Virus record (IMG/VR): IMGVR_UViG_3300027969_000116
Span: 1 to 58,594 of that record
Direction: 5' to 3' (one strand)
DNA: 58,594 nt
DNA from: a virus
Part shown: piece by piece, positions 1 to 58,594 of the stretch
How positions within the stretch are numbered: the first letter of the stretch is position 1
How the letters are laid out: each line of letters opens with the position of its first letter
Notes under the pieces: generated by a model
The model's input: only the letters and a program-made list of their open reading frames with translations
What the model was told of the DNA's origin: nothing
Databases searched by the model: none
Program-made: the position numbers and the translations under genes

Positions 1-1
1 A

Positions 2-1861
2 GAAGATAAACCAATACAAACTATTTCTGAACAAAAAGAACCAATCAAACCAAAACCAACATATAGAACAGAAAAGACAATAAAAGAAGGTATTAGTAAA
101 TTAATTTTAAGAAAATTACTTTCTGAATGTGATTATTTTGATGTTATTAAAAAAGAAGTTCCAATGTTATATGATTCAATTCAGGAAAAAATTAAATATT
201 TTAATCCTGCTTTTCACTCTATGACGCCTGAAGGTTTAAACGCTCGTTTAACATTCCTTAATCAATGTGTTAGACCTGGAGAGACAATACCGGTTATTGG
301 AGACAAGGGACAAATTGTTCAAAATGATGCGTTAAATACATCATTTGGGGCACCTCCGGTATTAGTTTTAAGAATTGGTGATTTTTACAATTGTAAAATA
401 ATACCTAAAGCGGTTTCATTTAGTTACGACCCATTAGTTTTTGATATGAACCCTGAAGGTATTGGTATTCAACCTATGATTGCTAATGTGTCTCTTAATT
501 TTGATATTATTGGTGGTATGGGACTTGAAAAACCGGTGGAACAATTACAAAATGCGTTATCATTTAACTACTATGGTAATACGGAAATTTATGATGAAAG
601 AGCTGTGTGGACTGACGATAGTTGGAAAAAATTAGATAAACAATATTTCCAATCATTAATTGATGAACAACCAACAGTTACACAGGTTGACAATCAACAA
701 ACAAACACTGCGGGTGAAACTATTGGACAAATTCAAACAACCGTTAATGGTGCTAGTGGTCAAACAGGTGATATTACCTATACAAAAATTATGGACAATT
801 TATTAGATGTAAGTCAAGGATATCTTGTTAATATAGTTAACCAATGTGAAAGTACAATTAAATCATATAATGGTGGTATTTGGGAATTAATGTCTAAAGA
901 AAGACAATATCTCGATGGGGAATTCAATTTGGGAACATCAAGTGACTTAGTTACGATATATGGTAAATCTGTTTATCAAGATAAAGTTGATGATTTATTT
1001 ACTACATTACTTGATGATATATCAAGTGGGACTAATTTTATAATTGTTGGGTTGAATGATGTGTTTACCGATACAACGGCGGTTAGAAGTGTTACAACAA
1101 ATTTAACAAATTACATTAATACATTAAAGGCTGACTTTAGTAATGGTATTGAGGAAATTAGCAATAACATAGTCCAACAAGAACAGGATATGGTTCAAGT
1201 TTTTAGAAAAATTAATTATGTTACCACATTATCTGATGGTGTTATTATTGATAATAAACCTAAAATTTATACATTAACCGCAACAGAAGAAGTCAACACT
1301 TCCGGTGCACAAATACAAAGTGATACATTCCAAGAATTAGTATTTGACTATGATTTAGTTGCTGGTAGAATGAATGATTATGATAGAGTTTTAAGTAGTA
1401 CTGATTATAACATTATTAGTGATGATTATTCCGGTCCAGGAGGATTTACGTCAGCGGTTTTCCAAAGTCCATCAGATAAAAGATTTTTTATGGTAATGGC
1501 ACAGGTGTTTAATAATAGAAGTAACTTCAATACATTTAAATCCGAAATTATTACCAATGAATTAGATAATACATATAATGGTTTATCAAAACAATTTAAT
1601 AAGATAGTTGGTGAATTTAGAGATAAAGTTTTAGAAGAATTAGAATCTGAAGAAAAAAATATCAAACTTCTTAAAAAATCTAACGAATATATTACTTGGA
1701 CTAAAGAAAACATTTATAATAAAGGAAAGGTTCGTAAGTTTACTTATACTACAGAACCTTCATCCTCAAATGAGGAACAGACTAAAAACTTATTGTTATT
1801 ATATCAAGGTAATAATGGTGGTGATAAAACAATTTGGACTGATAAAACTCAATTTAATTAA
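2..1861 (+). CDS. Baseplate hub / tail-tube-initiator-like structural protein (5' partial)
   Basis: The reading frame is open from base 2 and runs to a TAA at 1859-1861, so about 619 residues are visible and the true start lies outside the window; ATG 164 is only the first internal methionine. A central segment (GDFYNCKIIPKAVSFSYDP followed by GIQPMIANVSLNFDIIGG, about bases 380-510) resembles the strand-rich core of proteins that link tail tube and hub in contractile phages. The rest is Asn/Thr-rich with helical stretches near the C-terminus (a Glu/Lys-rich segment around 1600-1700). The next gene, two bases downstream, is a gp53-like wedge protein and the one after a giant hub-like protein, so a baseplate role is likely. 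The exact T4 counterpart (gp48, gp54 or other) is not clear. The structural call comes from context plus weak motif memory. Confidence 0.5.
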   Translation, partial: EDKPIQTISEQKEPIKPKPTYRTEKTIKEGISKLILRKLLSECDYFDVIKKEVPMLYDSIQEKIKYFNPAFHSMTPEGLNARLTFLNQCVRPGETIPVIGDKGQIVQNDALNTSFGAPPVLVLRIGDFYNCKIIPKAVSFSYDPLVFDMNPEGIGIQPMIANVSLNFDIIGGMGLEKPVEQLQNALSFNYYGNTEIYDERAVWTDDSWKKLDKQYFQSLIDEQPTVTQVDNQQTNTAGETIGQIQTTVNGASGQTGDITYTKIMDNLLDVSQGYLVNIVNQCESTIKSYNGGIWELMSKERQYLDGEFNLGTSSDLVTIYGKSVYQDKVDDLFTTLLDDISSGTNFIIVGLNDVFTDTTAVRSVTTNLTNYINTLKADFSNGIEEISNNIVQQEQDMVQVFRKINYVTTLSDGVIIDNKPKIYTLTATEEVNTSGAQIQSDTFQELVFDYDLVAGRMNDYDRVLSSTDYNIISDDYSGPGGFTSAVFQSPSDKRFFMVMAQVFNNRSNFNTFKSEIITNELDNTYNGLSKQFNKIVGEFRDKVLEELESEEKNIKLLKKSNEYITWTKENIYNKGKVRKFTYTTEPSSSNEEQTKNLLLLYQGNNGGDKTIWTDKTQFN

Positions 1862-1863
1862 AA

Positions 1864-2190
1864 ATGAATAATAGACAAAACTACAATAGATATAATGAAT
1901 TTTTAATGAATGGGGAGCAAAGTGTTGTCCCATATATTTCAATTTCAAGTAAATCGTCTGATAAGAGATATATTTACAAAGTTGGTCAATCTAGAATGGA
2001 TAAAATATCTCAACAATACTATGGGACCCCAACGTTTGGGTGGTTGATTCTTGCGGCTAATCCAATCTTTGGTGGTGTGGAATGGAATATACCGGATGCT
2101 GCTATATTGACAATACCGTTTCCTTTAGTATCATCATTACAAGAATATAAATCACAATTAGACAATCATTTCTATTATTATGGTAGATAA
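1864..2190 (+). CDS. 53: Baseplate wedge protein, gp53-like (LysM-like fold)
   Basis: A 108-residue protein of the gp53 type, which joins baseplate wedges in T4-like phages. The diagnostic part is the LysM-like stretch at residues 38-65, where DKISQQYYGTPTFGWLIL is followed by AANPI; this pattern (short helix, YYG, W, then a hydrophobic helix ending in N) is seen in gp53-type wedge proteins and LysM domains. T4 gp53 is about 196 residues, so this is a short version lacking extra N- or C-terminal parts. The start ATG lies three bases after the upstream stop, and the end overlaps the next gene by 11 bases, which indicates translational coupling inside a baseplate operon. LysM-like folds also occur in cell-wall-binding proteins, but the baseplate neighbours make that reading less likely. 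Confidence 0.65.
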   Translation: MNNRQNYNRYNEFLMNGEQSVVPYISISSKSSDKRYIYKVGQSRMDKISQQYYGTPTFGWLILAANPIFGGVEWNIPDAAILTIPFPLVSSLQEYKSQLDNHFYYYGR

Positions 2191-5100
2191 AACCGAAAAT
2201 ATATTAGTCGAATTCGACTACAACAACATTACAATTATTGACCCAAACAAAGTTATTGATAGTGATAATAAAGTAAAGGAAAGGTATGTTAATCAAGAAG
2301 ACTTGGTAATGTATGCAAATCTTGAGTGTAGTGTATTACCAAGAACAAAATTGGCAATTGGTACGGGAAATAATGACTCAATTAGAACTATATCTATTGC
2401 TAAAATTAATTTTTTAAAACCGGGAGATAAGGCTTATTTAGATAATTCATATACTGACGAGTTAACCGGTAAAGGTGCCATAAAAGGTGATGGTGTTAAT
2501 CAACCTAAATTCAATAGTGTTGTTAATCCAAATAATAGTGATGATTTTTATCTGAAACAAACAATTAGTTCAGGTGGTAAACCCGGTGCAACGGATAATG
2601 GATTATTAGGTATAACCTCAATTAATATTAGACAAGGGTTAGATTTTTTACCAACAATTGATGTCAGATTAGTTGATGTTAAAGGTCGTGCATTATTTGA
2701 AGCCGGTGATAATTCACCATACGCAGCCTTTTTTAATTTACCATATCCATTATTTTATTTAACAATTAAAGGTTATTTTGGTAAAGCGGTTAGATTAGGG
2801 TTAATGTTACAAAATTTTACAACAACATATAATGCGGAAACATCTAACTTTACTGTTGATTTAAAATTTTATACATACAAGTATACGGTACTAAGTGATA
2901 TAACGATGGGGGCTCTTTTAGCTACCCCACATATGTATCAATCACGATTTAATATTAGTCAAACTAGTGGTGGTCCAAGTACAACAACAAGAACTAATAA
3001 TGTTGTTGTTGAAAGAGGTTACCAAAAAATTAGAGAAATGTATAGTGAGTATAAATCAAAAGGTTTAATACCTACTGATTTTCCTGAGATTACATTAATG
3101 CAAATGAAAGATAGATTAGATAATTTTATAAAAAATATTCTTGATTCATTTGTCAAACAAAATTTAGACCCATTAACCAATTTAGAAACTTATGGTAATC
3201 AATTATTTGATTATCAAAAAGAAGTATTTTATACCCTTAAAACTTCTTGGTTTAACGAGTTTATGGATAATGAAAATTGTTATATTAAAAAGAAAACAGG
3301 GCAAAAAATATACACATTTAAGAAAAATTTAGATGGTCAGAAAAAAAATGATGCAATTTCAAAATTAAAAGGTATACTTGACAAATATAATAAACTACTT
3401 AATGAAAATGTTACTTGTGGTAATGTTGATGGTAAAGGTAGTTATACTATTGATGGTAAAGTTACAAAATGTTCAATACCTAATGGTATTACTTATGAAA
3501 AAGTGTTTCCAATAAAGATAACCTCTGATGATATTGATTTAACGGAAACATATAAATTACAAAGAAAAAATAGTCAACCCACACCTGAAGATTTAACAAA
3601 ATTCCAAGCGGAATTACAAAATAATAATCGTTTTCAGAGTCTTGATATAACTCTTAAAAACGGGGCAATTCAGTCGATATCACAATACTTTGTTTTTGAA
3701 GGTACTAATTCATTTATCGATTTAACTGATAAAATGAATAAAGACTTAAAAACAAAGAGAAATGAAATTGAAGATGCGTTAACTAAAGCTCTTGCGTCAT
3801 TATTGGAAAATAAAGATAACGGGATTGGGTTTGTTCCAACAATTAGAAACGTATTAGCGGTTATTTTTGCAAATGGTGAGGCGTTTTTACGTTTATTGGA
3901 TGAAGTTCATACTAAAGCTTGGGAACAGAGGGATAGTAAAATTAGAAAGGGTGTAATTTTTAATCAAGAAATTGCAAATGCGAGTGCTGATAATAAAACT
4001 TCAGGTGATGATAAAAATCAACCAGTATATCCTTGGCCTCAAGTAATTAAACAAACACCGGGTGAAAATGGTCAAGAAAAATATGAATTAAGATATCCGG
4101 GTGATAGTGATATTATTGGAGAAACAAAAGGTTTTTTATATGATGTATGGCCTGAAATTCAGTTTGTTGAGGAATTTATTAATGGTATGACTCAAAAAAC
4201 ACCACCTCCACCTCCACCAACAAAATCTTCAAATTCTGCTACAGAACCAAGAAGAGTTTCATTAGGGGCAATTGAATTCCCTGTAAACAATGAGATTTAT
4301 GAAAATAAAGTTGTGAGTAAATATCTTTATGAGATGTATGAGAGAACCTTATTAACATCTCATTATTCAAAATTAGATAGAACAACTAATTTTACATCGG
4401 AGGCGGATAAAGTTTCAAACGTCATTAGTGAGGGAGAGTCTATTAATATACAAGATAGTGTATCAGATAATAGTGATGTTGAATTGATTAAGACATTAAA
4501 GGAGTATAATCTTAATAATTTCCAAGCGGTTTTAAAACATATTTCAAATGAAGGAAATGGAGCTAGTTGGCAAAATTATATACGAGGAATTTTTAATACG
4601 GGTTATATTAAAAATACGGTTGAGAATGCTTCATTTGCATTTATACCTAATAGTGAAATAGATAGTTCACTTTCACAACCTTTAGTTTCATTAAATAATG
4701 AAAAAGATATTGTTAATTATATTGCAACATCAACAACTTCAAATAAATATGATTTTACTGACACTTATCCTTTTACCGATAATAATTGGGTTAAAAGTAG
4801 TTTAGCTAATGGGATTGCTACTGATGAAAAATTGGCGTTTAATACGACTAAAACATTATTATATAATCCAACTAAAAAAATTGTTTCAAATTTTAATGAT
4901 AATCAATCTGAGGACACTAAAAAACCAATAACTAATTTTGTTTATAAAAACATAAAAACACCTGAGATAATTAATAATGATTTTAGAAACTTTTATGCAA
5001 CTAGAACATATGAAAATCAATTACCAACTGAAGGTGATGTTAAATATTTAAATTATAGTGGAATAGTTAGTAACTATCAAACAACATCAATTTTTAATAC

Positions 5101-8100
5101 TCCGTATTTTATAAACGCAATTCAGGAAGGGGTTGAGAGTGATAAAAATGGTGATACTAATCCATATCTTAGTGCTGCTTATTTATTCATTAATAGTTTA
5201 CCTCTATCAACATTAAGAGAGAAATATAAAAATTATACAGGTAATGAAACAAACTATTCTGATGAAAGTTTGGATTACATATTTGCGTCTATGAAAAAAT
5301 TCGCTGCGGTCCATAAGGTTCCGTATGCTTGGGTTTTAAAAATAGGTTCAATTTGGCATCGTTATAAAAAATATGTTAATACTAATGTTGATATCTTAAC
5401 TAATTGTTGGAATAATTTTGATTATGTTAATAATTTTGACCCGGTAACTAATAGTAAAACAAAGACGTATTCAATCATACTTCCGGGACAAACAGGTACT
5501 ACAACAATTGTGTTGGAACAATATTTGACCGCAACAACGGTTGGTGGGATAAGTTATAATACAACAATTAACACAGGATTTTATCCTAAATTAATTAACG
5601 ATTTTAATGTTTTTTATCAAGGATATAATATTTTTACAGGGTACACCAATAGTGGTATTCAAAAAGCGTTTACTGATGGTCTTGTTATGACGTATGTTCC
5701 GGAGGCGGTTATCAATAACGTACAAGGAATTCCGACAGGATATAATATAAATAATCGAGTAATACCCTGGTCGGTATCGGTTAATGGGGATTATGGTCAA
5801 TATAAATTTGTGTTTCCATCTAATGGAAGTTTGGTTAACCAAACACAAAGTGAGTGTTTTAACATTCTAGGCCAAATGATTGAAGATGTGTCTGGAAATA
5901 CTTCTATGTATAATGGGTCTGTTAGATTATTTTGGACAGCACCTAATTATGGTTATTTTGATAATGCTAAAGTTAGTAAACCTGAGCCAATTCATTATTT
6001 AAAAGAAATATTTTCCGGTCAATCTGCGCAAGAAAATTTCTCAATAAATGGGAAGTCAACTGATTACACAAAAATGAGTGAAATATTTTCGGTGTTTGAT
6101 AGAGACGCATTAGACCAATTTGAAAATGAATTTTTAAACTTCTCAATATCGACCTATAATTATGAAGTTGACCCTAACTCTACAGAAACAGATACTGAAA
6201 AATCATTTAAAAATTTTCAATCATTGATGAGGATTATGATGAAAATTCCTAATACTAATTTTAATAATGATTTATCGGTTGAAGAAGTTCAATCAAAACA
6301 ATTAACAAATGTTTCAAATATAATTTCTGAATTTTTAAATTATGACAGTTATTTTAAAATAGGTAATCCATCATCATTTAATAAACAATTGTTTTATACT
6401 TTTACAAGTAAGTATTCAGTTAGTGGTAGTAAACATTATATAGCCACACCGGTTACTTGGGATTATTATAATTATGTTACACCAAATTCATTACCTACAG
6501 GAACAACCTTAAATAATTCAATTACAACATATCCGTTAGAGTGGAAGGCTTTGGATACTTATGTTGGGTTTTCTGAGATACCTCAATTAACCTATAAAGA
6601 TGGGGGTTCATATATTACAGATTTCTTTATTGATTGTAATATTGCGTTTGATGTTTATAATATTGAAAAATTGGCACCAATAATTAAAATCTACGCCACT
6701 CAAAAATTAAAAGATAATACTTTGAATTACGATAAGTTTGTTAAATTAATGGATGGTTATTTAGATAATTTAGATTCGTTTAATGATAGAATTATTAATA
6801 GTACTATTCTTAAAATACAGAAAGCGTTACCGAATGTTAATTTTACTTCTCAAGAAAAACCTGAAACTGTTTTAGAGAGTAAACAAAGTAAACTTGAATT
6901 ATGGGAATCATTTAAGGCAACAAATGATAAATGGATTTCGGGAACCGATTTTAAAGAAAAAACATTATTTGAAGATGTTTTATTATTGGACAGAGCAAGT
7001 CGAGATGTTGGTAATTTGATTCTTGTTGATGTACAAAAATTAAAAAATAACTTAACAGACATTAATGTTAAAACAACTATGTTAGTGTACATCCAAACAA
7101 TATTAGTTGAAAATAATTTTGTTGTGATGAATATACCATCATATGTTAATTTTTATAATGTTCAAGATGCGGTTAAAAATCCAAAACCAAAACCGGAGGG
7201 AACTTTAGAGTTTGCAAACTCGTTATTTGGTACATTTATGAATGTTGATTATAGAAACTCATCGGCAAAAATGGTTTGTTTTTATGCTGGTAAACCAAGT
7301 GAACAATTAGATTTAAAAGAGAATGTTGATTATCGTTATAGAAGTGATGCGTTTGATTTAAGACGTGTTGATAATCCATTAGTGGAAAACCAAATAGGTA
7401 AAAACGATTGGGATAAGTCAAACAAAGTTGTTGGGTTTAATGTGGATATTGGGCCTCAAAATCAATCAATATTTAAAGGATTTAATGTATCACAAAACCC
7501 TGGAAAGGCGACTGCTGAGTCATTAGAAGTTTTAAATCAAATGGCTAATCAATCAAACAATAGAGGAGGTGCTACCCAAAACAATTCATTATATAATTTA
7601 TATAAAAATAGAAGTTATTCTTGTCAGGTAACTATGATGGGTAACGCTATGATACAACCTACAATGTATTTTAATTTAAGATATGTTCCTATGTTTAGTG
7701 GTCCATATATGATTCAAACAGTTAATCATTCAATATCTCCGGGTAACTTTGAAACAACGTTTGAGGGTATTAGACAACCAACAGCATCATTACCTAAGGT
7801 GGACAATTATATTCAATCTTTAAAAACAACATTATTACAATCAATTATAGACAAAAATAAAAAAGATAGGCAAGAAAAAGAAAAGGCAATTAAATCTACG
7901 ACCGCAACTACTACTAATACTAATATTAAAAAACAAACTAGTGATAAAGTTGATGAAAATACAAAACAAGATGGTACAAAACAAAGTAATAGTCAAAATT
8001 GTACACCCAAAGAAAAATATAATAAATTTACGGTGACTGATGATAAAGTAAGTTCTAGTGCAACATATAAAGAAGTTGTTGATTTAATATTGTCAAAAAC

Positions 8101-8950
8101 TAAGGATAAACCGGAAAAATTAAGATATGTTGTTTTTGCTACAATGTATATAAGGTCATCTCAAAGTGGTATGTTACAATCTCAATCCAATAATTATAGT
8201 GCTGTGGATTTATTACAAGATTGGGGACCATCTGTTGAACCTTTTTTTACCACTAAAAAATATTATTGTAGTGATTCAAATAAACCATATGTTGTGTTTG
8301 ATAGTTTAAATCAAAATGTTGATTTTTTAATTTCTAGATATGAAAAAAGAGTTGCTAACATTGCTACTATATCGGCAACAGATATTACTAAATTCATTAT
8401 ATTAAATGCTGACTCAGATATAAGTCCGGATTCTGTTTATACATCAATGAGTTCTACAGATATTCAAACAATTGAAAGTCGTGTGCAAGAATCTATTCAA
8501 AAATTTAATCCAATATCAGGTAATTACACCAATACACCACCACCGGCGGACGTTCCGGCTCCAGACCCATTCGATTTTGTTGTTGAAGAAGTGGGCGGCT
8601 CATTTAATAAGTTGACGGTAACCATAAAACCAAATGTTGGTGTATGGAAAATGTTTGTTGCTGAATATAAATATTACAAAGTAACATCTGAATGTGGTAG
8701 TTCCGAGGGGTCAGGAAGAAGGTTAGATGAGTATTTTTCAACAAATAAAGAAACGTTTACAATAACTAGACAAAATATTTTGGATGATGAGGGTTGTGGT
8801 GCAACGACGGCTCAAAAAGATTTAGTTGGTAAATATACATACCGTATATGGATTTATGCAAATCTCGATTTACCGGTAACTAATGTTGGAGAAAGTTCAA
8901 GACAACAAGCAATTTGGAATGACTACGTTATTAGTTTTGAGATAAAATAA
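2180..8950 (+). CDS. Giant baseplate hub-like protein (2256 aa) with a possible degenerate cell-wall hydrolase domain
   Basis: One uninterrupted 2256-residue frame. Near residues 180-240 it has SPYAAFFNLPYPLFYLTIKG and a following strand-rich part typical of phage hub proteins. A Pro run (PPPPPP) lies near residue 675. Around residues 1810-1870 the pattern YVPMFSGPYMIQTVNHSI, then GNFETTFEGIRQP, matches the end of gpD/gp27-type hub domains, where the last barrel closes before a variable tip. Residues about 1955-2075 faintly resemble a glucosaminidase (FlgJ-type) fold: a helix ending in SSQSG, an NNYSAVD stretch, and YVVFDSLNQNVDFLISRY resembling the family's conserved F-DS---S--- segment, but the expected catalytic Glu appears to be Ser. 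A Pro-rich linker (PPPADVPAPDP, about 2120) leads to a C-terminal beta domain. Inferred role: central hub and possibly spike. Very long for a hub protein; the middle is unassigned. Confidence 0.5.
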   Translation: MVDKTENILVEFDYNNITIIDPNKVIDSDNKVKERYVNQEDLVMYANLECSVLPRTKLAIGTGNNDSIRTISIAKINFLKPGDKAYLDNSYTDELTGKGAIKGDGVNQPKFNSVVNPNNSDDFYLKQTISSGGKPGATDNGLLGITSINIRQGLDFLPTIDVRLVDVKGRALFEAGDNSPYAAFFNLPYPLFYLTIKGYFGKAVRLGLMLQNFTTTYNAETSNFTVDLKFYTYKYTVLSDITMGALLATPHMYQSRFNISQTSGGPSTTTRTNNVVVERGYQKIREMYSEYKSKGLIPTDFPEITLMQMKDRLDNFIKNILDSFVKQNLDPLTNLETYGNQLFDYQKEVFYTLKTSWFNEFMDNENCYIKKKTGQKIYTFKKNLDGQKKNDAISKLKGILDKYNKLLNENVTCGNVDGKGSYTIDGKVTKCSIPNGITYEKVFPIKITSDDIDLTETYKLQRKNSQPTPEDLTKFQAELQNNNRFQSLDITLKNGAIQSISQYFVFEGTNSFIDLTDKMNKDLKTKRNEIEDALTKALASLLENKDNGIGFVPTIRNVLAVIFANGEAFLRLLDEVHTKAWEQRDSKIRKGVIFNQEIANASADNKTSGDDKNQPVYPWPQVIKQTPGENGQEKYELRYPGDSDIIGETKGFLYDVWPEIQFVEEFINGMTQKTPPPPPPTKSSNSATEPRRVSLGAIEFPVNNEIYENKVVSKYLYEMYERTLLTSHYSKLDRTTNFTSEADKVSNVISEGESINIQDSVSDNSDVELIKTLKEYNLNNFQAVLKHISNEGNGASWQNYIRGIFNTGYIKNTVENASFAFIPNSEIDSSLSQPLVSLNNEKDIVNYIATSTTSNKYDFTDTYPFTDNNWVKSSLANGIATDEKLAFNTTKTLLYNPTKKIVSNFNDNQSEDTKKPITNFVYKNIKTPEIINNDFRNFYATRTYENQLPTEGDVKYLNYSGIVSNYQTTSIFNTPYFINAIQEGVESDKNGDTNPYLSAAYLFINSLPLSTLREKYKNYTGNETNYSDESLDYIFASMKKFAAVHKVPYAWVLKIGSIWHRYKKYVNTNVDILTNCWNNFDYVNNFDPVTNSKTKTYSIILPGQTGTTTIVLEQYLTATTVGGISYNTTINTGFYPKLINDFNVFYQGYNIFTGYTNSGIQKAFTDGLVMTYVPEAVINNVQGIPTGYNINNRVIPWSVSVNGDYGQYKFVFPSNGSLVNQTQSECFNILGQMIEDVSGNTSMYNGSVRLFWTAPNYGYFDNAKVSKPEPIHYLKEIFSGQSAQENFSINGKSTDYTKMSEIFSVFDRDALDQFENEFLNFSISTYNYEVDPNSTETDTEKSFKNFQSLMRIMMKIPNTNFNNDLSVEEVQSKQLTNVSNIISEFLNYDSYFKIGNPSSFNKQLFYTFTSKYSVSGSKHYIATPVTWDYYNYVTPNSLPTGTTLNNSITTYPLEWKALDTYVGFSEIPQLTYKDGGSYITDFFIDCNIAFDVYNIEKLAPIIKIYATQKLKDNTLNYDKFVKLMDGYLDNLDSFNDRIINSTILKIQKALPNVNFTSQEKPETVLESKQSKLELWESFKATNDKWISGTDFKEKTLFEDVLLLDRASRDVGNLILVDVQKLKNNLTDINVKTTMLVYIQTILVENNFVVMNIPSYVNFYNVQDAVKNPKPKPEGTLEFANSLFGTFMNVDYRNSSAKMVCFYAGKPSEQLDLKENVDYRYRSDAFDLRRVDNPLVENQIGKNDWDKSNKVVGFNVDIGPQNQSIFKGFNVSQNPGKATAESLEVLNQMANQSNNRGGATQNNSLYNLYKNRSYSCQVTMMGNAMIQPTMYFNLRYVPMFSGPYMIQTVNHSISPGNFETTFEGIRQPTASLPKVDNYIQSLKTTLLQSIIDKNKKDRQEKEKAIKSTTATTTNTNIKKQTSDKVDENTKQDGTKQSNSQNCTPKEKYNKFTVTDDKVSSSATYKEVVDLILSKTKDKPEKLRYVVFATMYIRSSQSGMLQSQSNNYSAVDLLQDWGPSVEPFFTTKKYYCSDSNKPYVVFDSLNQNVDFLISRYEKRVANIATISATDITKFIILNADSDISPDSVYTSMSSTDIQTIESRVQESIQKFNPISGNYTNTPPPADVPAPDPFDFVVEEVGGSFNKLTVTIKPNVGVWKMFVAEYKYYKVTSECGSSEGSGRRLDEYFSTNKETFTITRQNILDDEGCGATTAQKDLVGKYTYRIWIYANLDLPVTNVGESSRQQAIWNDYVISFEIK

Positions 8951-8968
8951 CATTTACAAATAAACAGA

Positions 8969-8976
8969 TATTTATA
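8969..8976 (+). promoter_or_regulatory. TATTTATA element upstream of small gene
   Basis: TATTTATA lies 13 bases upstream of ATG 8990, followed by an A-rich leader. The same octamer, or a one-base variant, precedes starts at 13458, 18296, 20671, 30080 and 45581 on the plus strand and at 41250, 45477, 49951 and 53413 on the minus strand. Its recurrence at the heads of late-type genes suggests a phage promoter box. Chance matches are common in such AT-rich DNA. Confidence 0.35.
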
Positions 8977-8989
8977 TATAAAAAAGATT

Positions 8990-9214
8990 ATGGACACAAA
9001 ATCATTATTAGAAAATTACTTAGGTAAAAAAACTCGTACTACGGAAAAAGATATGGGTAACGGCTCAAAGCAAGTTTGCGATTTAGATTCAGGAGATTGT
9101 TATACAATTAGAATGAAAGACGGTCTAATTGAAAGAGTTGACAATACAATGAGTCAAAATAGAAAAATACAGGTTGAAACAACAACCGGTGTAAAACAAT
9201 TATTAAACGGATAA
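8990..9214 (+). CDS. Small protein of unknown function
   Basis: A 74-residue hydrophilic protein that I do not recognise. It has no membrane segment or signal peptide. The N-terminus (MDTKSLLENYLGKK) could form an amphipathic helix, and the remainder looks strand-rich with two cysteines in CDLDSGDC. The gene starts 39 bases after the giant hub gene, just downstream of a TATTTATA element, and ends one base before the next gene, so it probably heads a two-gene unit. The two genes end at a clear terminator, which places them at the end of the first structural block. A virion or assembly role is possible by context only. Confidence 0.6.
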   Translation: MDTKSLLENYLGKKTRTTEKDMGNGSKQVCDLDSGDCYTIRMKDGLIERVDNTMSQNRKIQVETTTGVKQLLNG

Positions 9215-9215
9215 T

Positions 9216-9884
9216 ATGAAAAAAATTGATAATAGAATTTTAGAGGAAATTGCTAGATATAATTCAATCAATAATTATATTGTTGAACAGGATGCTACTT
9301 TACCACCACCTCCGGGTGAGGGAGACCCTAACGTAGCACCACCTGGTGGAGCTCCGGCACCCGCTGACCCGAATGTTGCTCCTGCAGCTCCTGCAGCTCC
9401 CGCAGGACCACAACCGGTTGATTTAGAAAATGACCCTGATGTAGAAAAAGTTGGTGAAGGAGATTCTGAAGGTAAAACTGAAGAAATGGATATTACCGAT
9501 TTAGTAAAATCTCAGAAAAAAGTTGAACAAAAACAAGAAGAGTATTTTGAAAACTTATTCCAACATTTAGATAATTTAGAAAGTAAATTAGGTGAGATGG
9601 ATGGTATTATGTCTAAATTAAATGACTTAGAAATGAAGGTTGAAAAATATAGAGAAAAAACTCCTCAAGAAAAATTAGAACTTAGAAGTTTAGATTCGGG
9701 ACCATTCAACCAAAAATTAAGTCAATTCTTTGATGATAAAGAAGAGGATATGGAAAAATCCGGAAAAAATGAATATATTTTAACTCAAGATGATGTTGAA
9801 GATTATTCACCGGTTGAAATTAAAAAAACATTTAGAAATTTTGGAGATGAAGGAAAACCAACATCATTCCAACAATTAAGATAA
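9216..9884 (+). CDS. Acidic protein with Pro/Ala linker and coiled coil, unknown function
   Basis: A 222-residue protein in three parts. Residues 1-27 form a likely helix (ILEEIARYNSINNYIVEQ). Residues 28-75 are a low-complexity Pro/Ala/Gly linker. From about 90 to 155 there is a predicted coiled coil (repeated K/E-rich heptads including FQHLDNLESKLGEMDGIMSK). The C-terminus is charged. The linker is encoded by a locally GC-richer stretch with tandem GCTCCTGCA-type repeats (about 9330-9420), unlike its neighbours. The gene follows the previous one by a single base and is followed directly by a strong hairpin terminator. Architecture of helix, linker and coiled coil fits a scaffold, core or connector protein, but nothing in the sequence proves it. 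Confidence 0.6.
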   Translation: MKKIDNRILEEIARYNSINNYIVEQDATLPPPPGEGDPNVAPPGGAPAPADPNVAPAAPAAPAGPQPVDLENDPDVEKVGEGDSEGKTEEMDITDLVKSQKKVEQKQEEYFENLFQHLDNLESKLGEMDGIMSKLNDLEMKVEKYREKTPQEKLELRSLDSGPFNQKLSQFFDDKEEDMEKSGKNEYILTQDDVEDYSPVEIKKTFRNFGDEGKPTSFQQLR

Positions 9885-9887
9885 ATA

Positions 9888-9916
9888 AGACGGACTAAAA
9901 AAGTCCGTTTTATTTT
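9888..9916 (+). terminator. Rho-independent terminator
   Basis: The stem ACGGACT (9890-9896) pairs with AGTCCGT (9902-9908) across a five-A loop and is followed by TTTATTTT. It lies directly after the stop at 9884 and separates the structural block from the replication block. Confidence 0.85.
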
Positions 9917-9926
9917 CACAAACAAT

Positions 9927-9955
9927 TTGACAAACACACGGCTGACACTTATACT
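9927..9955 (+). promoter_or_regulatory. Likely promoter for the gp32 gene
   Basis: TTGACA (9927-9932) and TATACT (9950-9955) are separated by exactly 17 bases, a near-consensus sigma-70 promoter. The overlapping TACTTTTA (9952-9959) also resembles the Bacteroidota -7 box TAnnTTTG. It sits just past a terminator and about 30 bases before the gp32-like start, as expected for an early or middle promoter served by host polymerase. Confidence 0.6.
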
Positions 9956-9984
9956 TTTATAAACCTTTAAATATTTTAAACACT

Positions 9985-10839
9985 ATGGCGACAAATTCAT
10001 TAGACGCAGTTTTAGCTCAATACGAGAAAGCTAAACAAGGTAGTACTTCTTCTACCTCAAAATTTACACAAGAAGAAAGAATGAAAAAATACTTCGCGGC
10101 AATCCTTACCGATAAGGAGACCCAAGGACAAAAAAGATTAAGAATCTTACCAACAAAAGATGGTTCTTCACCATTTAAAGAAGTTTGGTACCACGAGATT
10201 CAAGTTGATGGAAAATTCCAAAAATTCTATGACCCGGGAAAAAATGACAACGAACGTTCACCTTTAACAGAGGTTTACGAAGAATTACGTTCAACAGGTA
10301 AAGAAGCTGATAAAAAATTGGCATCAAATTACTTGTCACGTAAATTCTACATTGTTAAAGTTATCGACAGAGATAATGAAGAAGATGGTGTTAAATTTTG
10401 GAGATTCAAATCTAACTACAAAAATGAGGGAATCTATGATAAAATTATCCCTATCTACAGAAACAAAGGAGATATTGCTGACCCTGAAAAAGGTAGAGAC
10501 CTTATTTTAGAATTAACTAAGGCAAAAACTCCAAAAGGTGCTTACTACACCGTAATTCAAACTGTTATGTATGATGATGCTGAACCTGTTCATTCGGACA
10601 AAGAACTTGCTAACTCTTGGATTAACGATGAGTTAACTTGGGAAGATGTTTATTCTAAAAAACCGGTTGAATACTTAGAGGCGATTGCAAGAGGTGAAAC
10701 TCCAAAATGGAACTCTGATAAAGGTGGTTACGATTATGGTGATTCATCTGAAGATGAGACTTCATTTGGTGGTTCTAAATCTTCAGGTTATGAAGACCCA
10801 CAAGCGGACGCTGAAGGGGATGATGATATGCCGTTCTAA
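9985..10839 (+). CDS. 32: Single-stranded DNA-binding protein, gp32-like
   Basis: A 284-residue protein (T4 gp32 has 301) that coats ssDNA during replication and recombination. The N-terminal segment is basic and Gln/Lys-rich (self-association part). The core has RLRILPTKDGSSPFKEVWYH and KFYDPGKNDNERSPL, with the aromatic and basic residues of an OB-fold (FYIVKVIDRDNEEDGVKFWR). The last 35 residues are very acidic and Ser/Gly-rich, ending DDDMPF, the usual protein-interaction tail. It contains no cysteine at all, so the zinc site of T4 gp32 (one His and three Cys) is missing; Ser and Thr occupy the region where CPxC is expected. The uvsX gene follows, as in a T4-type recombination module. Its own promoter and a downstream hairpin suggest separate, high expression. 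Confidence 0.9.
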   Translation: MATNSLDAVLAQYEKAKQGSTSSTSKFTQEERMKKYFAAILTDKETQGQKRLRILPTKDGSSPFKEVWYHEIQVDGKFQKFYDPGKNDNERSPLTEVYEELRSTGKEADKKLASNYLSRKFYIVKVIDRDNEEDGVKFWRFKSNYKNEGIYDKIIPIYRNKGDIADPEKGRDLILELTKAKTPKGAYYTVIQTVMYDDAEPVHSDKELANSWINDELTWEDVYSKKPVEYLEAIARGETPKWNSDKGGYDYGDSSEDETSFGGSKSSGYEDPQADAEGDDDMPF

Positions 10840-10863
10840 TCAAACAAAACTTGGACATATAAC

Positions 10864-10891
10864 TTGAGCACTGAGATTACTTGGTGCTCAA
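10864..10891. other. Perfect inverted repeat between gp32 and uvsX
   Basis: TTGAGCAC (10864-10871) and GTGCTCAA (10884-10891) form an 8-bp perfect stem with a 12-base loop. It is not followed by a T run, so it is not a classic terminator. It could stabilise the abundant gp32 mRNA 3' end, attenuate readthrough into uvsX or bind a regulator. Confidence 0.6.
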
Positions 10892-10931
10892 CTTGTCTAA
10901 ACAAACTAAAAAATTAAATTAAAATAGACAT

Positions 10932-11930
10932 ATGGCGATAAAAAAACACGATTTTAAGTCCATTAAGGACAAATTCTCAACATCTGCAAAATACAAACCA
11001 CAAAATTTTTTTGATTTAGGTCCTGACTTCTTGGACGCTGTGGGATTACCTGGTCCGGCTATAGGGCACTTAAATATGTTCTTGGGTCATTCTGATACAG
11101 GAAAAACAACCGCGTTAGTTAAAACCGCTGTTAGTGCTCAAAAAAAAGGTATTTTACCGGTCTTTATTATTACTGAACAGAAATGGTCGTTCGAGCACGC
11201 CAAATTAATGGGGTTTGAATGTGAAGAAGTTGTTGATGAAGAAACCGGAGAATTAGATTGGGATGGATTCTTTATATTTAACAATAATTTTGAATATATT
11301 GAACAAATCACTGATTATATTAATTCGTTACTTGACGCTCAAGAAAAAGGAGAGTTAGATTACAGTTTATGTATAATGTGGGATAGTGTGGGTAGTGTTC
11401 CTTGCAAAATGACTTTTGACGGAAAAGGTGGGAAGCAACACACCGCCGGAGCGTTATCTGATAAAATTGGGATGGGTATAAATCAGAGAATATCGGGTAG
11501 TAGAAGGTCAGATTCAAAATATGAAAACACTTTAATTATCGTGAATCAACCTTGGGTGGAGTTACCGGATAATCCATTTGGTCAACCCAAAATTATGGCA
11601 AAGGGAGGAAATGCTATTTGGTTAAATTCTTCATTAGTATTTTTATTTGGTAATCAAAAAGGTGCGGGAACAAATAAGATAACCGCTACCAAAGATAAAA
11701 GAAGTATCAAATTTGCGATTAGAAGTAAAGTTTCGGTCTTAAAAAATCACATTAACGGATTGGGTTATGAAGATGGTAAGATTATTGTAACCCCACACGG
11801 ATTTTTAGCGGGTAAAGATTCTACGGAAGAAAAATCAAATATTGAAAAATATAAAAAAGAATACGCCGACTATTGGAGAGAAATTATAGGAACTGATGGT
11901 GATTTTGATTTGAAAGAAGAAAAAGAGTAA
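10932..11930 (+). CDS. uvsX: UvsX-like RecA-family recombinase
   Basis: A 332-residue ATP-dependent strand-exchange protein (T4 UvsX 391). Walker A is GHSDTGKT at residues 52-59. A glutamate in TEQKW (about 82) fits the catalytic Glu. Walker B is LCIMWDSVG with Asp151. Further RecA-family parts are NTLIIVNQPW (about 200) and KGGNAIWLNSS. The C-terminus is shorter than in T4 and ends in a charged tail. With gp32 upstream and the nuclease and helicase downstream, it belongs to recombination-dependent replication and repair. UvsY, its usual mediator, is not visible in this window. The start ATG is preceded by an A-rich leader without Shine-Dalgarno sequence. Confidence 0.9.
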   Translation: MAIKKHDFKSIKDKFSTSAKYKPQNFFDLGPDFLDAVGLPGPAIGHLNMFLGHSDTGKTTALVKTAVSAQKKGILPVFIITEQKWSFEHAKLMGFECEEVVDEETGELDWDGFFIFNNNFEYIEQITDYINSLLDAQEKGELDYSLCIMWDSVGSVPCKMTFDGKGGKQHTAGALSDKIGMGINQRISGSRRSDSKYENTLIIVNQPWVELPDNPFGQPKIMAKGGNAIWLNSSLVFLFGNQKGAGTNKITATKDKRSIKFAIRSKVSVLKNHINGLGYEDGKIIVTPHGFLAGKDSTEEKSNIEKYKKEYADYWREIIGTDGDFDLKEEKE

Positions 11931-11964
11931 CAAAATATTATAGTAACGAATACAAACAAAACGA

Positions 11965-12966
11965 GTGACTAAAACACTATTAGTGGATGGGAATAACCTA
12001 ACAAAGATTGGGTTTCACGGGGTTAAAGATTTTTTTAACGGAACAAAACACATAGGAGCTGTTTGGCACTTTGTGAATACCCTTCGCCGACTTATAGACG
12101 AAGAAAATTACGATAAGGTTGTTGTTATGTGGGATGGTGATGATAATTCCCTTACCCGAAAAACATTATATCCCCAATATAAAGAAAAGCGACGTATAAC
12201 CGATGACTTTAGAGACCAATCTTTTGAAGAACAAAAAGAGAGAATTAAGGAGTATTTGGAAGAGTGTTATATAAGACAAATAAACGTCGAAAAAAACGAG
12301 GCGGATGACCTTATATCGTGGTATTGTAAAATAGCTACAGACGAAACTATTACCATATTCTCGGGGGATAAAGACCTTATCCAACTTATCTCGGATAAAG
12401 TGTCGGTATATTATCCAAAAACAAAACAAACATTCAGAAACGGAGACAAAGTGATGTTGGAATATTATTATTTTCCACATCAAAATGTTCGTACCTATAA
12501 GATTTTATCCGGTGATAAATCGGACAATATTGATGGTATATCAGGCTTAGGTGAGAAAACTTTAATTAAGTTTTTTCCTGAGCTACTTGAAAAAACCGTT
12601 TCTGTTTCCGATATTTTAGAAAAGGCTGAAATCCTACTAAAAGAGAATAAAAGTAATAAGACTTTACAGAATCTATTATCAGGGAAAACAAGAACCGGAG
12701 TATATGGGGATGAATTTTTTGAGGTTAATCAAAAAATAGTTGATTTATCAAATCCTCTAATAACTGATGAAGGAAAGGAGATTGTTGAATTATATTATAA
12801 GGAAACTTTGGACCCTGATGGGAGGGGTTATAGGAATCTTATAAAGATGATGATGGAGGATGGGTTTTTCAAATATCTACCGAAAGTTGATGATGCGTGG
12901 GTTAATTTTGTTAGACCCTTTATGAAACTAACAAGAAAAGAAAAAAGAAATTACAAAAACAATTAA
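11965..12966 (+). CDS. rnh: RNase H / 5'-3' FEN-family exonuclease
   Basis: A 333-residue flap-endonuclease-family protein comparable to T4 RNase H (305), which removes RNA primers and adjacent DNA from lagging-strand fragments. The metal-binding acids are in place: Asp8 (LLVDGNN), Asp57-Asp59 (MWDGDD), Glu112-Asp114-Asp115 (EADD), Asp135 and Asp137 (SGDKD) and Asp184-Asp187 (SGDKSDNI). SGDKSDNIDGISGLGEKT forms the helix-hairpin-helix region. The start is GTG at 11965; no in-frame ATG exists upstream of the conserved LLVDG strand, which makes GTG the only reasonable start. It lies between uvsX and a small unknown gene that leads into the helicase. A polymerase-I-type 5' nuclease domain is the alternative name for the same fold. 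Confidence 0.88.
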   Translation: MTKTLLVDGNNLTKIGFHGVKDFFNGTKHIGAVWHFVNTLRRLIDEENYDKVVVMWDGDDNSLTRKTLYPQYKEKRRITDDFRDQSFEEQKERIKEYLEECYIRQINVEKNEADDLISWYCKIATDETITIFSGDKDLIQLISDKVSVYYPKTKQTFRNGDKVMLEYYYFPHQNVRTYKILSGDKSDNIDGISGLGEKTLIKFFPELLEKTVSVSDILEKAEILLKENKSNKTLQNLLSGKTRTGVYGDEFFEVNQKIVDLSNPLITDEGKEIVELYYKETLDPDGRGYRNLIKMMMEDGFFKYLPKVDDAWVNFVRPFMKLTRKEKRNYKNN

Positions 12967-12975
12967 TTAAAAATT

Positions 12976-13428
12976 ATGAAAGACCAAGATTCAGTAAAAT
13001 TAGAATTCTTAATGATGGTAAACGATAACATTATCGTTCAAAGATTTTTCAACGTAAGAGAGTTTAACAATGAGGCAAAAAACTCATTAGAACTTTATGA
13101 GTTATTGAGAGATTTTAAGGATGATATTAAACAACAATTATCGTTAAAAACCGTAACGTATATGACGGATAATATGTACGAAATTATTAACAATCCGGCT
13201 ATTTTGGATACGTCATATATTGATGGTCCGGAGTACTTTAACATCTTCATCAAACAAAATGATGTGACAATTTGTCATAGACAGGTGGATGCTAAAGTAT
13301 ACCCTCCAAAGATAAGATATACTGTGGATGTACGCCCACACCTAAAAAACTTGTTGATGAATTTGACTGACATTTTCTCGTCAAAAAATTTAACAAAAAA
13401 ATATATGGAGGTTAAGCTAAGTGTGTAG
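12976..13428 (+). CDS. Unknown protein in the replication module
   Basis: A 150-residue protein I do not recognise. It starts with a strand-rich half (VKLEFLMMVNDNIIVQRFFNV) followed by a helix (KNSLELYELLRDFKDDIKQQL), and a second strand-rich half contains two cysteine-poor segments and VYPPKIRYTVDVRP. There is no membrane segment. It lies nine bases after the RNase H gene and 29 bases before the helicase. In T4 a helicase-loading protein (gp59) is encoded in the related gene group, but I see no residue-level similarity to it. Its position makes a replisome accessory role plausible, nothing more. Confidence 0.65.
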   Translation: MKDQDSVKLEFLMMVNDNIIVQRFFNVREFNNEAKNSLELYELLRDFKDDIKQQLSLKTVTYMTDNMYEIINNPAILDTSYIDGPEYFNIFIKQNDVTICHRQVDAKVYPPKIRYTVDVRPHLKNLLMNLTDIFSSKNLTKKYMEVKLSV

Positions 13429-13436
13429 TATTTATT
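13429..13436 (+). promoter_or_regulatory. TATTTATT element upstream of the helicase gene
   Basis: TATTTATT lies 21 bases before ATG 13458, abutting the previous stop codon region. It is a one-base variant of the TATTTATA element found ahead of several other genes, here inside a replication operon, so it may be coincidental. Confidence 0.25.
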
Positions 13437-13457
13437 AATACACTAAAAGAAAAATAT

Positions 13458-14843
13458 ATGGCGTCAAACAAAAATTTCGAGTATCTAGGTAGCACCTTTC
13501 AGATACAATTATTAAACCAAATCATTATCGACAAAGACTTCTCACGGTCAATTATAGACGTGATTGAAACAAGTTATTTTGAGAATAAATATTTCAAATT
13601 AATCATCCAAATGATTAAGGAGTATTATACAAAATACGAACATACACCAACCTTTGACACCTTAGAACAAATTACTAAATCTGAGATACAACAACCTCTG
13701 GCGGCAAAAATCATTATTGATACCCTTACAAAAGTTAAGGAGTCAACTCTTGATGGGGCTGAATTTGTACAAGAAAAATCTATGAAATTTTGTAAACAAC
13801 AAGAGTTACAAAAAGTAATGGTTAAAGCTCAAAAAATCATCGATACCGGTGAGTTTGAGAGTTACGACACATTAGAAGAGATGGTAAGTAAAGCTCTTCA
13901 AGTAGGGGAACACGATAAAGGGACTGAGAGTGTTTTTAGTAACTTAGATGAAGTTTTAAACGAGGATTATCGTCATCCGATACCGATGGGTATTCCGGGG
14001 ATAGATAGACTCTTAAAAGGTGGTTTAGCAAAGGGTGAAATCGGTGTTGTTTTAGCACCAACAGGTGTAGGTAAATCGACTTTACTTACAAAAATCTCAA
14101 ATCACGCATTTAATTTGGGATATAATGTTTTACAAATTTTCTTTGAGGATAACCCAAAGATTATTCAACGTAAACACATTACATTATGGACAAAAATACA
14201 TCCTGATGAATTGTCTATAAGAAAAGATGAAGTTATGGAAAAAGTTAAAGCAGTTAAGGAAACAATGACTAACCAACTTATCCTTAAAAAACTACCATCT
14301 GATACCGTAACGATGATGCAGATTAAGAATCAAATTAGAAAAATGATGTCTGAAGGAATCAAAATTGATATGGTGTTATTGGACTACATTGATTGTGTGG
14401 TTCCGGATAAAAACTTGGGTGATGAATGGAAATCTGAGGGTTCAGTTATGAGAGGATTCGAGGCTATGTGTCACGAACTTGATTTAGTAGGATGGACGGC
14501 AACTCAGGGTAATAGAAGTTCAATATCTTCGGATGTGGTAACTACCGACCAAATGGGTGGTTCCATAAAAAAAGCACAGGTTGGACACGTAATCATTTCC
14601 GTGGCTAAATCTCTACAACAAAAAGAAATGAAACTAGCGACGATTGCAATTACTAAATCACGTATTGGTGATGATGGTATTGTCTTTGAAAATTGTAAGT
14701 TTGATAATGGTATGTTGGAGATTGATACTGAGAGTTCAGTAACATTCTTAGGATTAGAAGAACAAACTGAAGAACGAAATAAACAAAGAATCAAAGATTT
14801 GTTAGATAAAAGAAAAGAAAAAAATCAACAACAAAATAATTAA
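13458..14843 (+). CDS. 41: Replicative DNA helicase, gp41/DnaB-like
   Basis: A 461-residue hexameric 5'-3' helicase (T4 gp41 475). The N-terminal 150 residues are helical, as in DnaB-type collars. The RecA-like core begins at [20 protein letters not shown]; Walker A is APTGVGKS at 200-207. A Glu in FFEDNP (about 230) is the likely catalytic base, and Walker B is [10 protein letters not shown] with Asp309. A later TQGNR (about 350) fits motif H4, and the [12 protein letters not shown] segment contains the likely arginine finger. The C-terminal 30 residues are Lys/Gln-rich and disordered. The stop is followed two bases later by nrdB, so helicase and ribonucleotide reductase are probably co-transcribed. 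The primase partner lies far away at 53502. Confidence 0.9.
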
Positions 14844-14844
14844 T

Positions 14845-15795
14845 ATGAAAGAAAAAATATTAGAACCGAATAACGATAGATTCGTTATCTTCCCAATCGA
14901 ACATAATGATATATGGGAATTTTACAAACAACACCAAGCGGCGTTTTGGACCGCTGAAGAAGTAGATTTATCTAACGATATTAGAGATTGGGAAAATCTA
15001 TCTGATAATGAGAGATTTTTCCTTAAAAATGTATTAGCGTTTTTTGCTGCGTCTGATGGTATTGTGAATGAAAATTTGGCTGAGAATTTCTTAAAAGAAG
15101 TTCAATATGCTGAAGCAAAATTCTTCTACGGGTTTCAAATTATGATGGAGAACATTCACTCTTTAATGTATTCATTATTGATTGATACTTATGTGTCTGA
15201 TGAAAAAGAGAAAGACGAGTGTTTCCACGCAATTGATAGATTGCCGGCAGTTCAAAAGAAGGCTAAATGGGCACTTGATTGGATTGAAAATGCTTCCTTC
15301 CAAGAAAGATTAGTAGCGTTTGCTGCGGTTGAAGGTATTTTCTTCTCCGGTTCATTCTGTTCTATCTTTTGGATGAAATCAAGAGGTATTATGCAAGGAT
15401 TATGTAATGCTAATAGTCTTATCTTTAAGGATGAAAACTTACACTGTGATTTTGCAATCCATTTGATTAACAATCACGTTGAGAACAAACCAACAGAAAA
15501 AAGAATCAAAGAAATTTTATTGTCTGCATTAGAGATTGAAAAAGAATTTATTACTGAGTCATTACCAGTATCATTAATCGGTATGAACTCAAATTTGATG
15601 AAACAATATCTTGAATTTGTAACTGACGGACTACTAATTAAATTTGGGTGTAAGAAACATTTTAATGTTGAACAACCATTTAAATTTATGGAACAGATTG
15701 CTGTTGAAACAAAGGGTAATTTCTTTGAGTCAAGAACTATGGAATACCAAAAAGCTAAATTAGGAGAATCATTAACATTTACGGAGGATTTTTAA
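14845..15795 (+). CDS. nrdB: Ribonucleoside-diphosphate reductase class Ia, small subunit
   Basis: A 316-residue R2 protein that holds the di-iron centre and tyrosyl radical. Ligands are all visible: Asp71 ([11 protein letters not shown]), Glu102 and His105 (MENIHS), Glu163 ([11 protein letters not shown]), Glu197 and His200 ([10 protein letters not shown]). Tyr109 stands at the radical position (ENIHSLMY). In most homologues of this eukaryote-like branch the residue between Ser and Met is Glu; here it is Leu. The C-terminal end FTEDF is the expected tail that docks into R1. It lies two bases downstream of the helicase gene and one base upstream of nrdA. The intact active site argues that the enzyme is functional and supplies dNTPs for phage replication. 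Confidence 0.95.
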
Positions 15796-15796
15796 T

Positions 15797-18211
15797 ATGA
15801 TGTCACTAAAGATAAAAAAAAGAGGGGGTGACGAGGTATCGTTTAACCCCCAAAAAATTTATAATAGAGTTAAACGAGCGGCAAGAGGATTAAACGTAAA
15901 TGCTGATGAGGTATTCATTAAGGTGATTACTTCGGTTCCAACAGAGGGTATTATTACAACTAAAGAGTTGGATAAATTGGTTTATGAAATTGCTGCGGCG
16001 TATACCGGAAGTCACCACGATTATTCAAGATTGGCGTCTTCTGTGGCTATTTCTGCATATCACAAAGAAACTGATGAAAGTTTCTGTAACACAATGCACA
16101 CATTACACGTTGATGGTATCATTAACGATAAGTTAATGGAAACTATTGAACTATATGGTCCTGAAAATATTGATTCTGTAATTAATCACGAGAATGATTA
16201 CAATTTTGATTATTTTGCGTGGAAATCATTACAAGAAATGTATTTATTAAAAAATCCTGAAGGTAGAGTAATTGAAAGACCTCAACATATGTATATGAGA
16301 GTTGCTCTATGGGTAACTAAATCATTTGAACAAGCGGTTGAGTATTATCAATCATTATCAAATCAACTTATATCTCCTGCAACACCGATTATGATTAATG
16401 CGGGAACTAAAACACCTCAACTAGCATCTTGTGTATTGAAATACAATCACGGGGATTCAAGAGAAGGGTTATTACAAACATTCAACGACATTTCAACTTA
16501 TTCATCTGATGCTGCTGGTATTGGATTATGTATGTCTAATGTTCGTAGTAAAGAAAGTCGTATTAACTCATCAGGTGGATTTGCCGGTGGTTTATTAAAA
16601 TACCTAAAGATTGTTAATGAAGGGTTAAGATTCTTCAACCAACAAGGGAGAAGACCGGGTAGTGCGGCTATCTACATTGAGCCTTGGCATAAGGACATCA
16701 TAGACTTACTTGAAATCAAAAAGAATACAGGTGCAGAAGAATTGAGAGCAAAAGATTTATTTACCTCAATTTGGTTACCGGACAACTTTATGAACGCAGT
16801 TAAGAATAACGATGATTGGTATTTATTCTGTCCTAACGACATTGTTAAAGCGGGTATCAAACCATTACAGGAGGCTTACGGTGATGAGTATGAATCAAAC
16901 TACAACAAAGCGGTTGAACTTGGTTTAGGTAAAAAAGTGAAAGCACAAACAATTTGGAATAAAATTATCGAATCTCAAGTTGAAACGGGGGTTCCTTACT
17001 TATGTTCTAAAGATAGTGCTAATAGAAAAACAAACCATCAAAATATCGGGGTGATTAAACAATCTAACCTCTGTAATGAGATTTATCAATATACTGATGA
17101 GAACACCACAGCTATCTGTACATTATCGTCTATGGTGTTGAAAAACTTTATCATTAAAGGTGAGTTTGATTTTAAATTACTTTATAGTGAAGTTAGAAAG
17201 GTTGTTAGAGCTCTCAACAAGGTTGTTGATATTAATAGTTACTCAACGAAACAAGGTAGAAAAGGTGGATTAGAACAAAGAGCAATTGCCATTGGAACTC
17301 AAGGTCTTGCTGACGTATTTTTCTTAATGGATTATATCTTCACATCTGAAGAGGCGAGAAAGTTAAACAAAAACATTTTTGAAACTATCTACTTTGCGGC
17401 AATCACTGAGAGTATGGAATTATGTAAATCCGGAGAGTATAAACCATATGAATTCTTCAAAGGGTCACCAATGTCAAAAGGTATATTCCAATTTGATATG
17501 TGGGGATTAGATTACGAAGGATTAGGTAGAATGTGGGATTGGGACTCACTTAAATTAGATGTATCCAACTACGGGGTTTGTAACTCGTTATTCACGGCTC
17601 AGATGCCAGTTGCGTCTTCTGCTAAGATTACAGGTTCATTTGAAATGACAGAACCGGCTCACTCGGCATTATTTAATCGTCGTGTAGTTGGAGGAGAAAT
17701 TTTAATTGTTAACAAATACTTAATTAACGATTTTGAAAAGTTAGGTGTTTGGTGTGAGGATTTAAAAAATGAGATTATTATGAATGAAGGTTCTGTTCAG
17801 AACATTAATTTTAATAATTATTTAGACACCGAAGACAAGAATTATAATAAGAAAGTTAAGAGAATTGAACATTTAATTCCAAAATACAAAACAATTTGGG
17901 AGATATCTCAAAGAGAACTTATTGATATGGCAGCAGACAGAGCACCATTTATTGACCAATCACAATCAATGAATATCTATATGTCTAACCCAACATTATC
18001 AAAGATTTCATCATCACACTTCCATTCTTGGGGTAAAGGATTGAAAACACTTTGTTACTATGTTAGAACAAAGGCGATATCAACCGGAGCTAAACACTTG
18101 GCTGTGGATATCTCAAAAGTGGGTCAATCAAAACCAATTGAGAAACCAACAGTTGATTTAACACAAAAACCAACTGATACTGAATTTGAATGTTTCGGAT
18201 GTGGTTCTTAA
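15797..18211 (+). CDS. nrdA: Ribonucleoside-diphosphate reductase class Ia, large subunit
   Basis: An 804-residue R1 protein reducing ribonucleotides together with NrdB. Residues 3-90 form an ATP-cone (KIKKRGGDEVSFNPQK), so dATP feedback control may be retained. Catalytic residues are present: Cys212 (QLASCVL), Asn424, Cys426 and Glu428 (NLCNE) and Cys441 (AICTLSS). The RRPGSAAIYIEPWH segment belongs to the barrel. The C-terminus ends ECFGCGS, giving the swinging Cys pair that is re-reduced by thioredoxin or glutaredoxin. Two ATG codons stand in tandem at the start; either could be used. A strong terminator follows, making nrdA the end of the replication transcript. It is more similar in architecture to the eukaryote/Bacteroidota R1 branch than to E. 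coli NrdA, judged by the CxxCGS ending. Confidence 0.95.
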   Translation: MMSLKIKKRGGDEVSFNPQKIYNRVKRAARGLNVNADEVFIKVITSVPTEGIITTKELDKLVYEIAAAYTGSHHDYSRLASSVAISAYHKETDESFCNTMHTLHVDGIINDKLMETIELYGPENIDSVINHENDYNFDYFAWKSLQEMYLLKNPEGRVIERPQHMYMRVALWVTKSFEQAVEYYQSLSNQLISPATPIMINAGTKTPQLASCVLKYNHGDSREGLLQTFNDISTYSSDAAGIGLCMSNVRSKESRINSSGGFAGGLLKYLKIVNEGLRFFNQQGRRPGSAAIYIEPWHKDIIDLLEIKKNTGAEELRAKDLFTSIWLPDNFMNAVKNNDDWYLFCPNDIVKAGIKPLQEAYGDEYESNYNKAVELGLGKKVKAQTIWNKIIESQVETGVPYLCSKDSANRKTNHQNIGVIKQSNLCNEIYQYTDENTTAICTLSSMVLKNFIIKGEFDFKLLYSEVRKVVRALNKVVDINSYSTKQGRKGGLEQRAIAIGTQGLADVFFLMDYIFTSEEARKLNKNIFETIYFAAITESMELCKSGEYKPYEFFKGSPMSKGIFQFDMWGLDYEGLGRMWDWDSLKLDVSNYGVCNSLFTAQMPVASSAKITGSFEMTEPAHSALFNRRVVGGEILIVNKYLINDFEKLGVWCEDLKNEIIMNEGSVQNINFNNYLDTEDKNYNKKVKRIEHLIPKYKTIWEISQRELIDMAADRAPFIDQSQSMNIYMSNPTLSKISSSHFHSWGKGLKTLCYYVRTKAISTGAKHLAVDISKVGQSKPIEKPTVDLTQKPTDTEFECFGCGS

Positions 18212-18220
18212 AAAGAATAT

Positions 18221-18250
18221 AAATCACGACTTAGGTCGTGATTTTTTATT
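18221..18250 (+). terminator. Rho-independent terminator after nrdA
   Basis: AAATCACGAC (18221-18230), loop TTAG, then GTCGTGATTT (18235-18244) gives a 10-bp stem that runs into TTTTATTTT. It separates the nucleotide-metabolism operon from the baseplate wedge genes. Confidence 0.9.
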
Positions 18251-18257
18251 TTGGGGG

Positions 18258-18292
18258 TATTTATAAAAAATAATGACGACACTATATTTATA
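18258..18292 (+). promoter_or_regulatory. Two TATTTATA elements upstream of gp25
   Basis: TATTTATA occurs at 18258-18265 and again at 18285-18292. The second copy ends three bases before ATG 18296 (sequence TATTTATAGTTATGG), exactly the arrangement seen at 30069-30083. Because a terminator lies directly upstream, a promoter is expected here, which strengthens the idea that this octamer is a promoter box. Confidence 0.45.
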
Positions 18293-18295
18293 GTT

Positions 18296-18754
18296 ATGGC
18301 AGATGGAATTACATATGGTTTAACTTTTCCTTTCAGAGAATCTTTTGATGGGAAGTATTTAGATTTATCAGATTATAATGACCAAGAGATTAGGTCAAAT
18401 TTAATACACCTTTTATTATCAAGAAAAGGTAGTAGATATTATTTACCGGATTTTGGGACAAGGTTATACGAATTTATTTTTGAACCTTTAGATGGTCCTA
18501 CTTTTTCTGAAATTGAGGCGGAAATTAGAGAGGCTACCGGAGTGTATATACCCGGAATAAGAATAACGAATATTAGTATTACCGCCGCTTCTGATGGTGA
18601 TGAAGATAAAGGTAGTTACATTAACGATAACGATGAAAGAATATTTCGTGTATCAGACATCTCAAATAAAGAACATACCGCAAAAGTTAAGATTGATTAT
18701 ACCATCACTAATGATGTGTTTAATAGTAGCGACTTTGTAATTATTAATATATAA
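18296..18754 (+). CDS. 25: Baseplate wedge protein, gp25-like
   Basis: A 152-residue protein of the gpW/gp25 family, which forms the sheath-initiating part of the wedge core in contractile tails. The family core is clear: IRSNLIHLLLSRKGSRYYLP followed by DFGTRLYEFIFEPLD, then an acidic helix (SEIEAEIREATGVYIPGI) and strands. T4 gp25 is 132 residues. A longer frame begins at a TTG (18251), but ATG 18296 is preferred: it follows the TATTTATA element and gives the usual N-terminus just before the FPF segment, while the extension would overlap the promoter-like sequence. The gene is followed by gp6, its direct structural partner in the wedge. Confidence 0.85.
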   Translation: MADGITYGLTFPFRESFDGKYLDLSDYNDQEIRSNLIHLLLSRKGSRYYLPDFGTRLYEFIFEPLDGPTFSEIEAEIREATGVYIPGIRITNISITAASDGDEDKGSYINDNDERIFRVSDISNKEHTAKVKIDYTITNDVFNSSDFVIINI

Positions 18755-18759
18755 AAATT

Positions 18760-20598
18760 ATGGCAAATAAGAAAATTTCCTATACTACAAGGGATTTCCA
18801 ATCAATTAGAACGGAATTAATTAACTTTACTAGAACGTATTATCCGGATACAATCCAAAACTTTAATGATGCGTCAGTTTTTTCGGTGTTATTAGATTTA
18901 AATGCTGCTGTAACAGATAACTTACAATTTAATATTGATAGAAGTATACAAGAGACGGTACTTCAGTACGCTCAACAAAGGTCATCAGTTTTTAATATTG
19001 CAAAAACTTACGGGTTAAAAGTTCCGGGAATGAGACCATCAGTTGCGTTAGTTGATTTTTCAATCACAGTTCCGGCTTTTGGTGATAAAGAAGATTTAAG
19101 ATATTGTGGTATATTAAGACGAGGTTCCCAAGTTAATGGTGCAGGACAAGTTTTTGAAACAGTTTATGATATTGATTTTGCGTCACCAACAAATGCTGAA
19201 GGATTTCCAAACAGATTAAAAATACCTAATTTTGATTCAAATAATAAATTGTTAAATTATACTATTACTAAACGAGAAACTGTAGTAAATGGAACAACAA
19301 AAGTGTTCAAAAAAGTTATAACACCAAATGATGTTAGACCTTTTTATGAACTATTCTTACCGGATAAAAATGTTTTAGGTGTGACTAGTGTATTATTAAA
19401 AGATAGTACACAATATACTAATATACCTTCAGTTCAAGAATTTTTAGGTTTAGATAATAGATGGTATGAAGTGGATGCGTTAGCTGAGGACAGAGTGTTT
19501 GTAGAAGACCCTACAAAAGTTTCGGATTCTCCGGGAATTAAGGTTGGAAAATATATTCAAACAAGTACAAAGTTTATCACTGAGTTTACACCTGAAGGGT
19601 TTCTTAAAGTTACTTTTGGTGGAGGTTCCCAATCAGCTGATGAACAATTAAGAGAATTTGCGAGAGACGGATATCAATTGAATTTATATAAATACTCAAA
19701 TAATTTGGCTCTAGGCAGTACGTTAAAACCTAATACAACAATATTCATTCAATATAGAGTAGGTGGTGGTGTAGGTAGTAATATTGGGGTTAACGCTATT
19801 ACTCAAATTGGTACTGTTTCATTCTTTGTTAATGGGCCATCTGATAGTGTTAACACAACTGTAGTTAACTCATTAAGATGTACTAATGTGACTGCGGCTA
19901 TTGGCGGGGCTAATTTCCCAACAACAGAAGAAGTTAGAAATTTAGTATCATATAATTTTTCAGCTCAAAAAAGAGCTGTAACTGTAAATGATTATGAATC
20001 AATAATTAGAACAATGCCATCTCAATTTGGGGCTCCGGCCAAAGTATCAATAACTGAAAATAATAATAAAATTATTGTTCAGATGTTATCTTATGATGAA
20101 ACAGGTCGATTAACAGAAGTAATCTCAAACACTTTAAAAAATAATGTTGCAAATTATCTGTCAAATTATCGTATGATAAATGATTATGTATCAATACAAA
20201 GTGCAAATGTTATTGATTTAAGTTTTAATATTGATGTGGTGTTAGATAGTACTCAAAATCAAGGTACGGTAATTTCTCAAATAATAACTATTGTTTCTGA
20301 TTATTTTGAACCAATTAATAGACAATTAGGTGAAAATGTTAATATATCTGAATTAAGAAGATTAATACAAAGTGAAAATGGTGTTATTTCATTATCAGAA
20401 ATTCAAGTATTTAATCAAGTTGGTGGACAATACTCGTCTTCACAAACATCACAAAGATATTTTGATAGTGCGACTAAACAAATTGAATTGATTGATGAAA
20501 CAATTTTTGCACAACCAAATCAAACTTATCAAATTAAATATCCAAACAAAGATATTAATATTAGAGTTAAAAATTTAAAAACTGTTAATTTCTCGTAA
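18760..20598 (+). CDS. 6: Baseplate wedge protein, gp6 / baseplate J-like
   Basis: A 612-residue protein (T4 gp6 660) of the baseplate J family; gp6 dimers tie neighbouring wedges together. The N-terminal part has the family signature TTRDFQSIRTELINFTRTYYPD and the dense helix LLDLNAAVTDNLQFNIDRSIQE. The middle is strand-rich with VTFGGGSQSADEQ, and the C-terminal half contains SAQKRAVTVNDYESIIRTMP, a segment found in gp6 and gpJ proteins where the chain prepares the trimerising domain. It starts five bases after gp25. Gene order 25-6 matches many contractile phages. Confidence 0.85.
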   Translation: MANKKISYTTRDFQSIRTELINFTRTYYPDTIQNFNDASVFSVLLDLNAAVTDNLQFNIDRSIQETVLQYAQQRSSVFNIAKTYGLKVPGMRPSVALVDFSITVPAFGDKEDLRYCGILRRGSQVNGAGQVFETVYDIDFASPTNAEGFPNRLKIPNFDSNNKLLNYTITKRETVVNGTTKVFKKVITPNDVRPFYELFLPDKNVLGVTSVLLKDSTQYTNIPSVQEFLGLDNRWYEVDALAEDRVFVEDPTKVSDSPGIKVGKYIQTSTKFITEFTPEGFLKVTFGGGSQSADEQLREFARDGYQLNLYKYSNNLALGSTLKPNTTIFIQYRVGGGVGSNIGVNAITQIGTVSFFVNGPSDSVNTTVVNSLRCTNVTAAIGGANFPTTEEVRNLVSYNFSAQKRAVTVNDYESIIRTMPSQFGAPAKVSITENNNKIIVQMLSYDETGRLTEVISNTLKNNVANYLSNYRMINDYVSIQSANVIDLSFNIDVVLDSTQNQGTVISQIITIVSDYFEPINRQLGENVNISELRRLIQSENGVISLSEIQVFNQVGGQYSSSQTSQRYFDSATKQIELIDETIFAQPNQTYQIKYPNKDINIRVKNLKTVNFS

Positions 20599-20622
20599 TA
20601 ATTTATTTTGAAATATAATGAA

Positions 20623-20667
20623 TTATCTTTTAAAAATAGTGTATAAACTATTTATTTAAAAAGATAA
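20623..20667 (+). other. Bipartite hairpin directly upstream of the 1846-aa gene
   Basis: An outer stem TTATCTTTT (20623-20631) / AAAAGATAA (20659-20667) encloses an inner stem AAATAGT (20634-20640) / ACTATTT (20647-20653) with loop GTATAA. It ends three bases before ATG 20671 and contains a TATTTATT element at 20649-20656. It could act as an RNA structure controlling initiation, a regulator site, or a weak terminator for gp6. Confidence 0.5.
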
Positions 20668-20670
20668 CAA

Positions 20671-23600
20671 ATGTCAAAGTCATACAGAATAAGAACTAAG
20701 GTTGGTGTTGATACTTCTTTAAAGGTATTAATCGAACAAGAATTCGAACATTTAGAAATTTTATCCCTAAAAATATTACAAAGTGATATCTATACACGAC
20801 AATGTGCCGACTATGGTGTGGTTGTTGGTCGTGTTAGTGTTAATAATGGATTTGGTCTTCCAAATGCTAAAGTTTCTATCTTTTTACCATTAGATAGTGT
20901 AGACCAAACCAACCCAATTATATCTGAATTATATCCATACAAAACATTACTTGATAATAATGATGATGGATATCGTTATAATTTATTACCTTATGTTAAA
21001 TCATATAGTGCTCACGTACCAACCGGAACATTTTTTACTAGAAATGATGTTTTAACAAATCCAACTCTTATTGAAGTTTACGACAAATATTATAAATATA
21101 ATGCTACAACTAATGAAAGTGGGGATTTTATGATATTTGGTGTACCTGTAGGTTCTCATACTATTGTAATGGATGTTGATTTATCTGATATTGGTGAATT
21201 TTCATTATCACCACAAGATTTAATTAGAATGGGGTTGGCAACTGAAGCTCAAGTTGCCGGAACAAATTTTAAATCATCTAATAATTTACGTGAATTACCT
21301 CAGATTGTCAACTTAACAAAATCTATTGAAGTTGAACCTTTATGGGGTCAACCTGAAATTTGTAATTTAGGTATTACAAGAACAGATTTTGATTTAAGTA
21401 GTGAGGCAAAAATTGACATTAGACCAACATCTGTGTTTATGGGGTCAATAATATCCGGACCAAATAGTAGTGCTGTTTCGTCCGGATGTAGGCCACCTAA
21501 TAGGTCAGGACAATTGTGTGATTTAACGGTAGGTCCGGGTGAAATATTGGCAATTAGACAAACCATTCAACAAGATAGTAATGGAAGACCAATTTTAGAG
21601 AATTTTACTTTAGAAGGTGGTGGTAAAGTTATTGACGAAAATGGAACTTGGTTAATTGATGTTCCTATGAACTTGGATTATTTTGTTACTAATGAGTTTG
21701 GTGAACAAGTATTATCTAATGACCCTGAAGTGGGTATTCCAACAAAAGGAAAATATCGATTTAAAGTTAAATGGAATCAATCACCATCATTAAGTGAAAC
21801 TACAAGACGGGCATATTTTTTAGTTCCAAATATTAAAGAACATAAAACTCCAAATATTGACGAATCATACGCGTTTAGTGTTGATTGGAATGATTACGCA
21901 TATATTGGTGACCCAAATTTTAGTCAAATAATACAAGAAGCTATAGATTGCGAAGATAGATTTTATATGATGCAATATAATAAGGTGTATACTATCTCTC
22001 AATTTATTAGTGGTATAAGAAAAGGTAGTGGGTCTGAAAGATTTGTTGGTATTAAAAATATTTTAGATGAAACTTGTAGTGGATTAAATAATAGATTTCC
22101 AACCAACGATGGTAATTTTAAATTTGATATTTTATATATCATTTTTTACTTTTTTAGTATATTATTAACTCCTATATTTTTTTCGTTATTACTTTTATTA
22201 CATATTTTATACTTTGTTGTTTGGATATTAAGAGTTTTATTTGTACCGGGTCTTATAATTTATTTTGGTATTTTAGCGATTAACGCTTTTGTTGGTGCTT
22301 TCGCTGTTGGTTTTGGAGCTACTTTTAGTGCGGGTGTTTTTGCTATGGGTCTAACATATTTGTTAGTGGTGGTTTTATTAATTTTAATAGAAGTACAATT
22401 GTTAAAAATAAAATTATCAGGTGTTAAGGTTCCTATTTTAACATATCCTGAATGTGATTTATGTTCTTGTAGTCCTGAATCAGAGGTAAATGAGGATATT
22501 GGTGCTGATGTAGGTGCTGACCAAGGAAATGATAACACTAATAAAGTTGTACCTTGTCAATCAATTTCATCGGATACTGATATAACTTCTATAACTTTAC
22601 AAGAAGGTATCTTACCATTATTTAATATTGGAACATTTGAAATTCCTGTTAGAAGTCCAAATGACCCTGACGCTTATGCACCTGAAAGAGCTCAGGTTTA
22701 TCAACAAAATTTTACCGGTCTTATTTATGATAATCAATATGGTTCTAATAATATTGGTGCTCCTTATATGAAATATGTTCTTACAGGTGAAGACGGAATT
22801 GCGTGTGAGAACAGATGGATTTATACTTTAGCAATACCATTAGCCGATAGAATAAATTTATTTAATGTTAAAGCTAAATATTTTAATAGTGGTACCACTA
22901 ATCCGGGTGGAGGTGTCAATATAATTTCAGTAAATTTTGAACCCACTCAATCGGTAAAAACACATACAGATAATACAATAGTTATTTTGTGTAACAAAGA
23001 AACAATTCAAAGTTTAACACCAGGTCAATTAATTGCGTTTCAAGACCCAACAAATAGTGGTGATATTAATATGACCGGTGGAATTTTAAATGTTTATGGT
23101 AACAATGCTATTACGGGAACAACATTTACCGGTCAAACAAATATTACAATAAATTACTCTAACCCTACAGGTTCAGGTAATTTATCACAAACTTACGCTA
23201 TCAATATAAGTGCTGATACGACAAATAATTTTCACAAATTTCCAACGGATGTTGAATATTTTCAGGTTATAACGGCTATGACTTATAATCAGTTTAGTGG
23301 TCAGTGTCAAACACAATTTCCAAATTCATTAAACCAAAGATATATTAACAATACAATAAAAATGGGTGAATCAGGATATGCTTGTAACTCCCCTCAAGTG
23401 GCTTATAATAATAATTTTAACCCATTAGATTTCATCGAAAACGTAAATGAAATTTGTGTTTTAATAATGAATAGAGGTGTTGACCCGTATACACCAAAAG
23501 TACCGATAAAATATGGGTTAGGTAGATTATTTGGTCGTACTAATTTAGATGATATTGTTGTTAGTGGTAATTATCATTTAAATATACCTATACAGGGTAA

Positions 23601-26211
23601 ATTTTTAAATGTAAGTCATTTAAGTAGTGACTACCCATCAACAACGGTTAATGGTGTTACGGCAGGTAGTAATGTTGGTATAGATTCTTATACTAATACC
23701 AATCAACAATTATATTTTAACTCGTTTTCATATAAACCACAAACCGTAGAACTTTGGGGTACATTCACAGGTACAAGTTTGGGGGTTCCTTATGAATATA
23801 CTGCTGTTACAAGTTCTAAGTATTCGGCGTTCACCTCCAATTTACTTAGTTATTATTCGAGTATGGATAATCGTTCTCCAAATAATTTTGTGGCAAATTG
23901 TGGTGGAATAAATGTAATAAATGTTACACGTCTAAATAACCCAAATGTTGCATTAGTGAGCTTAACAAATGGGATTAAAGTAAATCCCAATAATAAATTT
24001 TCTTGGTATATTCAGACAACAGGTCGTACATCGTGTAGTGCTTGTCGTGAATTTCAATCTAACACCACAAATAGAATTAGTTCACTCTACAAAAACCATC
24101 CAACAAATGTTGGACAAAACAGTCCTGCAATAATTGAAAATAAAGGTTATTTCCCGAATGAAATAGTTGAGGGTGGTCCTTTAATGTATACTAATATGAA
24201 CTTAGGTTTTGTGGTGACAGGTCCAACAAATGTTAATAGTGGTTCATTATATCCTAGTCCTAGTAGTTGTGGAGGTGGTAATTCAGGACATAATTACATC
24301 TATAACACAAGTGGTGTAAAATGTGGTGGTCAATATTATTTTTATATAACATCAAATTATTATTCACCAATTTATGATACGACAGGTAACACTTTAAATT
24401 TTAGTTTAGGTTCAAATGATAATCAAATAGTTATGAGGGGAGATAGGTTACCAACCTCAACTAATATTGAAGAATACTGTTGTAATGCTATGGTTTTACA
24501 AAAAAATAATAAGTTTCAAATATTTTTAATACCGGAAGAAGGTGTTTTAAATATTACAAGTAGTCCTGGTACAACAGAAGGCGCTGGTAGCGGTGATTTA
24601 GAATATCTTTATGAAGATTTGGTTGGGTCTGAAGGTGTTGCAACGGTTTTTGAAACGTTTAGTTGTGGTGGTTCAGTTCCTTTAAGTTGTTATGAATGTG
24701 AAAAAACTGGTCCAAACGGTACTATCACTGTTAGTACAGGAAGTTGTGATGAATGTTTAGGTAAAAGTATCTTTGTAGGTGGATGTTATAAGTTTGTTAC
24801 AACAATATTTTTATCTTTGGGTTGTGATATTAGTAATATGTTTGAATGGATTGCTAGAAATTTAATTATTTTAGGTGCTTGTCGAAACGTATTTTCACAT
24901 AGATTTATAAATAATTGGGTTAATGGTGTGTTATACGCTTTTCCAATTAAAACTGAAGTTAGAGGATTTACTTCACCAACATCACCAACACCAAACCAAC
25001 CTATTATTTCATATTGTAATGCTGCGGTTATATTACACCCCCAAACAAGAAATTTATATTATAGAGCAACACCTTATGATATAAGTACTAATGAATTTAA
25101 AACACGTGGTAATAGTAATGGTATGGGATTCCCAACAACTATTATGGATTTGGGTCCTAGAGCGGATTATTTACAAGAATTGGTTATGTCGGATGATTAT
25201 GATGGTTATGTTGCAAATAAATTAGATTCATCATCATTTGGTACCGTTGATGATATATTAAATTTATTTATAGTAAGTAGATTTGTTGGTAATAATATTT
25301 TAGATTTAATACTTAAGTCTAACATTTTAGCTTATTTTTCTAATAGTCGAAGTAGTAAAGGTGCGGGTGGTGGAAAATTTATGATTGATGCGGATTACGC
25401 TCAATTAATCTCTATTAACTCTGAATTAGGTGTTGCACCATTTTTATCAAGTAATTATCCTGACGCACCTAATAGAGTTAAGGCTGGGTCTTTTGTTATT
25501 GGTGACCAATATAAAATTATAAAACTTGGTGTACCAACCCCAACAGATTTTACACAAATAGGTGCTCCTCCGGGATACGGTATCGGAACAATATTTACTG
25601 CTACTGGACCGGGTACAGGTGATGGTCAAGCGTTAGTTATTCCGGCTTTACAAAATCCAATATTTTTTGATTGTGATAATGTATTAGGTATTTTCTTCTC
25701 ATCTGACACTCAGACGAGAGATTATATTACTCCCAAGAGAACTATTATATCTCCTTCGGCAACTACCCAAAGTATTTGTGCATTCAACAATTTTTCAGTA
25801 TACTCACAAGTAGTTCCTCTATCTCAATGGAGGATAGGTACAGACCCAATTGATTATGATAGTAATACCGATTCTATATTTGGAAGACAATTTAATAATT
25901 GGGATTTTATTGTTAGTGGTGATTCAGTATTTTCTCATAGATATCAATCGTTAGATAGGTTACTAGAAACCTCAAGATATTTTAGAAGTGATAATATTAG
26001 TCAAACACAATATCAAAAAGGGTATATTTACGCTGTGGATAATGATGGATATATAAGTGCTGACCCTCAATATTGGAATGAAAATTCTGATAAAATAGAT
26101 TTAGTAACCGTAGGTGCTCCATTCCATTTTTATTTTGGTTTGAGACGTGGGTCATCTGCTTTTGATAGGTTCAGAACAAAATGGATAAACACAAGTAACG
26201 TAACAAATTAA
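20671..26211 (+). CDS. Giant virion protein (1846 aa) with carboxypeptidase-regulatory-like domain and multiple membrane-like helices
   Basis: A single 1846-residue frame in the baseplate operon. Residues about 50-180 look like a transthyretin-like, carboxypeptidase-regulatory-type beta domain (VVGRVSVNNGFGLPNAKVSI, then NESGDFMIFGVPVGSHTI). Residues about 485-580 are strongly hydrophobic and could form four transmembrane helices (IIFYFFSILLTPIFFSLLLL, LIIYFGILAINAFVGAFAVG, then further runs), followed by a Cys cluster (CDLCSC). The rest is Asn/Thr/Gly-rich beta structure with scattered Cys pairs, including a Cys-rich region near 1340-1410 that also contains an amphipathic hydrophobic stretch (IARNLIILGACRNVF). 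No signal peptide. The gene lies between gp6 and other structural genes, so a virion location is likely; its function is unknown. Membrane segments in a baseplate protein are unusual and may serve DNA or protein delivery through the host membrane. Confidence 0.6.
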   Translation: MSKSYRIRTKVGVDTSLKVLIEQEFEHLEILSLKILQSDIYTRQCADYGVVVGRVSVNNGFGLPNAKVSIFLPLDSVDQTNPIISELYPYKTLLDNNDDGYRYNLLPYVKSYSAHVPTGTFFTRNDVLTNPTLIEVYDKYYKYNATTNESGDFMIFGVPVGSHTIVMDVDLSDIGEFSLSPQDLIRMGLATEAQVAGTNFKSSNNLRELPQIVNLTKSIEVEPLWGQPEICNLGITRTDFDLSSEAKIDIRPTSVFMGSIISGPNSSAVSSGCRPPNRSGQLCDLTVGPGEILAIRQTIQQDSNGRPILENFTLEGGGKVIDENGTWLIDVPMNLDYFVTNEFGEQVLSNDPEVGIPTKGKYRFKVKWNQSPSLSETTRRAYFLVPNIKEHKTPNIDESYAFSVDWNDYAYIGDPNFSQIIQEAIDCEDRFYMMQYNKVYTISQFISGIRKGSGSERFVGIKNILDETCSGLNNRFPTNDGNFKFDILYIIFYFFSILLTPIFFSLLLLLHILYFVVWILRVLFVPGLIIYFGILAINAFVGAFAVGFGATFSAGVFAMGLTYLLVVVLLILIEVQLLKIKLSGVKVPILTYPECDLCSCSPESEVNEDIGADVGADQGNDNTNKVVPCQSISSDTDITSITLQEGILPLFNIGTFEIPVRSPNDPDAYAPERAQVYQQNFTGLIYDNQYGSNNIGAPYMKYVLTGEDGIACENRWIYTLAIPLADRINLFNVKAKYFNSGTTNPGGGVNIISVNFEPTQSVKTHTDNTIVILCNKETIQSLTPGQLIAFQDPTNSGDINMTGGILNVYGNNAITGTTFTGQTNITINYSNPTGSGNLSQTYAINISADTTNNFHKFPTDVEYFQVITAMTYNQFSGQCQTQFPNSLNQRYINNTIKMGESGYACNSPQVAYNNNFNPLDFIENVNEICVLIMNRGVDPYTPKVPIKYGLGRLFGRTNLDDIVVSGNYHLNIPIQGKFLNVSHLSSDYPSTTVNGVTAGSNVGIDSYTNTNQQLYFNSFSYKPQTVELWGTFTGTSLGVPYEYTAVTSSKYSAFTSNLLSYYSSMDNRSPNNFVANCGGINVINVTRLNNPNVALVSLTNGIKVNPNNKFSWYIQTTGRTSCSACREFQSNTTNRISSLYKNHPTNVGQNSPAIIENKGYFPNEIVEGGPLMYTNMNLGFVVTGPTNVNSGSLYPSPSSCGGGNSGHNYIYNTSGVKCGGQYYFYITSNYYSPIYDTTGNTLNFSLGSNDNQIVMRGDRLPTSTNIEEYCCNAMVLQKNNKFQIFLIPEEGVLNITSSPGTTEGAGSGDLEYLYEDLVGSEGVATVFETFSCGGSVPLSCYECEKTGPNGTITVSTGSCDECLGKSIFVGGCYKFVTTIFLSLGCDISNMFEWIARNLIILGACRNVFSHRFINNWVNGVLYAFPIKTEVRGFTSPTSPTPNQPIISYCNAAVILHPQTRNLYYRATPYDISTNEFKTRGNSNGMGFPTTIMDLGPRADYLQELVMSDDYDGYVANKLDSSSFGTVDDILNLFIVSRFVGNNILDLILKSNILAYFSNSRSSKGAGGGKFMIDADYAQLISINSELGVAPFLSSNYPDAPNRVKAGSFVIGDQYKIIKLGVPTPTDFTQIGAPPGYGIGTIFTATGPGTGDGQALVIPALQNPIFFDCDNVLGIFFSSDTQTRDYITPKRTIISPSATTQSICAFNNFSVYSQVVPLSQWRIGTDPIDYDSNTDSIFGRQFNNWDFIVSGDSVFSHRYQSLDRLLETSRYFRSDNISQTQYQKGYIYAVDNDGYISADPQYWNENSDKIDLVTVGAPFHFYFGLRRGSSAFDRFRTKWINTSNVTN

Positions 26212-26212
26212 T

Positions 26213-28030
26213 ATGGATGATATAAGAATTGTTTTAGGTTCATTACGATTTAAAACATCGACCAATACAGATTTATCTATACCAACACCATTAGTTCAGA
26301 ATTCAAAAAATTTACAAGAATTTGATAGAAGTGTTGATGTTAATCTTGCTCAAGTGTTTGATGATGAGAGACAAAAATCAACAACATTTAGACCTGTTTG
26401 TAAATTTCAATTATTATATGAAAACGCGTATACAGGGTCAACAAATTATCCCCCATTAGAGAATAATTTATATTATATAAATGAAACTATCTCATTGTTA
26501 CAACAATGTAACGCTAGCGCGGGAGCAATTAGTTGGCAAGGATTTCCTCAATATCACGAGTTTGATTTTGTTCGTAGTGATTATGATGTTAGTGGTTATA
26601 CTCAACCACCAAATAATCATATAAATTTTGTATCAAGAAGTGCTTCAACCTATAATTGGAATCATTTTGTTAGTTATCCTTATAAAAATTCATATAATAA
26701 AGTTTTAGAATATTATGATGGTGTAAATTCAATTGCAAGACAATGGACTATTTCAGATGGTATTCCGTTTGTTATCAACTCAACAAAGACATTCATTAAT
26801 GGTAATAAAGTTATAAGATTTGTGTGTCCCGTTAAACACGGGTTATCTGTTGGTGAATTTGCTAAAATTAAAATAGTAGGTGCATCGATAAACACTAATG
26901 ATACCTTTCAAGTTTTTGAGTTAGGAGATGGTATGCCGGGAACCGAAGAATATGTTTTTAACATTTATGATATTGGATATCAGTCAGGAAAATTTGTTTC
27001 AGGATATAATGGAACATTTAGGAGAATAATTAATTATGAAAACCCTGGAGATACAACATCAAAGTATTATGTATTACAACATAAATTATTAACAAATGTT
27101 AATGATGCTGTAATGGTTAATGCGGGGTTTGAACGAAATATTTTTGGTTCAAGAAAGAAATTTGAAAGTCCTGTTTACACCCCAAATAACAATAAAAGAG
27201 TTTCAATAAAAGAAGGTGCTCAATCATATAGTTTATCTTTTAATAAAGATATTGATGTTAATCCACTAAGGGACAATCAAAAAAGACCAATAACTGAATT
27301 ATATATTACAACAATATGGAAAGGTTATTTTGGTTTAACATTAGGTAATTCAGGATTAAAACAAGGTTATGAATTTAACTTACCTTTAGCTCCAATATTA
27401 AAAAAACCTAGTACTTGGTGGTCGTCAACAAATTCATTATCTAATTTTGTTGATGAAAATAATCAACCATATCCTTTAGGTACTTATCAAACTCCATTAG
27501 GTGTATTACCAAATGGTCAACCAATTAATTTTAAATATGTTTTATCATTAAAGGAAGGTGATGTTGTTGATGGTGGTATTTATGAATGGAATGATTATGA
27601 ACAAAAAGAAAGATTAATTAGTGAAATTTCACATAAATTTACTTTTAATACTAATGTTTTTGATATTGGGTGTGGTAATGAGTGTTTTAATCAATTAGGG
27701 TATTATTATCAACCACACAATAAGATAACTATTAGGTCTTTTTCTGACTACATAGAAACGGGTAGTATTACAAATATTGCTGATGTTCCGGATTATTCAT
27801 ATTTTTCGACAACTTATAATTCATTTATTTGGAGGGACTTATATACCTATGGATTTAAGGATGGTAGTGGTAATGGTGTTGATTACCCATTTTTAAATGG
27901 AAAACATTATCCATATAATAATTATATTTTTAGAATAATACCTGAAGGAACTAATTATATAGAAAGTGTATTAAATAATTACGCCACTCTTTTTGGAGCG
28001 GCACAACCAATAACTGACGATTGTGAATAA
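26213..28030 (+). CDS. Structural protein, unknown (605 aa)
   Basis: A 605-residue protein, Asn/Tyr/Thr-rich and strand-rich, with few charged helices; this composition is typical of phage baseplate and fibre proteins. I do not recognise a family. The N-terminus (MDDIRIVLGSLRFKTSTNTD) may attach it to the wedge, and the middle contains a barrel-like region (FINGNKVIRFVCPVKHGLSV, then GEFAKIKIVGA). Two close cysteines occur in CGNEC near residue 490. It begins one base after the 1846-residue gene and its end overlaps the next gene by eight bases, so these genes are translated as a coupled set. Peripheral baseplate role inferred from context. Confidence 0.6.
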   Translation: MDDIRIVLGSLRFKTSTNTDLSIPTPLVQNSKNLQEFDRSVDVNLAQVFDDERQKSTTFRPVCKFQLLYENAYTGSTNYPPLENNLYYINETISLLQQCNASAGAISWQGFPQYHEFDFVRSDYDVSGYTQPPNNHINFVSRSASTYNWNHFVSYPYKNSYNKVLEYYDGVNSIARQWTISDGIPFVINSTKTFINGNKVIRFVCPVKHGLSVGEFAKIKIVGASINTNDTFQVFELGDGMPGTEEYVFNIYDIGYQSGKFVSGYNGTFRRIINYENPGDTTSKYYVLQHKLLTNVNDAVMVNAGFERNIFGSRKKFESPVYTPNNNKRVSIKEGAQSYSLSFNKDIDVNPLRDNQKRPITELYITTIWKGYFGLTLGNSGLKQGYEFNLPLAPILKKPSTWWSSTNSLSNFVDENNQPYPLGTYQTPLGVLPNGQPINFKYVLSLKEGDVVDGGIYEWNDYEQKERLISEISHKFTFNTNVFDIGCGNECFNQLGYYYQPHNKITIRSFSDYIETGSITNIADVPDYSYFSTTYNSFIWRDLYTYGFKDGSGNGVDYPFLNGKHYPYNNYIFRIIPEGTNYIESVLNNYATLFGAAQPITDDCE

Positions 28031-28850
28031 TAATAGTTATAAATTTACTTTACCAAAAGGTGACGACAAATATATCAATATACCAATTGAAATAAAATGG
28101 GATTTTATTGGTCAAGACGATGCCGTTGAAGAATATCAACAAAACGTCGTTGAAGAAGTAATTGGGTTTCCGGGAGATTTTGAAGTGTTAAGATTTGCTC
28201 ACGCACCATATGATAACGAAACCAAAACTGATATTAAATATGATTTTTATTTTTTTAGTTTTAATGGAGGTGTTCCAGTAAATCCGTCAACACAAGTTTT
28301 AACGTCCACCGCTAGTAATTGGGTGACTAGTTATATTCCTGAAGGGTTTACAGAGATTGATATATATTATTATATAAAACCTTTTACAAAATCTTTTTTT
28401 AAATTGGATTTTTATGATACTAAAGATACTATTACACAAACTAATTATTTCACAGTAATATTACCTGTTCAACAAGGTAATACTACTGTAGGTGTTGTCT
28501 CATCATTATTACCACCCGTTAATATTAAAATTCCATCATTTAAATTAGATTATGTTGGGGACAAAGAAGGGTTCTTTTTATATTGGTTAAGAAATACAAA
28601 ATTTTTAGATATTAGTAAATTTTATATGACGGCAAAATTCTTTGACGCTAGGTTAGGGATTTTTGTTAAAATGATGAATACACCTCAAGTACCACCAATT
28701 ATACCTTCTCCTTTTACATTCAACCCGGAGGATTATTTTTATTATGAAGTTAGGTTAAACTATAATGAAAAAACATATGAGGTTTGGGATAATAATAATA
28801 GAGTTGGGACGACAAGTTCAATAAAGTGGTATGAATATATAAACCCATAA
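28023..28850 (+). CDS. Structural protein, unknown (275 aa)
   Basis: A 275-residue, strand-rich and aromatic-rich protein that I do not recognise. The only early start in this frame is GTG 28023, which overlaps the previous stop by eight bases, an arrangement that supports translational coupling. Segments such as INIPIEIKWDFIGQDDAVEE and FKLDYVGDKEGFFLYWLRNT alternate hydrophobic and polar residues as in beta-sandwich wedge or fibre-attachment proteins. No cysteine clusters, membrane helices or enzymatic motifs are seen. Its length and place between larger baseplate genes are reminiscent of gp8/gp9-type wedge proteins, but I cannot support a one-to-one match. Confidence 0.6.
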   Translation: MNNNSYKFTLPKGDDKYINIPIEIKWDFIGQDDAVEEYQQNVVEEVIGFPGDFEVLRFAHAPYDNETKTDIKYDFYFFSFNGGVPVNPSTQVLTSTASNWVTSYIPEGFTEIDIYYYIKPFTKSFFKLDFYDTKDTITQTNYFTVILPVQQGNTTVGVVSSLLPPVNIKIPSFKLDYVGDKEGFFLYWLRNTKFLDISKFYMTAKFFDARLGIFVKMMNTPQVPPIIPSPFTFNPEDYFYYEVRLNYNEKTYEVWDNNNRVGTTSSIKWYEYINP

Positions 28851-28851
28851 T

Positions 28852-30054
28852 ATGACAGAGAGAGATTATCGTATTAAAATATCACCTGAATTTATAAGTG
28901 GAGACATTTTTAAAGTAAGATATAACGCAGGGACTATAACGGGTACCGGAATAGTTAATAAGTGTTGTATTATACCTGCAGAAACCTTTAGAATTGATTT
29001 GACGGGAACATCTTATGTCTATTCATCAATGACGGAAGTATTATCGGGTGGTACTAATACAACTAATATTTCATCCGCAACAACTAAGCCGGGTACATCG
29101 TTATTAACTGGATTAACAATACCTATATTATTAACAGAAACCGTGACTGATATTGGTTATTACTCTGTGTTTGATGGTATGGTGTTACAACAAGACACTA
29201 TGTTAAATTTTGTATTCTCGGGTAACAGTATTATACCTAAACGATGTTATTTTTATAATACGATAGATATTGAATTTAAGAAGTATTTGGAGTTTTCAAC
29301 TTATAGAATAGATTGGGGTGATGGTTCAGTAAGTGCAATAACTCCGACAACAAGTTCGATATATCACGACTATAATAATTTAACCGGTTATACCATCACT
29401 CTATCAGGAATGAGTCCTTGGGGTACTAATATTATTAAAAAAACAATTACCACACCTTTTACCGGAGTAACAATTTCAAATCCTAAAGGGACTGCTTATT
29501 TTAAACCTGCCGGTGGTAATTGGGTTAACACTTTATTGTCATATGATTATATTTTTAGTGGGGATGCAACTTGTGACGCAACATTAAACGATATTAATTT
29601 ATTTAATCAGATTACAGATATTCCATTTTTAATTACTGGTTATACAACCTCATCATTAAGTGATTTAAAACAATATGGTACAACATTATATAAACCGGGG
29701 GTAAAGGTAACAGGTAATACCGATATGGTTGGTGTGTTTAGTGGGGTAAGTCGGGATGGAATGTATACTGCCTATACAATAAATGATATTGATTATTATG
29801 ATTGGTCAGATGGGACAACAATTTTTGTGGTAAAATCATCAGGTTTAACCTCAGATATGTTAGTTTGTCAACCAATAGTGAAAAATGATTTATTAATGAA
29901 CATAATTGACGAGGCAGAAGTACAATCCAACATATTCATCGAAAGAGGAAAGAACTCAGCTCTTGAAAGAGTTGAGAGATTAGGTGAAGTTGATAACGTG
30001 GGTGATTTGGTTAAATATGGGTATAAATTTTTTAATGTGATTAATAGTATATAA
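28852..30054 (+). CDS. Structural protein with PKD-like beta domain (400 aa)
   Basis: A 400-residue Thr/Ser/Gly-rich protein in the baseplate operon. Residues about 145-185 contain YRIDWGDGSVSAITPTTSSI, then YHDYNNLTGYTITLSG, closely resembling a PKD-type Ig-like domain (the W-GDGs...-H-Y...Y-I-L pattern), which is common in Bacteroidota surface proteins. The last 50 residues switch to a charged helix (NIFIERGKNSALERVERLGE) that probably packs against other baseplate parts. The gene starts one base after the preceding stop. The following HNH gene interrupts the otherwise contiguous structural series. Inferred role: peripheral baseplate or fibre-anchoring protein. Confidence 0.6.
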   Translation: MTERDYRIKISPEFISGDIFKVRYNAGTITGTGIVNKCCIIPAETFRIDLTGTSYVYSSMTEVLSGGTNTTNISSATTKPGTSLLTGLTIPILLTETVTDIGYYSVFDGMVLQQDTMLNFVFSGNSIIPKRCYFYNTIDIEFKKYLEFSTYRIDWGDGSVSAITPTTSSIYHDYNNLTGYTITLSGMSPWGTNIIKKTITTPFTGVTISNPKGTAYFKPAGGNWVNTLLSYDYIFSGDATCDATLNDINLFNQITDIPFLITGYTTSSLSDLKQYGTTLYKPGVKVTGNTDMVGVFSGVSRDGMYTAYTINDIDYYDWSDGTTIFVVKSSGLTSDMLVCQPIVKNDLLMNIIDEAEVQSNIFIERGKNSALERVERLGEVDNVGDLVKYGYKFFNVINSI

Positions 30055-30068
30055 ATTCTTTATTTTGA

Positions 30069-30076
30069 TATTTATA
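30069..30076 (+). promoter_or_regulatory. TATTTATA element upstream of the HNH gene
   Basis: TATTTATA ends three bases before ATG 30080 (GATATTTATAGTTATGG), nearly identical to the arrangement before gp25 (18285) and the small gene at 45581. The inserted HNH gene therefore seems to carry its own copy of the element. Confidence 0.45.
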
Positions 30077-30079
30077 GTT

Positions 30080-30610
30080 ATGGAAAAAAAATGTAGTAAA
30101 TGTAATATAGTTAAATTAATTACTGATTTTAATGTACAAAAAATTGGTAAATGTGGTGTTCGTTCATATTGTAAAGAATGTCAAAAGATTCAGAGAAAAG
30201 AATATTATGATAATAACAAAGAATTAGAATATGTTTATCAACTTAAATACAGAAAAAATAATCCTAATTACAATAAAGATTGGCAAAAAAACAAAAGAGA
30301 ATATGACATATTATTTAGATTACGTGGTAATTTAAGAGCTAGATTATGTAATATTATTAAAAATAAAACAACAAAAACTTTGGATAGTATTGGGTTAGAT
30401 ATAAATGAGTTTAAAGAGTTTATTGAAAATAAATTTAAAAATGGTATGTGTTGGGAAAATTATGGTGAATGGCATATTGACCACATACTACCGTTAAGTA
30501 GTGGTAATAGTGTTGAAGAAATACTACAATTAAATCATTACACTAATCTACAACCATTATGGGCGGAAGATAATTTAAAAAAAAGTAATAAAATATTAAT
30601 AAATAATTAA
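30080..30610 (+). CDS. Free-standing HNH homing-type endonuclease
   Basis: A 176-residue protein. The N-terminal zinc ribbon has Cys5, Cys8, Cys31 and Cys34. The HNH nuclease motif follows: WHIDHILPLS (His132, Asp134, His135), then HYTNLQPLWAEDNLKKSN with Asn156 and Asn165. This layout is common for phage homing endonucleases that nick or cut an intronless target and spread with their gene. ATG 30080 is chosen over the in-frame TTG 30065 because it directly follows the TATTTATA element and the longer version would overlap it. It is wedged between structural genes that otherwise abut each other, consistent with a selfish insertion. Lysine- and Asn-rich composition differs from the Thr-rich neighbours. 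Confidence 0.88.
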   Translation: MEKKCSKCNIVKLITDFNVQKIGKCGVRSYCKECQKIQRKEYYDNNKELEYVYQLKYRKNNPNYNKDWQKNKREYDILFRLRGNLRARLCNIIKNKTTKTLDSIGLDINEFKEFIENKFKNGMCWENYGEWHIDHILPLSSGNSVEEILQLNHYTNLQPLWAEDNLKKSNKILINN

Positions 30611-30612
30611 AA

Positions 30613-31521
30613 ATGGCGGTTGGAACATATGGAACGATAAGACCTGCTGACGTAAGTCCGGCGGATGTTGAGATAATTTTAAATTATACACCATCAAGAG
30701 ATGAGACAGATAATTTTGTGTTAACAAAGTTGGATGCGTTGTCTATTTTAAGACCTTACTATAATAATGATACCACAGGTGTAAACAATGGTATTGAGAT
30801 ATTAGGTGGTTTATATAATTTAAAACTACCTGCAGAACAATTTAACCAAATTGGTATTTATACTTTATTTATTAGGCCTGCTCAAATTAGAGCAACAATA
30901 TTAGATTGTGGTGTTTTATCCGCACTTCCTAATGTTAAAGGTTTAATTTTTGACTTAAATTCTGTACCGGCAAATTTTAGAAATAAATTTGTTAATCAGG
31001 GATTAGTTGGATTTAGAATTGAATATTTAAATTCTGATGGAACTAAAATACCTAACTTCTTTAGAATTATTACATCATCATTCTTTTGTGAACCGGTTGT
31101 TCAAAATTTAACAAACTCATCACAAAAAGCTATACGATACAAATATAGTGATAATAATACTAATTTATTATTCTGTACATTAACTCCGTCATCGGCGCCA
31201 ACAAATAAGCCAAATGCTACACCATATATTGGACAACCAAATCAAAATGTGATTATTACCAATACTTTCTTTAATCCAATAACTTTGGATATTGAAATTG
31301 GAGAACACGATTTCTCAACATTGGCAATTGCTCTTTATGGTAATCAAACTAAATCAATTGATGATGGTATCTACACATTATACGATAATGCTAATAACAT
31401 ATACAAACAATACAACTTATATGAAATTAGAGACCAATTTAATGAGTTATTGTATGAGGTTAGACAAGACAGAGGAAATAATATTGATTTCAGTAAAAAC
31501 TTTACAAATATAACACAATAA
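30613..31521 (+). CDS. Structural protein, unknown (302 aa)
   Basis: A 302-residue strand-rich protein without recognised family. The first third has a helical element (LTKLDALSILRPYYNNDTTG), the middle is beta-rich (IGIYTLFIRPAQIRATILDC), and the end contains a helix and charged turn (NLYEIRDQFNELLYEVRQDR). It begins two bases after the HNH gene and its last base is the first base of the next start (overlap ATAATG), a tight coupling typical of the baseplate operon. The size is close to T4 gp9 (288) or gp8 (334), but this is not evidence of homology. Confidence 0.6.
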   Translation: MAVGTYGTIRPADVSPADVEIILNYTPSRDETDNFVLTKLDALSILRPYYNNDTTGVNNGIEILGGLYNLKLPAEQFNQIGIYTLFIRPAQIRATILDCGVLSALPNVKGLIFDLNSVPANFRNKFVNQGLVGFRIEYLNSDGTKIPNFFRIITSSFFCEPVVQNLTNSSQKAIRYKYSDNNTNLLFCTLTPSSAPTNKPNATPYIGQPNQNVIITNTFFNPITLDIEIGEHDFSTLAIALYGNQTKSIDDGIYTLYDNANNIYKQYNLYEIRDQFNELLYEVRQDRGNNIDFSKNFTNITQ

Positions 31522-34500
31522 TGGCGAATAATAAATTTACTTGTCCACCACAACCGGCAACAGGTGCGGGTACATTCTCAGATAATTTAGTTGGATTCCA
31601 ATTAGTTGCTGGAGGTGGTTTAACGCAAGGTAATTTTGAGTTTACCACAGGTATTACTGAAAAATCAAATAGAACTTTTACCACAGGTGCGTTTTCTAAC
31701 CCTATCAATTTAGAAGGTTTAGGTGTTAATAGTGTTGCTCAATCAAGAGCTATTTTTGAAAATAATTTTAAAGTTTACCCTAATTTTGATTTAACTCAAG
31801 TAACTAATTTTACTTCATACGGTTCAATGGTTAAGAGAATGTCAACGTCTGTTGAAACCATTATTAGTAAATTCCCGGCAGCTTTAGAAGTTACCTTTAT
31901 GGATGAAAATTATTTAACGGGTGCAACCGCTACAAATATTTCTTATGACCCAATAACTAATGAAACAAGTATTAATTTAAATGTTTCAAGAATTAGAAAT
32001 CCTTTTGATATTGATTTCACGGTTAATGCGACAAGAAATTTAGAGTTAAGGGAAGTTCAAGTTTCTCCATTGAGAAATATGACCAAAGAATTTACTAAAT
32101 ACTCCTTATTTTTAGGGGGTATTGGTTATGATGTGACATACATTATCCCAACAACATCTTTAACGACCGGAACACTTACTTTAGTTATTAATGGTGATGT
32201 TTTTTCAGGGTTAACAGAAATTTATGATGATTTAGTTATTAGACCTAATGATTATGAGGTTAATAGAGTTTTTAATGAAAGTTTAGATGAGGTTCAAAGA
32301 TTTTTGTTAAATAGAAATGTCACACCTATTTATACGGCAACCTTCCAAGTACCAAATGAAAATGATGATGGTACATTCTATATTCAAAACAAGTTAGTTA
32401 CTTGGCCTTTGTATGGTAATTGGAATTTAGATATATTAACTAATTCTTTCACCACTTATCTTACAACATTAAATGATGTTAGTGTTTCGTTTGATGGTTA
32501 TCAAACAAATCTTGTTTCTAGATTCTTAACCACAGACTCTATTAAAGAATTTGATACATCTGACCAAAAAATTGAAAAAATACTACAAATATATGGAAGA
32601 AGTTTTGATGAAACTAAAAAATTCATCAATGGTTTAGCATATATGAACTCGGTTAATTATAATACCGGTAATGACATTCCGTCTCAATTATTGAAGAATT
32701 TATCTCAAACATTAGGGTGGTCAAACAATATGTCGCCAATAACTAATGATGATTTTTTAAGTTCAGTTTTTGGTCAAAAAAATGTTGATAAATCGGCGTT
32801 TAGTGGTGTGGGACAATCTCAAACTCCGGATGAATTAAACTATCAATATTATAAAAATTTAATTCTTAACTCGGCTTATTTGTTTAAGTCAAAAGGTACT
32901 CGTAAATCAATTGAAACTTTAATGAGGTTAATTGGTGCTCCGGATGCTTTAGTTGAGTTTAATGAGTATGTTTGTTTGGCTGACCAAAAAATAAATATGT
33001 CTGATTTTGACTCACAATACGCTAGTATTTCAGGGGGGACATATTCTAAAATATTACCTACATTAGAAAACGGTTATACTTTTCAAATTCAAGGAGTTAC
33101 ATATTCAGGGTTTACAACAACTACAACTCTTCAAGGTGTTAATTTAACAAAAGAAGATTATCCAATTAGCGATACAGGATTTCCTAAATCACCTGTAAAT
33201 TCTGAAACCTATTACTATCAAATGGGGGCCGGTTGGTTTGAGTCAACACCACAACATAGGTCACCGGAACAACCGGATTTAACTAATAGTGTTTTTACAG
33301 GTTCAAATCCAAACTATCAAACAAAATTAGCACCATTCACATATGGTCAAGAATACTTGAATGTCTATAGAACATTCCCATTTACTGATTTAGGATATAC
33401 TTTAAGAACTGAGATTGATAATAATAAATCTTGGGTTGATACTGAAATAGGTGATAGAAGTAATTTAGAAGGTGGGTATAATTCGTTATACACTACCGAT
33501 AGTGAAGATTTAGTTATTAATGTTAAAAACATTGATTTATTTTTAAATCCCGGACAAGGGTTATCTTACGATGTTTGGTATATGTCGAGAGAATTTAACT
33601 TCCCAATTGCAAATGAGGGATTAGGTTACATTGCTCCAACAAGATGTAATCCAAATCCTGTTTCAACATATCCTCATAGAGGAGGTGTTGACTCAACAAA
33701 TATTAACCCTCAACCAAGAAAAGAAACATTTTTTGAATTTGCTCAAACATTTTGGAAAAATACGATTAATGTTAGAAATAGACAATTTGCAACAGATGGT
33801 GGGACAAGTGGATATCCAACTCTTTCATCAATCTATTGGAATTATTTAGAATCAGAGTCTTTAGCTGGTATTCAAAACGATAACTTTACATACAAAACAA
33901 TGATTGAGTATGTGAATGGTATGGGGGATTATTGGATTAGATTAGTTGAACAAATGATTCCGGCAACAACTATTTGGAATACGGGGGTTAAATTAGAAAA
34001 TTCAATTTTCCATAGACAAAAATTTGTGTGGAGAAGACAAAGAGGTTGTGAATTAGTTCCTATTCTTTGTGAACCTTGTAAATTCACGGGTAGTATTTAT
34101 TTAAGTGATTGTAACGCTTGGTCAACATTATGTGAGAGATATCCTGATAGTGTTTTAGAGTTTGGAAACTTCAATAATGTTTTAACTGATGTAATTAATC
34201 AATGGGCGAATCCGATTACTGGACCTATACCTGATACTAGTGGTTGTTATTTTGATACCATTAATAGTACTTGGTTTGTTGACATAAGTATTAATGGTGT
34301 TAATATTATCCAATACCCATTTTTTAATGGTCGTGGGTATAATTCACTTACTTGTGGTACTGATACATATCCTACACAATCTTTAAGTAGTGGTCCTTGT
34401 CCGTCATCTTGGGAAACAGCTTTAACTAATTGTTTACAACAGATGATATCTTTAGGTTATGACTATCGTTATGAGTATGATATTAATGATGATATGGATT

Positions 34501-34610
34501 CGGAACTAACAAAGGTTAGAATATGGGATACAAATTGTTCATCAAGACCAATACGTAGAACTATACTAATAAGAGTTGGTATAGAATTTACAATAACTTG
34601 TCAACAATAA
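31521..34610 (+). CDS. Baseplate wedge protein, gp7 / P2 gpI-like
   Basis: A 1029-residue protein, by length very close to T4 gp7 (1032). The key segment is near residues 455-485: ILNSAYLFKSKGTRKSIETL followed by MRLIGAPDALVEFNEY, the skGT-x-x-(S/A)IE-L---(I/L)G pattern of P2 gpI-type wedge proteins, to whose fold gp7 is related. Strand-rich domains precede and follow it; the last 200 residues are Cys-rich (CELVPILCEPC and CGTD) and may attach fibres. It overlaps the previous gene by one base and is followed by the 1169-residue adhesin. The role in joining wedge to tail fibres is inferred from the family. Confidence 0.55.
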   Translation: MANNKFTCPPQPATGAGTFSDNLVGFQLVAGGGLTQGNFEFTTGITEKSNRTFTTGAFSNPINLEGLGVNSVAQSRAIFENNFKVYPNFDLTQVTNFTSYGSMVKRMSTSVETIISKFPAALEVTFMDENYLTGATATNISYDPITNETSINLNVSRIRNPFDIDFTVNATRNLELREVQVSPLRNMTKEFTKYSLFLGGIGYDVTYIIPTTSLTTGTLTLVINGDVFSGLTEIYDDLVIRPNDYEVNRVFNESLDEVQRFLLNRNVTPIYTATFQVPNENDDGTFYIQNKLVTWPLYGNWNLDILTNSFTTYLTTLNDVSVSFDGYQTNLVSRFLTTDSIKEFDTSDQKIEKILQIYGRSFDETKKFINGLAYMNSVNYNTGNDIPSQLLKNLSQTLGWSNNMSPITNDDFLSSVFGQKNVDKSAFSGVGQSQTPDELNYQYYKNLILNSAYLFKSKGTRKSIETLMRLIGAPDALVEFNEYVCLADQKINMSDFDSQYASISGGTYSKILPTLENGYTFQIQGVTYSGFTTTTTLQGVNLTKEDYPISDTGFPKSPVNSETYYYQMGAGWFESTPQHRSPEQPDLTNSVFTGSNPNYQTKLAPFTYGQEYLNVYRTFPFTDLGYTLRTEIDNNKSWVDTEIGDRSNLEGGYNSLYTTDSEDLVINVKNIDLFLNPGQGLSYDVWYMSREFNFPIANEGLGYIAPTRCNPNPVSTYPHRGGVDSTNINPQPRKETFFEFAQTFWKNTINVRNRQFATDGGTSGYPTLSSIYWNYLESESLAGIQNDNFTYKTMIEYVNGMGDYWIRLVEQMIPATTIWNTGVKLENSIFHRQKFVWRRQRGCELVPILCEPCKFTGSIYLSDCNAWSTLCERYPDSVLEFGNFNNVLTDVINQWANPITGPIPDTSGCYFDTINSTWFVDISINGVNIIQYPFFNGRGYNSLTCGTDTYPTQSLSSGPCPSSWETALTNCLQQMISLGYDYRYEYDINDDMDSELTKVRIWDTNCSSRPIRRTILIRVGIEFTITCQQ

Positions 34611-34647
34611 TGAATAAACTCTTCAATAACTTGTTAAAAATAAATAA

Positions 34648-37600
34648 ATGAGCTGTTTTTTATCATATACATCAAGCATAACCGGAGATTGTAGTAATAC
34701 AAATTTAGGTGCGTTTACCATAGAAATTGATGGTGATACCCCTAATTATATTATTCAGAGGTTATCACCAACAACCGGAACAACATCATTAGGTGCTGGT
34801 GTCACGGCATATACTCAAACAAATTTATCGGCAGGTACTTATTCGTTTAACATTATTGACAGTTGTATTCCGGATAATACGGTTTTACCTGTAAATATTT
34901 ACATATCAAGTGGTACTTGTGTATCAATAACTGACATTAAAAACACTGTATGTGATGCGAATAATGGGTCTTTAACTGCAACAACAAGTAATTTTTATGG
35001 AGAGTCAATATTTTCATTATATAATGAAATCACCGGTTTAATCTCAACAGAATATCCGGGGAGTAATTCTTATGTTTTTAATAATATACCTTTGGGAACT
35101 TATTATGTAATTGCTAATGATGGTGGTGGATGTACGGGAAAGTCAGAAAGTGTGATAATTAAAAATTCTTCAAATTTATCTTTTGGTTTATATAAGGTTG
35201 ATAATGCGGGTTGTGCGGTTGATTCAGGAGGTAAAATATTTATAACTGGTTTAACGGGAACTCCACCATATACTTATTTATGGTCTAATGGTAGTATTGA
35301 GGATAATATATCGGGATTAGCCGAAGGGACTTACTCTGTTACGGTAACTGATAGTAGTAAATGTTCTATAAGTAATACCACAGTTATTAATACCGTACCA
35401 AAAGTTGCTTTGGGTGCTCTTTATTTGACACAACCAAGTTGTTTTACGGCCGATGGAGAAATCCAAATTGTTATTGTAGGTGGAACGCCACCATTTTATT
35501 ATTTAGGGTCAAATGGGGTAACTAATGTTACATTTGATAGAACGGTTACTTTTACAGGGTTAGGTCCGGGAGGATTTACTATTCAAGTAACAGATGCGGG
35601 GTTATGTAATTTTACCACATCAACTAGAATGTTAACACCTAAAGGAATGTCAACTGTTTCGGTTGGTATCACAAACTCAAAATGTAATGATTTTTCGGGT
35701 GTAATTGGTCCTATTAACGTTTTTGGTGGTACATCACCTTATACGTACAGCTTGACTGATTCTGATGGAAACATTAACTCCGAAACAATATACTCAACAA
35801 CTTGGTCTTTTGATAGTTTATCTGCTGACACATATACATTAAGTATAACTGATAATGGTGGATGTTCATTTACAAGTGCATATACTATTAATAATGTAGT
35901 AATATATGATTTAATTGTTTCTACAACAGGAACTACTTGTGATGGTGATAATGGTTCTGTTAAATTAGAAATTACTTCAGGGGGGACACCTCCTTATATC
36001 TATAAAATTGATGGAAATTCAATAACAACATCGTTAACATCGTATACTTTTAATAATATTTATTCAGGTAACTATATTGCTAGTGTTACGGATGCTTTGT
36101 TATGTAAACAATCGACACCATTTACAATAGATAATTCAAACACAATTGATTTCCATTTATTAGGTGTTGATTCAATAAATAATAATGGTTCAATTACTGC
36201 GTTTATTACTAACGGTACACCTCCATTTACAATGTATTTTAATGGTGACACAGTAGGTACAACTGTTATGACAATACCTGATTTACCTGCGGGGGATTAT
36301 GATGTTAGAATAGTTGATAGTGCAGGGTGTTCAAAATCAAAATTAAGACCAATTAGAGGTTATACTGAATGGCAGTCAACGGGGTATTATGCTATTTGTA
36401 AAGGTAGTTTTAATCAACCAATAATTCTTAATTCTAGTATTAGACAATATTTTTATGAAGGATATAATGAATTAATTACGTTCAATAATACCCAATATGG
36501 TTATACTAATTGTGTTTTAACAGGTGCTACATTTTCGGCACAAACAACTGTTGGTAATTGTGTTCAGTCTATGATATTTTACACTAGTGAAGGAATACTT
36601 GATTATCCTTCAGATGGTGATTGGTTTACAGCAATTACAACATTAATAGAATCGTGTCCGCAAATTGGTCCGGGTAATGTTGATATTGACTCATTGACTA
36701 ATACTATTGTCGTTACAACAAATTGTGACCCAGAATCATTGTATAATTCAGATGTTTTAGTTGAACTTAGAATTGATTACCAAGTAGAGTGTGTTTGTCC
36801 TAATCTTACACCAACACCAACACCAAGTTATACACCTACCCATACTCCAACAATGACTAAAACACCTACTCTAACACCTACAAGAACTGCGACACCAACA
36901 ATTACACCAAGTCCGACGGCGACTATTGGTAGTACACCTCCGGTAACTCCTACTCAAACTCCAACACCAACATTAACCAAAACTCCAACACCGACAGTAA
37001 CAAAAACTGCGACATTAACACCAACAATGACTAAAACTCCAACTACTACTCCTACTAAAACACCAACACAAACACCAACACAAACACCAACAGAAACACT
37101 TAAAAAGGCTTACTACGCATATAAAATATGTGGTAAACAACGAGGTCCTGAAACGGTTGTATTCCAAGATATAGCAGTAATTCCGGGTATTGTTGTAGGT
37201 AACGTTATTTTTGATAACGTACGTAAAATTTGTTGGGAATTGGTGGAGATTTCTAATAATTTAAATCAATTACAGAATAATTGGGGTGGATTATATCTTC
37301 CAGGTTATTTTACAAATGTTTCTTTATTTCAAGGAACTGCAACATTAAAACCTTGTGAAGAGTGTGAAAAGGCTGCTAATGTTGTTGAACCGGTTTCTGA
37401 TTGTACAATATCTTTAAGAAATTGGAGTGATTGTGCAAAAGCGGATACTAAAGGAGAAATATTTATTAATGCGGTGAGTGTTTATTCATTCAATGAAACG
37501 TTTGATGCGAATGTATATCTATCAACATTATATGTAAACAACGGTGATTTTGTTAAAATTGTTTTAACTGCTCCGACTAATAGTATTATAACATTATATA

Positions 37601-38157
37601 TTGAATCTGATGCCGGTTCAAATACATATACTATTGCGAACGAAAGTGATAGAGTTATAGAATTTAGAGTTGAATGCGGTAAAAAACCACTAAAAATAGA
37701 TATTTTTTCAACTTGTAGAAGAAGTAAACCTTCAATTACTTTATATAGTACATCGTATAGTGAAGAAGGTGTTCTTCCAGTAGTTCATTATTCAACATCT
37801 TGTTTACAAAGTAATACTTCACCGGCAATGACTTGGATTTTAAATAATTTTAATGGGTTATCTGTTATTAGTTTTGAAATACTTTGCGAAGATTTAGATG
37901 CTTCAGGTAGTAGTCCTGATGGTTACTTTGTTCATTGGTGGGTTAAGGATATAGACCCGATTCAATTAAATATTGCTGCCGCGGGTAGTTGGACTAGTGC
38001 TACTGTTCTACCGACTGATTATCCTTCAGGTGATGATGCTAATGGATGGAACGGACCTTGTCCTTCGGGAGTTCATCGATATAGAATACAAATAACGGCT
38101 AATTTAGTAATTGGTGGACCTGCAGTTAGTAATTACTCAACATTTACAGCATCTTAA
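34648..38157 (+). CDS. Tail-fibre adhesin with SprB-like repeats, Thr-Pro stalk and C-terminal PEBP/YbhB-like domain
   Basis: An 1169-residue surface protein. From about residue 90 to 570 there are six repeats of roughly 80 residues with the SprB pattern ([13 protein letters not shown]...[17 protein letters not shown]), known from gliding adhesins of Flavobacteria. An unassigned domain (570-715) leads to a Thr-Pro stalk of about 100 residues (720-818), then two small Cys-containing domains. Residues about 1040-1169 match the PEBP (RKIP/YbhB) family end to end: TSPAMTW at 1057-1063, CEDLDA at 1080-1085, [10 protein letters not shown] with His1096, and [10 protein letters not shown] at 1136-1145. 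PEBP proteins bind anionic phospho-ligands; here the domain sits where receptor binding is expected. The gene is convergent with the RuvC gene and ends at a bidirectional terminator. Function as host-binding fibre is inferred. Confidence 0.75.
36808..37100 (+). repeat. Thr-Pro stalk-coding repeat (plus orientation)
   Basis: Degenerate 6-base repeats (ACACCA/ACTCCA) encode about 98 residues of TP and TxTP units, including the insert [11 protein letters not shown] at 36922-36960. The same insert is encoded in the opposite orientation at 52186-52224, with 32 of 39 bases identical by my alignment. Confidence 0.85.
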
Positions 38158-38180
38158 CACCACCATTCTGTTAAGAAATA

Positions 38181-38216
38181 AAAAACCCCTCCGTTAAAGA
38201 GGGGTTATTTTTTTTT
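38181..38216. terminator. Bidirectional terminator between convergent genes
   Basis: AACCCCTC (38184-38191) pairs with GAGGGGTT (38199-38206) over a 7-base loop. It is flanked by an A tract on the left and a long T tract on the right, so it can end both the plus-strand adhesin transcript and the minus-strand fibre/RuvC transcript. The RuvC stop codon lies in the T tract. Confidence 0.88.
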
Positions 38217-38814
38217 ACCAAATTTCTTCTTGTCTCATATGACCTAAGACACAACAATAAGCGTCTGTTTGGTCGAAGTTTTCTTTTTTTAGAGTATTGT
38301 TTCTTGTGTATTGCCAAGTGATTTGAGGTTCTTTCTTGGCGATTAAGTCCCATATGATTAGTTTCTTATCAATGTCTTTTGGTAGACCACCAAATAAAAC
38401 AAACTTACCTTTATCATTTTCTTTAACTAATTCAGGGAAGGCGAACTTACGAGAGTTATATGTCGATATGAAGTCAGGAACCACCCCTAAAACATCGTAA
38501 ATTTCTTTTGTGACTAATGTGTTAAACCTTAATAAAGTTTGGACTGTATAGACGTTATTTGAGTTTAATAGAGGTTCCTCAATAATAACCTTAGTGATAC
38601 CCATATCTTTGTACTCTAAAAGTTTGGTTCTAAAGATTTCACCTTTAAGAAGTAACTCTTTCATTTTATTTTCTTCCTTTGGTTTTGGTGTTGGTGAAAC
38701 GTGAGTTAATTCTAATAATTCTCTACTTTGTATGTCAAATAATGCCCAACCAATAGTTTTGGTGGAAACATCAAGCCCTAAAACTTTAGGGCTTTCCTTT
38801 AATGTTTTTTTCAT
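38215..38814 (-). CDS. RuvC-like Holliday-junction resolvase
   Basis: A 199-residue RNase H-fold nuclease. Asp15 sits in VLGLDVSTKTIGWALFD, the hallmark first strand of RuvC. Glu79/Glu80 lie in KVIIEEPLL on the fourth strand, and Asp181/Asp184 in FDQTDAYC on the last helix complete the acidic set. T4 itself uses endonuclease VII for this job; phages of other groups use RuvC-type enzymes. It is the last gene of the minus-strand block and follows the 810-residue fibre gene by three bases, so a DNA-processing gene is transcribed with adhesin genes. Likely role: resolving recombination junctions before packaging. The possibility that it is an RNase H-fold nuclease with another substrate remains. 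Confidence 0.8.
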   Translation of the reverse strand: MKKTLKESPKVLGLDVSTKTIGWALFDIQSRELLELTHVSPTPKPKEENKMKELLLKGEIFRTKLLEYKDMGITKVIIEEPLLNSNNVYTVQTLLRFNTLVTKEIYDVLGVVPDFISTYNSRKFAFPELVKENDKGKFVLFGGLPKDIDKKLIIWDLIAKKEPQITWQYTRNNTLKKENFDQTDAYCCVLGHMRQEEIW

Positions 38815-38817
38815 AGG

Positions 38818-41250
38818 TTAAAAATCAAATTTTACTAAAAACTGTTGAAGTCCCTGTCTTTGTACAGGTGATTGTAGCTTTGATACAATCATAAGATTAA
38901 ATTCATTGTCGTAAAGACCAATTTCTGAAATATACGGTAAGATACCTTGAGACCAACTTGGATTTGATGAATTTTGGAATTCAGCTTGACCAAGATTTAT
39001 TTTGTATCTCATTTCATAAATTGTTGCTTGAATGTCAGTTTCTAGTGACCCATAGAAATAATATTCATCACCAAAATTAAGTGTTTGTCCTGTTTGATTT
39101 AAGGTTGGTAATGAAATAAAACTACTTAAAATATAAGGGGGTGCACTAACATATAAATCATCTGTGATTACAAATGTGTTTGATGTTAAACCACTTTGAG
39201 TAATATATCCGTTAATAGTAGTTGCACTTAATTGATTAGTAAAATTAATTATCTTCCATCCGTTTGATTCAGGTCTTCCACCGTCCTCAACTAGTTGACA
39301 AATTATTTGAAATGTATTTGCAACAAATCCATTTGCGAGTGTATTACCCGTGATTTGTTTTAAACAATTAAATTCTGAACCAAATCTAACCGCAACATTT
39401 TGAGACCCCGGTGTCCCACAATCTACGTTTGGACCAATTATACTTGAATAGTAGTTACAATGTAATGATTTAGTTGCTCCTGATGATGTGTTAGTTAACA
39501 AATAACTAACATACATTGTTTGATTAGTTCCGGACAATACACCCTTAAAACTTGATTGGTTTATACCACAACTATTAGGTACAACTAATGATGTTGTTGC
39601 TGCCGGTAAAGTCCAGTTACGGTTTGATTTGTATGATAGTGAGGCGATTAATTCTTCATCATCAATTACAATAATTTTTTGGTCAGGGAATACCTTACCT
39701 ACAGGATTAGGTAATCCGTTAGCACCGCTTGGATGTGTATCGTATAAATAATAATAACGAATACCCGGTACATTCATATCACTATTTTTAGTTGATTTGA
39801 TATAGTGAGGTTCAAATAGTAATGTTGTAGTTATCTTAAAGTTGTCTTGAGGTGGAACAACATAAAATGTTTCACCATAACAACATTCAGGGTTTTTGTG
39901 CCACATTAACCAAGGTAAGTGTAATTTAAAGTTTCTAGCGTCACCGGTAATATCTTCAGCAATTGTACCACTGATAGGTTGTTCTAATGCAAATTTTTCA
40001 CCATAGAAAAAATCAATTGTGTTATTTGTATAGTGAATAATAGCGATAGCTTTTTGTTCTTCAGGGGTCACGACAATCTTATTATTTAATGAATCGTAAT
40101 AAAACACAGAATCTTCAATGAGACCATCCATATCTGTGAAAGTTTGACCACTACTAGTCATATAACCTAAGTATTCTTTAGTCCCAATATATGATTTAGA
40201 CCCAAATGATTTATAACCTTGTACCGCATTATTTCCTGTTTCAACTAAACCTGCTGGATTTTCTGACCAAGGAATATTCATATTCCAAACTTTAACATCA
40301 AACTCGTCTGTATTACATATTGATTCAAAATTAATTACATCTGTGTTCCAATGTTGTGTCGGAGTAATACTATCATATAAATCCGCCATATTTGGTGGAT
40401 AAATTAATGTTCTTGCGTAAGTACACGCTGATAATATATATGAATAGTTTGGTGTTACTCTATCTAATGTTATTACATTTAAACAAATATCTACAATTCT
40501 GTAAGTTAAAATATTAAAACAACTATTAACATTTACAAAAGTATTAACCACCGGTGTTGGAGTACACCCAGTTGGGGTTGGAACACAACAAGTTGAGGAT
40601 GGTGTAGGTGTTGGGTTAGGAGGTAGACACGCATCATATGATGGTGTAGGTGTTGGAGTTGGAGTAGATGTTGGTGTAACAGGAATAGGTTCAGTACTAC
40701 AAGAAATTGTATTACCGTCAAAATAAATTGTAATTAAATCACCTTTAGCGGGTAATCTAACAATATTTGCGTTACAACCTGAGTAAATTATTTTAATTTG
40801 TGTTCCACCTGTAACTGTCGATATGTCAACAACATAGTTGGAGTTTATAACATATTCACTATCAGTATACGCACTCCAAGATGATGTAACTGATGAAGAA
40901 TCACCACTAAAAAATCCTCTCATTGTGGCTCTATTATAGATTGGTGCGACAGTTGGTGCTGAAAATGGGATACCATAAGTATTATTACTATTTGAATCTA
41001 CGTAAATAGGGTATTTAACATTTTGTTTATTTAATTGACCCGGTGCCGAATTTTGAGAGTTAAAATTTGGTTCTAATATATTGGTATTTGCAATGTTATA
41101 AGATGTTCCGGTTAGGGTATTATACGAGACTTCACTATCACCTATTTGGAAATATGAAATATTAAAATTACCTTGAGATAGTTTTAATCTAGCCGTATCG
41201 GTTAATCTTGTACTAATTAATGCTGATGTATTTTTAACTATGTATGCCAT
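38818..41250 (-). CDS. Fibre/collar-like baseplate protein (810 aa) with short Thr-Pro linkers
   Basis: An 810-residue structural protein. The N-terminus (LISTRLTDTARLKLSQGNFN, then ISYFQIGDSEVSYN) resembles the N-terminal attachment domain of P2 gpH-type tail-collar fibres. The C-terminus resembles the end of the same domain family (PYISEIGLYDNEFNLMIVSK), so the two halves appear to enclose inserted modules. Residues about 190-235 are short Thr-Pro linkers broken by Cys-containing segments (YDACLPP, TCCVPTPTGC). The middle is unassigned beta structure. It is the first gene behind a TATTTATA element on the minus strand and is followed by ruvC. Inferred role: adaptor between baseplate and fibres. 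Confidence 0.6.
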   Translation of the reverse strand: MAYIVKNTSALISTRLTDTARLKLSQGNFNISYFQIGDSEVSYNTLTGTSYNIANTNILEPNFNSQNSAPGQLNKQNVKYPIYVDSNSNNTYGIPFSAPTVAPIYNRATMRGFFSGDSSSVTSSWSAYTDSEYVINSNYVVDISTVTGGTQIKIIYSGCNANIVRLPAKGDLITIYFDGNTISCSTEPIPVTPTSTPTPTPTPSYDACLPPNPTPTPSSTCCVPTPTGCTPTPVVNTFVNVNSCFNILTYRIVDICLNVITLDRVTPNYSYILSACTYARTLIYPPNMADLYDSITPTQHWNTDVINFESICNTDEFDVKVWNMNIPWSENPAGLVETGNNAVQGYKSFGSKSYIGTKEYLGYMTSSGQTFTDMDGLIEDSVFYYDSLNNKIVVTPEEQKAIAIIHYTNNTIDFFYGEKFALEQPISGTIAEDITGDARNFKLHLPWLMWHKNPECCYGETFYVVPPQDNFKITTTLLFEPHYIKSTKNSDMNVPGIRYYYLYDTHPSGANGLPNPVGKVFPDQKIIVIDDEELIASLSYKSNRNWTLPAATTSLVVPNSCGINQSSFKGVLSGTNQTMYVSYLLTNTSSGATKSLHCNYYSSIIGPNVDCGTPGSQNVAVRFGSEFNCLKQITGNTLANGFVANTFQIICQLVEDGGRPESNGWKIINFTNQLSATTINGYITQSGLTSNTFVITDDLYVSAPPYILSSFISLPTLNQTGQTLNFGDEYYFYGSLETDIQATIYEMRYKINLGQAEFQNSSNPSWSQGILPYISEIGLYDNEFNLMIVSKLQSPVQRQGLQQFLVKFDF
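40549..40682 (-). repeat. Thr-Pro linker-coding repeats (minus orientation)
   Basis: GGTGTAGGTGTTGG-type repeats on the plus strand encode short PTPTPTP segments of the 810-residue protein, interrupted by Cys codons. They are inverted relative to the stalk repeats at 36808-37100. Confidence 0.8.
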
Positions 41251-41254
41251 ACTA

Positions 41255-41262
41255 TATAAATA
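41255..41262 (-). promoter_or_regulatory. TATTTATA element upstream of the 810-aa gene
   Basis: On the minus strand the sequence reads GAATATTTATATAGTATGG, with TATTTATA ending four bases before the start codon at 41250. This is the same geometry as at 18285, 30069 and 45570 on the other strand. Confidence 0.45.
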
Positions 41263-41277
41263 TTCTTTTTTTTATTA

Positions 41278-42573
41278 TTAGTTAATTTTTATTGAACAAC
41301 AATTACATCCGCTAATAACCGCATTACCAATTGAAAAGGTATCGTTACTATATCCGACAACACATTTTCCGGTTGTTGTTTTATCAACTCTAGATGTTGT
41401 GTTTATTGTAATTGTATCATTATTGGTTATTGTTAATGAACTCCAAATATTATTAATGTCTGACTGATAAATAAATTCAGTTTGACAACCGGCTGCGGTG
41501 TTTACTGATGTTGTATTACCTGTTACCGTGCTATCTATATTTATGTCAGTTGTATTTTTTGTTAATATAGTTCCTGTAGTTAAAATTGATGTTCCACTTG
41601 TCGGTGATGAATAAAAACTATTAGTACGGATTAAATCAAATGTTATTGTTGCTCCATTAGGTAGTGGTGGTGTTACAACTACATTTGTTACAAATTCATT
41701 AACTGTTGAAATTTCATTATTTATTGGTGTTGTTGTTGTTGTACTTAATGAAATACTATATGTGGTTAATTGTTGAGCACTTTTAATAGTTTCAGTACTA
41801 TAATGAGTATTACCTAATGAATCAAGTACTACTAAACTATAAATTCCGCTACATAAATTTGTAAAAATAGAGGATGGAGAATAAGTAACACCATTATCTA
41901 TCGAATAACTAAATGGAGGATTTTCTAAATCAACGTTAAATATAATACTACCATCACATAGACAAGTAGGGTCATTTACGCTTTTGTTAATATTACGGAT
42001 ATATGTTTCAAAACAATCACCTATTTTAAGTGTTATATCATCTAATGGTCTCCCACCAATAGGACTCCAATTTAATGGTGGATTTGAGTCACTTGGGTCA
42101 TTTGATAGAATAGTGTTACCTAAAACACTAAAGTTATTTATTATCCATTTATTTAAATCCCAAGTTATTGTTATTGGTGGACTTGGAACAGGTGGTGTGT
42201 CGGAAATCCAAGAAGGGTATCCATTAAAAATTCCGTTTGGTATAAAATGTTGACTTTCAATAACATCATTTCTTGTTCCAGCTCTTGGTCTAAATGACAA
42301 ACAAAATGATTTATAATCAATTGTGGTTGGTGTCGCAATTGTTACAATGTTACCACAATATTCGTTAACAACAACTATTGAACCGGGTATACCTGTTGTT
42401 TCTATTGTTACACCGGCAAGTAATATATCTCGGTCTATATTTTCCGCATTAGTTAATGATGGGTAACGCAAGGGTATAGTTCCATTAACTTGATTAAGGT
42501 AAATTGTATATGGGCCGGGCGATGTTGTTCCGGGTACTAATGTTATTGTATAGTAATATTTTGTTGTACTCAT
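41278..42573 (-). CDS. Adhesin-like surface protein (431 aa) with one SprB-like repeat
   Basis: A 431-residue Thr/Ile/Asn-rich protein. The N-terminal 60 residues contain GPYTIYLNQVNG, a variant of a module recurring at the start of neighbouring surface proteins (GPFDIYLNSD, YPYDIYVCD, TPFNVYLCD). Around residues 205-255, CDGSIIFNVDLENPPFSYSI, then FTNLCSGIYSLVVLDSLGN, is one SprB-like repeat. A Thr-rich stretch (TTTTTPINNE) follows. The end is Cys-rich (SGCNCCSIKIN). It lies downstream of the 743-residue gene with a two-base gap, in a run of adhesin-like genes. Function as a fibre or baseplate decoration is inferred; no catalytic motif was seen. Confidence 0.6.
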   Translation of the reverse strand: MSTTKYYYTITLVPGTTSPGPYTIYLNQVNGTIPLRYPSLTNAENIDRDILLAGVTIETTGIPGSIVVVNEYCGNIVTIATPTTIDYKSFCLSFRPRAGTRNDVIESQHFIPNGIFNGYPSWISDTPPVPSPPITITWDLNKWIINNFSVLGNTILSNDPSDSNPPLNWSPIGGRPLDDITLKIGDCFETYIRNINKSVNDPTCLCDGSIIFNVDLENPPFSYSIDNGVTYSPSSIFTNLCSGIYSLVVLDSLGNTHYSTETIKSAQQLTTYSISLSTTTTTPINNEISTVNEFVTNVVVTPPLPNGATITFDLIRTNSFYSSPTSGTSILTTGTILTKNTTDINIDSTVTGNTTSVNTAAGCQTEFIYQSDINNIWSSLTITNNDTITINTTSRVDKTTTGKCVVGYSNDTFSIGNAVISGCNCCSIKIN

Positions 42574-42575
42574 AA

Positions 42576-44807
42576 TTATCCGATTATATATGTTGATGAT
42601 GAATATGTAACATTTCCACCTGAATATCTGTATGCTAAAATTGCGTTATTAAAATTAGTGTTTGCACTATAATTAACTATGGGTGCTGACCATATTTCAA
42701 AATCATTAAGGTTGAGTGCTCTAATATAATAATTGTATAAATAATCTGTATTATAAAAAGAGTTGTAATCCGTATATCGAATACCTAAAGTATTATAATT
42801 ACATAATGTTCCCGAAAAAGAAGGTATTAATGTATTACTTACTCCGGAAAATGGGATAGTATTTGTAGTCCATTGATTAGTTTCCAATAAACCCGCAATA
42901 GTATTTGCTGATACACTTTGAACAGAAATGGTCACTCCTTGACACCAATAAAACGGGTTGGTATAATAAACTCCAAAATTTAAAGTATTAGCAGTATAAC
43001 GAAATTCTCTATCAATGTATCCTAAATTTTCGGTTCTACCAGTTGAATAATCATTAGTCCTGTTAACAAATGCGTCGGTTAGTCTAAGACAATCAATGTC
43101 ACAAGATGTTACTGATGAAAAATTATTAGATATAGTTTCAGCGGTTATTCTAAAGTAATAACTACCACTACTTGTTAAACCAGTTGTTACTGTTGAAGAT
43201 GGGTGAATATATATTACTTGAGTACTTACGTTTTCTAAACAATTATTAGACGTATTTTGAGATGGTATTTTACAAAAAAAATTTCGATAATACAATATGT
43301 TTGTTGTTGATGAACTACCTGAATAGTTACTTTTAAGAAAATTCCAACTATTATAATATGCTGATATTACAGTTGATGAACCCGTTATATTATAAACACC
43401 TTTTGACCCAACACCACCAACAAAAGTTTTTTCATATTTTACATTATTTGTGTCAGTTGCACAATTACTTGTTGTATTATAGAAAGTTGTATCAGCACAT
43501 ACATTTTGATTAATATAAAAATCTGTAGATTGAAAATTGACAGGATTACTGGTTGGATTTGAAAGTGATATACCAAAAGGATTGCGAGAATTTGAGGGAG
43601 CTTGATATGTAGGAAAATTGCTGTTGGGGGTTGCATAATATTTAAATAAATCACTTAATTCATAATCTGAGGTATTACAACCTGAAATTGAAAATGTTAT
43701 TTTATTTGAACAACCACTATTCGTATTAACAATACTTGACCCAATTATTTTATATGGATTGGTTAGTAAACAACTTGTACAATCATAGTTAGTTAAACAA
43801 GTTGAGAACAATTCCCATACAGTATCATTAAATGCTGGTGTAATGGTAATTAAAATATTGTCATCATTATTCACAGTTAGACCTGTTAAACAAGTTAACT
43901 TAACGAATGGACTAGCTGTTGCCGCTGATTTAGGAAAAGTAGTCGCACTAAAATTATTTGCATTATTAGGTGATGAATTATTATAACCAACCACAAAATC
44001 CTCTAATACAAGATTATTGGTTCCATATGAACTACCACTAAATTTAATTGTAATTCTGTCAGGGTTTTGTGACCCCAGAAATCTCCAAGCAAAAAATTTA
44101 GTTGATGAGGATATTTTATATGTTAAATTAACAGGTGTTGGTACATTCCCATTAAGAAACTTATAGTCTATAAAATGGTTATAATAGAGTTGGTAGCTAA
44201 AATTAGTTCTATTACTACACGACAATGGTTGTATAATTGTTGAAGGTAAACAATTACCACTAAATAATACGTTACCAGTACCACCCGTATTTGAGAAAGT
44301 TATACCGCTTAATTTAATCTTTTGAATAACCGGAGTATAAACACCTTCGGTTACAGGTTTTGCATTAATACCTGTGAAAGGATGAGGAATCATACCTAAG
44401 GTAAGGAAACTACCTGCACCTGATGTAAATTCTAATGTTGTAGTATTATTAGGACCATACCAATTTATTACATAATCATTAATATTATTACAAGTACCTG
44501 TTAAAATACCACAAGATAATTTTGTGATTGTCGTTGAGGAATATTGAGATAAACCTAAATTACAATTACTACATATGTCATTATTTTGAATTGGTATATC
44601 CAAACAAAAATTCTCTATAGTATCTTTAAACCCTAAACTAGTTGTTCCTGTTGGTACAACAATAACATAAGGACAAGTTGTTAATTGAACAAGTGTTGCG
44701 GAAGAAAATGGTGTTGATGTATAATCACTATTTAAATAGATATCAAACGGCCCATTTGAGGCATTTGTTAATGATATACAGGTTGATGCTGAAAATGTTG
44801 CTGGCAT
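42576..44807 (-). CDS. Cys-rich surface/fibre protein (743 aa)
   Basis: A 743-residue Asn/Ser/Thr-rich protein with many cysteines spaced along the chain (for example CSNCNLG, CTSCLLTN and CDIDCLR), which could form zinc or disulfide knots once outside the cell. The N-terminus has the recurring module GPFDIYLNSDYTSTPF, then PYVIVVPTGTTSLGF. The rest is strand-rich and shows no family I know. It is encoded between the 220- and 431-residue genes with 7- and 2-base gaps, all minus strand. Like its neighbours it is probably part of the host-contacting apparatus of the tail. Confidence 0.6.
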   Translation of the reverse strand: MPATFSASTCISLTNASNGPFDIYLNSDYTSTPFSSATLVQLTTCPYVIVVPTGTTSLGFKDTIENFCLDIPIQNNDICSNCNLGLSQYSSTTITKLSCGILTGTCNNINDYVINWYGPNNTTTLEFTSGAGSFLTLGMIPHPFTGINAKPVTEGVYTPVIQKIKLSGITFSNTGGTGNVLFSGNCLPSTIIQPLSCSNRTNFSYQLYYNHFIDYKFLNGNVPTPVNLTYKISSSTKFFAWRFLGSQNPDRITIKFSGSSYGTNNLVLEDFVVGYNNSSPNNANNFSATTFPKSAATASPFVKLTCLTGLTVNNDDNILITITPAFNDTVWELFSTCLTNYDCTSCLLTNPYKIIGSSIVNTNSGCSNKITFSISGCNTSDYELSDLFKYYATPNSNFPTYQAPSNSRNPFGISLSNPTSNPVNFQSTDFYINQNVCADTTFYNTTSNCATDTNNVKYEKTFVGGVGSKGVYNITGSSTVISAYYNSWNFLKSNYSGSSSTTNILYYRNFFCKIPSQNTSNNCLENVSTQVIYIHPSSTVTTGLTSSGSYYFRITAETISNNFSSVTSCDIDCLRLTDAFVNRTNDYSTGRTENLGYIDREFRYTANTLNFGVYYTNPFYWCQGVTISVQSVSANTIAGLLETNQWTTNTIPFSGVSNTLIPSFSGTLCNYNTLGIRYTDYNSFYNTDYLYNYYIRALNLNDFEIWSAPIVNYSANTNFNNAILAYRYSGGNVTYSSSTYIIG

Positions 44808-44814
44808 ATATTTT

Positions 44815-45477
44815 TTAAGTTAAATCAAATGTGTATCCTGACATAGCAGTTGGAAGACAGTTATTAATATCTTGTTCCACAACAGTCACGTTAAATGTAC
44901 AATCCGGTGCGATGTATAATTCACAAACTGTGGTTGCTGTAAAATCCCCCCAATAATCGACTGTGGTTGCACTATAAAAACCATTACCTATACCACCAAG
45001 GGCTGGTGACTCATTACTGTTGTTATTACCCCAAGTCCAAGTTGTTGTATATGGAGGAGTTCCTCCTGTAATAATTAATGATACTTCACCATCATAAGAA
45101 TCTGAAGTTGTAGCTGCTGAAGTAACACATTGAATACCCACCGGTAAAATTGTTACTATTCCACATTCATTTTTATATCCAACAATAGTTGGTGTAGTTA
45201 CAACAGGTGGTGTATAACAAGGATAAATGTATTTTGTACATAATTCACAATCAAAAGCTGAAAAAACAGGTGTACCAATTCTAAAATCGTATCCTAAATT
45301 TATGGTTGAATTACCACTATATGATACACAACCTGAATAAGAACCAATAACCAACCCATATTGTGTTCCGACAGTTGGTATAAATCCTACCCAAGATGGT
45401 GTAGTTGTTGCACTTGCAATTGCAAAAGGTTCTAAACCACCACAACACGGATTAAAATAATGGATAATATCGCTCAT
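44815..45477 (-). CDS. Cys-rich surface protein with SprB-like repeat (220 aa)
   Basis: A 220-residue protein, first gene of a minus-strand adhesin unit. It begins with FNPCCGGLEPFAIASATTTP and a Gly/Ser-rich segment, followed by CELCTKYIYPCYTPP. The residues from about 125 to 185 hold one SprB-like repeat (DGEVSLIITGGTPPYTTTWTW, with G-FYSATTVD further on). Its start is 19 bases downstream of a TATTTATT element. The N-terminal half resembles the other Cys-rich parts of this block, which suggests that the proteins are assembled from shared modules. Function is inferred from context. Confidence 0.6.
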   Translation of the reverse strand: MSDIIHYFNPCCGGLEPFAIASATTTPSWVGFIPTVGTQYGLVIGSYSGCVSYSGNSTINLGYDFRIGTPVFSAFDCELCTKYIYPCYTPPVVTTPTIVGYKNECGIVTILPVGIQCVTSAATTSDSYDGEVSLIITGGTPPYTTTWTWGNNNSNESPALGGIGNGFYSATTVDYWGDFTATTVCELYIAPDCTFNVTVVEQDINNCLPTAMSGYTFDLT

Positions 45478-45496
45478 ATTATATTTCTTTTTTTAT

Positions 45497-45504
45497 AATA
45501 AATA
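45497..45504 (-). promoter_or_regulatory. TATTTATT element upstream of the 220-aa gene
   Basis: On the minus strand GATTATTTATTATAAAAAAAG precedes the start at 45477 by 19 bases. It heads the transcription unit that covers the three Cys-rich surface proteins. One mismatch to TATTTATA. Confidence 0.3.
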
Positions 45505-45569
45505 ATCTAAACTTTGATTTTATTAAAATATAATTGACATTTGTTTTTAATAAATGATGTGTTGGGAGA

Positions 45570-45577
45570 TATTTATA
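45570..45577 (+). promoter_or_regulatory. TATTTATA element upstream of a lone plus-strand gene
   Basis: GAGATATTTATAGGTATGAA places TATTTATA three bases before ATG 45581. The element's orientation agrees with the only plus-strand gene inside a minus-strand block, which argues that it belongs to the gene rather than being background. Confidence 0.45.
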
Positions 45578-45580
45578 GGT

Positions 45581-45763
45581 ATGAAACTAATAAATACAAT
45601 ATCAAATGTTGTTACGGAAGCCAAAGAAGCTTATGAACTTGCGTGTGACAGAGGTGTTCCTGAGAAGGAACTTGATAGATTAGAAAAAAACTACTATGAG
45701 TCTTTAAAACTTCTAAGGATATATGAAAATTTGGGTAAGAGAGAAAATAAACAATCTCAATAA
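45581..45763 (+). CDS. Small helical protein, unknown (60 aa)
   Basis: A 60-residue, highly charged protein predicted to be mainly helix (SNVVTEAKEAYELACDRGVP, then EKELDRLEKNYYESLKLLRI), possibly a coiled coil. It is the only plus-strand gene between 38.2 and 53.4 kb. An earlier in-frame ATG (45554) exists, but ATG 45581 follows the TATTTATA element by three bases and starts the charged helix, so it is preferred. No family is recognised. It might be a regulator or a small interaction partner, but neither is shown by the sequence. The reading frame has normal codon use for this genome. Confidence 0.55.
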   Translation: MKLINTISNVVTEAKEAYELACDRGVPEKELDRLEKNYYESLKLLRIYENLGKRENKQSQ

Positions 45764-45784
45764 AGATTATCGTAAATATATTGA

Positions 45785-46462
45785 CTACAATCCAAATCTT
45801 CCTTTTGTTGCGTTATAGTTTTGTAATACTTCTTGAGATGAAAGAGTTCTGTTATATAGTCTAAAAAGATAGGCTGAATAAGAAGTTCCATTTGCATAGC
45901 TGATAGAGTTAAAGGCTGGTAGGTAATTATGATAATCACTTGCGGATTGAGTAACCTTCAATATACCATCTACATACAATTTAAAGGTTGTTGTGGTTGT
46001 ATACTCTGTCGTGATAGTGTAGTGGTGTAGCCCTCTGTTAGTATACCAGTTGTAGCCTGTCAAGTATCTATAGGCGTTAAAATCTGTTGATGTTCCACAA
46101 ACAAAAATACTATTGTCATTTGAAATATGAAATGATACGTTTTGCCCACCGTAAGCCGCAGTTCCTTTAATTAAATTATTTATGGTATTAGTTAAGTTGC
46201 TTGTATCAAAAATAAAATCATATGTAAAATTACTTGTAGTTTGTATGTTGTTTGTTCCAACGTAATCATTTACACCATCCAAAATAATTGCTCCACCCCT
46301 AGCAGAACTAAAAGTAGGACCATTTATAAGTTCTCCATTATTTCCACCACTAGATAAATCATTCCATATAGTAGAACCACTCACATATGATTTTGTGTTG
46401 GCTGCATCTAAATACAAAATCAACCCATCTGTCACTACTCTATTTAATATTTTTCCTGACAT
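45785..46462 (-). CDS. LamG/concanavalin-like lectin fibre protein, paralogue 1
   Basis: A 225-residue protein with a LamG-3 type beta-sandwich, a carbohydrate-binding fold. Typical parts are GLILYLDAANTKSYVSG, WNDLSSGGNNGELING, GGAIILDGVNDYVG, a central HHYTITTEYTTTTTFKLYVDG (strand and turn) and the end LFRLYNRTLSSQEVLQNYNA. Two similar genes lie at 46464 and 47420; the ends are nearly the same and the middles differ. The final KGRFGL is shared by all three in similar form. It is the last of the array and is separated from the next gene upstream by one base. Likely a receptor-binding or spare adhesin. Confidence 0.8.
   Translation of the reverse strand: MSGKILNRVVTDGLILYLDAANTKSYVSGSTIWNDLSSGGNNGELINGPTFSSARGGAIILDGVNDYVGTNNIQTTSNFTYDFIFDTSNLTNTINNLIKGTAAYGGQNVSFHISNDNSIFVCGTSTDFNAYRYLTGYNWYTNRGLHHYTITTEYTTTTTFKLYVDGILKVTQSASDYHNYLPAFNSISYANGTSYSAYLFRLYNRTLSSQEVLQNYNATKGRFGL
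46351..46431 (-). repeat. Conserved 5' segment of LamG paralogue 1
   Basis: About 80 bases coding the segment around WNDLSS to the N-terminus. It is almost the same as 47058-47138 (about eight differences) and similar to 47972-48052. The conserved block is a likely recombination site between the lectin genes. Confidence 0.75.
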
Positions 46463-46463
46463 T

Positions 46464-47171
46464 TTATAAACCGTATCTTGTTCTTGTTGCGTTATAATTT
46501 TGTAATACTTCTACATCTGTTAGTGCTCGATTATATACTTTAACATTTGAAATATTCCCACTCCATACTTCGTTAGATATTGCTTGATTTCCTCCTATTC
46601 TGATATCTACTGCTGTGTTAGGGGTTGGGTATAAAGGTGTAAAAATTCCTGATTGGGGTTGGTTATTTACGTAAATTGTTACACTAGGTGAACTAATACT
46701 TCCTGAAACTGTAACTGCAAAGAAATACCACGTATTTGCGTTAATTGTTAAAGTTCCGAAGGATTGAAATTCTCCAGAAGCATTACTGGTATAGTATTTT
46801 ACAATTCCACCATCTACTCGAAGTAATGAATAGATATTCCCCCCAACAACATTTCCATATATTCCGTACAATGTTTTAAATCCAGTAATAGTATTTGGTT
46901 TAGCCCAAACATTTATTGTTAGGGGTACCTGTAACCCTGTTAATGATGATGGGGTTCCTAAAGTTACATAATCATCCACATTATCAAATACAATACTACC
47001 ACCATTCCCACTATTAAAAGTTGGCCCGTTAGTTAAAATTCCATTATTTCCAATTCTAGATAAATCATTCCATATAGTATTTCCACTCACATATGATTTT
47101 GTGTTGGCAGCATCTAAATACAACACCAATCCATCCGTTACGATATTTCCACCACCTTCCGCTGTACTCAT
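46464..47171 (-). CDS. LamG/concanavalin-like lectin fibre protein, paralogue 2
   Basis: A 235-residue LamG-type protein. The start (IVTDGLVLYLDAANTKSYVS) and end (YNRALTDVEVLQNYNA, then TRTRYGL) match the neighbouring paralogues, whereas the central part is different (LTGLQVPLTINVWAKPNTIT, then GFKTLYGIYGNV), with the classic LamG signature of strand, W, and a later FFAVTVSGS. The sheet-forming residues VTIYVNNQPQSG and VDIRIGGNQAISNEVWSGNI are typical of glycan-binding LamG domains. It follows the small 85-residue gene with a one-base gap. Likely role: sugar recognition on the host surface. Confidence 0.82.
   Translation of the reverse strand: MSTAEGGGNIVTDGLVLYLDAANTKSYVSGNTIWNDLSRIGNNGILTNGPTFNSGNGGSIVFDNVDDYVTLGTPSSLTGLQVPLTINVWAKPNTITGFKTLYGIYGNVVGGNIYSLLRVDGGIVKYYTSNASGEFQSFGTLTINANTWYFFAVTVSGSISSPSVTIYVNNQPQSGIFTPLYPTPNTAVDIRIGGNQAISNEVWSGNISNVKVYNRALTDVEVLQNYNATRTRYGL
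47058..47138 (-). repeat. Conserved 5' segment of LamG paralogue 2
   Basis: Second copy of the approximately 80-base segment described at 46351-46431. Its best match is the first copy, suggesting a recent duplication or gene conversion between paralogues 1 and 2. Confidence 0.75.
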
Positions 47172-47172
47172 A

Positions 47173-47430
47173 TTATTCCATTGGCATATCTTGAGACCAT
47201 TCTGATGTTGAAAGAATTATTACTATTTCTTCATAAGTATAAGGACCTTCTTTAGTTGTTAAGTTTTCAACACTTGTAGGTATTCCTTCACCATCCCATT
47301 TAACAAATGTTTTGGTCTCATCTACTGATTTTCTTACAGTATCGATTGATGTTTCACATACTTGTGTGAAATCTATTTGATTTAATTCAGTTACACTGAA
47401 TATCATAAAATGTCTGTTGTTATAATCCAT
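47173..47430 (-). CDS. Small acidic protein inserted between LamG genes, possibly a fibre assembly factor
   Basis: An 85-residue acidic protein between two LamG paralogues. Its core reads FSVTELNQIDFTQVCETSID, then TVRKSVDETKTFVKWDGE and GPYTYEEIVIILSTSEWSQD, a compact alpha/beta pattern with no membrane segment. Two starts are possible: ATG 47430, which overlaps the upstream LamG gene by 11 bases, or ATG 47406 (MIFSVTELNQ), which lies 12 bases past that gene's stop. Small proteins encoded next to fibre genes often are chaperones or caps, but nothing in the sequence proves this. The gene interrupts the otherwise tandem lectin array, so its retention suggests that it is used with one of the lectins. 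Confidence 0.6.
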   Translation of the reverse strand: MDYNNRHFMIFSVTELNQIDFTQVCETSIDTVRKSVDETKTFVKWDGEGIPTSVENLTTKEGPYTYEEIVIILSTSEWSQDMPME

Positions 47431-48082
47431 ATCTTCCTTTAGTTGCGTTATAGTTTTGTAGTATTTCTTGTGCTGTTAACATTCTATTATATAACGTATT
47501 AATAGAAATATCACCCACAAAATGAAAATTATCCGAAATATTTCTACCTATTCTAAATAAATTTGGGTTACCAATCATAATGCCAATATTAAGTGTGGTA
47601 ATTAATGTTGAATTTACATATATATTTGCAACACTACCTGAAATACACGCAACAGCATTGTACCATCTATTTATACTTAGTGTATAGTCTATTATGTAAT
47701 CTAATACACTTCCTAAGGTAAATGTTAATTTTGAACCATTTATTTGAAGTCTATATCCATCATTAGTGTTTGAATCGTGTGAAAATATAACATTATAAAC
47801 ACCTATTGTAGTTGGTTTAAACCAACAAGACATTGTGGTACCACTATTAGCATTGTATGTATTAACCAAATTACTTACATAACCTACGGTACCATTAAAA
47901 GTAACTGAACCTAAATTATTTGTATTATAATTAGTAACACCACTTATTACATTACATACAGTTTGATTACGAGTTAAATCATTCCAAGTAGTACTTCCAC
48001 TTACTATTGATTTTGTGTTGGCGGCGTCCAAATAAAAAACCAACCCATCCGTTACTACTCTTGGTGAAAAATTAAAAGCCAT
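47420..48082 (-). CDS. LamG/concanavalin-like lectin fibre protein, paralogue 3
   Basis: A 220-residue LamG-type protein with the same framework: VVTDGLVFYLDAANTKSIVS at the start, VTFNGTVGYVSNLVN, a central TTMSCWFKPTTIGVYNVIFS strand pair, then NRWYNAVACISGSVANIYVN and the end LYNRMLTAQEILQNYNATKG. It is the first of the three lectin genes in transcription order and is three bases downstream of the beta-helical fibre gene, to whose tip the lectins might attach. Its central part shares little with the other two. Conserved ends with divergent middles imply diversification of the binding face. Confidence 0.82.
   Translation of the reverse strand: MAFNFSPRVVTDGLVFYLDAANTKSIVSGSTTWNDLTRNQTVCNVISGVTNYNTNNLGSVTFNGTVGYVSNLVNTYNANSGTTMSCWFKPTTIGVYNVIFSHDSNTNDGYRLQINGSKLTFTLGSVLDYIIDYTLSINRWYNAVACISGSVANIYVNSTLITTLNIGIMIGNPNLFRIGRNISDNFHFVGDISINTLYNRMLTAQEILQNYNATKGRYGL
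47972..48052 (-). repeat. Conserved 5' segment of LamG paralogue 3
   Basis: Third, more diverged copy of the segment described at 46351-46431. It retains the stretch GATTTTGTGTTGGC and the downstream CCATCCGTTAC (plus-strand reading), which are shared with the other copies. Confidence 0.7.
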
Positions 48083-48085
48083 AAC

Positions 48086-49951
48086 TTATATTGCTCGTAT
48101 TATTGTTTTTAAAATCCAACCCGATGTGGTAGCGGACACTCTTATTAATGTGTTATTTCCTGATAAGGCCGTTGAAAAGGTAATACCTGAGGTACTTCCG
48201 ATATTGTTGGTTGAAACCTCTGTAAACTCTGTTGTCCCGGTTGTCCAAATAGACATTATATTACCAGCTCTAGCACTTGTATTACCTGAATTTATTACGG
48301 TATAATCTATAAACGCACCCGTGTAAGCACTTGTAGGTATTGAATAGATTGTATTTGTACCGGCAGTTAGACTTATTCTTACGGTAGTATTTAATGATGG
48401 TGCTAAATAACTACCCATTAACATTGTATTATCAGAAAACACTTCTACAATAGGTAACCCCGAAATATCATTTACACTAAATAATGAACCCACAAGACTA
48501 TCTGATACGCTAAATAATTCACCATTTGAACCCAACACACTGAAAATAGGTGAAGTTGTTGAATTACCTGAACCAACTACCGTAACTATACTTTGACCTG
48601 TACCTGAAAAAGTTCCTGTTATTGCAGATAAACTACCATTAAATTTAGCATCTCCATTATCATTAAAAAAAATATTTTCAGTATTACCACTATTTAAAAT
48701 TGAAAACGCTTTTGAACCTAAATTAAGTCTGGAATTTTTAATAGTAAATCTTGAATTATCCGTGTTTAAACCACCAATATTAAATGACCCAGCTTCGGTA
48801 ATTCTGAAAGTTTCAACCGTAGTACCACCTACAACAGTTGTCCCAAAAAGTTCAGGTCTCGCACTAGTATTATTTTGGAAATATAACCCACATCTAACAT
48901 TACCATAATTAAGAGTAGCCGCTTGAATACCTGATATTGCACCACTTGTGAAAGTTTGCATAAATGTGATAATGTTTCGATTAGAAACATTTGGACCATA
49001 ACTTGTACTTCCATCACCATTTATATAAATTCCGGGAGTTGTTGGTTGAAAAGCACCATAAGCTGTAGCACCTGTGTTGATAAAAATACCACCAGCTTTA
49101 TTGATTCTAAAAAACTCATTATCATTAACATCTTTTAGATTTAAAATATAGTCTGTTGTTGCCGATAATTTAATATCCAACATAGCGATTGGAGTTGCAG
49201 TATTAATACCTGTACCTGAAAAACTATCATAAATTAAACTATTAGTTAATGTTGTTCCGGATGTAAATTTAGGTATATAATTAGTTGTTCCGGTAATAAC
49301 AGGTGGTGGTAAATTTTGATATGTTGTTGCCGATATTGTATTAGCACTTAAACCATTTGTGAATATTGTTGGTCCTGTAACAGTACCTCCTGTAAATATA
49401 CTACCACTACCTGTTTGGAATATCCTCCAATTCGAGTTAGCACTTGTATACCCACTAACGCCTTCTATATTGGAACTTGTCCACCCACTTATAAATGATT
49501 GTCCGGCAGATGAACGACTATTAACAACGGTTGTATAATCAGAATAAGTTACGGCAGAAAATCCTGTAAGACCGGTTATATTATTCCATAATGTGTCATA
49601 ATTTGGTATTACATATTGATAAACTTTATCTGTTTCGTGAACATATACCATCATACCCAGTCTTCTTCTACCTGAAGAAATATTGTCAGAATTTAATGTT
49701 AGATAATCCGGAGATAAAAATGTTCCATTACCTTTTGTATATCGAATAGGGATTGTATTAGCAGATAATTGAATTAACGATGGATATGATGTTGCGGTTA
49801 AAGTTAACGACAAATCGGATAGGTTATATACTTCCATATAACCTCCAACATTAAGATTAGAAAAATTAGTTCCAAAAACAGATGTTCTTGAAACGGATTG
49901 TGGCGTTGATACTTGAACGCTTGATATTGGATTTTTATAAGGTACTGCCAT
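48086..49951 (-). CDS. Beta-helical tail fibre protein (621 aa)
   Basis: A 621-residue Ser/Thr/Gly-rich fibre. The N-terminal 200 residues probably form the attachment part. From about 225, TNYIPKFTSGTTLTNSLIYD, then GTGINTATPIAMLDIKLSAT, is the repeated pattern of long trimeric phage and Bacteroidota fibres that often end in an endosialidase-type chaperone. Here no such S74 peptidase ending (no catalytic Ser-Lys region) is found; the C-terminus is a beta domain (FIDYTVINSGNTSARAGNIM). A TATTTATT element stands just upstream of the start (49955-49962), and the lectin genes follow. Likely role: shaft that carries the adhesins. Confidence 0.72.
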   Translation of the reverse strand: MAVPYKNPISSVQVSTPQSVSRTSVFGTNFSNLNVGGYMEVYNLSDLSLTLTATSYPSLIQLSANTIPIRYTKGNGTFLSPDYLTLNSDNISSGRRRLGMMVYVHETDKVYQYVIPNYDTLWNNITGLTGFSAVTYSDYTTVVNSRSSAGQSFISGWTSSNIEGVSGYTSANSNWRIFQTGSGSIFTGGTVTGPTIFTNGLSANTISATTYQNLPPPVITGTTNYIPKFTSGTTLTNSLIYDSFSGTGINTATPIAMLDIKLSATTDYILNLKDVNDNEFFRINKAGGIFINTGATAYGAFQPTTPGIYINGDGSTSYGPNVSNRNIITFMQTFTSGAISGIQAATLNYGNVRCGLYFQNNTSARPELFGTTVVGGTTVETFRITEAGSFNIGGLNTDNSRFTIKNSRLNLGSKAFSILNSGNTENIFFNDNGDAKFNGSLSAITGTFSGTGQSIVTVVGSGNSTTSPIFSVLGSNGELFSVSDSLVGSLFSVNDISGLPIVEVFSDNTMLMGSYLAPSLNTTVRISLTAGTNTIYSIPTSAYTGAFIDYTVINSGNTSARAGNIMSIWTTGTTEFTEVSTNNIGSTSGITFSTALSGNNTLIRVSATTSGWILKTIIRAI

Positions 49952-49954
49952 AAT

Positions 49955-49962
49955 AATAAATA
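49955..49962 (-). promoter_or_regulatory. TATTTATT element upstream of the beta-helical fibre gene
   Basis: On the minus strand ATAATATTTATTATTATGGC gives TATTTATT three bases before the start at 49951. It occupies nearly all of the 11-base gap between two genes, and its spacing to ATG matches the copies at 18285, 30069 and 45570. Confidence 0.4.
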
Positions 49963-51687
49963 TTATGTTTTAGTATTTCCTTTAAAGAATATTGAAGAGG
50001 ATAAAGATGGTGGTGGAACCGAACTTGGTATTAAACAAGATGGGTCAATCCAAAGAACTCGATATACGTTTGATGGTATTGCGGCTCCACTTGAAACAAC
50101 TACATTCGCAGCAACCAATATAGTATCAGGTATTGCGTTATAAACGACATCAGTTGAACAAGGTGTGTTATAACCAATATCTACCGTCATATTATTCATA
50201 CTACCACCAACAGCGTTTAATGGAATCCAAAGTGTATAGAAATATTGAATACCGGTATTAACTTGTGACGGTGAAAGTTCAATAGTGTTAAAAGTATATT
50301 GGTCTTGTGAACATCCAAAAGTGTCTGTCGTTGTACCTGAGGTTTGTTTAATATATCCTTTTAATGTTGAAACATTAGTTACAAAATTTCCACTACCTCC
50401 GGTAAATCCTGAGTAATGGATATAGACATTTAAATTGTTTGAATAACCACTAATTGATGGAACACCACCATTACCCCAACCTAAGAAACTAGTGGAACCA
50501 CTACTAAACATATAGTTACCTAAATTAGTTAATGAAGTGGTATCTTGTGGTTCAGGAACTAAATAAACGTATGGGTCAAACACATATGGATATGTGGATG
50601 TTGGAGTTATTGTTGGAGTTATTGTTGGTGTTGGAGTATATGATGCGGTAATACTTGGGGTTGGTGTGTTTGACGGTGTTAAACTAATAGTTGGTGTAAT
50701 ACTTGGTGTTATTGTAGGTGTTATACTAGGGGTTGGTGTAGGTGTTACGTCTATAGCACAACTAACATCCGATGATGCCGCGTAAATACCTGAAATTGTT
50801 GTTTGAACTAATGTAAATGTTGATGTTGATATATTATCAAGACGATAAACCTTACCTGTTGAATATTCAAAAAGGTAAAGATTATTATTTTTTGATGATA
50901 ATCCATATACACCTGTAATTGATGGGTTAAGAGTTACATCATATTCAAGAGTTCCGGTGGTATAATCATATTGAGTTAAATATACGTTACCTCCACCAAC
51001 ATTTGAAACAAATAATTTATCTGTTAATGGAAAATAAAATAAATCACCACTAAGTATTCTACCGGTTCCGGGTAATGAAAATTTATTAGTTATTGTTGGA
51101 ATTGTGGTTGATATATTTACCTCAACAACAATATAGGATGAACCAACTGTTGCTCCGGTTATTGTTGAAATTAAAACATTCTCGTCTTTAACACATAATC
51201 CTGATAAAGGTTTTGACGGGTATAATATTCTATTATAAATTGCGACAAATGGTGTTGGGTTAATATAATATTCTGTAATTTCTTGAGGGTTATTAATGTC
51301 TGTAATCCAAAATTTATTACTATTGTTTGCAATATCACTAATTGATGGTAATGATGGAAACGTTAAAAGAGTTAACGTATTAGTGTCAATGTTATACTTA
51401 AATATATCCGTACCACCTGTGGTAACATAACTAGAACAATCAATAATAACAGGTGCAATATTAATACAATCAATAACTCTAAATCGTTCACATCCGTCTG
51501 ATGTTATAATTTTAATTCCGACAGCGGGTGCCATATCAAAAGGGGGAGGTAACACAATTTCTACTGATGCGGGAACCGGTGTATTAATTTGCGCGATATA
51601 ACCACAATTATTTCCATAGACATCACATACGTAAATATCGTATGGATAAGTTAAACCTGTGATACTATTTAGGATTATTGATGTCAT
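49963..51687 (-). CDS. Adhesin with propeller-like domain and Thr-Pro stalk (574 aa)
   Basis: A 574-residue surface protein. Residues 1-75 are the recurring module (LNSITGLTYPYDIYVCDVYG, then VGIKIITSDGCERF). Residues about 95-310 show repeating strand units (FKYNIDTNTLTLLTFPSLPS, KLFVSNVGGGNVYLTQYDY, GVYGLSSKNNNLYLFEYSTG) typical of a beta-propeller. A Thr-Pro/Ile-Thr-Pro stalk follows (about 313-365), and the C-terminal 200 residues form a separate Gly/Ser-rich beta domain. The pattern matches a modular adhesin with a binding head on each side of the stalk. It lies three bases after the 499-residue adhesin gene. No enzyme motif was seen. Receptor binding is inferred. Confidence 0.65.
   Translation of the reverse strand: MTSIILNSITGLTYPYDIYVCDVYGNNCGYIAQINTPVPASVEIVLPPPFDMAPAVGIKIITSDGCERFRVIDCINIAPVIIDCSSYVTTGGTDIFKYNIDTNTLTLLTFPSLPSISDIANNSNKFWITDINNPQEITEYYINPTPFVAIYNRILYPSKPLSGLCVKDENVLISTITGATVGSSYIVVEVNISTTIPTITNKFSLPGTGRILSGDLFYFPLTDKLFVSNVGGGNVYLTQYDYTTGTLEYDVTLNPSITGVYGLSSKNNNLYLFEYSTGKVYRLDNISTSTFTLVQTTISGIYAASSDVSCAIDVTPTPTPSITPTITPSITPTISLTPSNTPTPSITASYTPTPTITPTITPTSTYPYVFDPYVYLVPEPQDTTSLTNLGNYMFSSGSTSFLGWGNGGVPSISGYSNNLNVYIHYSGFTGGSGNFVTNVSTLKGYIKQTSGTTTDTFGCSQDQYTFNTIELSPSQVNTGIQYFYTLWIPLNAVGGSMNNMTVDIGYNTPCSTDVVYNAIPDTILVAANVVVSSGAAIPSNVYRVLWIDPSCLIPSSVPPPSLSSSIFFKGNTKT
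50591..50750 (-). repeat. Thr-Pro stalk-coding repeat of the 574-aa adhesin
   Basis: GTTGGTGTTATTGTAGG-type repeats on the plus strand encode alternating TPTPSITPTI units. It is one of several homologous repeat tracts in this block and is inverted relative to 36808-37100. Confidence 0.8.
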
Positions 51688-51690
51688 ATG

Positions 51691-53190
51691 TTAACAAAGA
51701 ACTACTAAACCTGTTGAAGTGGTGTTAACGTTAATATATGCCCAAGGTAAAGCTGTAGAGCCAAAACCACCGTAAGATAATGATACGGTAACTGAAGCAG
51801 GATTTGACGGACCACAATAACCTGTATATGGTCCTCCAATACCAACATTAAAATCGATGTAAGTGCCGGGACCACCTGTTCCGTTAGTTGTGATGTAAAC
51901 GTCGTATGTAACACCAGGAGACCAAACATTATTTAAAGTTGCATCCATAATATAAGTAAGATAACCTGGATTGGCTGCGATTGAACTACGTCGATAGCAA
52001 CTGTTAGGTGTTCCTTGTATTTTCCACCAATAATAAAATAATACACTAAATTGATTTGTTTGTTTTATAGAACTTACACCTCTACCTTGTGTTGTTGTAA
52101 CATTTGTTGGGTTACAAATATCTGTTGAACTACTTGATGATGGTGTCATTGTTGGTGTTAGAGTAGGCGTTTTTGTAGGTGTTTTAGTTTGAGTAGGTGT
52201 TACAGGTGGTGTCGAACCAACAGTAGATGTTGGTGTCTGTGTTGGTGTTTTAGTCATTGTTGGTGTCTGTGTTGGTGTTTTTGTTGGTGTTGATGTATGT
52301 GTCGGTGTCATACTAGGAGTTGGTTTAACAATATTCTGACATTCAATACAAGCACCTTCATCATAACTATAACCATAAGGTCCTGTAGTAATATTAATTG
52401 TATTTATATTTCCGTAGTCATAATCCATACCAAGATAAAATATACATCTTGAGTCCGTAACACCATTATTATTAACTGTGGCTCCAACTACTAAAAAGAG
52501 TTCAAAAATATATCCTATTGGTATTCCTGTGACATTACTACAATAGTAAAAATCACCATTATAGCAATCTTGGAATTTTAAAACACCCGGACAAATTATT
52601 TGACCTGTGATAGCTGAGAATATTGCAAATCCTGAACCATCACAGTTTCTAGCGATGTCCTTTGAATAGAAAAGTCGTCTACTAAAACTATTTGAATCAA
52701 ATTCTGTAGGTGTTACAGTTGGAGTTGGTGTTGGTGTAGGTGTATAAGTATAACCACTGGCATCAATACCAATAATCGAACAAAAATTAGTCGCACTTGG
52801 TGTAACAGTTTTTGTTGGCGTAACCGTTTTTGTTGGGCTTGGTGTTGGTGTAGGTATAAATTCACAATCAAATAATGCGGTAAAATCTAACACATCACAA
52901 TTTTTTGTAGGTGTTGGTGTTGGAGTAAGACATATTCCGCTAAAAACATAAATGTTTGATAAATCAGGACAAGAACTAACACAAGGGTATTTTCCCGTTA
53001 AATAACAAGTACCACCAAGTGTATCAGATAAACACCAATAACTTGTTACTCCTGTATAATAGTATATAGTCCAACCACTTGTCTGACCCGTCCAGTAAGA
53101 ACGACCATTATAGGTTCCCCCCGTTATGTAGTTATCATCGGCACCTACTAATCCGGTATTTTTTATACAATATGTAGAACTACAAGGCAT
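51691..53190 (-). CDS. Modular Cys-rich adhesin with several Thr-Pro stalks (499 aa)
   Basis: A 499-residue protein of alternating small domains and Thr-Pro linkers. Residues about 20-75 contain GGTYNGRSYWTGQTSGWTIY, then WCLSDTLGGTCYLTGKYPC, a compact Trp/Gly/Cys module. Thr-Pro linkers follow near 88-95, 113-130, 150-163 and 290-352; between them are Cys-containing beat-like segments (FCSIIGIDASGYTY, CDGSGFAIFS). The last linker contains [14 protein letters not shown], homologous to that of the 1169-residue adhesin. The C-terminal 140 residues form a beta domain (TYDVYITTNGTGGPGTYIDF). It starts one base after the 73-residue module gene. Host binding is inferred from layout and neighbours. 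Confidence 0.65.
   Translation of the reverse strand: MPCSSTYCIKNTGLVGADDNYITGGTYNGRSYWTGQTSGWTIYYYTGVTSYWCLSDTLGGTCYLTGKYPCVSSCPDLSNIYVFSGICLTPTPTPTKNCDVLDFTALFDCEFIPTPTPSPTKTVTPTKTVTPSATNFCSIIGIDASGYTYTPTPTPTPTVTPTEFDSNSFSRRLFYSKDIARNCDGSGFAIFSAITGQIICPGVLKFQDCYNGDFYYCSNVTGIPIGYIFELFLVVGATVNNNGVTDSRCIFYLGMDYDYGNINTINITTGPYGYSYDEGACIECQNIVKPTPSMTPTHTSTPTKTPTQTPTMTKTPTQTPTSTVGSTPPVTPTQTKTPTKTPTLTPTMTPSSSSSTDICNPTNVTTTQGRGVSSIKQTNQFSVLFYYWWKIQGTPNSCYRRSSIAANPGYLTYIMDATLNNVWSPGVTYDVYITTNGTGGPGTYIDFNVGIGGPYTGYCGPSNPASVTVSLSYGGFGSTALPWAYINVNTTSTGLVVLC
52140..52325 (-). repeat. Thr-Pro stalk-coding repeat of the 499-aa adhesin
   Basis: Plus-strand GGTGTTTTTGTTGGTGTT-type repeats encode [16 protein letters not shown]. 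The central 52186-52224 stretch, read on the minus strand, aligns with 36922-36960 of the plus-strand adhesin at 32 of 39 positions, 12 of them consecutive at the end. Confidence 0.85.
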
Positions 53191-53191
53191 A

Positions 53192-53413
53192 TTAAATTAA
53201 GATATTTGAAATTGATGTGCAACCATTATTATCAATAACTTTAAGATTAAACGAACCTTGTCCTTCCATAATTGATGGAACCTGAAAATTATATGGTAAT
53301 GAAGATGATGGTATTGTGTTAATGTAAACACAAGTTATGTTAAATTCATCACATAGATAAACATTAAAGGGTGTGGCACCTGATATGTTGTTGATATTAA
53401 TGTTTGTTGGCAT
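53192..53413 (-). CDS. Single-module surface mini-protein (73 aa)
   Basis: A 73-residue protein that consists only of the module found at the N-terminus of the 574-residue adhesin: INNISGATPFNVYLCDEFNI, then SFNLKVIDNNGCTSIS, aligned with LNSITGLTYPYDIYVCDVYG and VGIKIITSDGCERF. It has two or three cysteines and looks like one beta-sandwich. The frame could be extended to ATG 53434, but that codon overlaps the TATTTATG element at 53432-53439, so ATG 53413 is preferred. It is the first gene of the minus-strand adhesin series. It might be a baseplate adaptor to which module-bearing adhesins dock, or a remnant of a longer adhesin. Confidence 0.6.
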   Translation of the reverse strand: MPTNININNISGATPFNVYLCDEFNITCVYINTIPSSSLPYNFQVPSIMEGQGSFNLKVIDNNGCTSISNILI

Positions 53414-53431
53414 TTGTTTAAAAGTTATTAT

Positions 53432-53439
53432 CATAAATA
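53432..53439 (-). promoter_or_regulatory. TATTTATG element heading the minus-strand adhesin block
   Basis: On the minus strand CACTATATTTATGATAATAAC places the element 18 bases before ATG 53413. The preceding CACTATATTTAT is the same as that upstream of gp25 at 18280-18291. It faces away from the primase promoter, so this intergenic region is divergent. Confidence 0.4.
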
Positions 53440-53465
53440 TAGTGTGATTAAAAAACTAATAAAGT

Positions 53466-53496
53466 TTTGATAATAATAATTTTATTCGTATATTTG
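53466..53496 (+). promoter_or_regulatory. Bacteroidota-type promoter of the primase gene
   Basis: TTTG (53466-53469), a 19-base spacer and TATATTTG (53489-53496) match the Bacteroidota consensus TTTG/TAnnTTTG. The box ends five bases before ATG 53502, so transcription should start at or next to the start codon, giving a leaderless or nearly leaderless mRNA. A small hairpin AAAACT/AGTTTT (53452-53468) overlaps the upstream box and might be an operator. Confidence 0.65.
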
Positions 53497-53501
53497 CATT
53501 T

Positions 53502-54401
53502 ATGTCAGATGATGCGGAAATTTTATTAGAAATACTACAAGAAATACTCGGGGATTCAAAACTTCATTATGAATCTAAAGGGCAAATTTCATACAACTGT
53601 TGCGAGTGTGACGAGGGTAGAAACAAAGGAAACCTTGAAGTAAATTACTTTGAGCACGTCTGGAAGTGTTGGAGTTGTTCTGATGAGAACGGAACTCACG
53701 GAACATTAGGGAAGTTAATTGACCGATATGGTAATAAGAAACAGAAAAAAATCTACAACCTACTCCAACCTGAAAACCACAAACCAAAAGAGAAACGAGT
53801 TAATAAATTAAAACTACCCGAAGGGTTTACCAAATTCAAGGATAGTAGTTTGGTTTATCCGGTTCGTCGTCAAGCTTATAACTACCTAACACAAAGAGGA
53901 ATCACCGATAAGATTATTGATAAATATGGAATTGGGTTCTGTGATAGTGGTGCTTTCTCCGGTAGGATAATAATTCCTTCTTATGATAGTAAGGATGTGT
54001 TAAACTATTTTATTGCCCGAAGTTGGGACCCGAATAGTAGAGCCAAATACAAAAATCCTGAAGCTTCAAAAGACGAGATAATCTTCTTTGAGAATACAAT
54101 CAATTGGAATGCCGACATCCATCTTTGTGAAGGGGCGTTTGATGCAATATTCCTACCCAATAGTATTGCTATGTTGGGAAAACATATGTCTGACTTATTA
54201 CTTAACACTTTATACGAAAAAGCGAACGGGAACATAATTATATGTCTCGACGCCGATGCGTGGCAAGACGCTGTTAAGTTATTCCATAATTTAAATGGTG
54301 GTAGATTATATGGTAAGGTTAAAATAATAAAATTAACAGGTGATGCTGATGTTGCCGATTTAAGGGGTGACATCAGTAATTACTTTTATAAAATGAAATA
54401 G
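53502..54401 (+). CDS. DNA primase (zinc finger plus TOPRIM)
   Basis: A 299-residue primase comparable in size to T4 gp61 (342). The zinc-binding part has Cys33, Cys36, Cys56 and Cys59 (YNCCECDEG and WKCWSCSDENG); a further Cys34 is adjacent. The TOPRIM domain follows: LCEGAFDAI with the catalytic Glu210, then ICLDADAWQD with Asp250 and Asp252. SGRIIIPSYDSKDVLNYFIA corresponds to the RNA polymerase basic region. It makes RNA primers for the gp41-like helicase encoded at 13458. A Bacteroidota-type promoter lies directly upstream, so it probably begins an early operon (primase, nuclease, recombination genes). The stop TAG is followed without gap by the next start. Confidence 0.88.
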   Translation: MSDDAEILLEILQEILGDSKLHYESKGQISYNCCECDEGRNKGNLEVNYFEHVWKCWSCSDENGTHGTLGKLIDRYGNKKQKKIYNLLQPENHKPKEKRVNKLKLPEGFTKFKDSSLVYPVRRQAYNYLTQRGITDKIIDKYGIGFCDSGAFSGRIIIPSYDSKDVLNYFIARSWDPNSRAKYKNPEASKDEIIFFENTINWNADIHLCEGAFDAIFLPNSIAMLGKHMSDLLLNTLYEKANGNIIICLDADAWQDAVKLFHNLNGGRLYGKVKIIKLTGDADVADLRGDISNYFYKMK

Positions 54402-55271
54402 ATGAATAAATTAAAAAATGTTGCAACTGAAATATTGGATATTTTAGAAAAAAGACGACAAGAACTTGAATTAACATTTGTGGAAGACACTCATACTTAC
54501 ACAATGAAAAACTCTAAAGGTGAGTTAAAAAGTGATTGGCCTTCGGTGAGTAAAATTATGAAGTTATTTTACACAGAATTTGATTCTGAAGGGATATCAT
54601 TAAAGAAGGCAAACGGAGACCCCGAAGTTCAACAACAATTATTAGATGAATGGAAAGCTGCCGCAGACTACTCAATAAATGTGGGAAGTAGAACTCACTT
54701 TTTATTAGAAAAAAAATCACTTGAACTCTTTGAGATTGATAAAGAGGTTAGACAACCAATTTTTGATTGTAATTTTGAACAAATATTAAAAAGTGATTCT
54801 ATGGTATCTGCCGGAACTAACTTTTTAGAAACTATGAAAGAGCGTGGCGCGTTATTATTGGATACAGAGTTAATTCTTGGGGATGACGAACTTGGTTATA
54901 CAGGTGCTCCGGATAAGATGTGGTTAATTGAAAATAAAGATAAAACTGAAATTGGTATAATCTGTACGGATTATAAAACCAATAAACCAAAAAACTTTGA
55001 AGCAAGTTATTTCACAAAAAAAATGAAATACCCTTTTGAAAAGTTAGATGACACGGCTCTCGGTCACTATTCAACACAATTACCATTTTATTGTAAGTTA
55101 TTATTAAAAATGTTGAAAGGGACTAAATATGAAAACATTAAAGTGTATGGATGTATCATAGTTCTTGTTAAAGATAATGGAACATTTGAAGAATTCAGAA
55201 TACCCAAGTCAGTTCAAGAGACCATATTAGATATGGATATGTCAAAGTATTTGACAAAGAAAAAAAAATAA
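54402..55271 (+). CDS. PD-(D/E)XK-family nuclease, RecB/exonuclease-like
   Basis: A 289-residue protein with a PD-(D/E)XK nuclease core. The N-terminal THTYTMKNSKGELKSDWPSV resembles the start of phage exonucleases in this family; GSRTHFLLEKK (His99) follows. Glu156 and Asp171 (LGYTGAPDKM) are followed by CTDYKTNK with Asp190 and Lys192, the D-x-K pair, and by HYSTQLPFYCKLL with Gln226 and Tyr230, the QxxxY motif of the RecB branch. Its ATG abuts the primase stop. The neighbours gp47, zinc ribbon and gp46 suggest recombination or DNA degradation for nucleotide recycling. An alternative is a Cas4-like nuclease, but no four-cysteine cluster is present. Confidence 0.82.
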   Translation: MNKLKNVATEILDILEKRRQELELTFVEDTHTYTMKNSKGELKSDWPSVSKIMKLFYTEFDSEGISLKKANGDPEVQQQLLDEWKAAADYSINVGSRTHFLLEKKSLELFEIDKEVRQPIFDCNFEQILKSDSMVSAGTNFLETMKERGALLLDTELILGDDELGYTGAPDKMWLIENKDKTEIGIICTDYKTNKPKNFEASYFTKKMKYPFEKLDDTALGHYSTQLPFYCKLLLKMLKGTKYENIKVYGCIIVLVKDNGTFEEFRIPKSVQETILDMDMSKYLTKKKK

Positions 55272-55293
55272 ACTAAATTTAAAATAAAAATAT

Positions 55294-55509
55294 ATGGCGG
55301 ATTTATTAAAACCTCAAATTGATTTGAGAACACAACCTACATTAGTATGTGAGGGATGTGGAAGTATCTACTTCAAAGAAGTTGTTATGATTAAAAAAGT
55401 TAACAAATTGTTAACAGGAAGTCCGGAAGACACTATTGTTCCGTTCCCAACTTATCGATGTGACGATTGTGGTCACGTAAATGAGGAGTTTAAATTATTT
55501 GATAAGTAA
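55294..55509 (+). CDS. Small zinc-ribbon protein (71 aa)
   Basis: A 71-residue protein with two CxxC pairs: CEGCG at residues 19-23 and CDDCG at about 56-60, spaced as in zinc ribbons. The segment between them has strand-like parts (IYFKEVVMIKKVNKLLTG). It sits between the PD-(D/E)XK and gp47-like nucleases, one base apart from the latter's start, so it is likely part of the same recombination operon. Such mini-proteins may bind DNA, RNA polymerase or a nuclease partner; I cannot choose from the sequence. ATG 55294 follows an AT-rich leader. Confidence 0.65.
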   Translation: MADLLKPQIDLRTQPTLVCEGCGSIYFKEVVMIKKVNKLLTGSPEDTIVPFPTYRCDDCGHVNEEFKLFDK

Positions 55510-55510
55510 T

Positions 55511-56296
55511 ATGATTAAGAAACTAGTTCATTTTAGTGACTTACATATACGATTATTTAAAGACCACGACCTATACCGAGGTATTTTGAATAATATGTTG
55601 GAACAATTCAGAGAGATTGGTCCGGACAGGATTGTATTCACCGGAGATTTAGTACATTCCAAAAACCAAATGACACCCGAACTTATTGAGTTCGTGGCTT
55701 GGATTCTTACGGAATGTTCTCAGATTGCTAAAACCATTATTATAATTGGGAATCACGATTTTTTGGAATCCAACTCATCAAGATTGGATGCTCTAACACC
55801 GGTGATTGATTCATTAAAGAACGACAATATTGTTTATTTGAAGAACAGAGGTGAATACGAAGACGATAATGTTGATTGGGTGGTGTATTCATTACTTGAC
55901 CATAACATTCCACCTGAGATTGAAAAAACGGGTAGATTGAAGATTGGATTGTTTCACGGACCAGTTCAGGGATTAACAACTGATATTGGATACAAATTTG
56001 AAACCGGATTTGAAACCGATAAGTTTAACGGGTGTGATTTAGTTTTATGTGGAGATATTCACAAAAGACAAATTTTCAACATCCCGGGTGGTAAGAAAGC
56101 ATATATGGTTGGTTCAACAATCCAACAAAATTATGGTGAGACTATAACCAAACACGGATTCGGAATTTACAATTTAGAATCAGATGAATATTCATTTGTT
56201 GATTTGGATAATCCAAAACCTTTCCTATCATTTAAGATGAAATCATTTGATGATATAATAAATGGAACCGAGAAACTAGTTAATGGTGGAAATTAA
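55511..56296 (+). CDS. 47: gp47/SbcD/Mre11-like metallophosphoesterase nuclease
   Basis: A 261-residue phosphoesterase that with gp46 processes DNA ends. Metal ligands are visible: Asp10 and His12 (VHFSDLHIRL), Asp46 (FTGDLVHS), Asn81 and His82 (IIGNHDF), a later His in GLFHGPVQG and the Asp/His in LCGDIHKRQI. The usual SbcD/Mre11 length is above 330; this version stops after the nuclease core and a short cap, so the C-terminal coiled-coil-binding part of Mre11 is small. A longer frame begins at 55481, but ATG 55511 directly precedes the conserved first strand and avoids overlapping the zinc-ribbon gene, so it is preferred. The gene overlaps the next one by 14 bases. Confidence 0.88.
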   Translation: MIKKLVHFSDLHIRLFKDHDLYRGILNNMLEQFREIGPDRIVFTGDLVHSKNQMTPELIEFVAWILTECSQIAKTIIIIGNHDFLESNSSRLDALTPVIDSLKNDNIVYLKNRGEYEDDNVDWVVYSLLDHNIPPEIEKTGRLKIGLFHGPVQGLTTDIGYKFETGFETDKFNGCDLVLCGDIHKRQIFNIPGGKKAYMVGSTIQQNYGETITKHGFGIYNLESDEYSFVDLDNPKPFLSFKMKSFDDIINGTEKLVNGGN

Positions 56297-56858
56297 ATTA
56301 ACGCATACTCAATTAAAATCAGTCCAAGAATATTGTAAGTTAAACAATATTGAGGATGTGAATAAGTTCATAACCAAATGTTATACCGAAGGGTTTAACA
56401 TTAAGAAATATGGATTACTTGGTGATGATTCAGAAAAAACAGGTGGGATTGAAGAAAAACAGGTGGAAATTGAGGTTATCAAAGAAATCCGGGTGGAGGT
56501 TCCAGTTGAAGTTGTTAAATATGTTGAAGTCCCCGTTGAAATAATTAAAGAGGTTGAAGTCATCCAATATGTTGATAGAGAGGTGATTAAGGAGGTGCCT
56601 GTTGAAATAATAAAAGAGAAGATTGTAAATGTTATTCAAGAAGTCCCCGTCCCAAATATAGATAAAATTGGGGACAAACCTGAACCAAGTGATAAGATGA
56701 AACTTCTTCAAGAAACTTTACAAAAGTTAAGAAAAGAATTAACAGAAAAAAATTCAAGGATTACAGAACTTGAAGAAATAAATAAACAATTGGAATCAAT
56801 TAAAGTCAGTCAAGGTGCTGTATTTCTTAAAGGTTCCAACATAAGTGAAACAATGTAA
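56283..56858 (+). CDS. Val-Glu-Pro repeat, coiled-coil protein, unknown (191 aa)
   Basis: A 191-residue protein. Residues 1-50 resemble a small helical domain (LTHTQLKSVQEYCKLNNIED, then VNKFITKCYTEGF). From about 55 to 125 there are alternating Val/Glu/Pro repeats (EIRVEVPVEVVKYVEVPVEI, then IKEVPVEIIKEK), which likely form an extended rod. The C-terminal 50 residues form a coiled coil (LLQETLQKLRKELTEKNSRI). It lies between gp47 and the membrane protein, overlapping gp47 by 14 bases, and before gp46; thus it is tied to this operon. It may bridge the gp46/47 complex or membrane partner, but no evidence beyond position exists. Confidence 0.6.
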   Translation: MVEIKLTHTQLKSVQEYCKLNNIEDVNKFITKCYTEGFNIKKYGLLGDDSEKTGGIEEKQVEIEVIKEIRVEVPVEVVKYVEVPVEIIKEVEVIQYVDREVIKEVPVEIIKEKIVNVIQEVPVPNIDKIGDKPEPSDKMKLLQETLQKLRKELTEKNSRITELEEINKQLESIKVSQGAVFLKGSNISETM

Positions 56859-56859
56859 T

Positions 56860-57204
56860 ATGATACAATTAATTTGGTTACTAGCGGCATATGGAATGTC
56901 AAACATATTGGTCTACGGGTCAATATTTCAGGGATTAAGAAATGGAATAAAAGAGTGGGGTAATAGTATGTTACCTTTTAATGGGGTAGCAAAATTCTTT
57001 GGGGATTTACTATCTTGTATGATGTGTACATCAACTTGGGTTGGTTTTTTCCTTTCAATTGTTTATTATTCACCTTCAACCTCATTTATTGGGACACCGG
57101 GTTGGATTAGTTGGTTCTTCGATGGACTAATTGCATCAGGATTTGTGTGGGGTTTTAACTCCATAATTGAATGGTTTGAAGAAAATAGACCAACAAAAAA
57201 TTAA
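56860..57204 (+). CDS. Small membrane protein, DUF1360-like (114 aa)
   Basis: A 114-residue membrane protein with about three hydrophobic helices: MIQLIWLLAAYGMSNILVYG at the start, WVGFFLSIVYYS in the middle and GWISWFFDGLIASGFVWGF near the end. Between them, LLSCMMCTSTWVGFF resembles the L-CPxC-GFWVG motif of DUF1360 proteins. An alternative GTG start (56845) overlaps the previous stop; ATG 56860 starts right at the first helix and is preferred. It is carried within the recombination operon, which is unusual for a membrane protein. A role in superinfection, host membrane alteration or replication anchoring is possible but not shown. Confidence 0.65.
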   Translation: MIQLIWLLAAYGMSNILVYGSIFQGLRNGIKEWGNSMLPFNGVAKFFGDLLSCMMCTSTWVGFFLSIVYYSPSTSFIGTPGWISWFFDGLIASGFVWGFNSIIEWFEENRPTKN

Positions 57205-57207
57205 ATT

Positions 57208-57717
57208 ATGAAACAGACATTAGGTGATTATGTAATTAAGTTTTTAAAAGAAAAAACTGAAACAAGAAAAATTATTAAATGTGATGATTTTTTTCAATTG
57301 GTAAATGATATGGGGATTAGTGATGATAGTGATGAAATTATTAATATTATAAATTACTTAGAAGATAATAATACTGATATTAATTTTCACGATGCTAAAA
57401 CGGGTGATTTTTATCGTAGATTTAGAAATATTGAAAAAAAAGTTCAGTTATCTAAAATATTAAACGGTACTAAAACTGAAGTTCAAAAATTAATTGAAAA
57501 GGTTGATAAAATTAAAGTCCAAGAAAGACCTGATTGGTTGGAAATGTATAAGGATGATTCAACGGATGAAAAAATAGAAGAATCCAAAATGAAGGTTTCA
57601 AATGAAAATCCGTTCCAAAGGATAACGAATATGTTAATACAAGAATTAAAAGAACAAGTTGAGAATGAACCGGAAGTAACTTTAGAAGAGATTAACAACA
57701 AATTAAATAACAATTAA
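57208..57717 (+). CDS. Unknown protein in recombination operon (169 aa)
   Basis: A 169-residue acidic protein that I do not recognise. The first half is helix-rich with a pattern (LGDYVIKFLKEKTETRKIIK, then CDDFFQLVNDMGISDDSDE) resembling a small helix-turn-helix or helical bundle. The second half is more charged and likely forms long helices (KTEVQKLIEKVDKIKVQERP, then TNMLIQELKEQVENEPEVTL). No catalytic motif, membrane segment or zinc site was found. It starts three bases after the membrane protein and ends 12 bases before the next gene, so co-transcription with the gp47/gp46 genes is likely. Confidence 0.6.
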   Translation: MKQTLGDYVIKFLKEKTETRKIIKCDDFFQLVNDMGISDDSDEIINIINYLEDNNTDINFHDAKTGDFYRRFRNIEKKVQLSKILNGTKTEVQKLIEKVDKIKVQERPDWLEMYKDDSTDEKIEESKMKVSNENPFQRITNMLIQELKEQVENEPEVTLEEINNKLNNN

Positions 57718-57729
57718 ATAAAAACAATT

Positions 57730-57987
57730 ATGCCAAAGTCAAAATTACGTGGTGGTGCAAAGGCACACAAAACAAGAGTAACACACAGAAACAACACAAT
57801 TAGAGGGTTAAAGAAAAAAGCTCAAGCTGAGTATCAAGAAATGTTTGAAAAAACTATGGAAACTTTGAAGGCTCAATACCAAGATGAGAACGGTGAAACA
57901 ACTGAATTAACTGCAGAAGTTGTTGATGATGTGACCAACATAAATGTAACCGATGTTGAGGTTGTGACACCCGAAGTTACTGAATAG
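57730..57987 (+). CDS. Small protein with basic N-terminus and acidic C-terminus (85 aa)
   Basis: An 85-residue protein with two opposite halves. Residues 1-30 are strongly basic and Gly/His/Arg-rich (MPKSKLRGGAKAHKTRVTHR), suitable for nucleic-acid binding. Residues 31-52 form a helix (KKKAQAEYQEMFEKTMETLK), and the C-terminal 30 residues are acidic and Val/Thr/Glu-rich (VVDDVTNINVTDVEVVTPEV). No family is recognised. It precedes the gp46-like gene by 12 bases and belongs to the same operon. A nucleic-acid-binding role is inferred from charge only. Confidence 0.6.
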   Translation: MPKSKLRGGAKAHKTRVTHRNNTIRGLKKKAQAEYQEMFEKTMETLKAQYQDENGETTELTAEVVDDVTNINVTDVEVVTPEVTE

Positions 57988-57999
57988 TTAAAATAACAA

Positions 58000-58594
58000 A
58001 TGGACTTATTTAATCCTGCGATTGAATACAATTATACAATAATGGAAGACCTGAATATTGTAAACTTGGATAATCCTTACCTACAGGTTGTATGGGAGGA
58101 TTATGCCGAGAATTTTACACAAGAAAAAATTAAGAGTGTTCGTCATTACTTCCAAAAGAAGTATGATACGACTAATGTTAATGTAATTACAAAGACAAAG
58201 GTTGCTCAGGACACCACACATACCGTAGACATATCCTTTAACATCTTGGATGAGAACTATCAATTGGAACTAGTTCGTTCATTCTTGGAGTCAAAAGGGA
58301 ATATGGAACATTACGACGATATCTACCAACTTAATAGTGTGGTTGATAACAAATTGTTGCAAGACCAAACCGATGCCACTCCGTTTAAGAGATGGTACAT
58401 TAAGAACATCGAGTTCTCAAACTTTTTATCCTATGGTGAGAATCAGAAGATAGATTTTGAGAAGTGTGATGGTATTACGGTTGTAGAGTCAAACCCACCT
58501 AACTTTGGGGGTAAGACGGTTCTAACCGTGGACTTACTAATGTTCTTATTCTTTAATGAGACAACCAAGACATCAAAAGCTGAGGAGATATTTA
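58000..58594 (+). CDS. 46: gp46/SbcC/Rad50-like ATPase with N-terminal extension (3' partial)
   Basis: The frame opens at ATG 58000 and stays open to the window end, so 198 residues are seen. The ATPase starts late, near residue 130: WYIKNIEFSNFLSYGENQKI, followed by ITVVESNPPNFGGKTVLTVD, equivalent to the first strands and P-loop of gp46/Rad50. The P-loop reads PPNFGGKT rather than the typical GxNGxGKS; the Asn and GKT are kept, but Pro and Phe stand where two Gly are usual. The first 130 residues (helix and strands including FTQEKIKSVRHYFQKKYDTT) have no counterpart in T4 gp46, which starts directly with the ATPase. The partner nuclease gp47 lies four genes upstream. It should form the DNA-end-processing complex. 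Confidence 0.82.
   Translation, partial: MDLFNPAIEYNYTIMEDLNIVNLDNPYLQVVWEDYAENFTQEKIKSVRHYFQKKYDTTNVNVITKTKVAQDTTHTVDISFNILDENYQLELVRSFLESKGNMEHYDDIYQLNSVVDNKLLQDQTDATPFKRWYIKNIEFSNFLSYGENQKIDFEKCDGITVVESNPPNFGGKTVLTVDLLMFLFFNETTKTSKAEEIF

Follow-up and report, generated by a model that had tools for sequence, protein, structure and literature searches.

The lectin region of the window is probably an array of exchangeable LamG host-recognition heads in a T4-like phage, accompanied by one small companion gene. The window, the whole stretch of viral DNA that we analyzed, comes from a T4-like virus and is a fragment of 58.6 kb. Its plus strand encodes baseplate wedge proteins and gp32-, UvsX-, and SbcD-like proteins. 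The Flavobacterium phage immuto group is represented among the annotated relatives of the window's gp6-like baseplate gene. The lectin genes lie in an island (38.2-53.2 kb) of mostly minus-strand genes that code largely for big, unmatched, structural-looking proteins. This strand-switched island (38215-53190; 15 kb) is situated beside the plus-strand T4-like structural region, and several of its large proteins contain Thr-Pro repeat linkers (TPTPTPT).

Three lectin genes, here called A, B, and C, are present in the island as open reading frames at exactly the positions listed in an earlier note on this DNA. In the order of transcription, lectin C is followed by an 85-codon gene (s85), lectin B, and lectin A (Table 1). 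Lectins B and A are separated by one base, and the start codon of s85 sits within the conserved end of lectin C (AGATATGGATTATAA).

Table 1. Lectin genes, their parts, the companion gene, and candidate recombination genes in the window
Feature	Position	Strand	Evidence or remark
gp32-like single-strand binding protein	9985-10839	+	PF08804, E 1.2e-12
UvsX-like recombinase, proposed exchange agent	10932-11930	+	phrog_97, E 6.6e-14
RuvC-like Holliday junction resolvase, far end of the lectin island	38215-38814	-	phrog_159, E 1.5e-5
Lectin A gene	45785-46462	-	
Lectin A, conserved end	45785-45856	-	end comparison
Lectin A, variable middle (most diverged, without Pfam match)	45857-46264	-	whole gene phrog_24074, E 4.7e-20
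Lectin A, conserved start	46265-46462	-	81-nt start comparison
Lectin B gene	46464-47171	-	
Lectin B, conserved end	46464-46535	-	end comparison
Lectin B, variable middle (LamG domain)	46536-46973	-	PF13385, E 2.8e-18, residues 64-222; AlphaFold model
Lectin B, conserved start	46974-47171	-	8 differences in 81 nt to A; codon excess
85-aa companion gene s85, overlaps lectin C end by 11 nt	47173-47430	-	148 copies in 138/162 loci
Lectin C gene	47420-48082	-	
Lectin C, conserved end (about last 23 codons, ending LQNYNATKGRYGL, plus stop); holds s85 start codon	47420-47491	-	
Lectin C, variable middle (LamG domain)	47492-47884	-	Laminin_G_3 PF13385, E 8.1e-17
Lectin C, conserved start (about codons 1-66)	47885-48082	-	repeat family; 17/15 differences in 81 nt to A/B; family conservation profile
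SbcD/gp47-like nuclease subunit	55481-56296	+	phrog_100, E 3e-29

Identity is spread unevenly along the three genes, confirming the pattern of fixed ends and variable middles that the earlier note had described. The 81-nt start segments differ at 8 (A and B), 17 (A and C), and 15 (B and C) positions; no other 81-mer in the island comes closer than 44 differences, and the minimum in simulated islands was 39. The 8 differences between A and B agree with that note, with the partner of 46351-46431 shifted by one base to 47057-47137 (offset 706). Over codons 11-40, amino acid identity reaches 75-95%, and in the last 60 nt of the genes 11-15 positions differ. In the middles, nucleotide identity is about 20-55% per 20-codon step and amino acid identity 0-44%; over the whole proteins, pairwise amino acid identity is 37-38%. 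The start pairs have more synonymous codons in common than expected from codon usage (30 versus 21.9, P = 0.009; 20 versus 14.6, P = 0.03; 23 versus 15.8, P = 0.006), modest evidence that the likeness of the window starts is due to more than protein constraint. No such excess was found in the window middles or in the ends (last 29 residues), and conservation of the window ends is partly at the protein level.

Lectins B and C belong to the LamG family, and lectin A probably does. Against the Pfam Laminin_G_3 profile (PF13385; cut-off 27.6 bits), lectins B and C scored 66.9 and 62.2 bits, respectively. Lectin A has no Pfam match and has its PHROG (phrog_24074) and its ends in common with B and C. 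The AlphaFold model of lectin B (pLDDT 86.7) is a two-sheet concanavalin-A-like beta sandwich, and a fold search with this model returned 379 PDB chains at E <= 0.001; the chains listed all come from proteins that contain a concanavalin-A-like lectin domain. The Pfam LamG_3 domain starts at residue 62-76 in six relatives; thus, the variable middle corresponds in essence to the LamG domain, with the fixed start added N-terminal to it. The fixed end consists of the last strand and the C-terminal helix.

Relatives are numerous. Hundreds were found in viral contigs, and arrays of 2-12 copies are usual in environmental T4-like phages. In immuto, whose laboratory host is Flavobacterium sp. LMO8, the LamG genes lie beside a fibre-like gene, and the relatives in immuto and in cyanophage S-PM2 carry deposited annotations as (virion) structural proteins; this annotation, taken together with the fold, suggests that the LamG heads are located on the virion. 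Fold, position, and deposited annotation likewise point to putative binding of surface glycans by the heads. The arrays could instead decorate the virion or act as accessory domains in the degradation of cell surfaces, with the swapping of middles reflecting some other selection, and concanavalin-A-like folds are indeed also known as accessory domains of glycan hydrolases. We regard this explanation as unlikely because LamG genes adjoin fibre-like genes in immuto and because populations of marine phages typically show hypervariability in their host-recognition genes (PMC3909814).

The division into conserved and variable parts extends over the whole family. Among 281 distinct lectins from 162 loci, conservation is high in alignment columns 1-68 and 209-231 and low between them; one set of loci was retrieved by end motifs, which favors conserved ends in that set, and the loci retrieved with s85 are free of that bias. 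When nearest neighbors were sought for 255 lectins, the nearest neighbor came from the same array for 49 starts, 29 ends, and 17 middles, compared with 2.5 expected by chance. This indicates that the ends are homogenized inside arrays more than the middles.

Ordinary protein evolution could produce a similar profile if a LamG subfamily has its conserved core in the ends and its middles have diverged faster without any exchange. Consistent with this possibility, the ends are conserved at the protein level over hundreds of lectins, and the window genes show no codon excess in their last 29 residues. Comparison of related phages nevertheless gives a different picture. Records L005 and L006 are 100% identical over 7,821 nt, a stretch that contains two lectins and the small gene and extends into a third lectin through its start. 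In this third lectin the start is identical up to about nucleotide 191 of the gene, a middle of about 400 nt follows with only 38.5% nucleotide identity, and the end is again 100% identical. Not a single synonymous change is present in the start or the end, and the middles amid this identical stretch cannot be aligned, which argues against faster divergence of the middle. Both alleles were recovered a second time: that of L005 in record L170 from another metagenome (99.85% over 3,874 nt), and that of L006 in L168 from an independent metagenome (100% over 633 nt). Downstream, L168 and L170 are 99.97% identical over 2,979 nt. An assembly artefact was rejected as the source of the L005/L006 difference, since each allele is present in two independent metagenomes. 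The same pattern at lower identity was observed in two further pairs (L060/L063 and L076/L039), with starts at 90-95%, ends at 84-86%, and middles at 37-43% nucleotide identity.

Inspection of related contigs for crossovers, as the earlier note had suggested, revealed hybrid lectins with breakpoints at codons 56-64, that is, at the end of the conserved start. The slot 1 lectin of L018 combines the start of L058 slot 1 with the middle of L058 slot 2 (breakpoint at codon 64), and that of L097 combines an L045-like start with the middle of L089 slot 2 (codon 56). A lectin of L067 follows L010 at its start (97%) and then L138 (100%), with the breakpoint at codon 62; its junction was not found in a second contig, and the case, coming from one contig and near its edge, is weaker evidence. 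In a three-parent test, none of 20,000 shuffles matched the signal for L067, L018, or L097, the permutation treating sites as independent. The L018 and L097 hybrids are old events, and their mimicry by assembly is unlikely. Sequence is also copied or shifted from slot to slot within an array, as seen in L018/L058 and in L096, where two lectins of a single array have middles that are 99% identical and ends that are both only 84% identical. In L067/L138, L097/L089, L018/L058, and L096 the starts are less alike than the middles, a relation that faster-evolving middles cannot yield. For the relatives, the swaps have therefore already refuted ordinary divergence without exchange, and we consider it improbable as the explanation of the arrays in general.

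The proposal of the earlier note that heads are exchanged through their conserved ends thus holds by direct observation in relatives (L005/L006 together with L168/L170, the hybrids, L060/L063, L076/L039, and L096), and no recombinant with the window genes was found. A search of viral contigs for close relatives of the middles of A and C returned none, many records in the relative set being fragments. For the window's own array, we infer exchange from what is seen in these relatives.

Programmed diversification, by a diversity-generating retroelement, an invertible segment, or a site-specific system drawing cassettes from a silent archive of the genome itself, could also change a single gene at fixed boundaries in an otherwise identical stretch, as in L005/L006. 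We searched 14 records, including the window, L005, and L006, for the reverse transcriptase profile PF00078 and obtained no match, although positive controls were detected; neither a serine recombinase nor a clear tyrosine recombinase was found in the same records, the window and several others of which are fragments. The middle of the other record was absent elsewhere from both L005 and L006, which are possibly incomplete genomes; hence, the replacement came from another genome and not from a silent store. The replaced tracts are, moreover, whole and unrelated, not the product of adenine-directed substitutions. With no such enzyme in these records and no alternative segment in L005 or L006, retroelement diversification and invertible cassettes were rejected, and programmed diversity as a whole appears very improbable. 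The window itself contains just three lectin copies, all of them intact ORFs packed closely together, and nothing in it points to a silent archive. The description of the array as a store of alternative heads, put forward in the earlier note, is accordingly not supported in that wording: every copy is intact, and L005 and L006 lack each other's middle.

T4-type phages recombine heavily, and the simplest account of the replacements is general homologous recombination through the fixed ends, presumably by a UvsX-type agent. One profile detected UvsX-like genes in 8 of the 14 records, some of which are fragments; L005 and L006 are among the records without a match. Each head has two fixed parts, a start of about 62 residues ahead of the Pfam domain and an end; both are probably needed for folding, docking, and assembly, and the LamG domain between them would bear the binding surface. 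Since these parts resemble each other from slot to slot and from one related phage to the next, the homologous recombination machinery could replace the middles, with the new middle donated by a co-infecting relative or by a neighboring slot. The product of such an exchange would keep its open reading frame, and the head would still dock. The RuvC-like gene at 38215-38814 shares the island with lectins whose relatives recombine. Elsewhere in the window, an Endonuclease VII/HNH-like gene (30065-30610, plus strand; phrog_1035, E 1.8e-26) lies between tail-region genes and is possibly a homing endonuclease.

Swapping of recognition domains is already known from other phages. In the tail-spike clusters of Ackermannviridae, recognition domains swap through conserved parts of the genes, and laboratory recombinants have been demonstrated (PMC11414711). 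These clusters resemble the window array in that several receptor-binding genes stand side by side; there, however, the N terminus is conserved, the C terminus is variable, and the tail spikes form a branched complex, whereas the window genes have about 225 codons, both ends fixed, a LamG domain, and a small companion gene. The T2-type gp38 adhesins (PMC12892980) are likewise adhesins of T4-like phages in which constant parts flank hypervariable recognition segments, but they are encoded by a single gene instead of an array and form a poly-glycine sandwich with loops that lacks a LamG domain. Marine phages have metaviromic islands (PMC3909814) that also contain lectin-like or carbohydrate-binding host-recognition genes that vary between related phages of one habitat; in the part of that report available, they are described as under-recruiting regions, and exchange of single domains between fixed ends in arrays is not described. 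LamG_3 lectin domains are also found on tail proteins of jumbo phages (PMC7824862). The cyanophages S-PM2 and S-SKS1 carry several LamG units inside long polypeptides, whereas in the window each unit is a separate gene. The literature that we searched, which did not include most subscription journals, holds only mentions of the domain with regard to LamG arrays in phages. The arrays described here differ from these systems in combining two fixed ends, exchange of a whole domain, multi-gene LamG arrays, and a dedicated, unnamed small gene. The replaced middles give a direct natural view of how a phage changes its recognition head: one domain gives way to another at fixed borders while the genome around it stays identical. 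Because the borders are fixed, exchange can be counted in metagenomes, in terms of alleles per slot, rate, and donors.

The small gene s85 is a constant companion of the lectins. The earlier note rightly recognized the ORF and saw it as lodged between two array members; it is instead a conserved partner of LamG genes. When the 85-aa protein alone was used as a query, 80 loci were recovered, and in 79 of them a LamG gene lies within 2.5 kb; the remaining locus begins at a contig edge. The gene is usually present in a single copy, typically no more than 60 nt from the lectins on either side, and S-SKS1 also carries it beside its LamG units. Variants of greater length (110-115 aa) are found behind other groups of LamG genes, in L126, L158, and immuto. 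The long variants at L126:2595-2924, L126:4159-4503, L158:3462-3806, and L082:8742-9077 each stand behind a different LamG group.

Profiling of 74 s85 members gave no Pfam or PHROG family beyond scattered weak matches. With a moderately confident structural model of s85, a PDB fold search returned nothing better than E 0.8, and matches in BFVD were only to unnamed or uncharacterized viral proteins. Neither profiles nor folds matched s85 to known families of tail-fibre assembly chaperones. The Pam3 tail-fibre chaperone gp25 (PMC9608196) is similarly a small gene beside recognition genes and serves as a working analogy only; unlike tail-fibre chaperones, s85 has no family match and no structural match in the PDB. 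Judged by its position and conservation, s85 most likely serves the heads as a chaperone in their assembly or as an adaptor, a proposal that we hold with roughly even confidence. In any case, s85 provides a marker for these arrays and a concrete target for studying how interchangeable heads attach.

A tentative extension, which we consider possible but doubtful, is a widespread plug-in platform for recognition among environmental T4-like phages, in which the constant start, the constant end, and s85 form a socket where heads are inserted and exchanged across phages, these heads being LamG domains and, in one array, perhaps a Fibrinogen_C-like domain (L158:331-1038). If so, s85 would be a novel type of general factor for assembling or attaching heads that can be interchanged. 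The head gene at L158:331-1038 has a Fibrinogen_C-like domain but an MGLNYGP leader like that of a LamG gene in L126, which suggests exchange of fold type. Finally, a search of genome contigs revealed a relative of s85 with 41% identity at a single locus, L165; the contig has been assigned to a Verrucomicrobia genome and perhaps derives from a misbinned phage.
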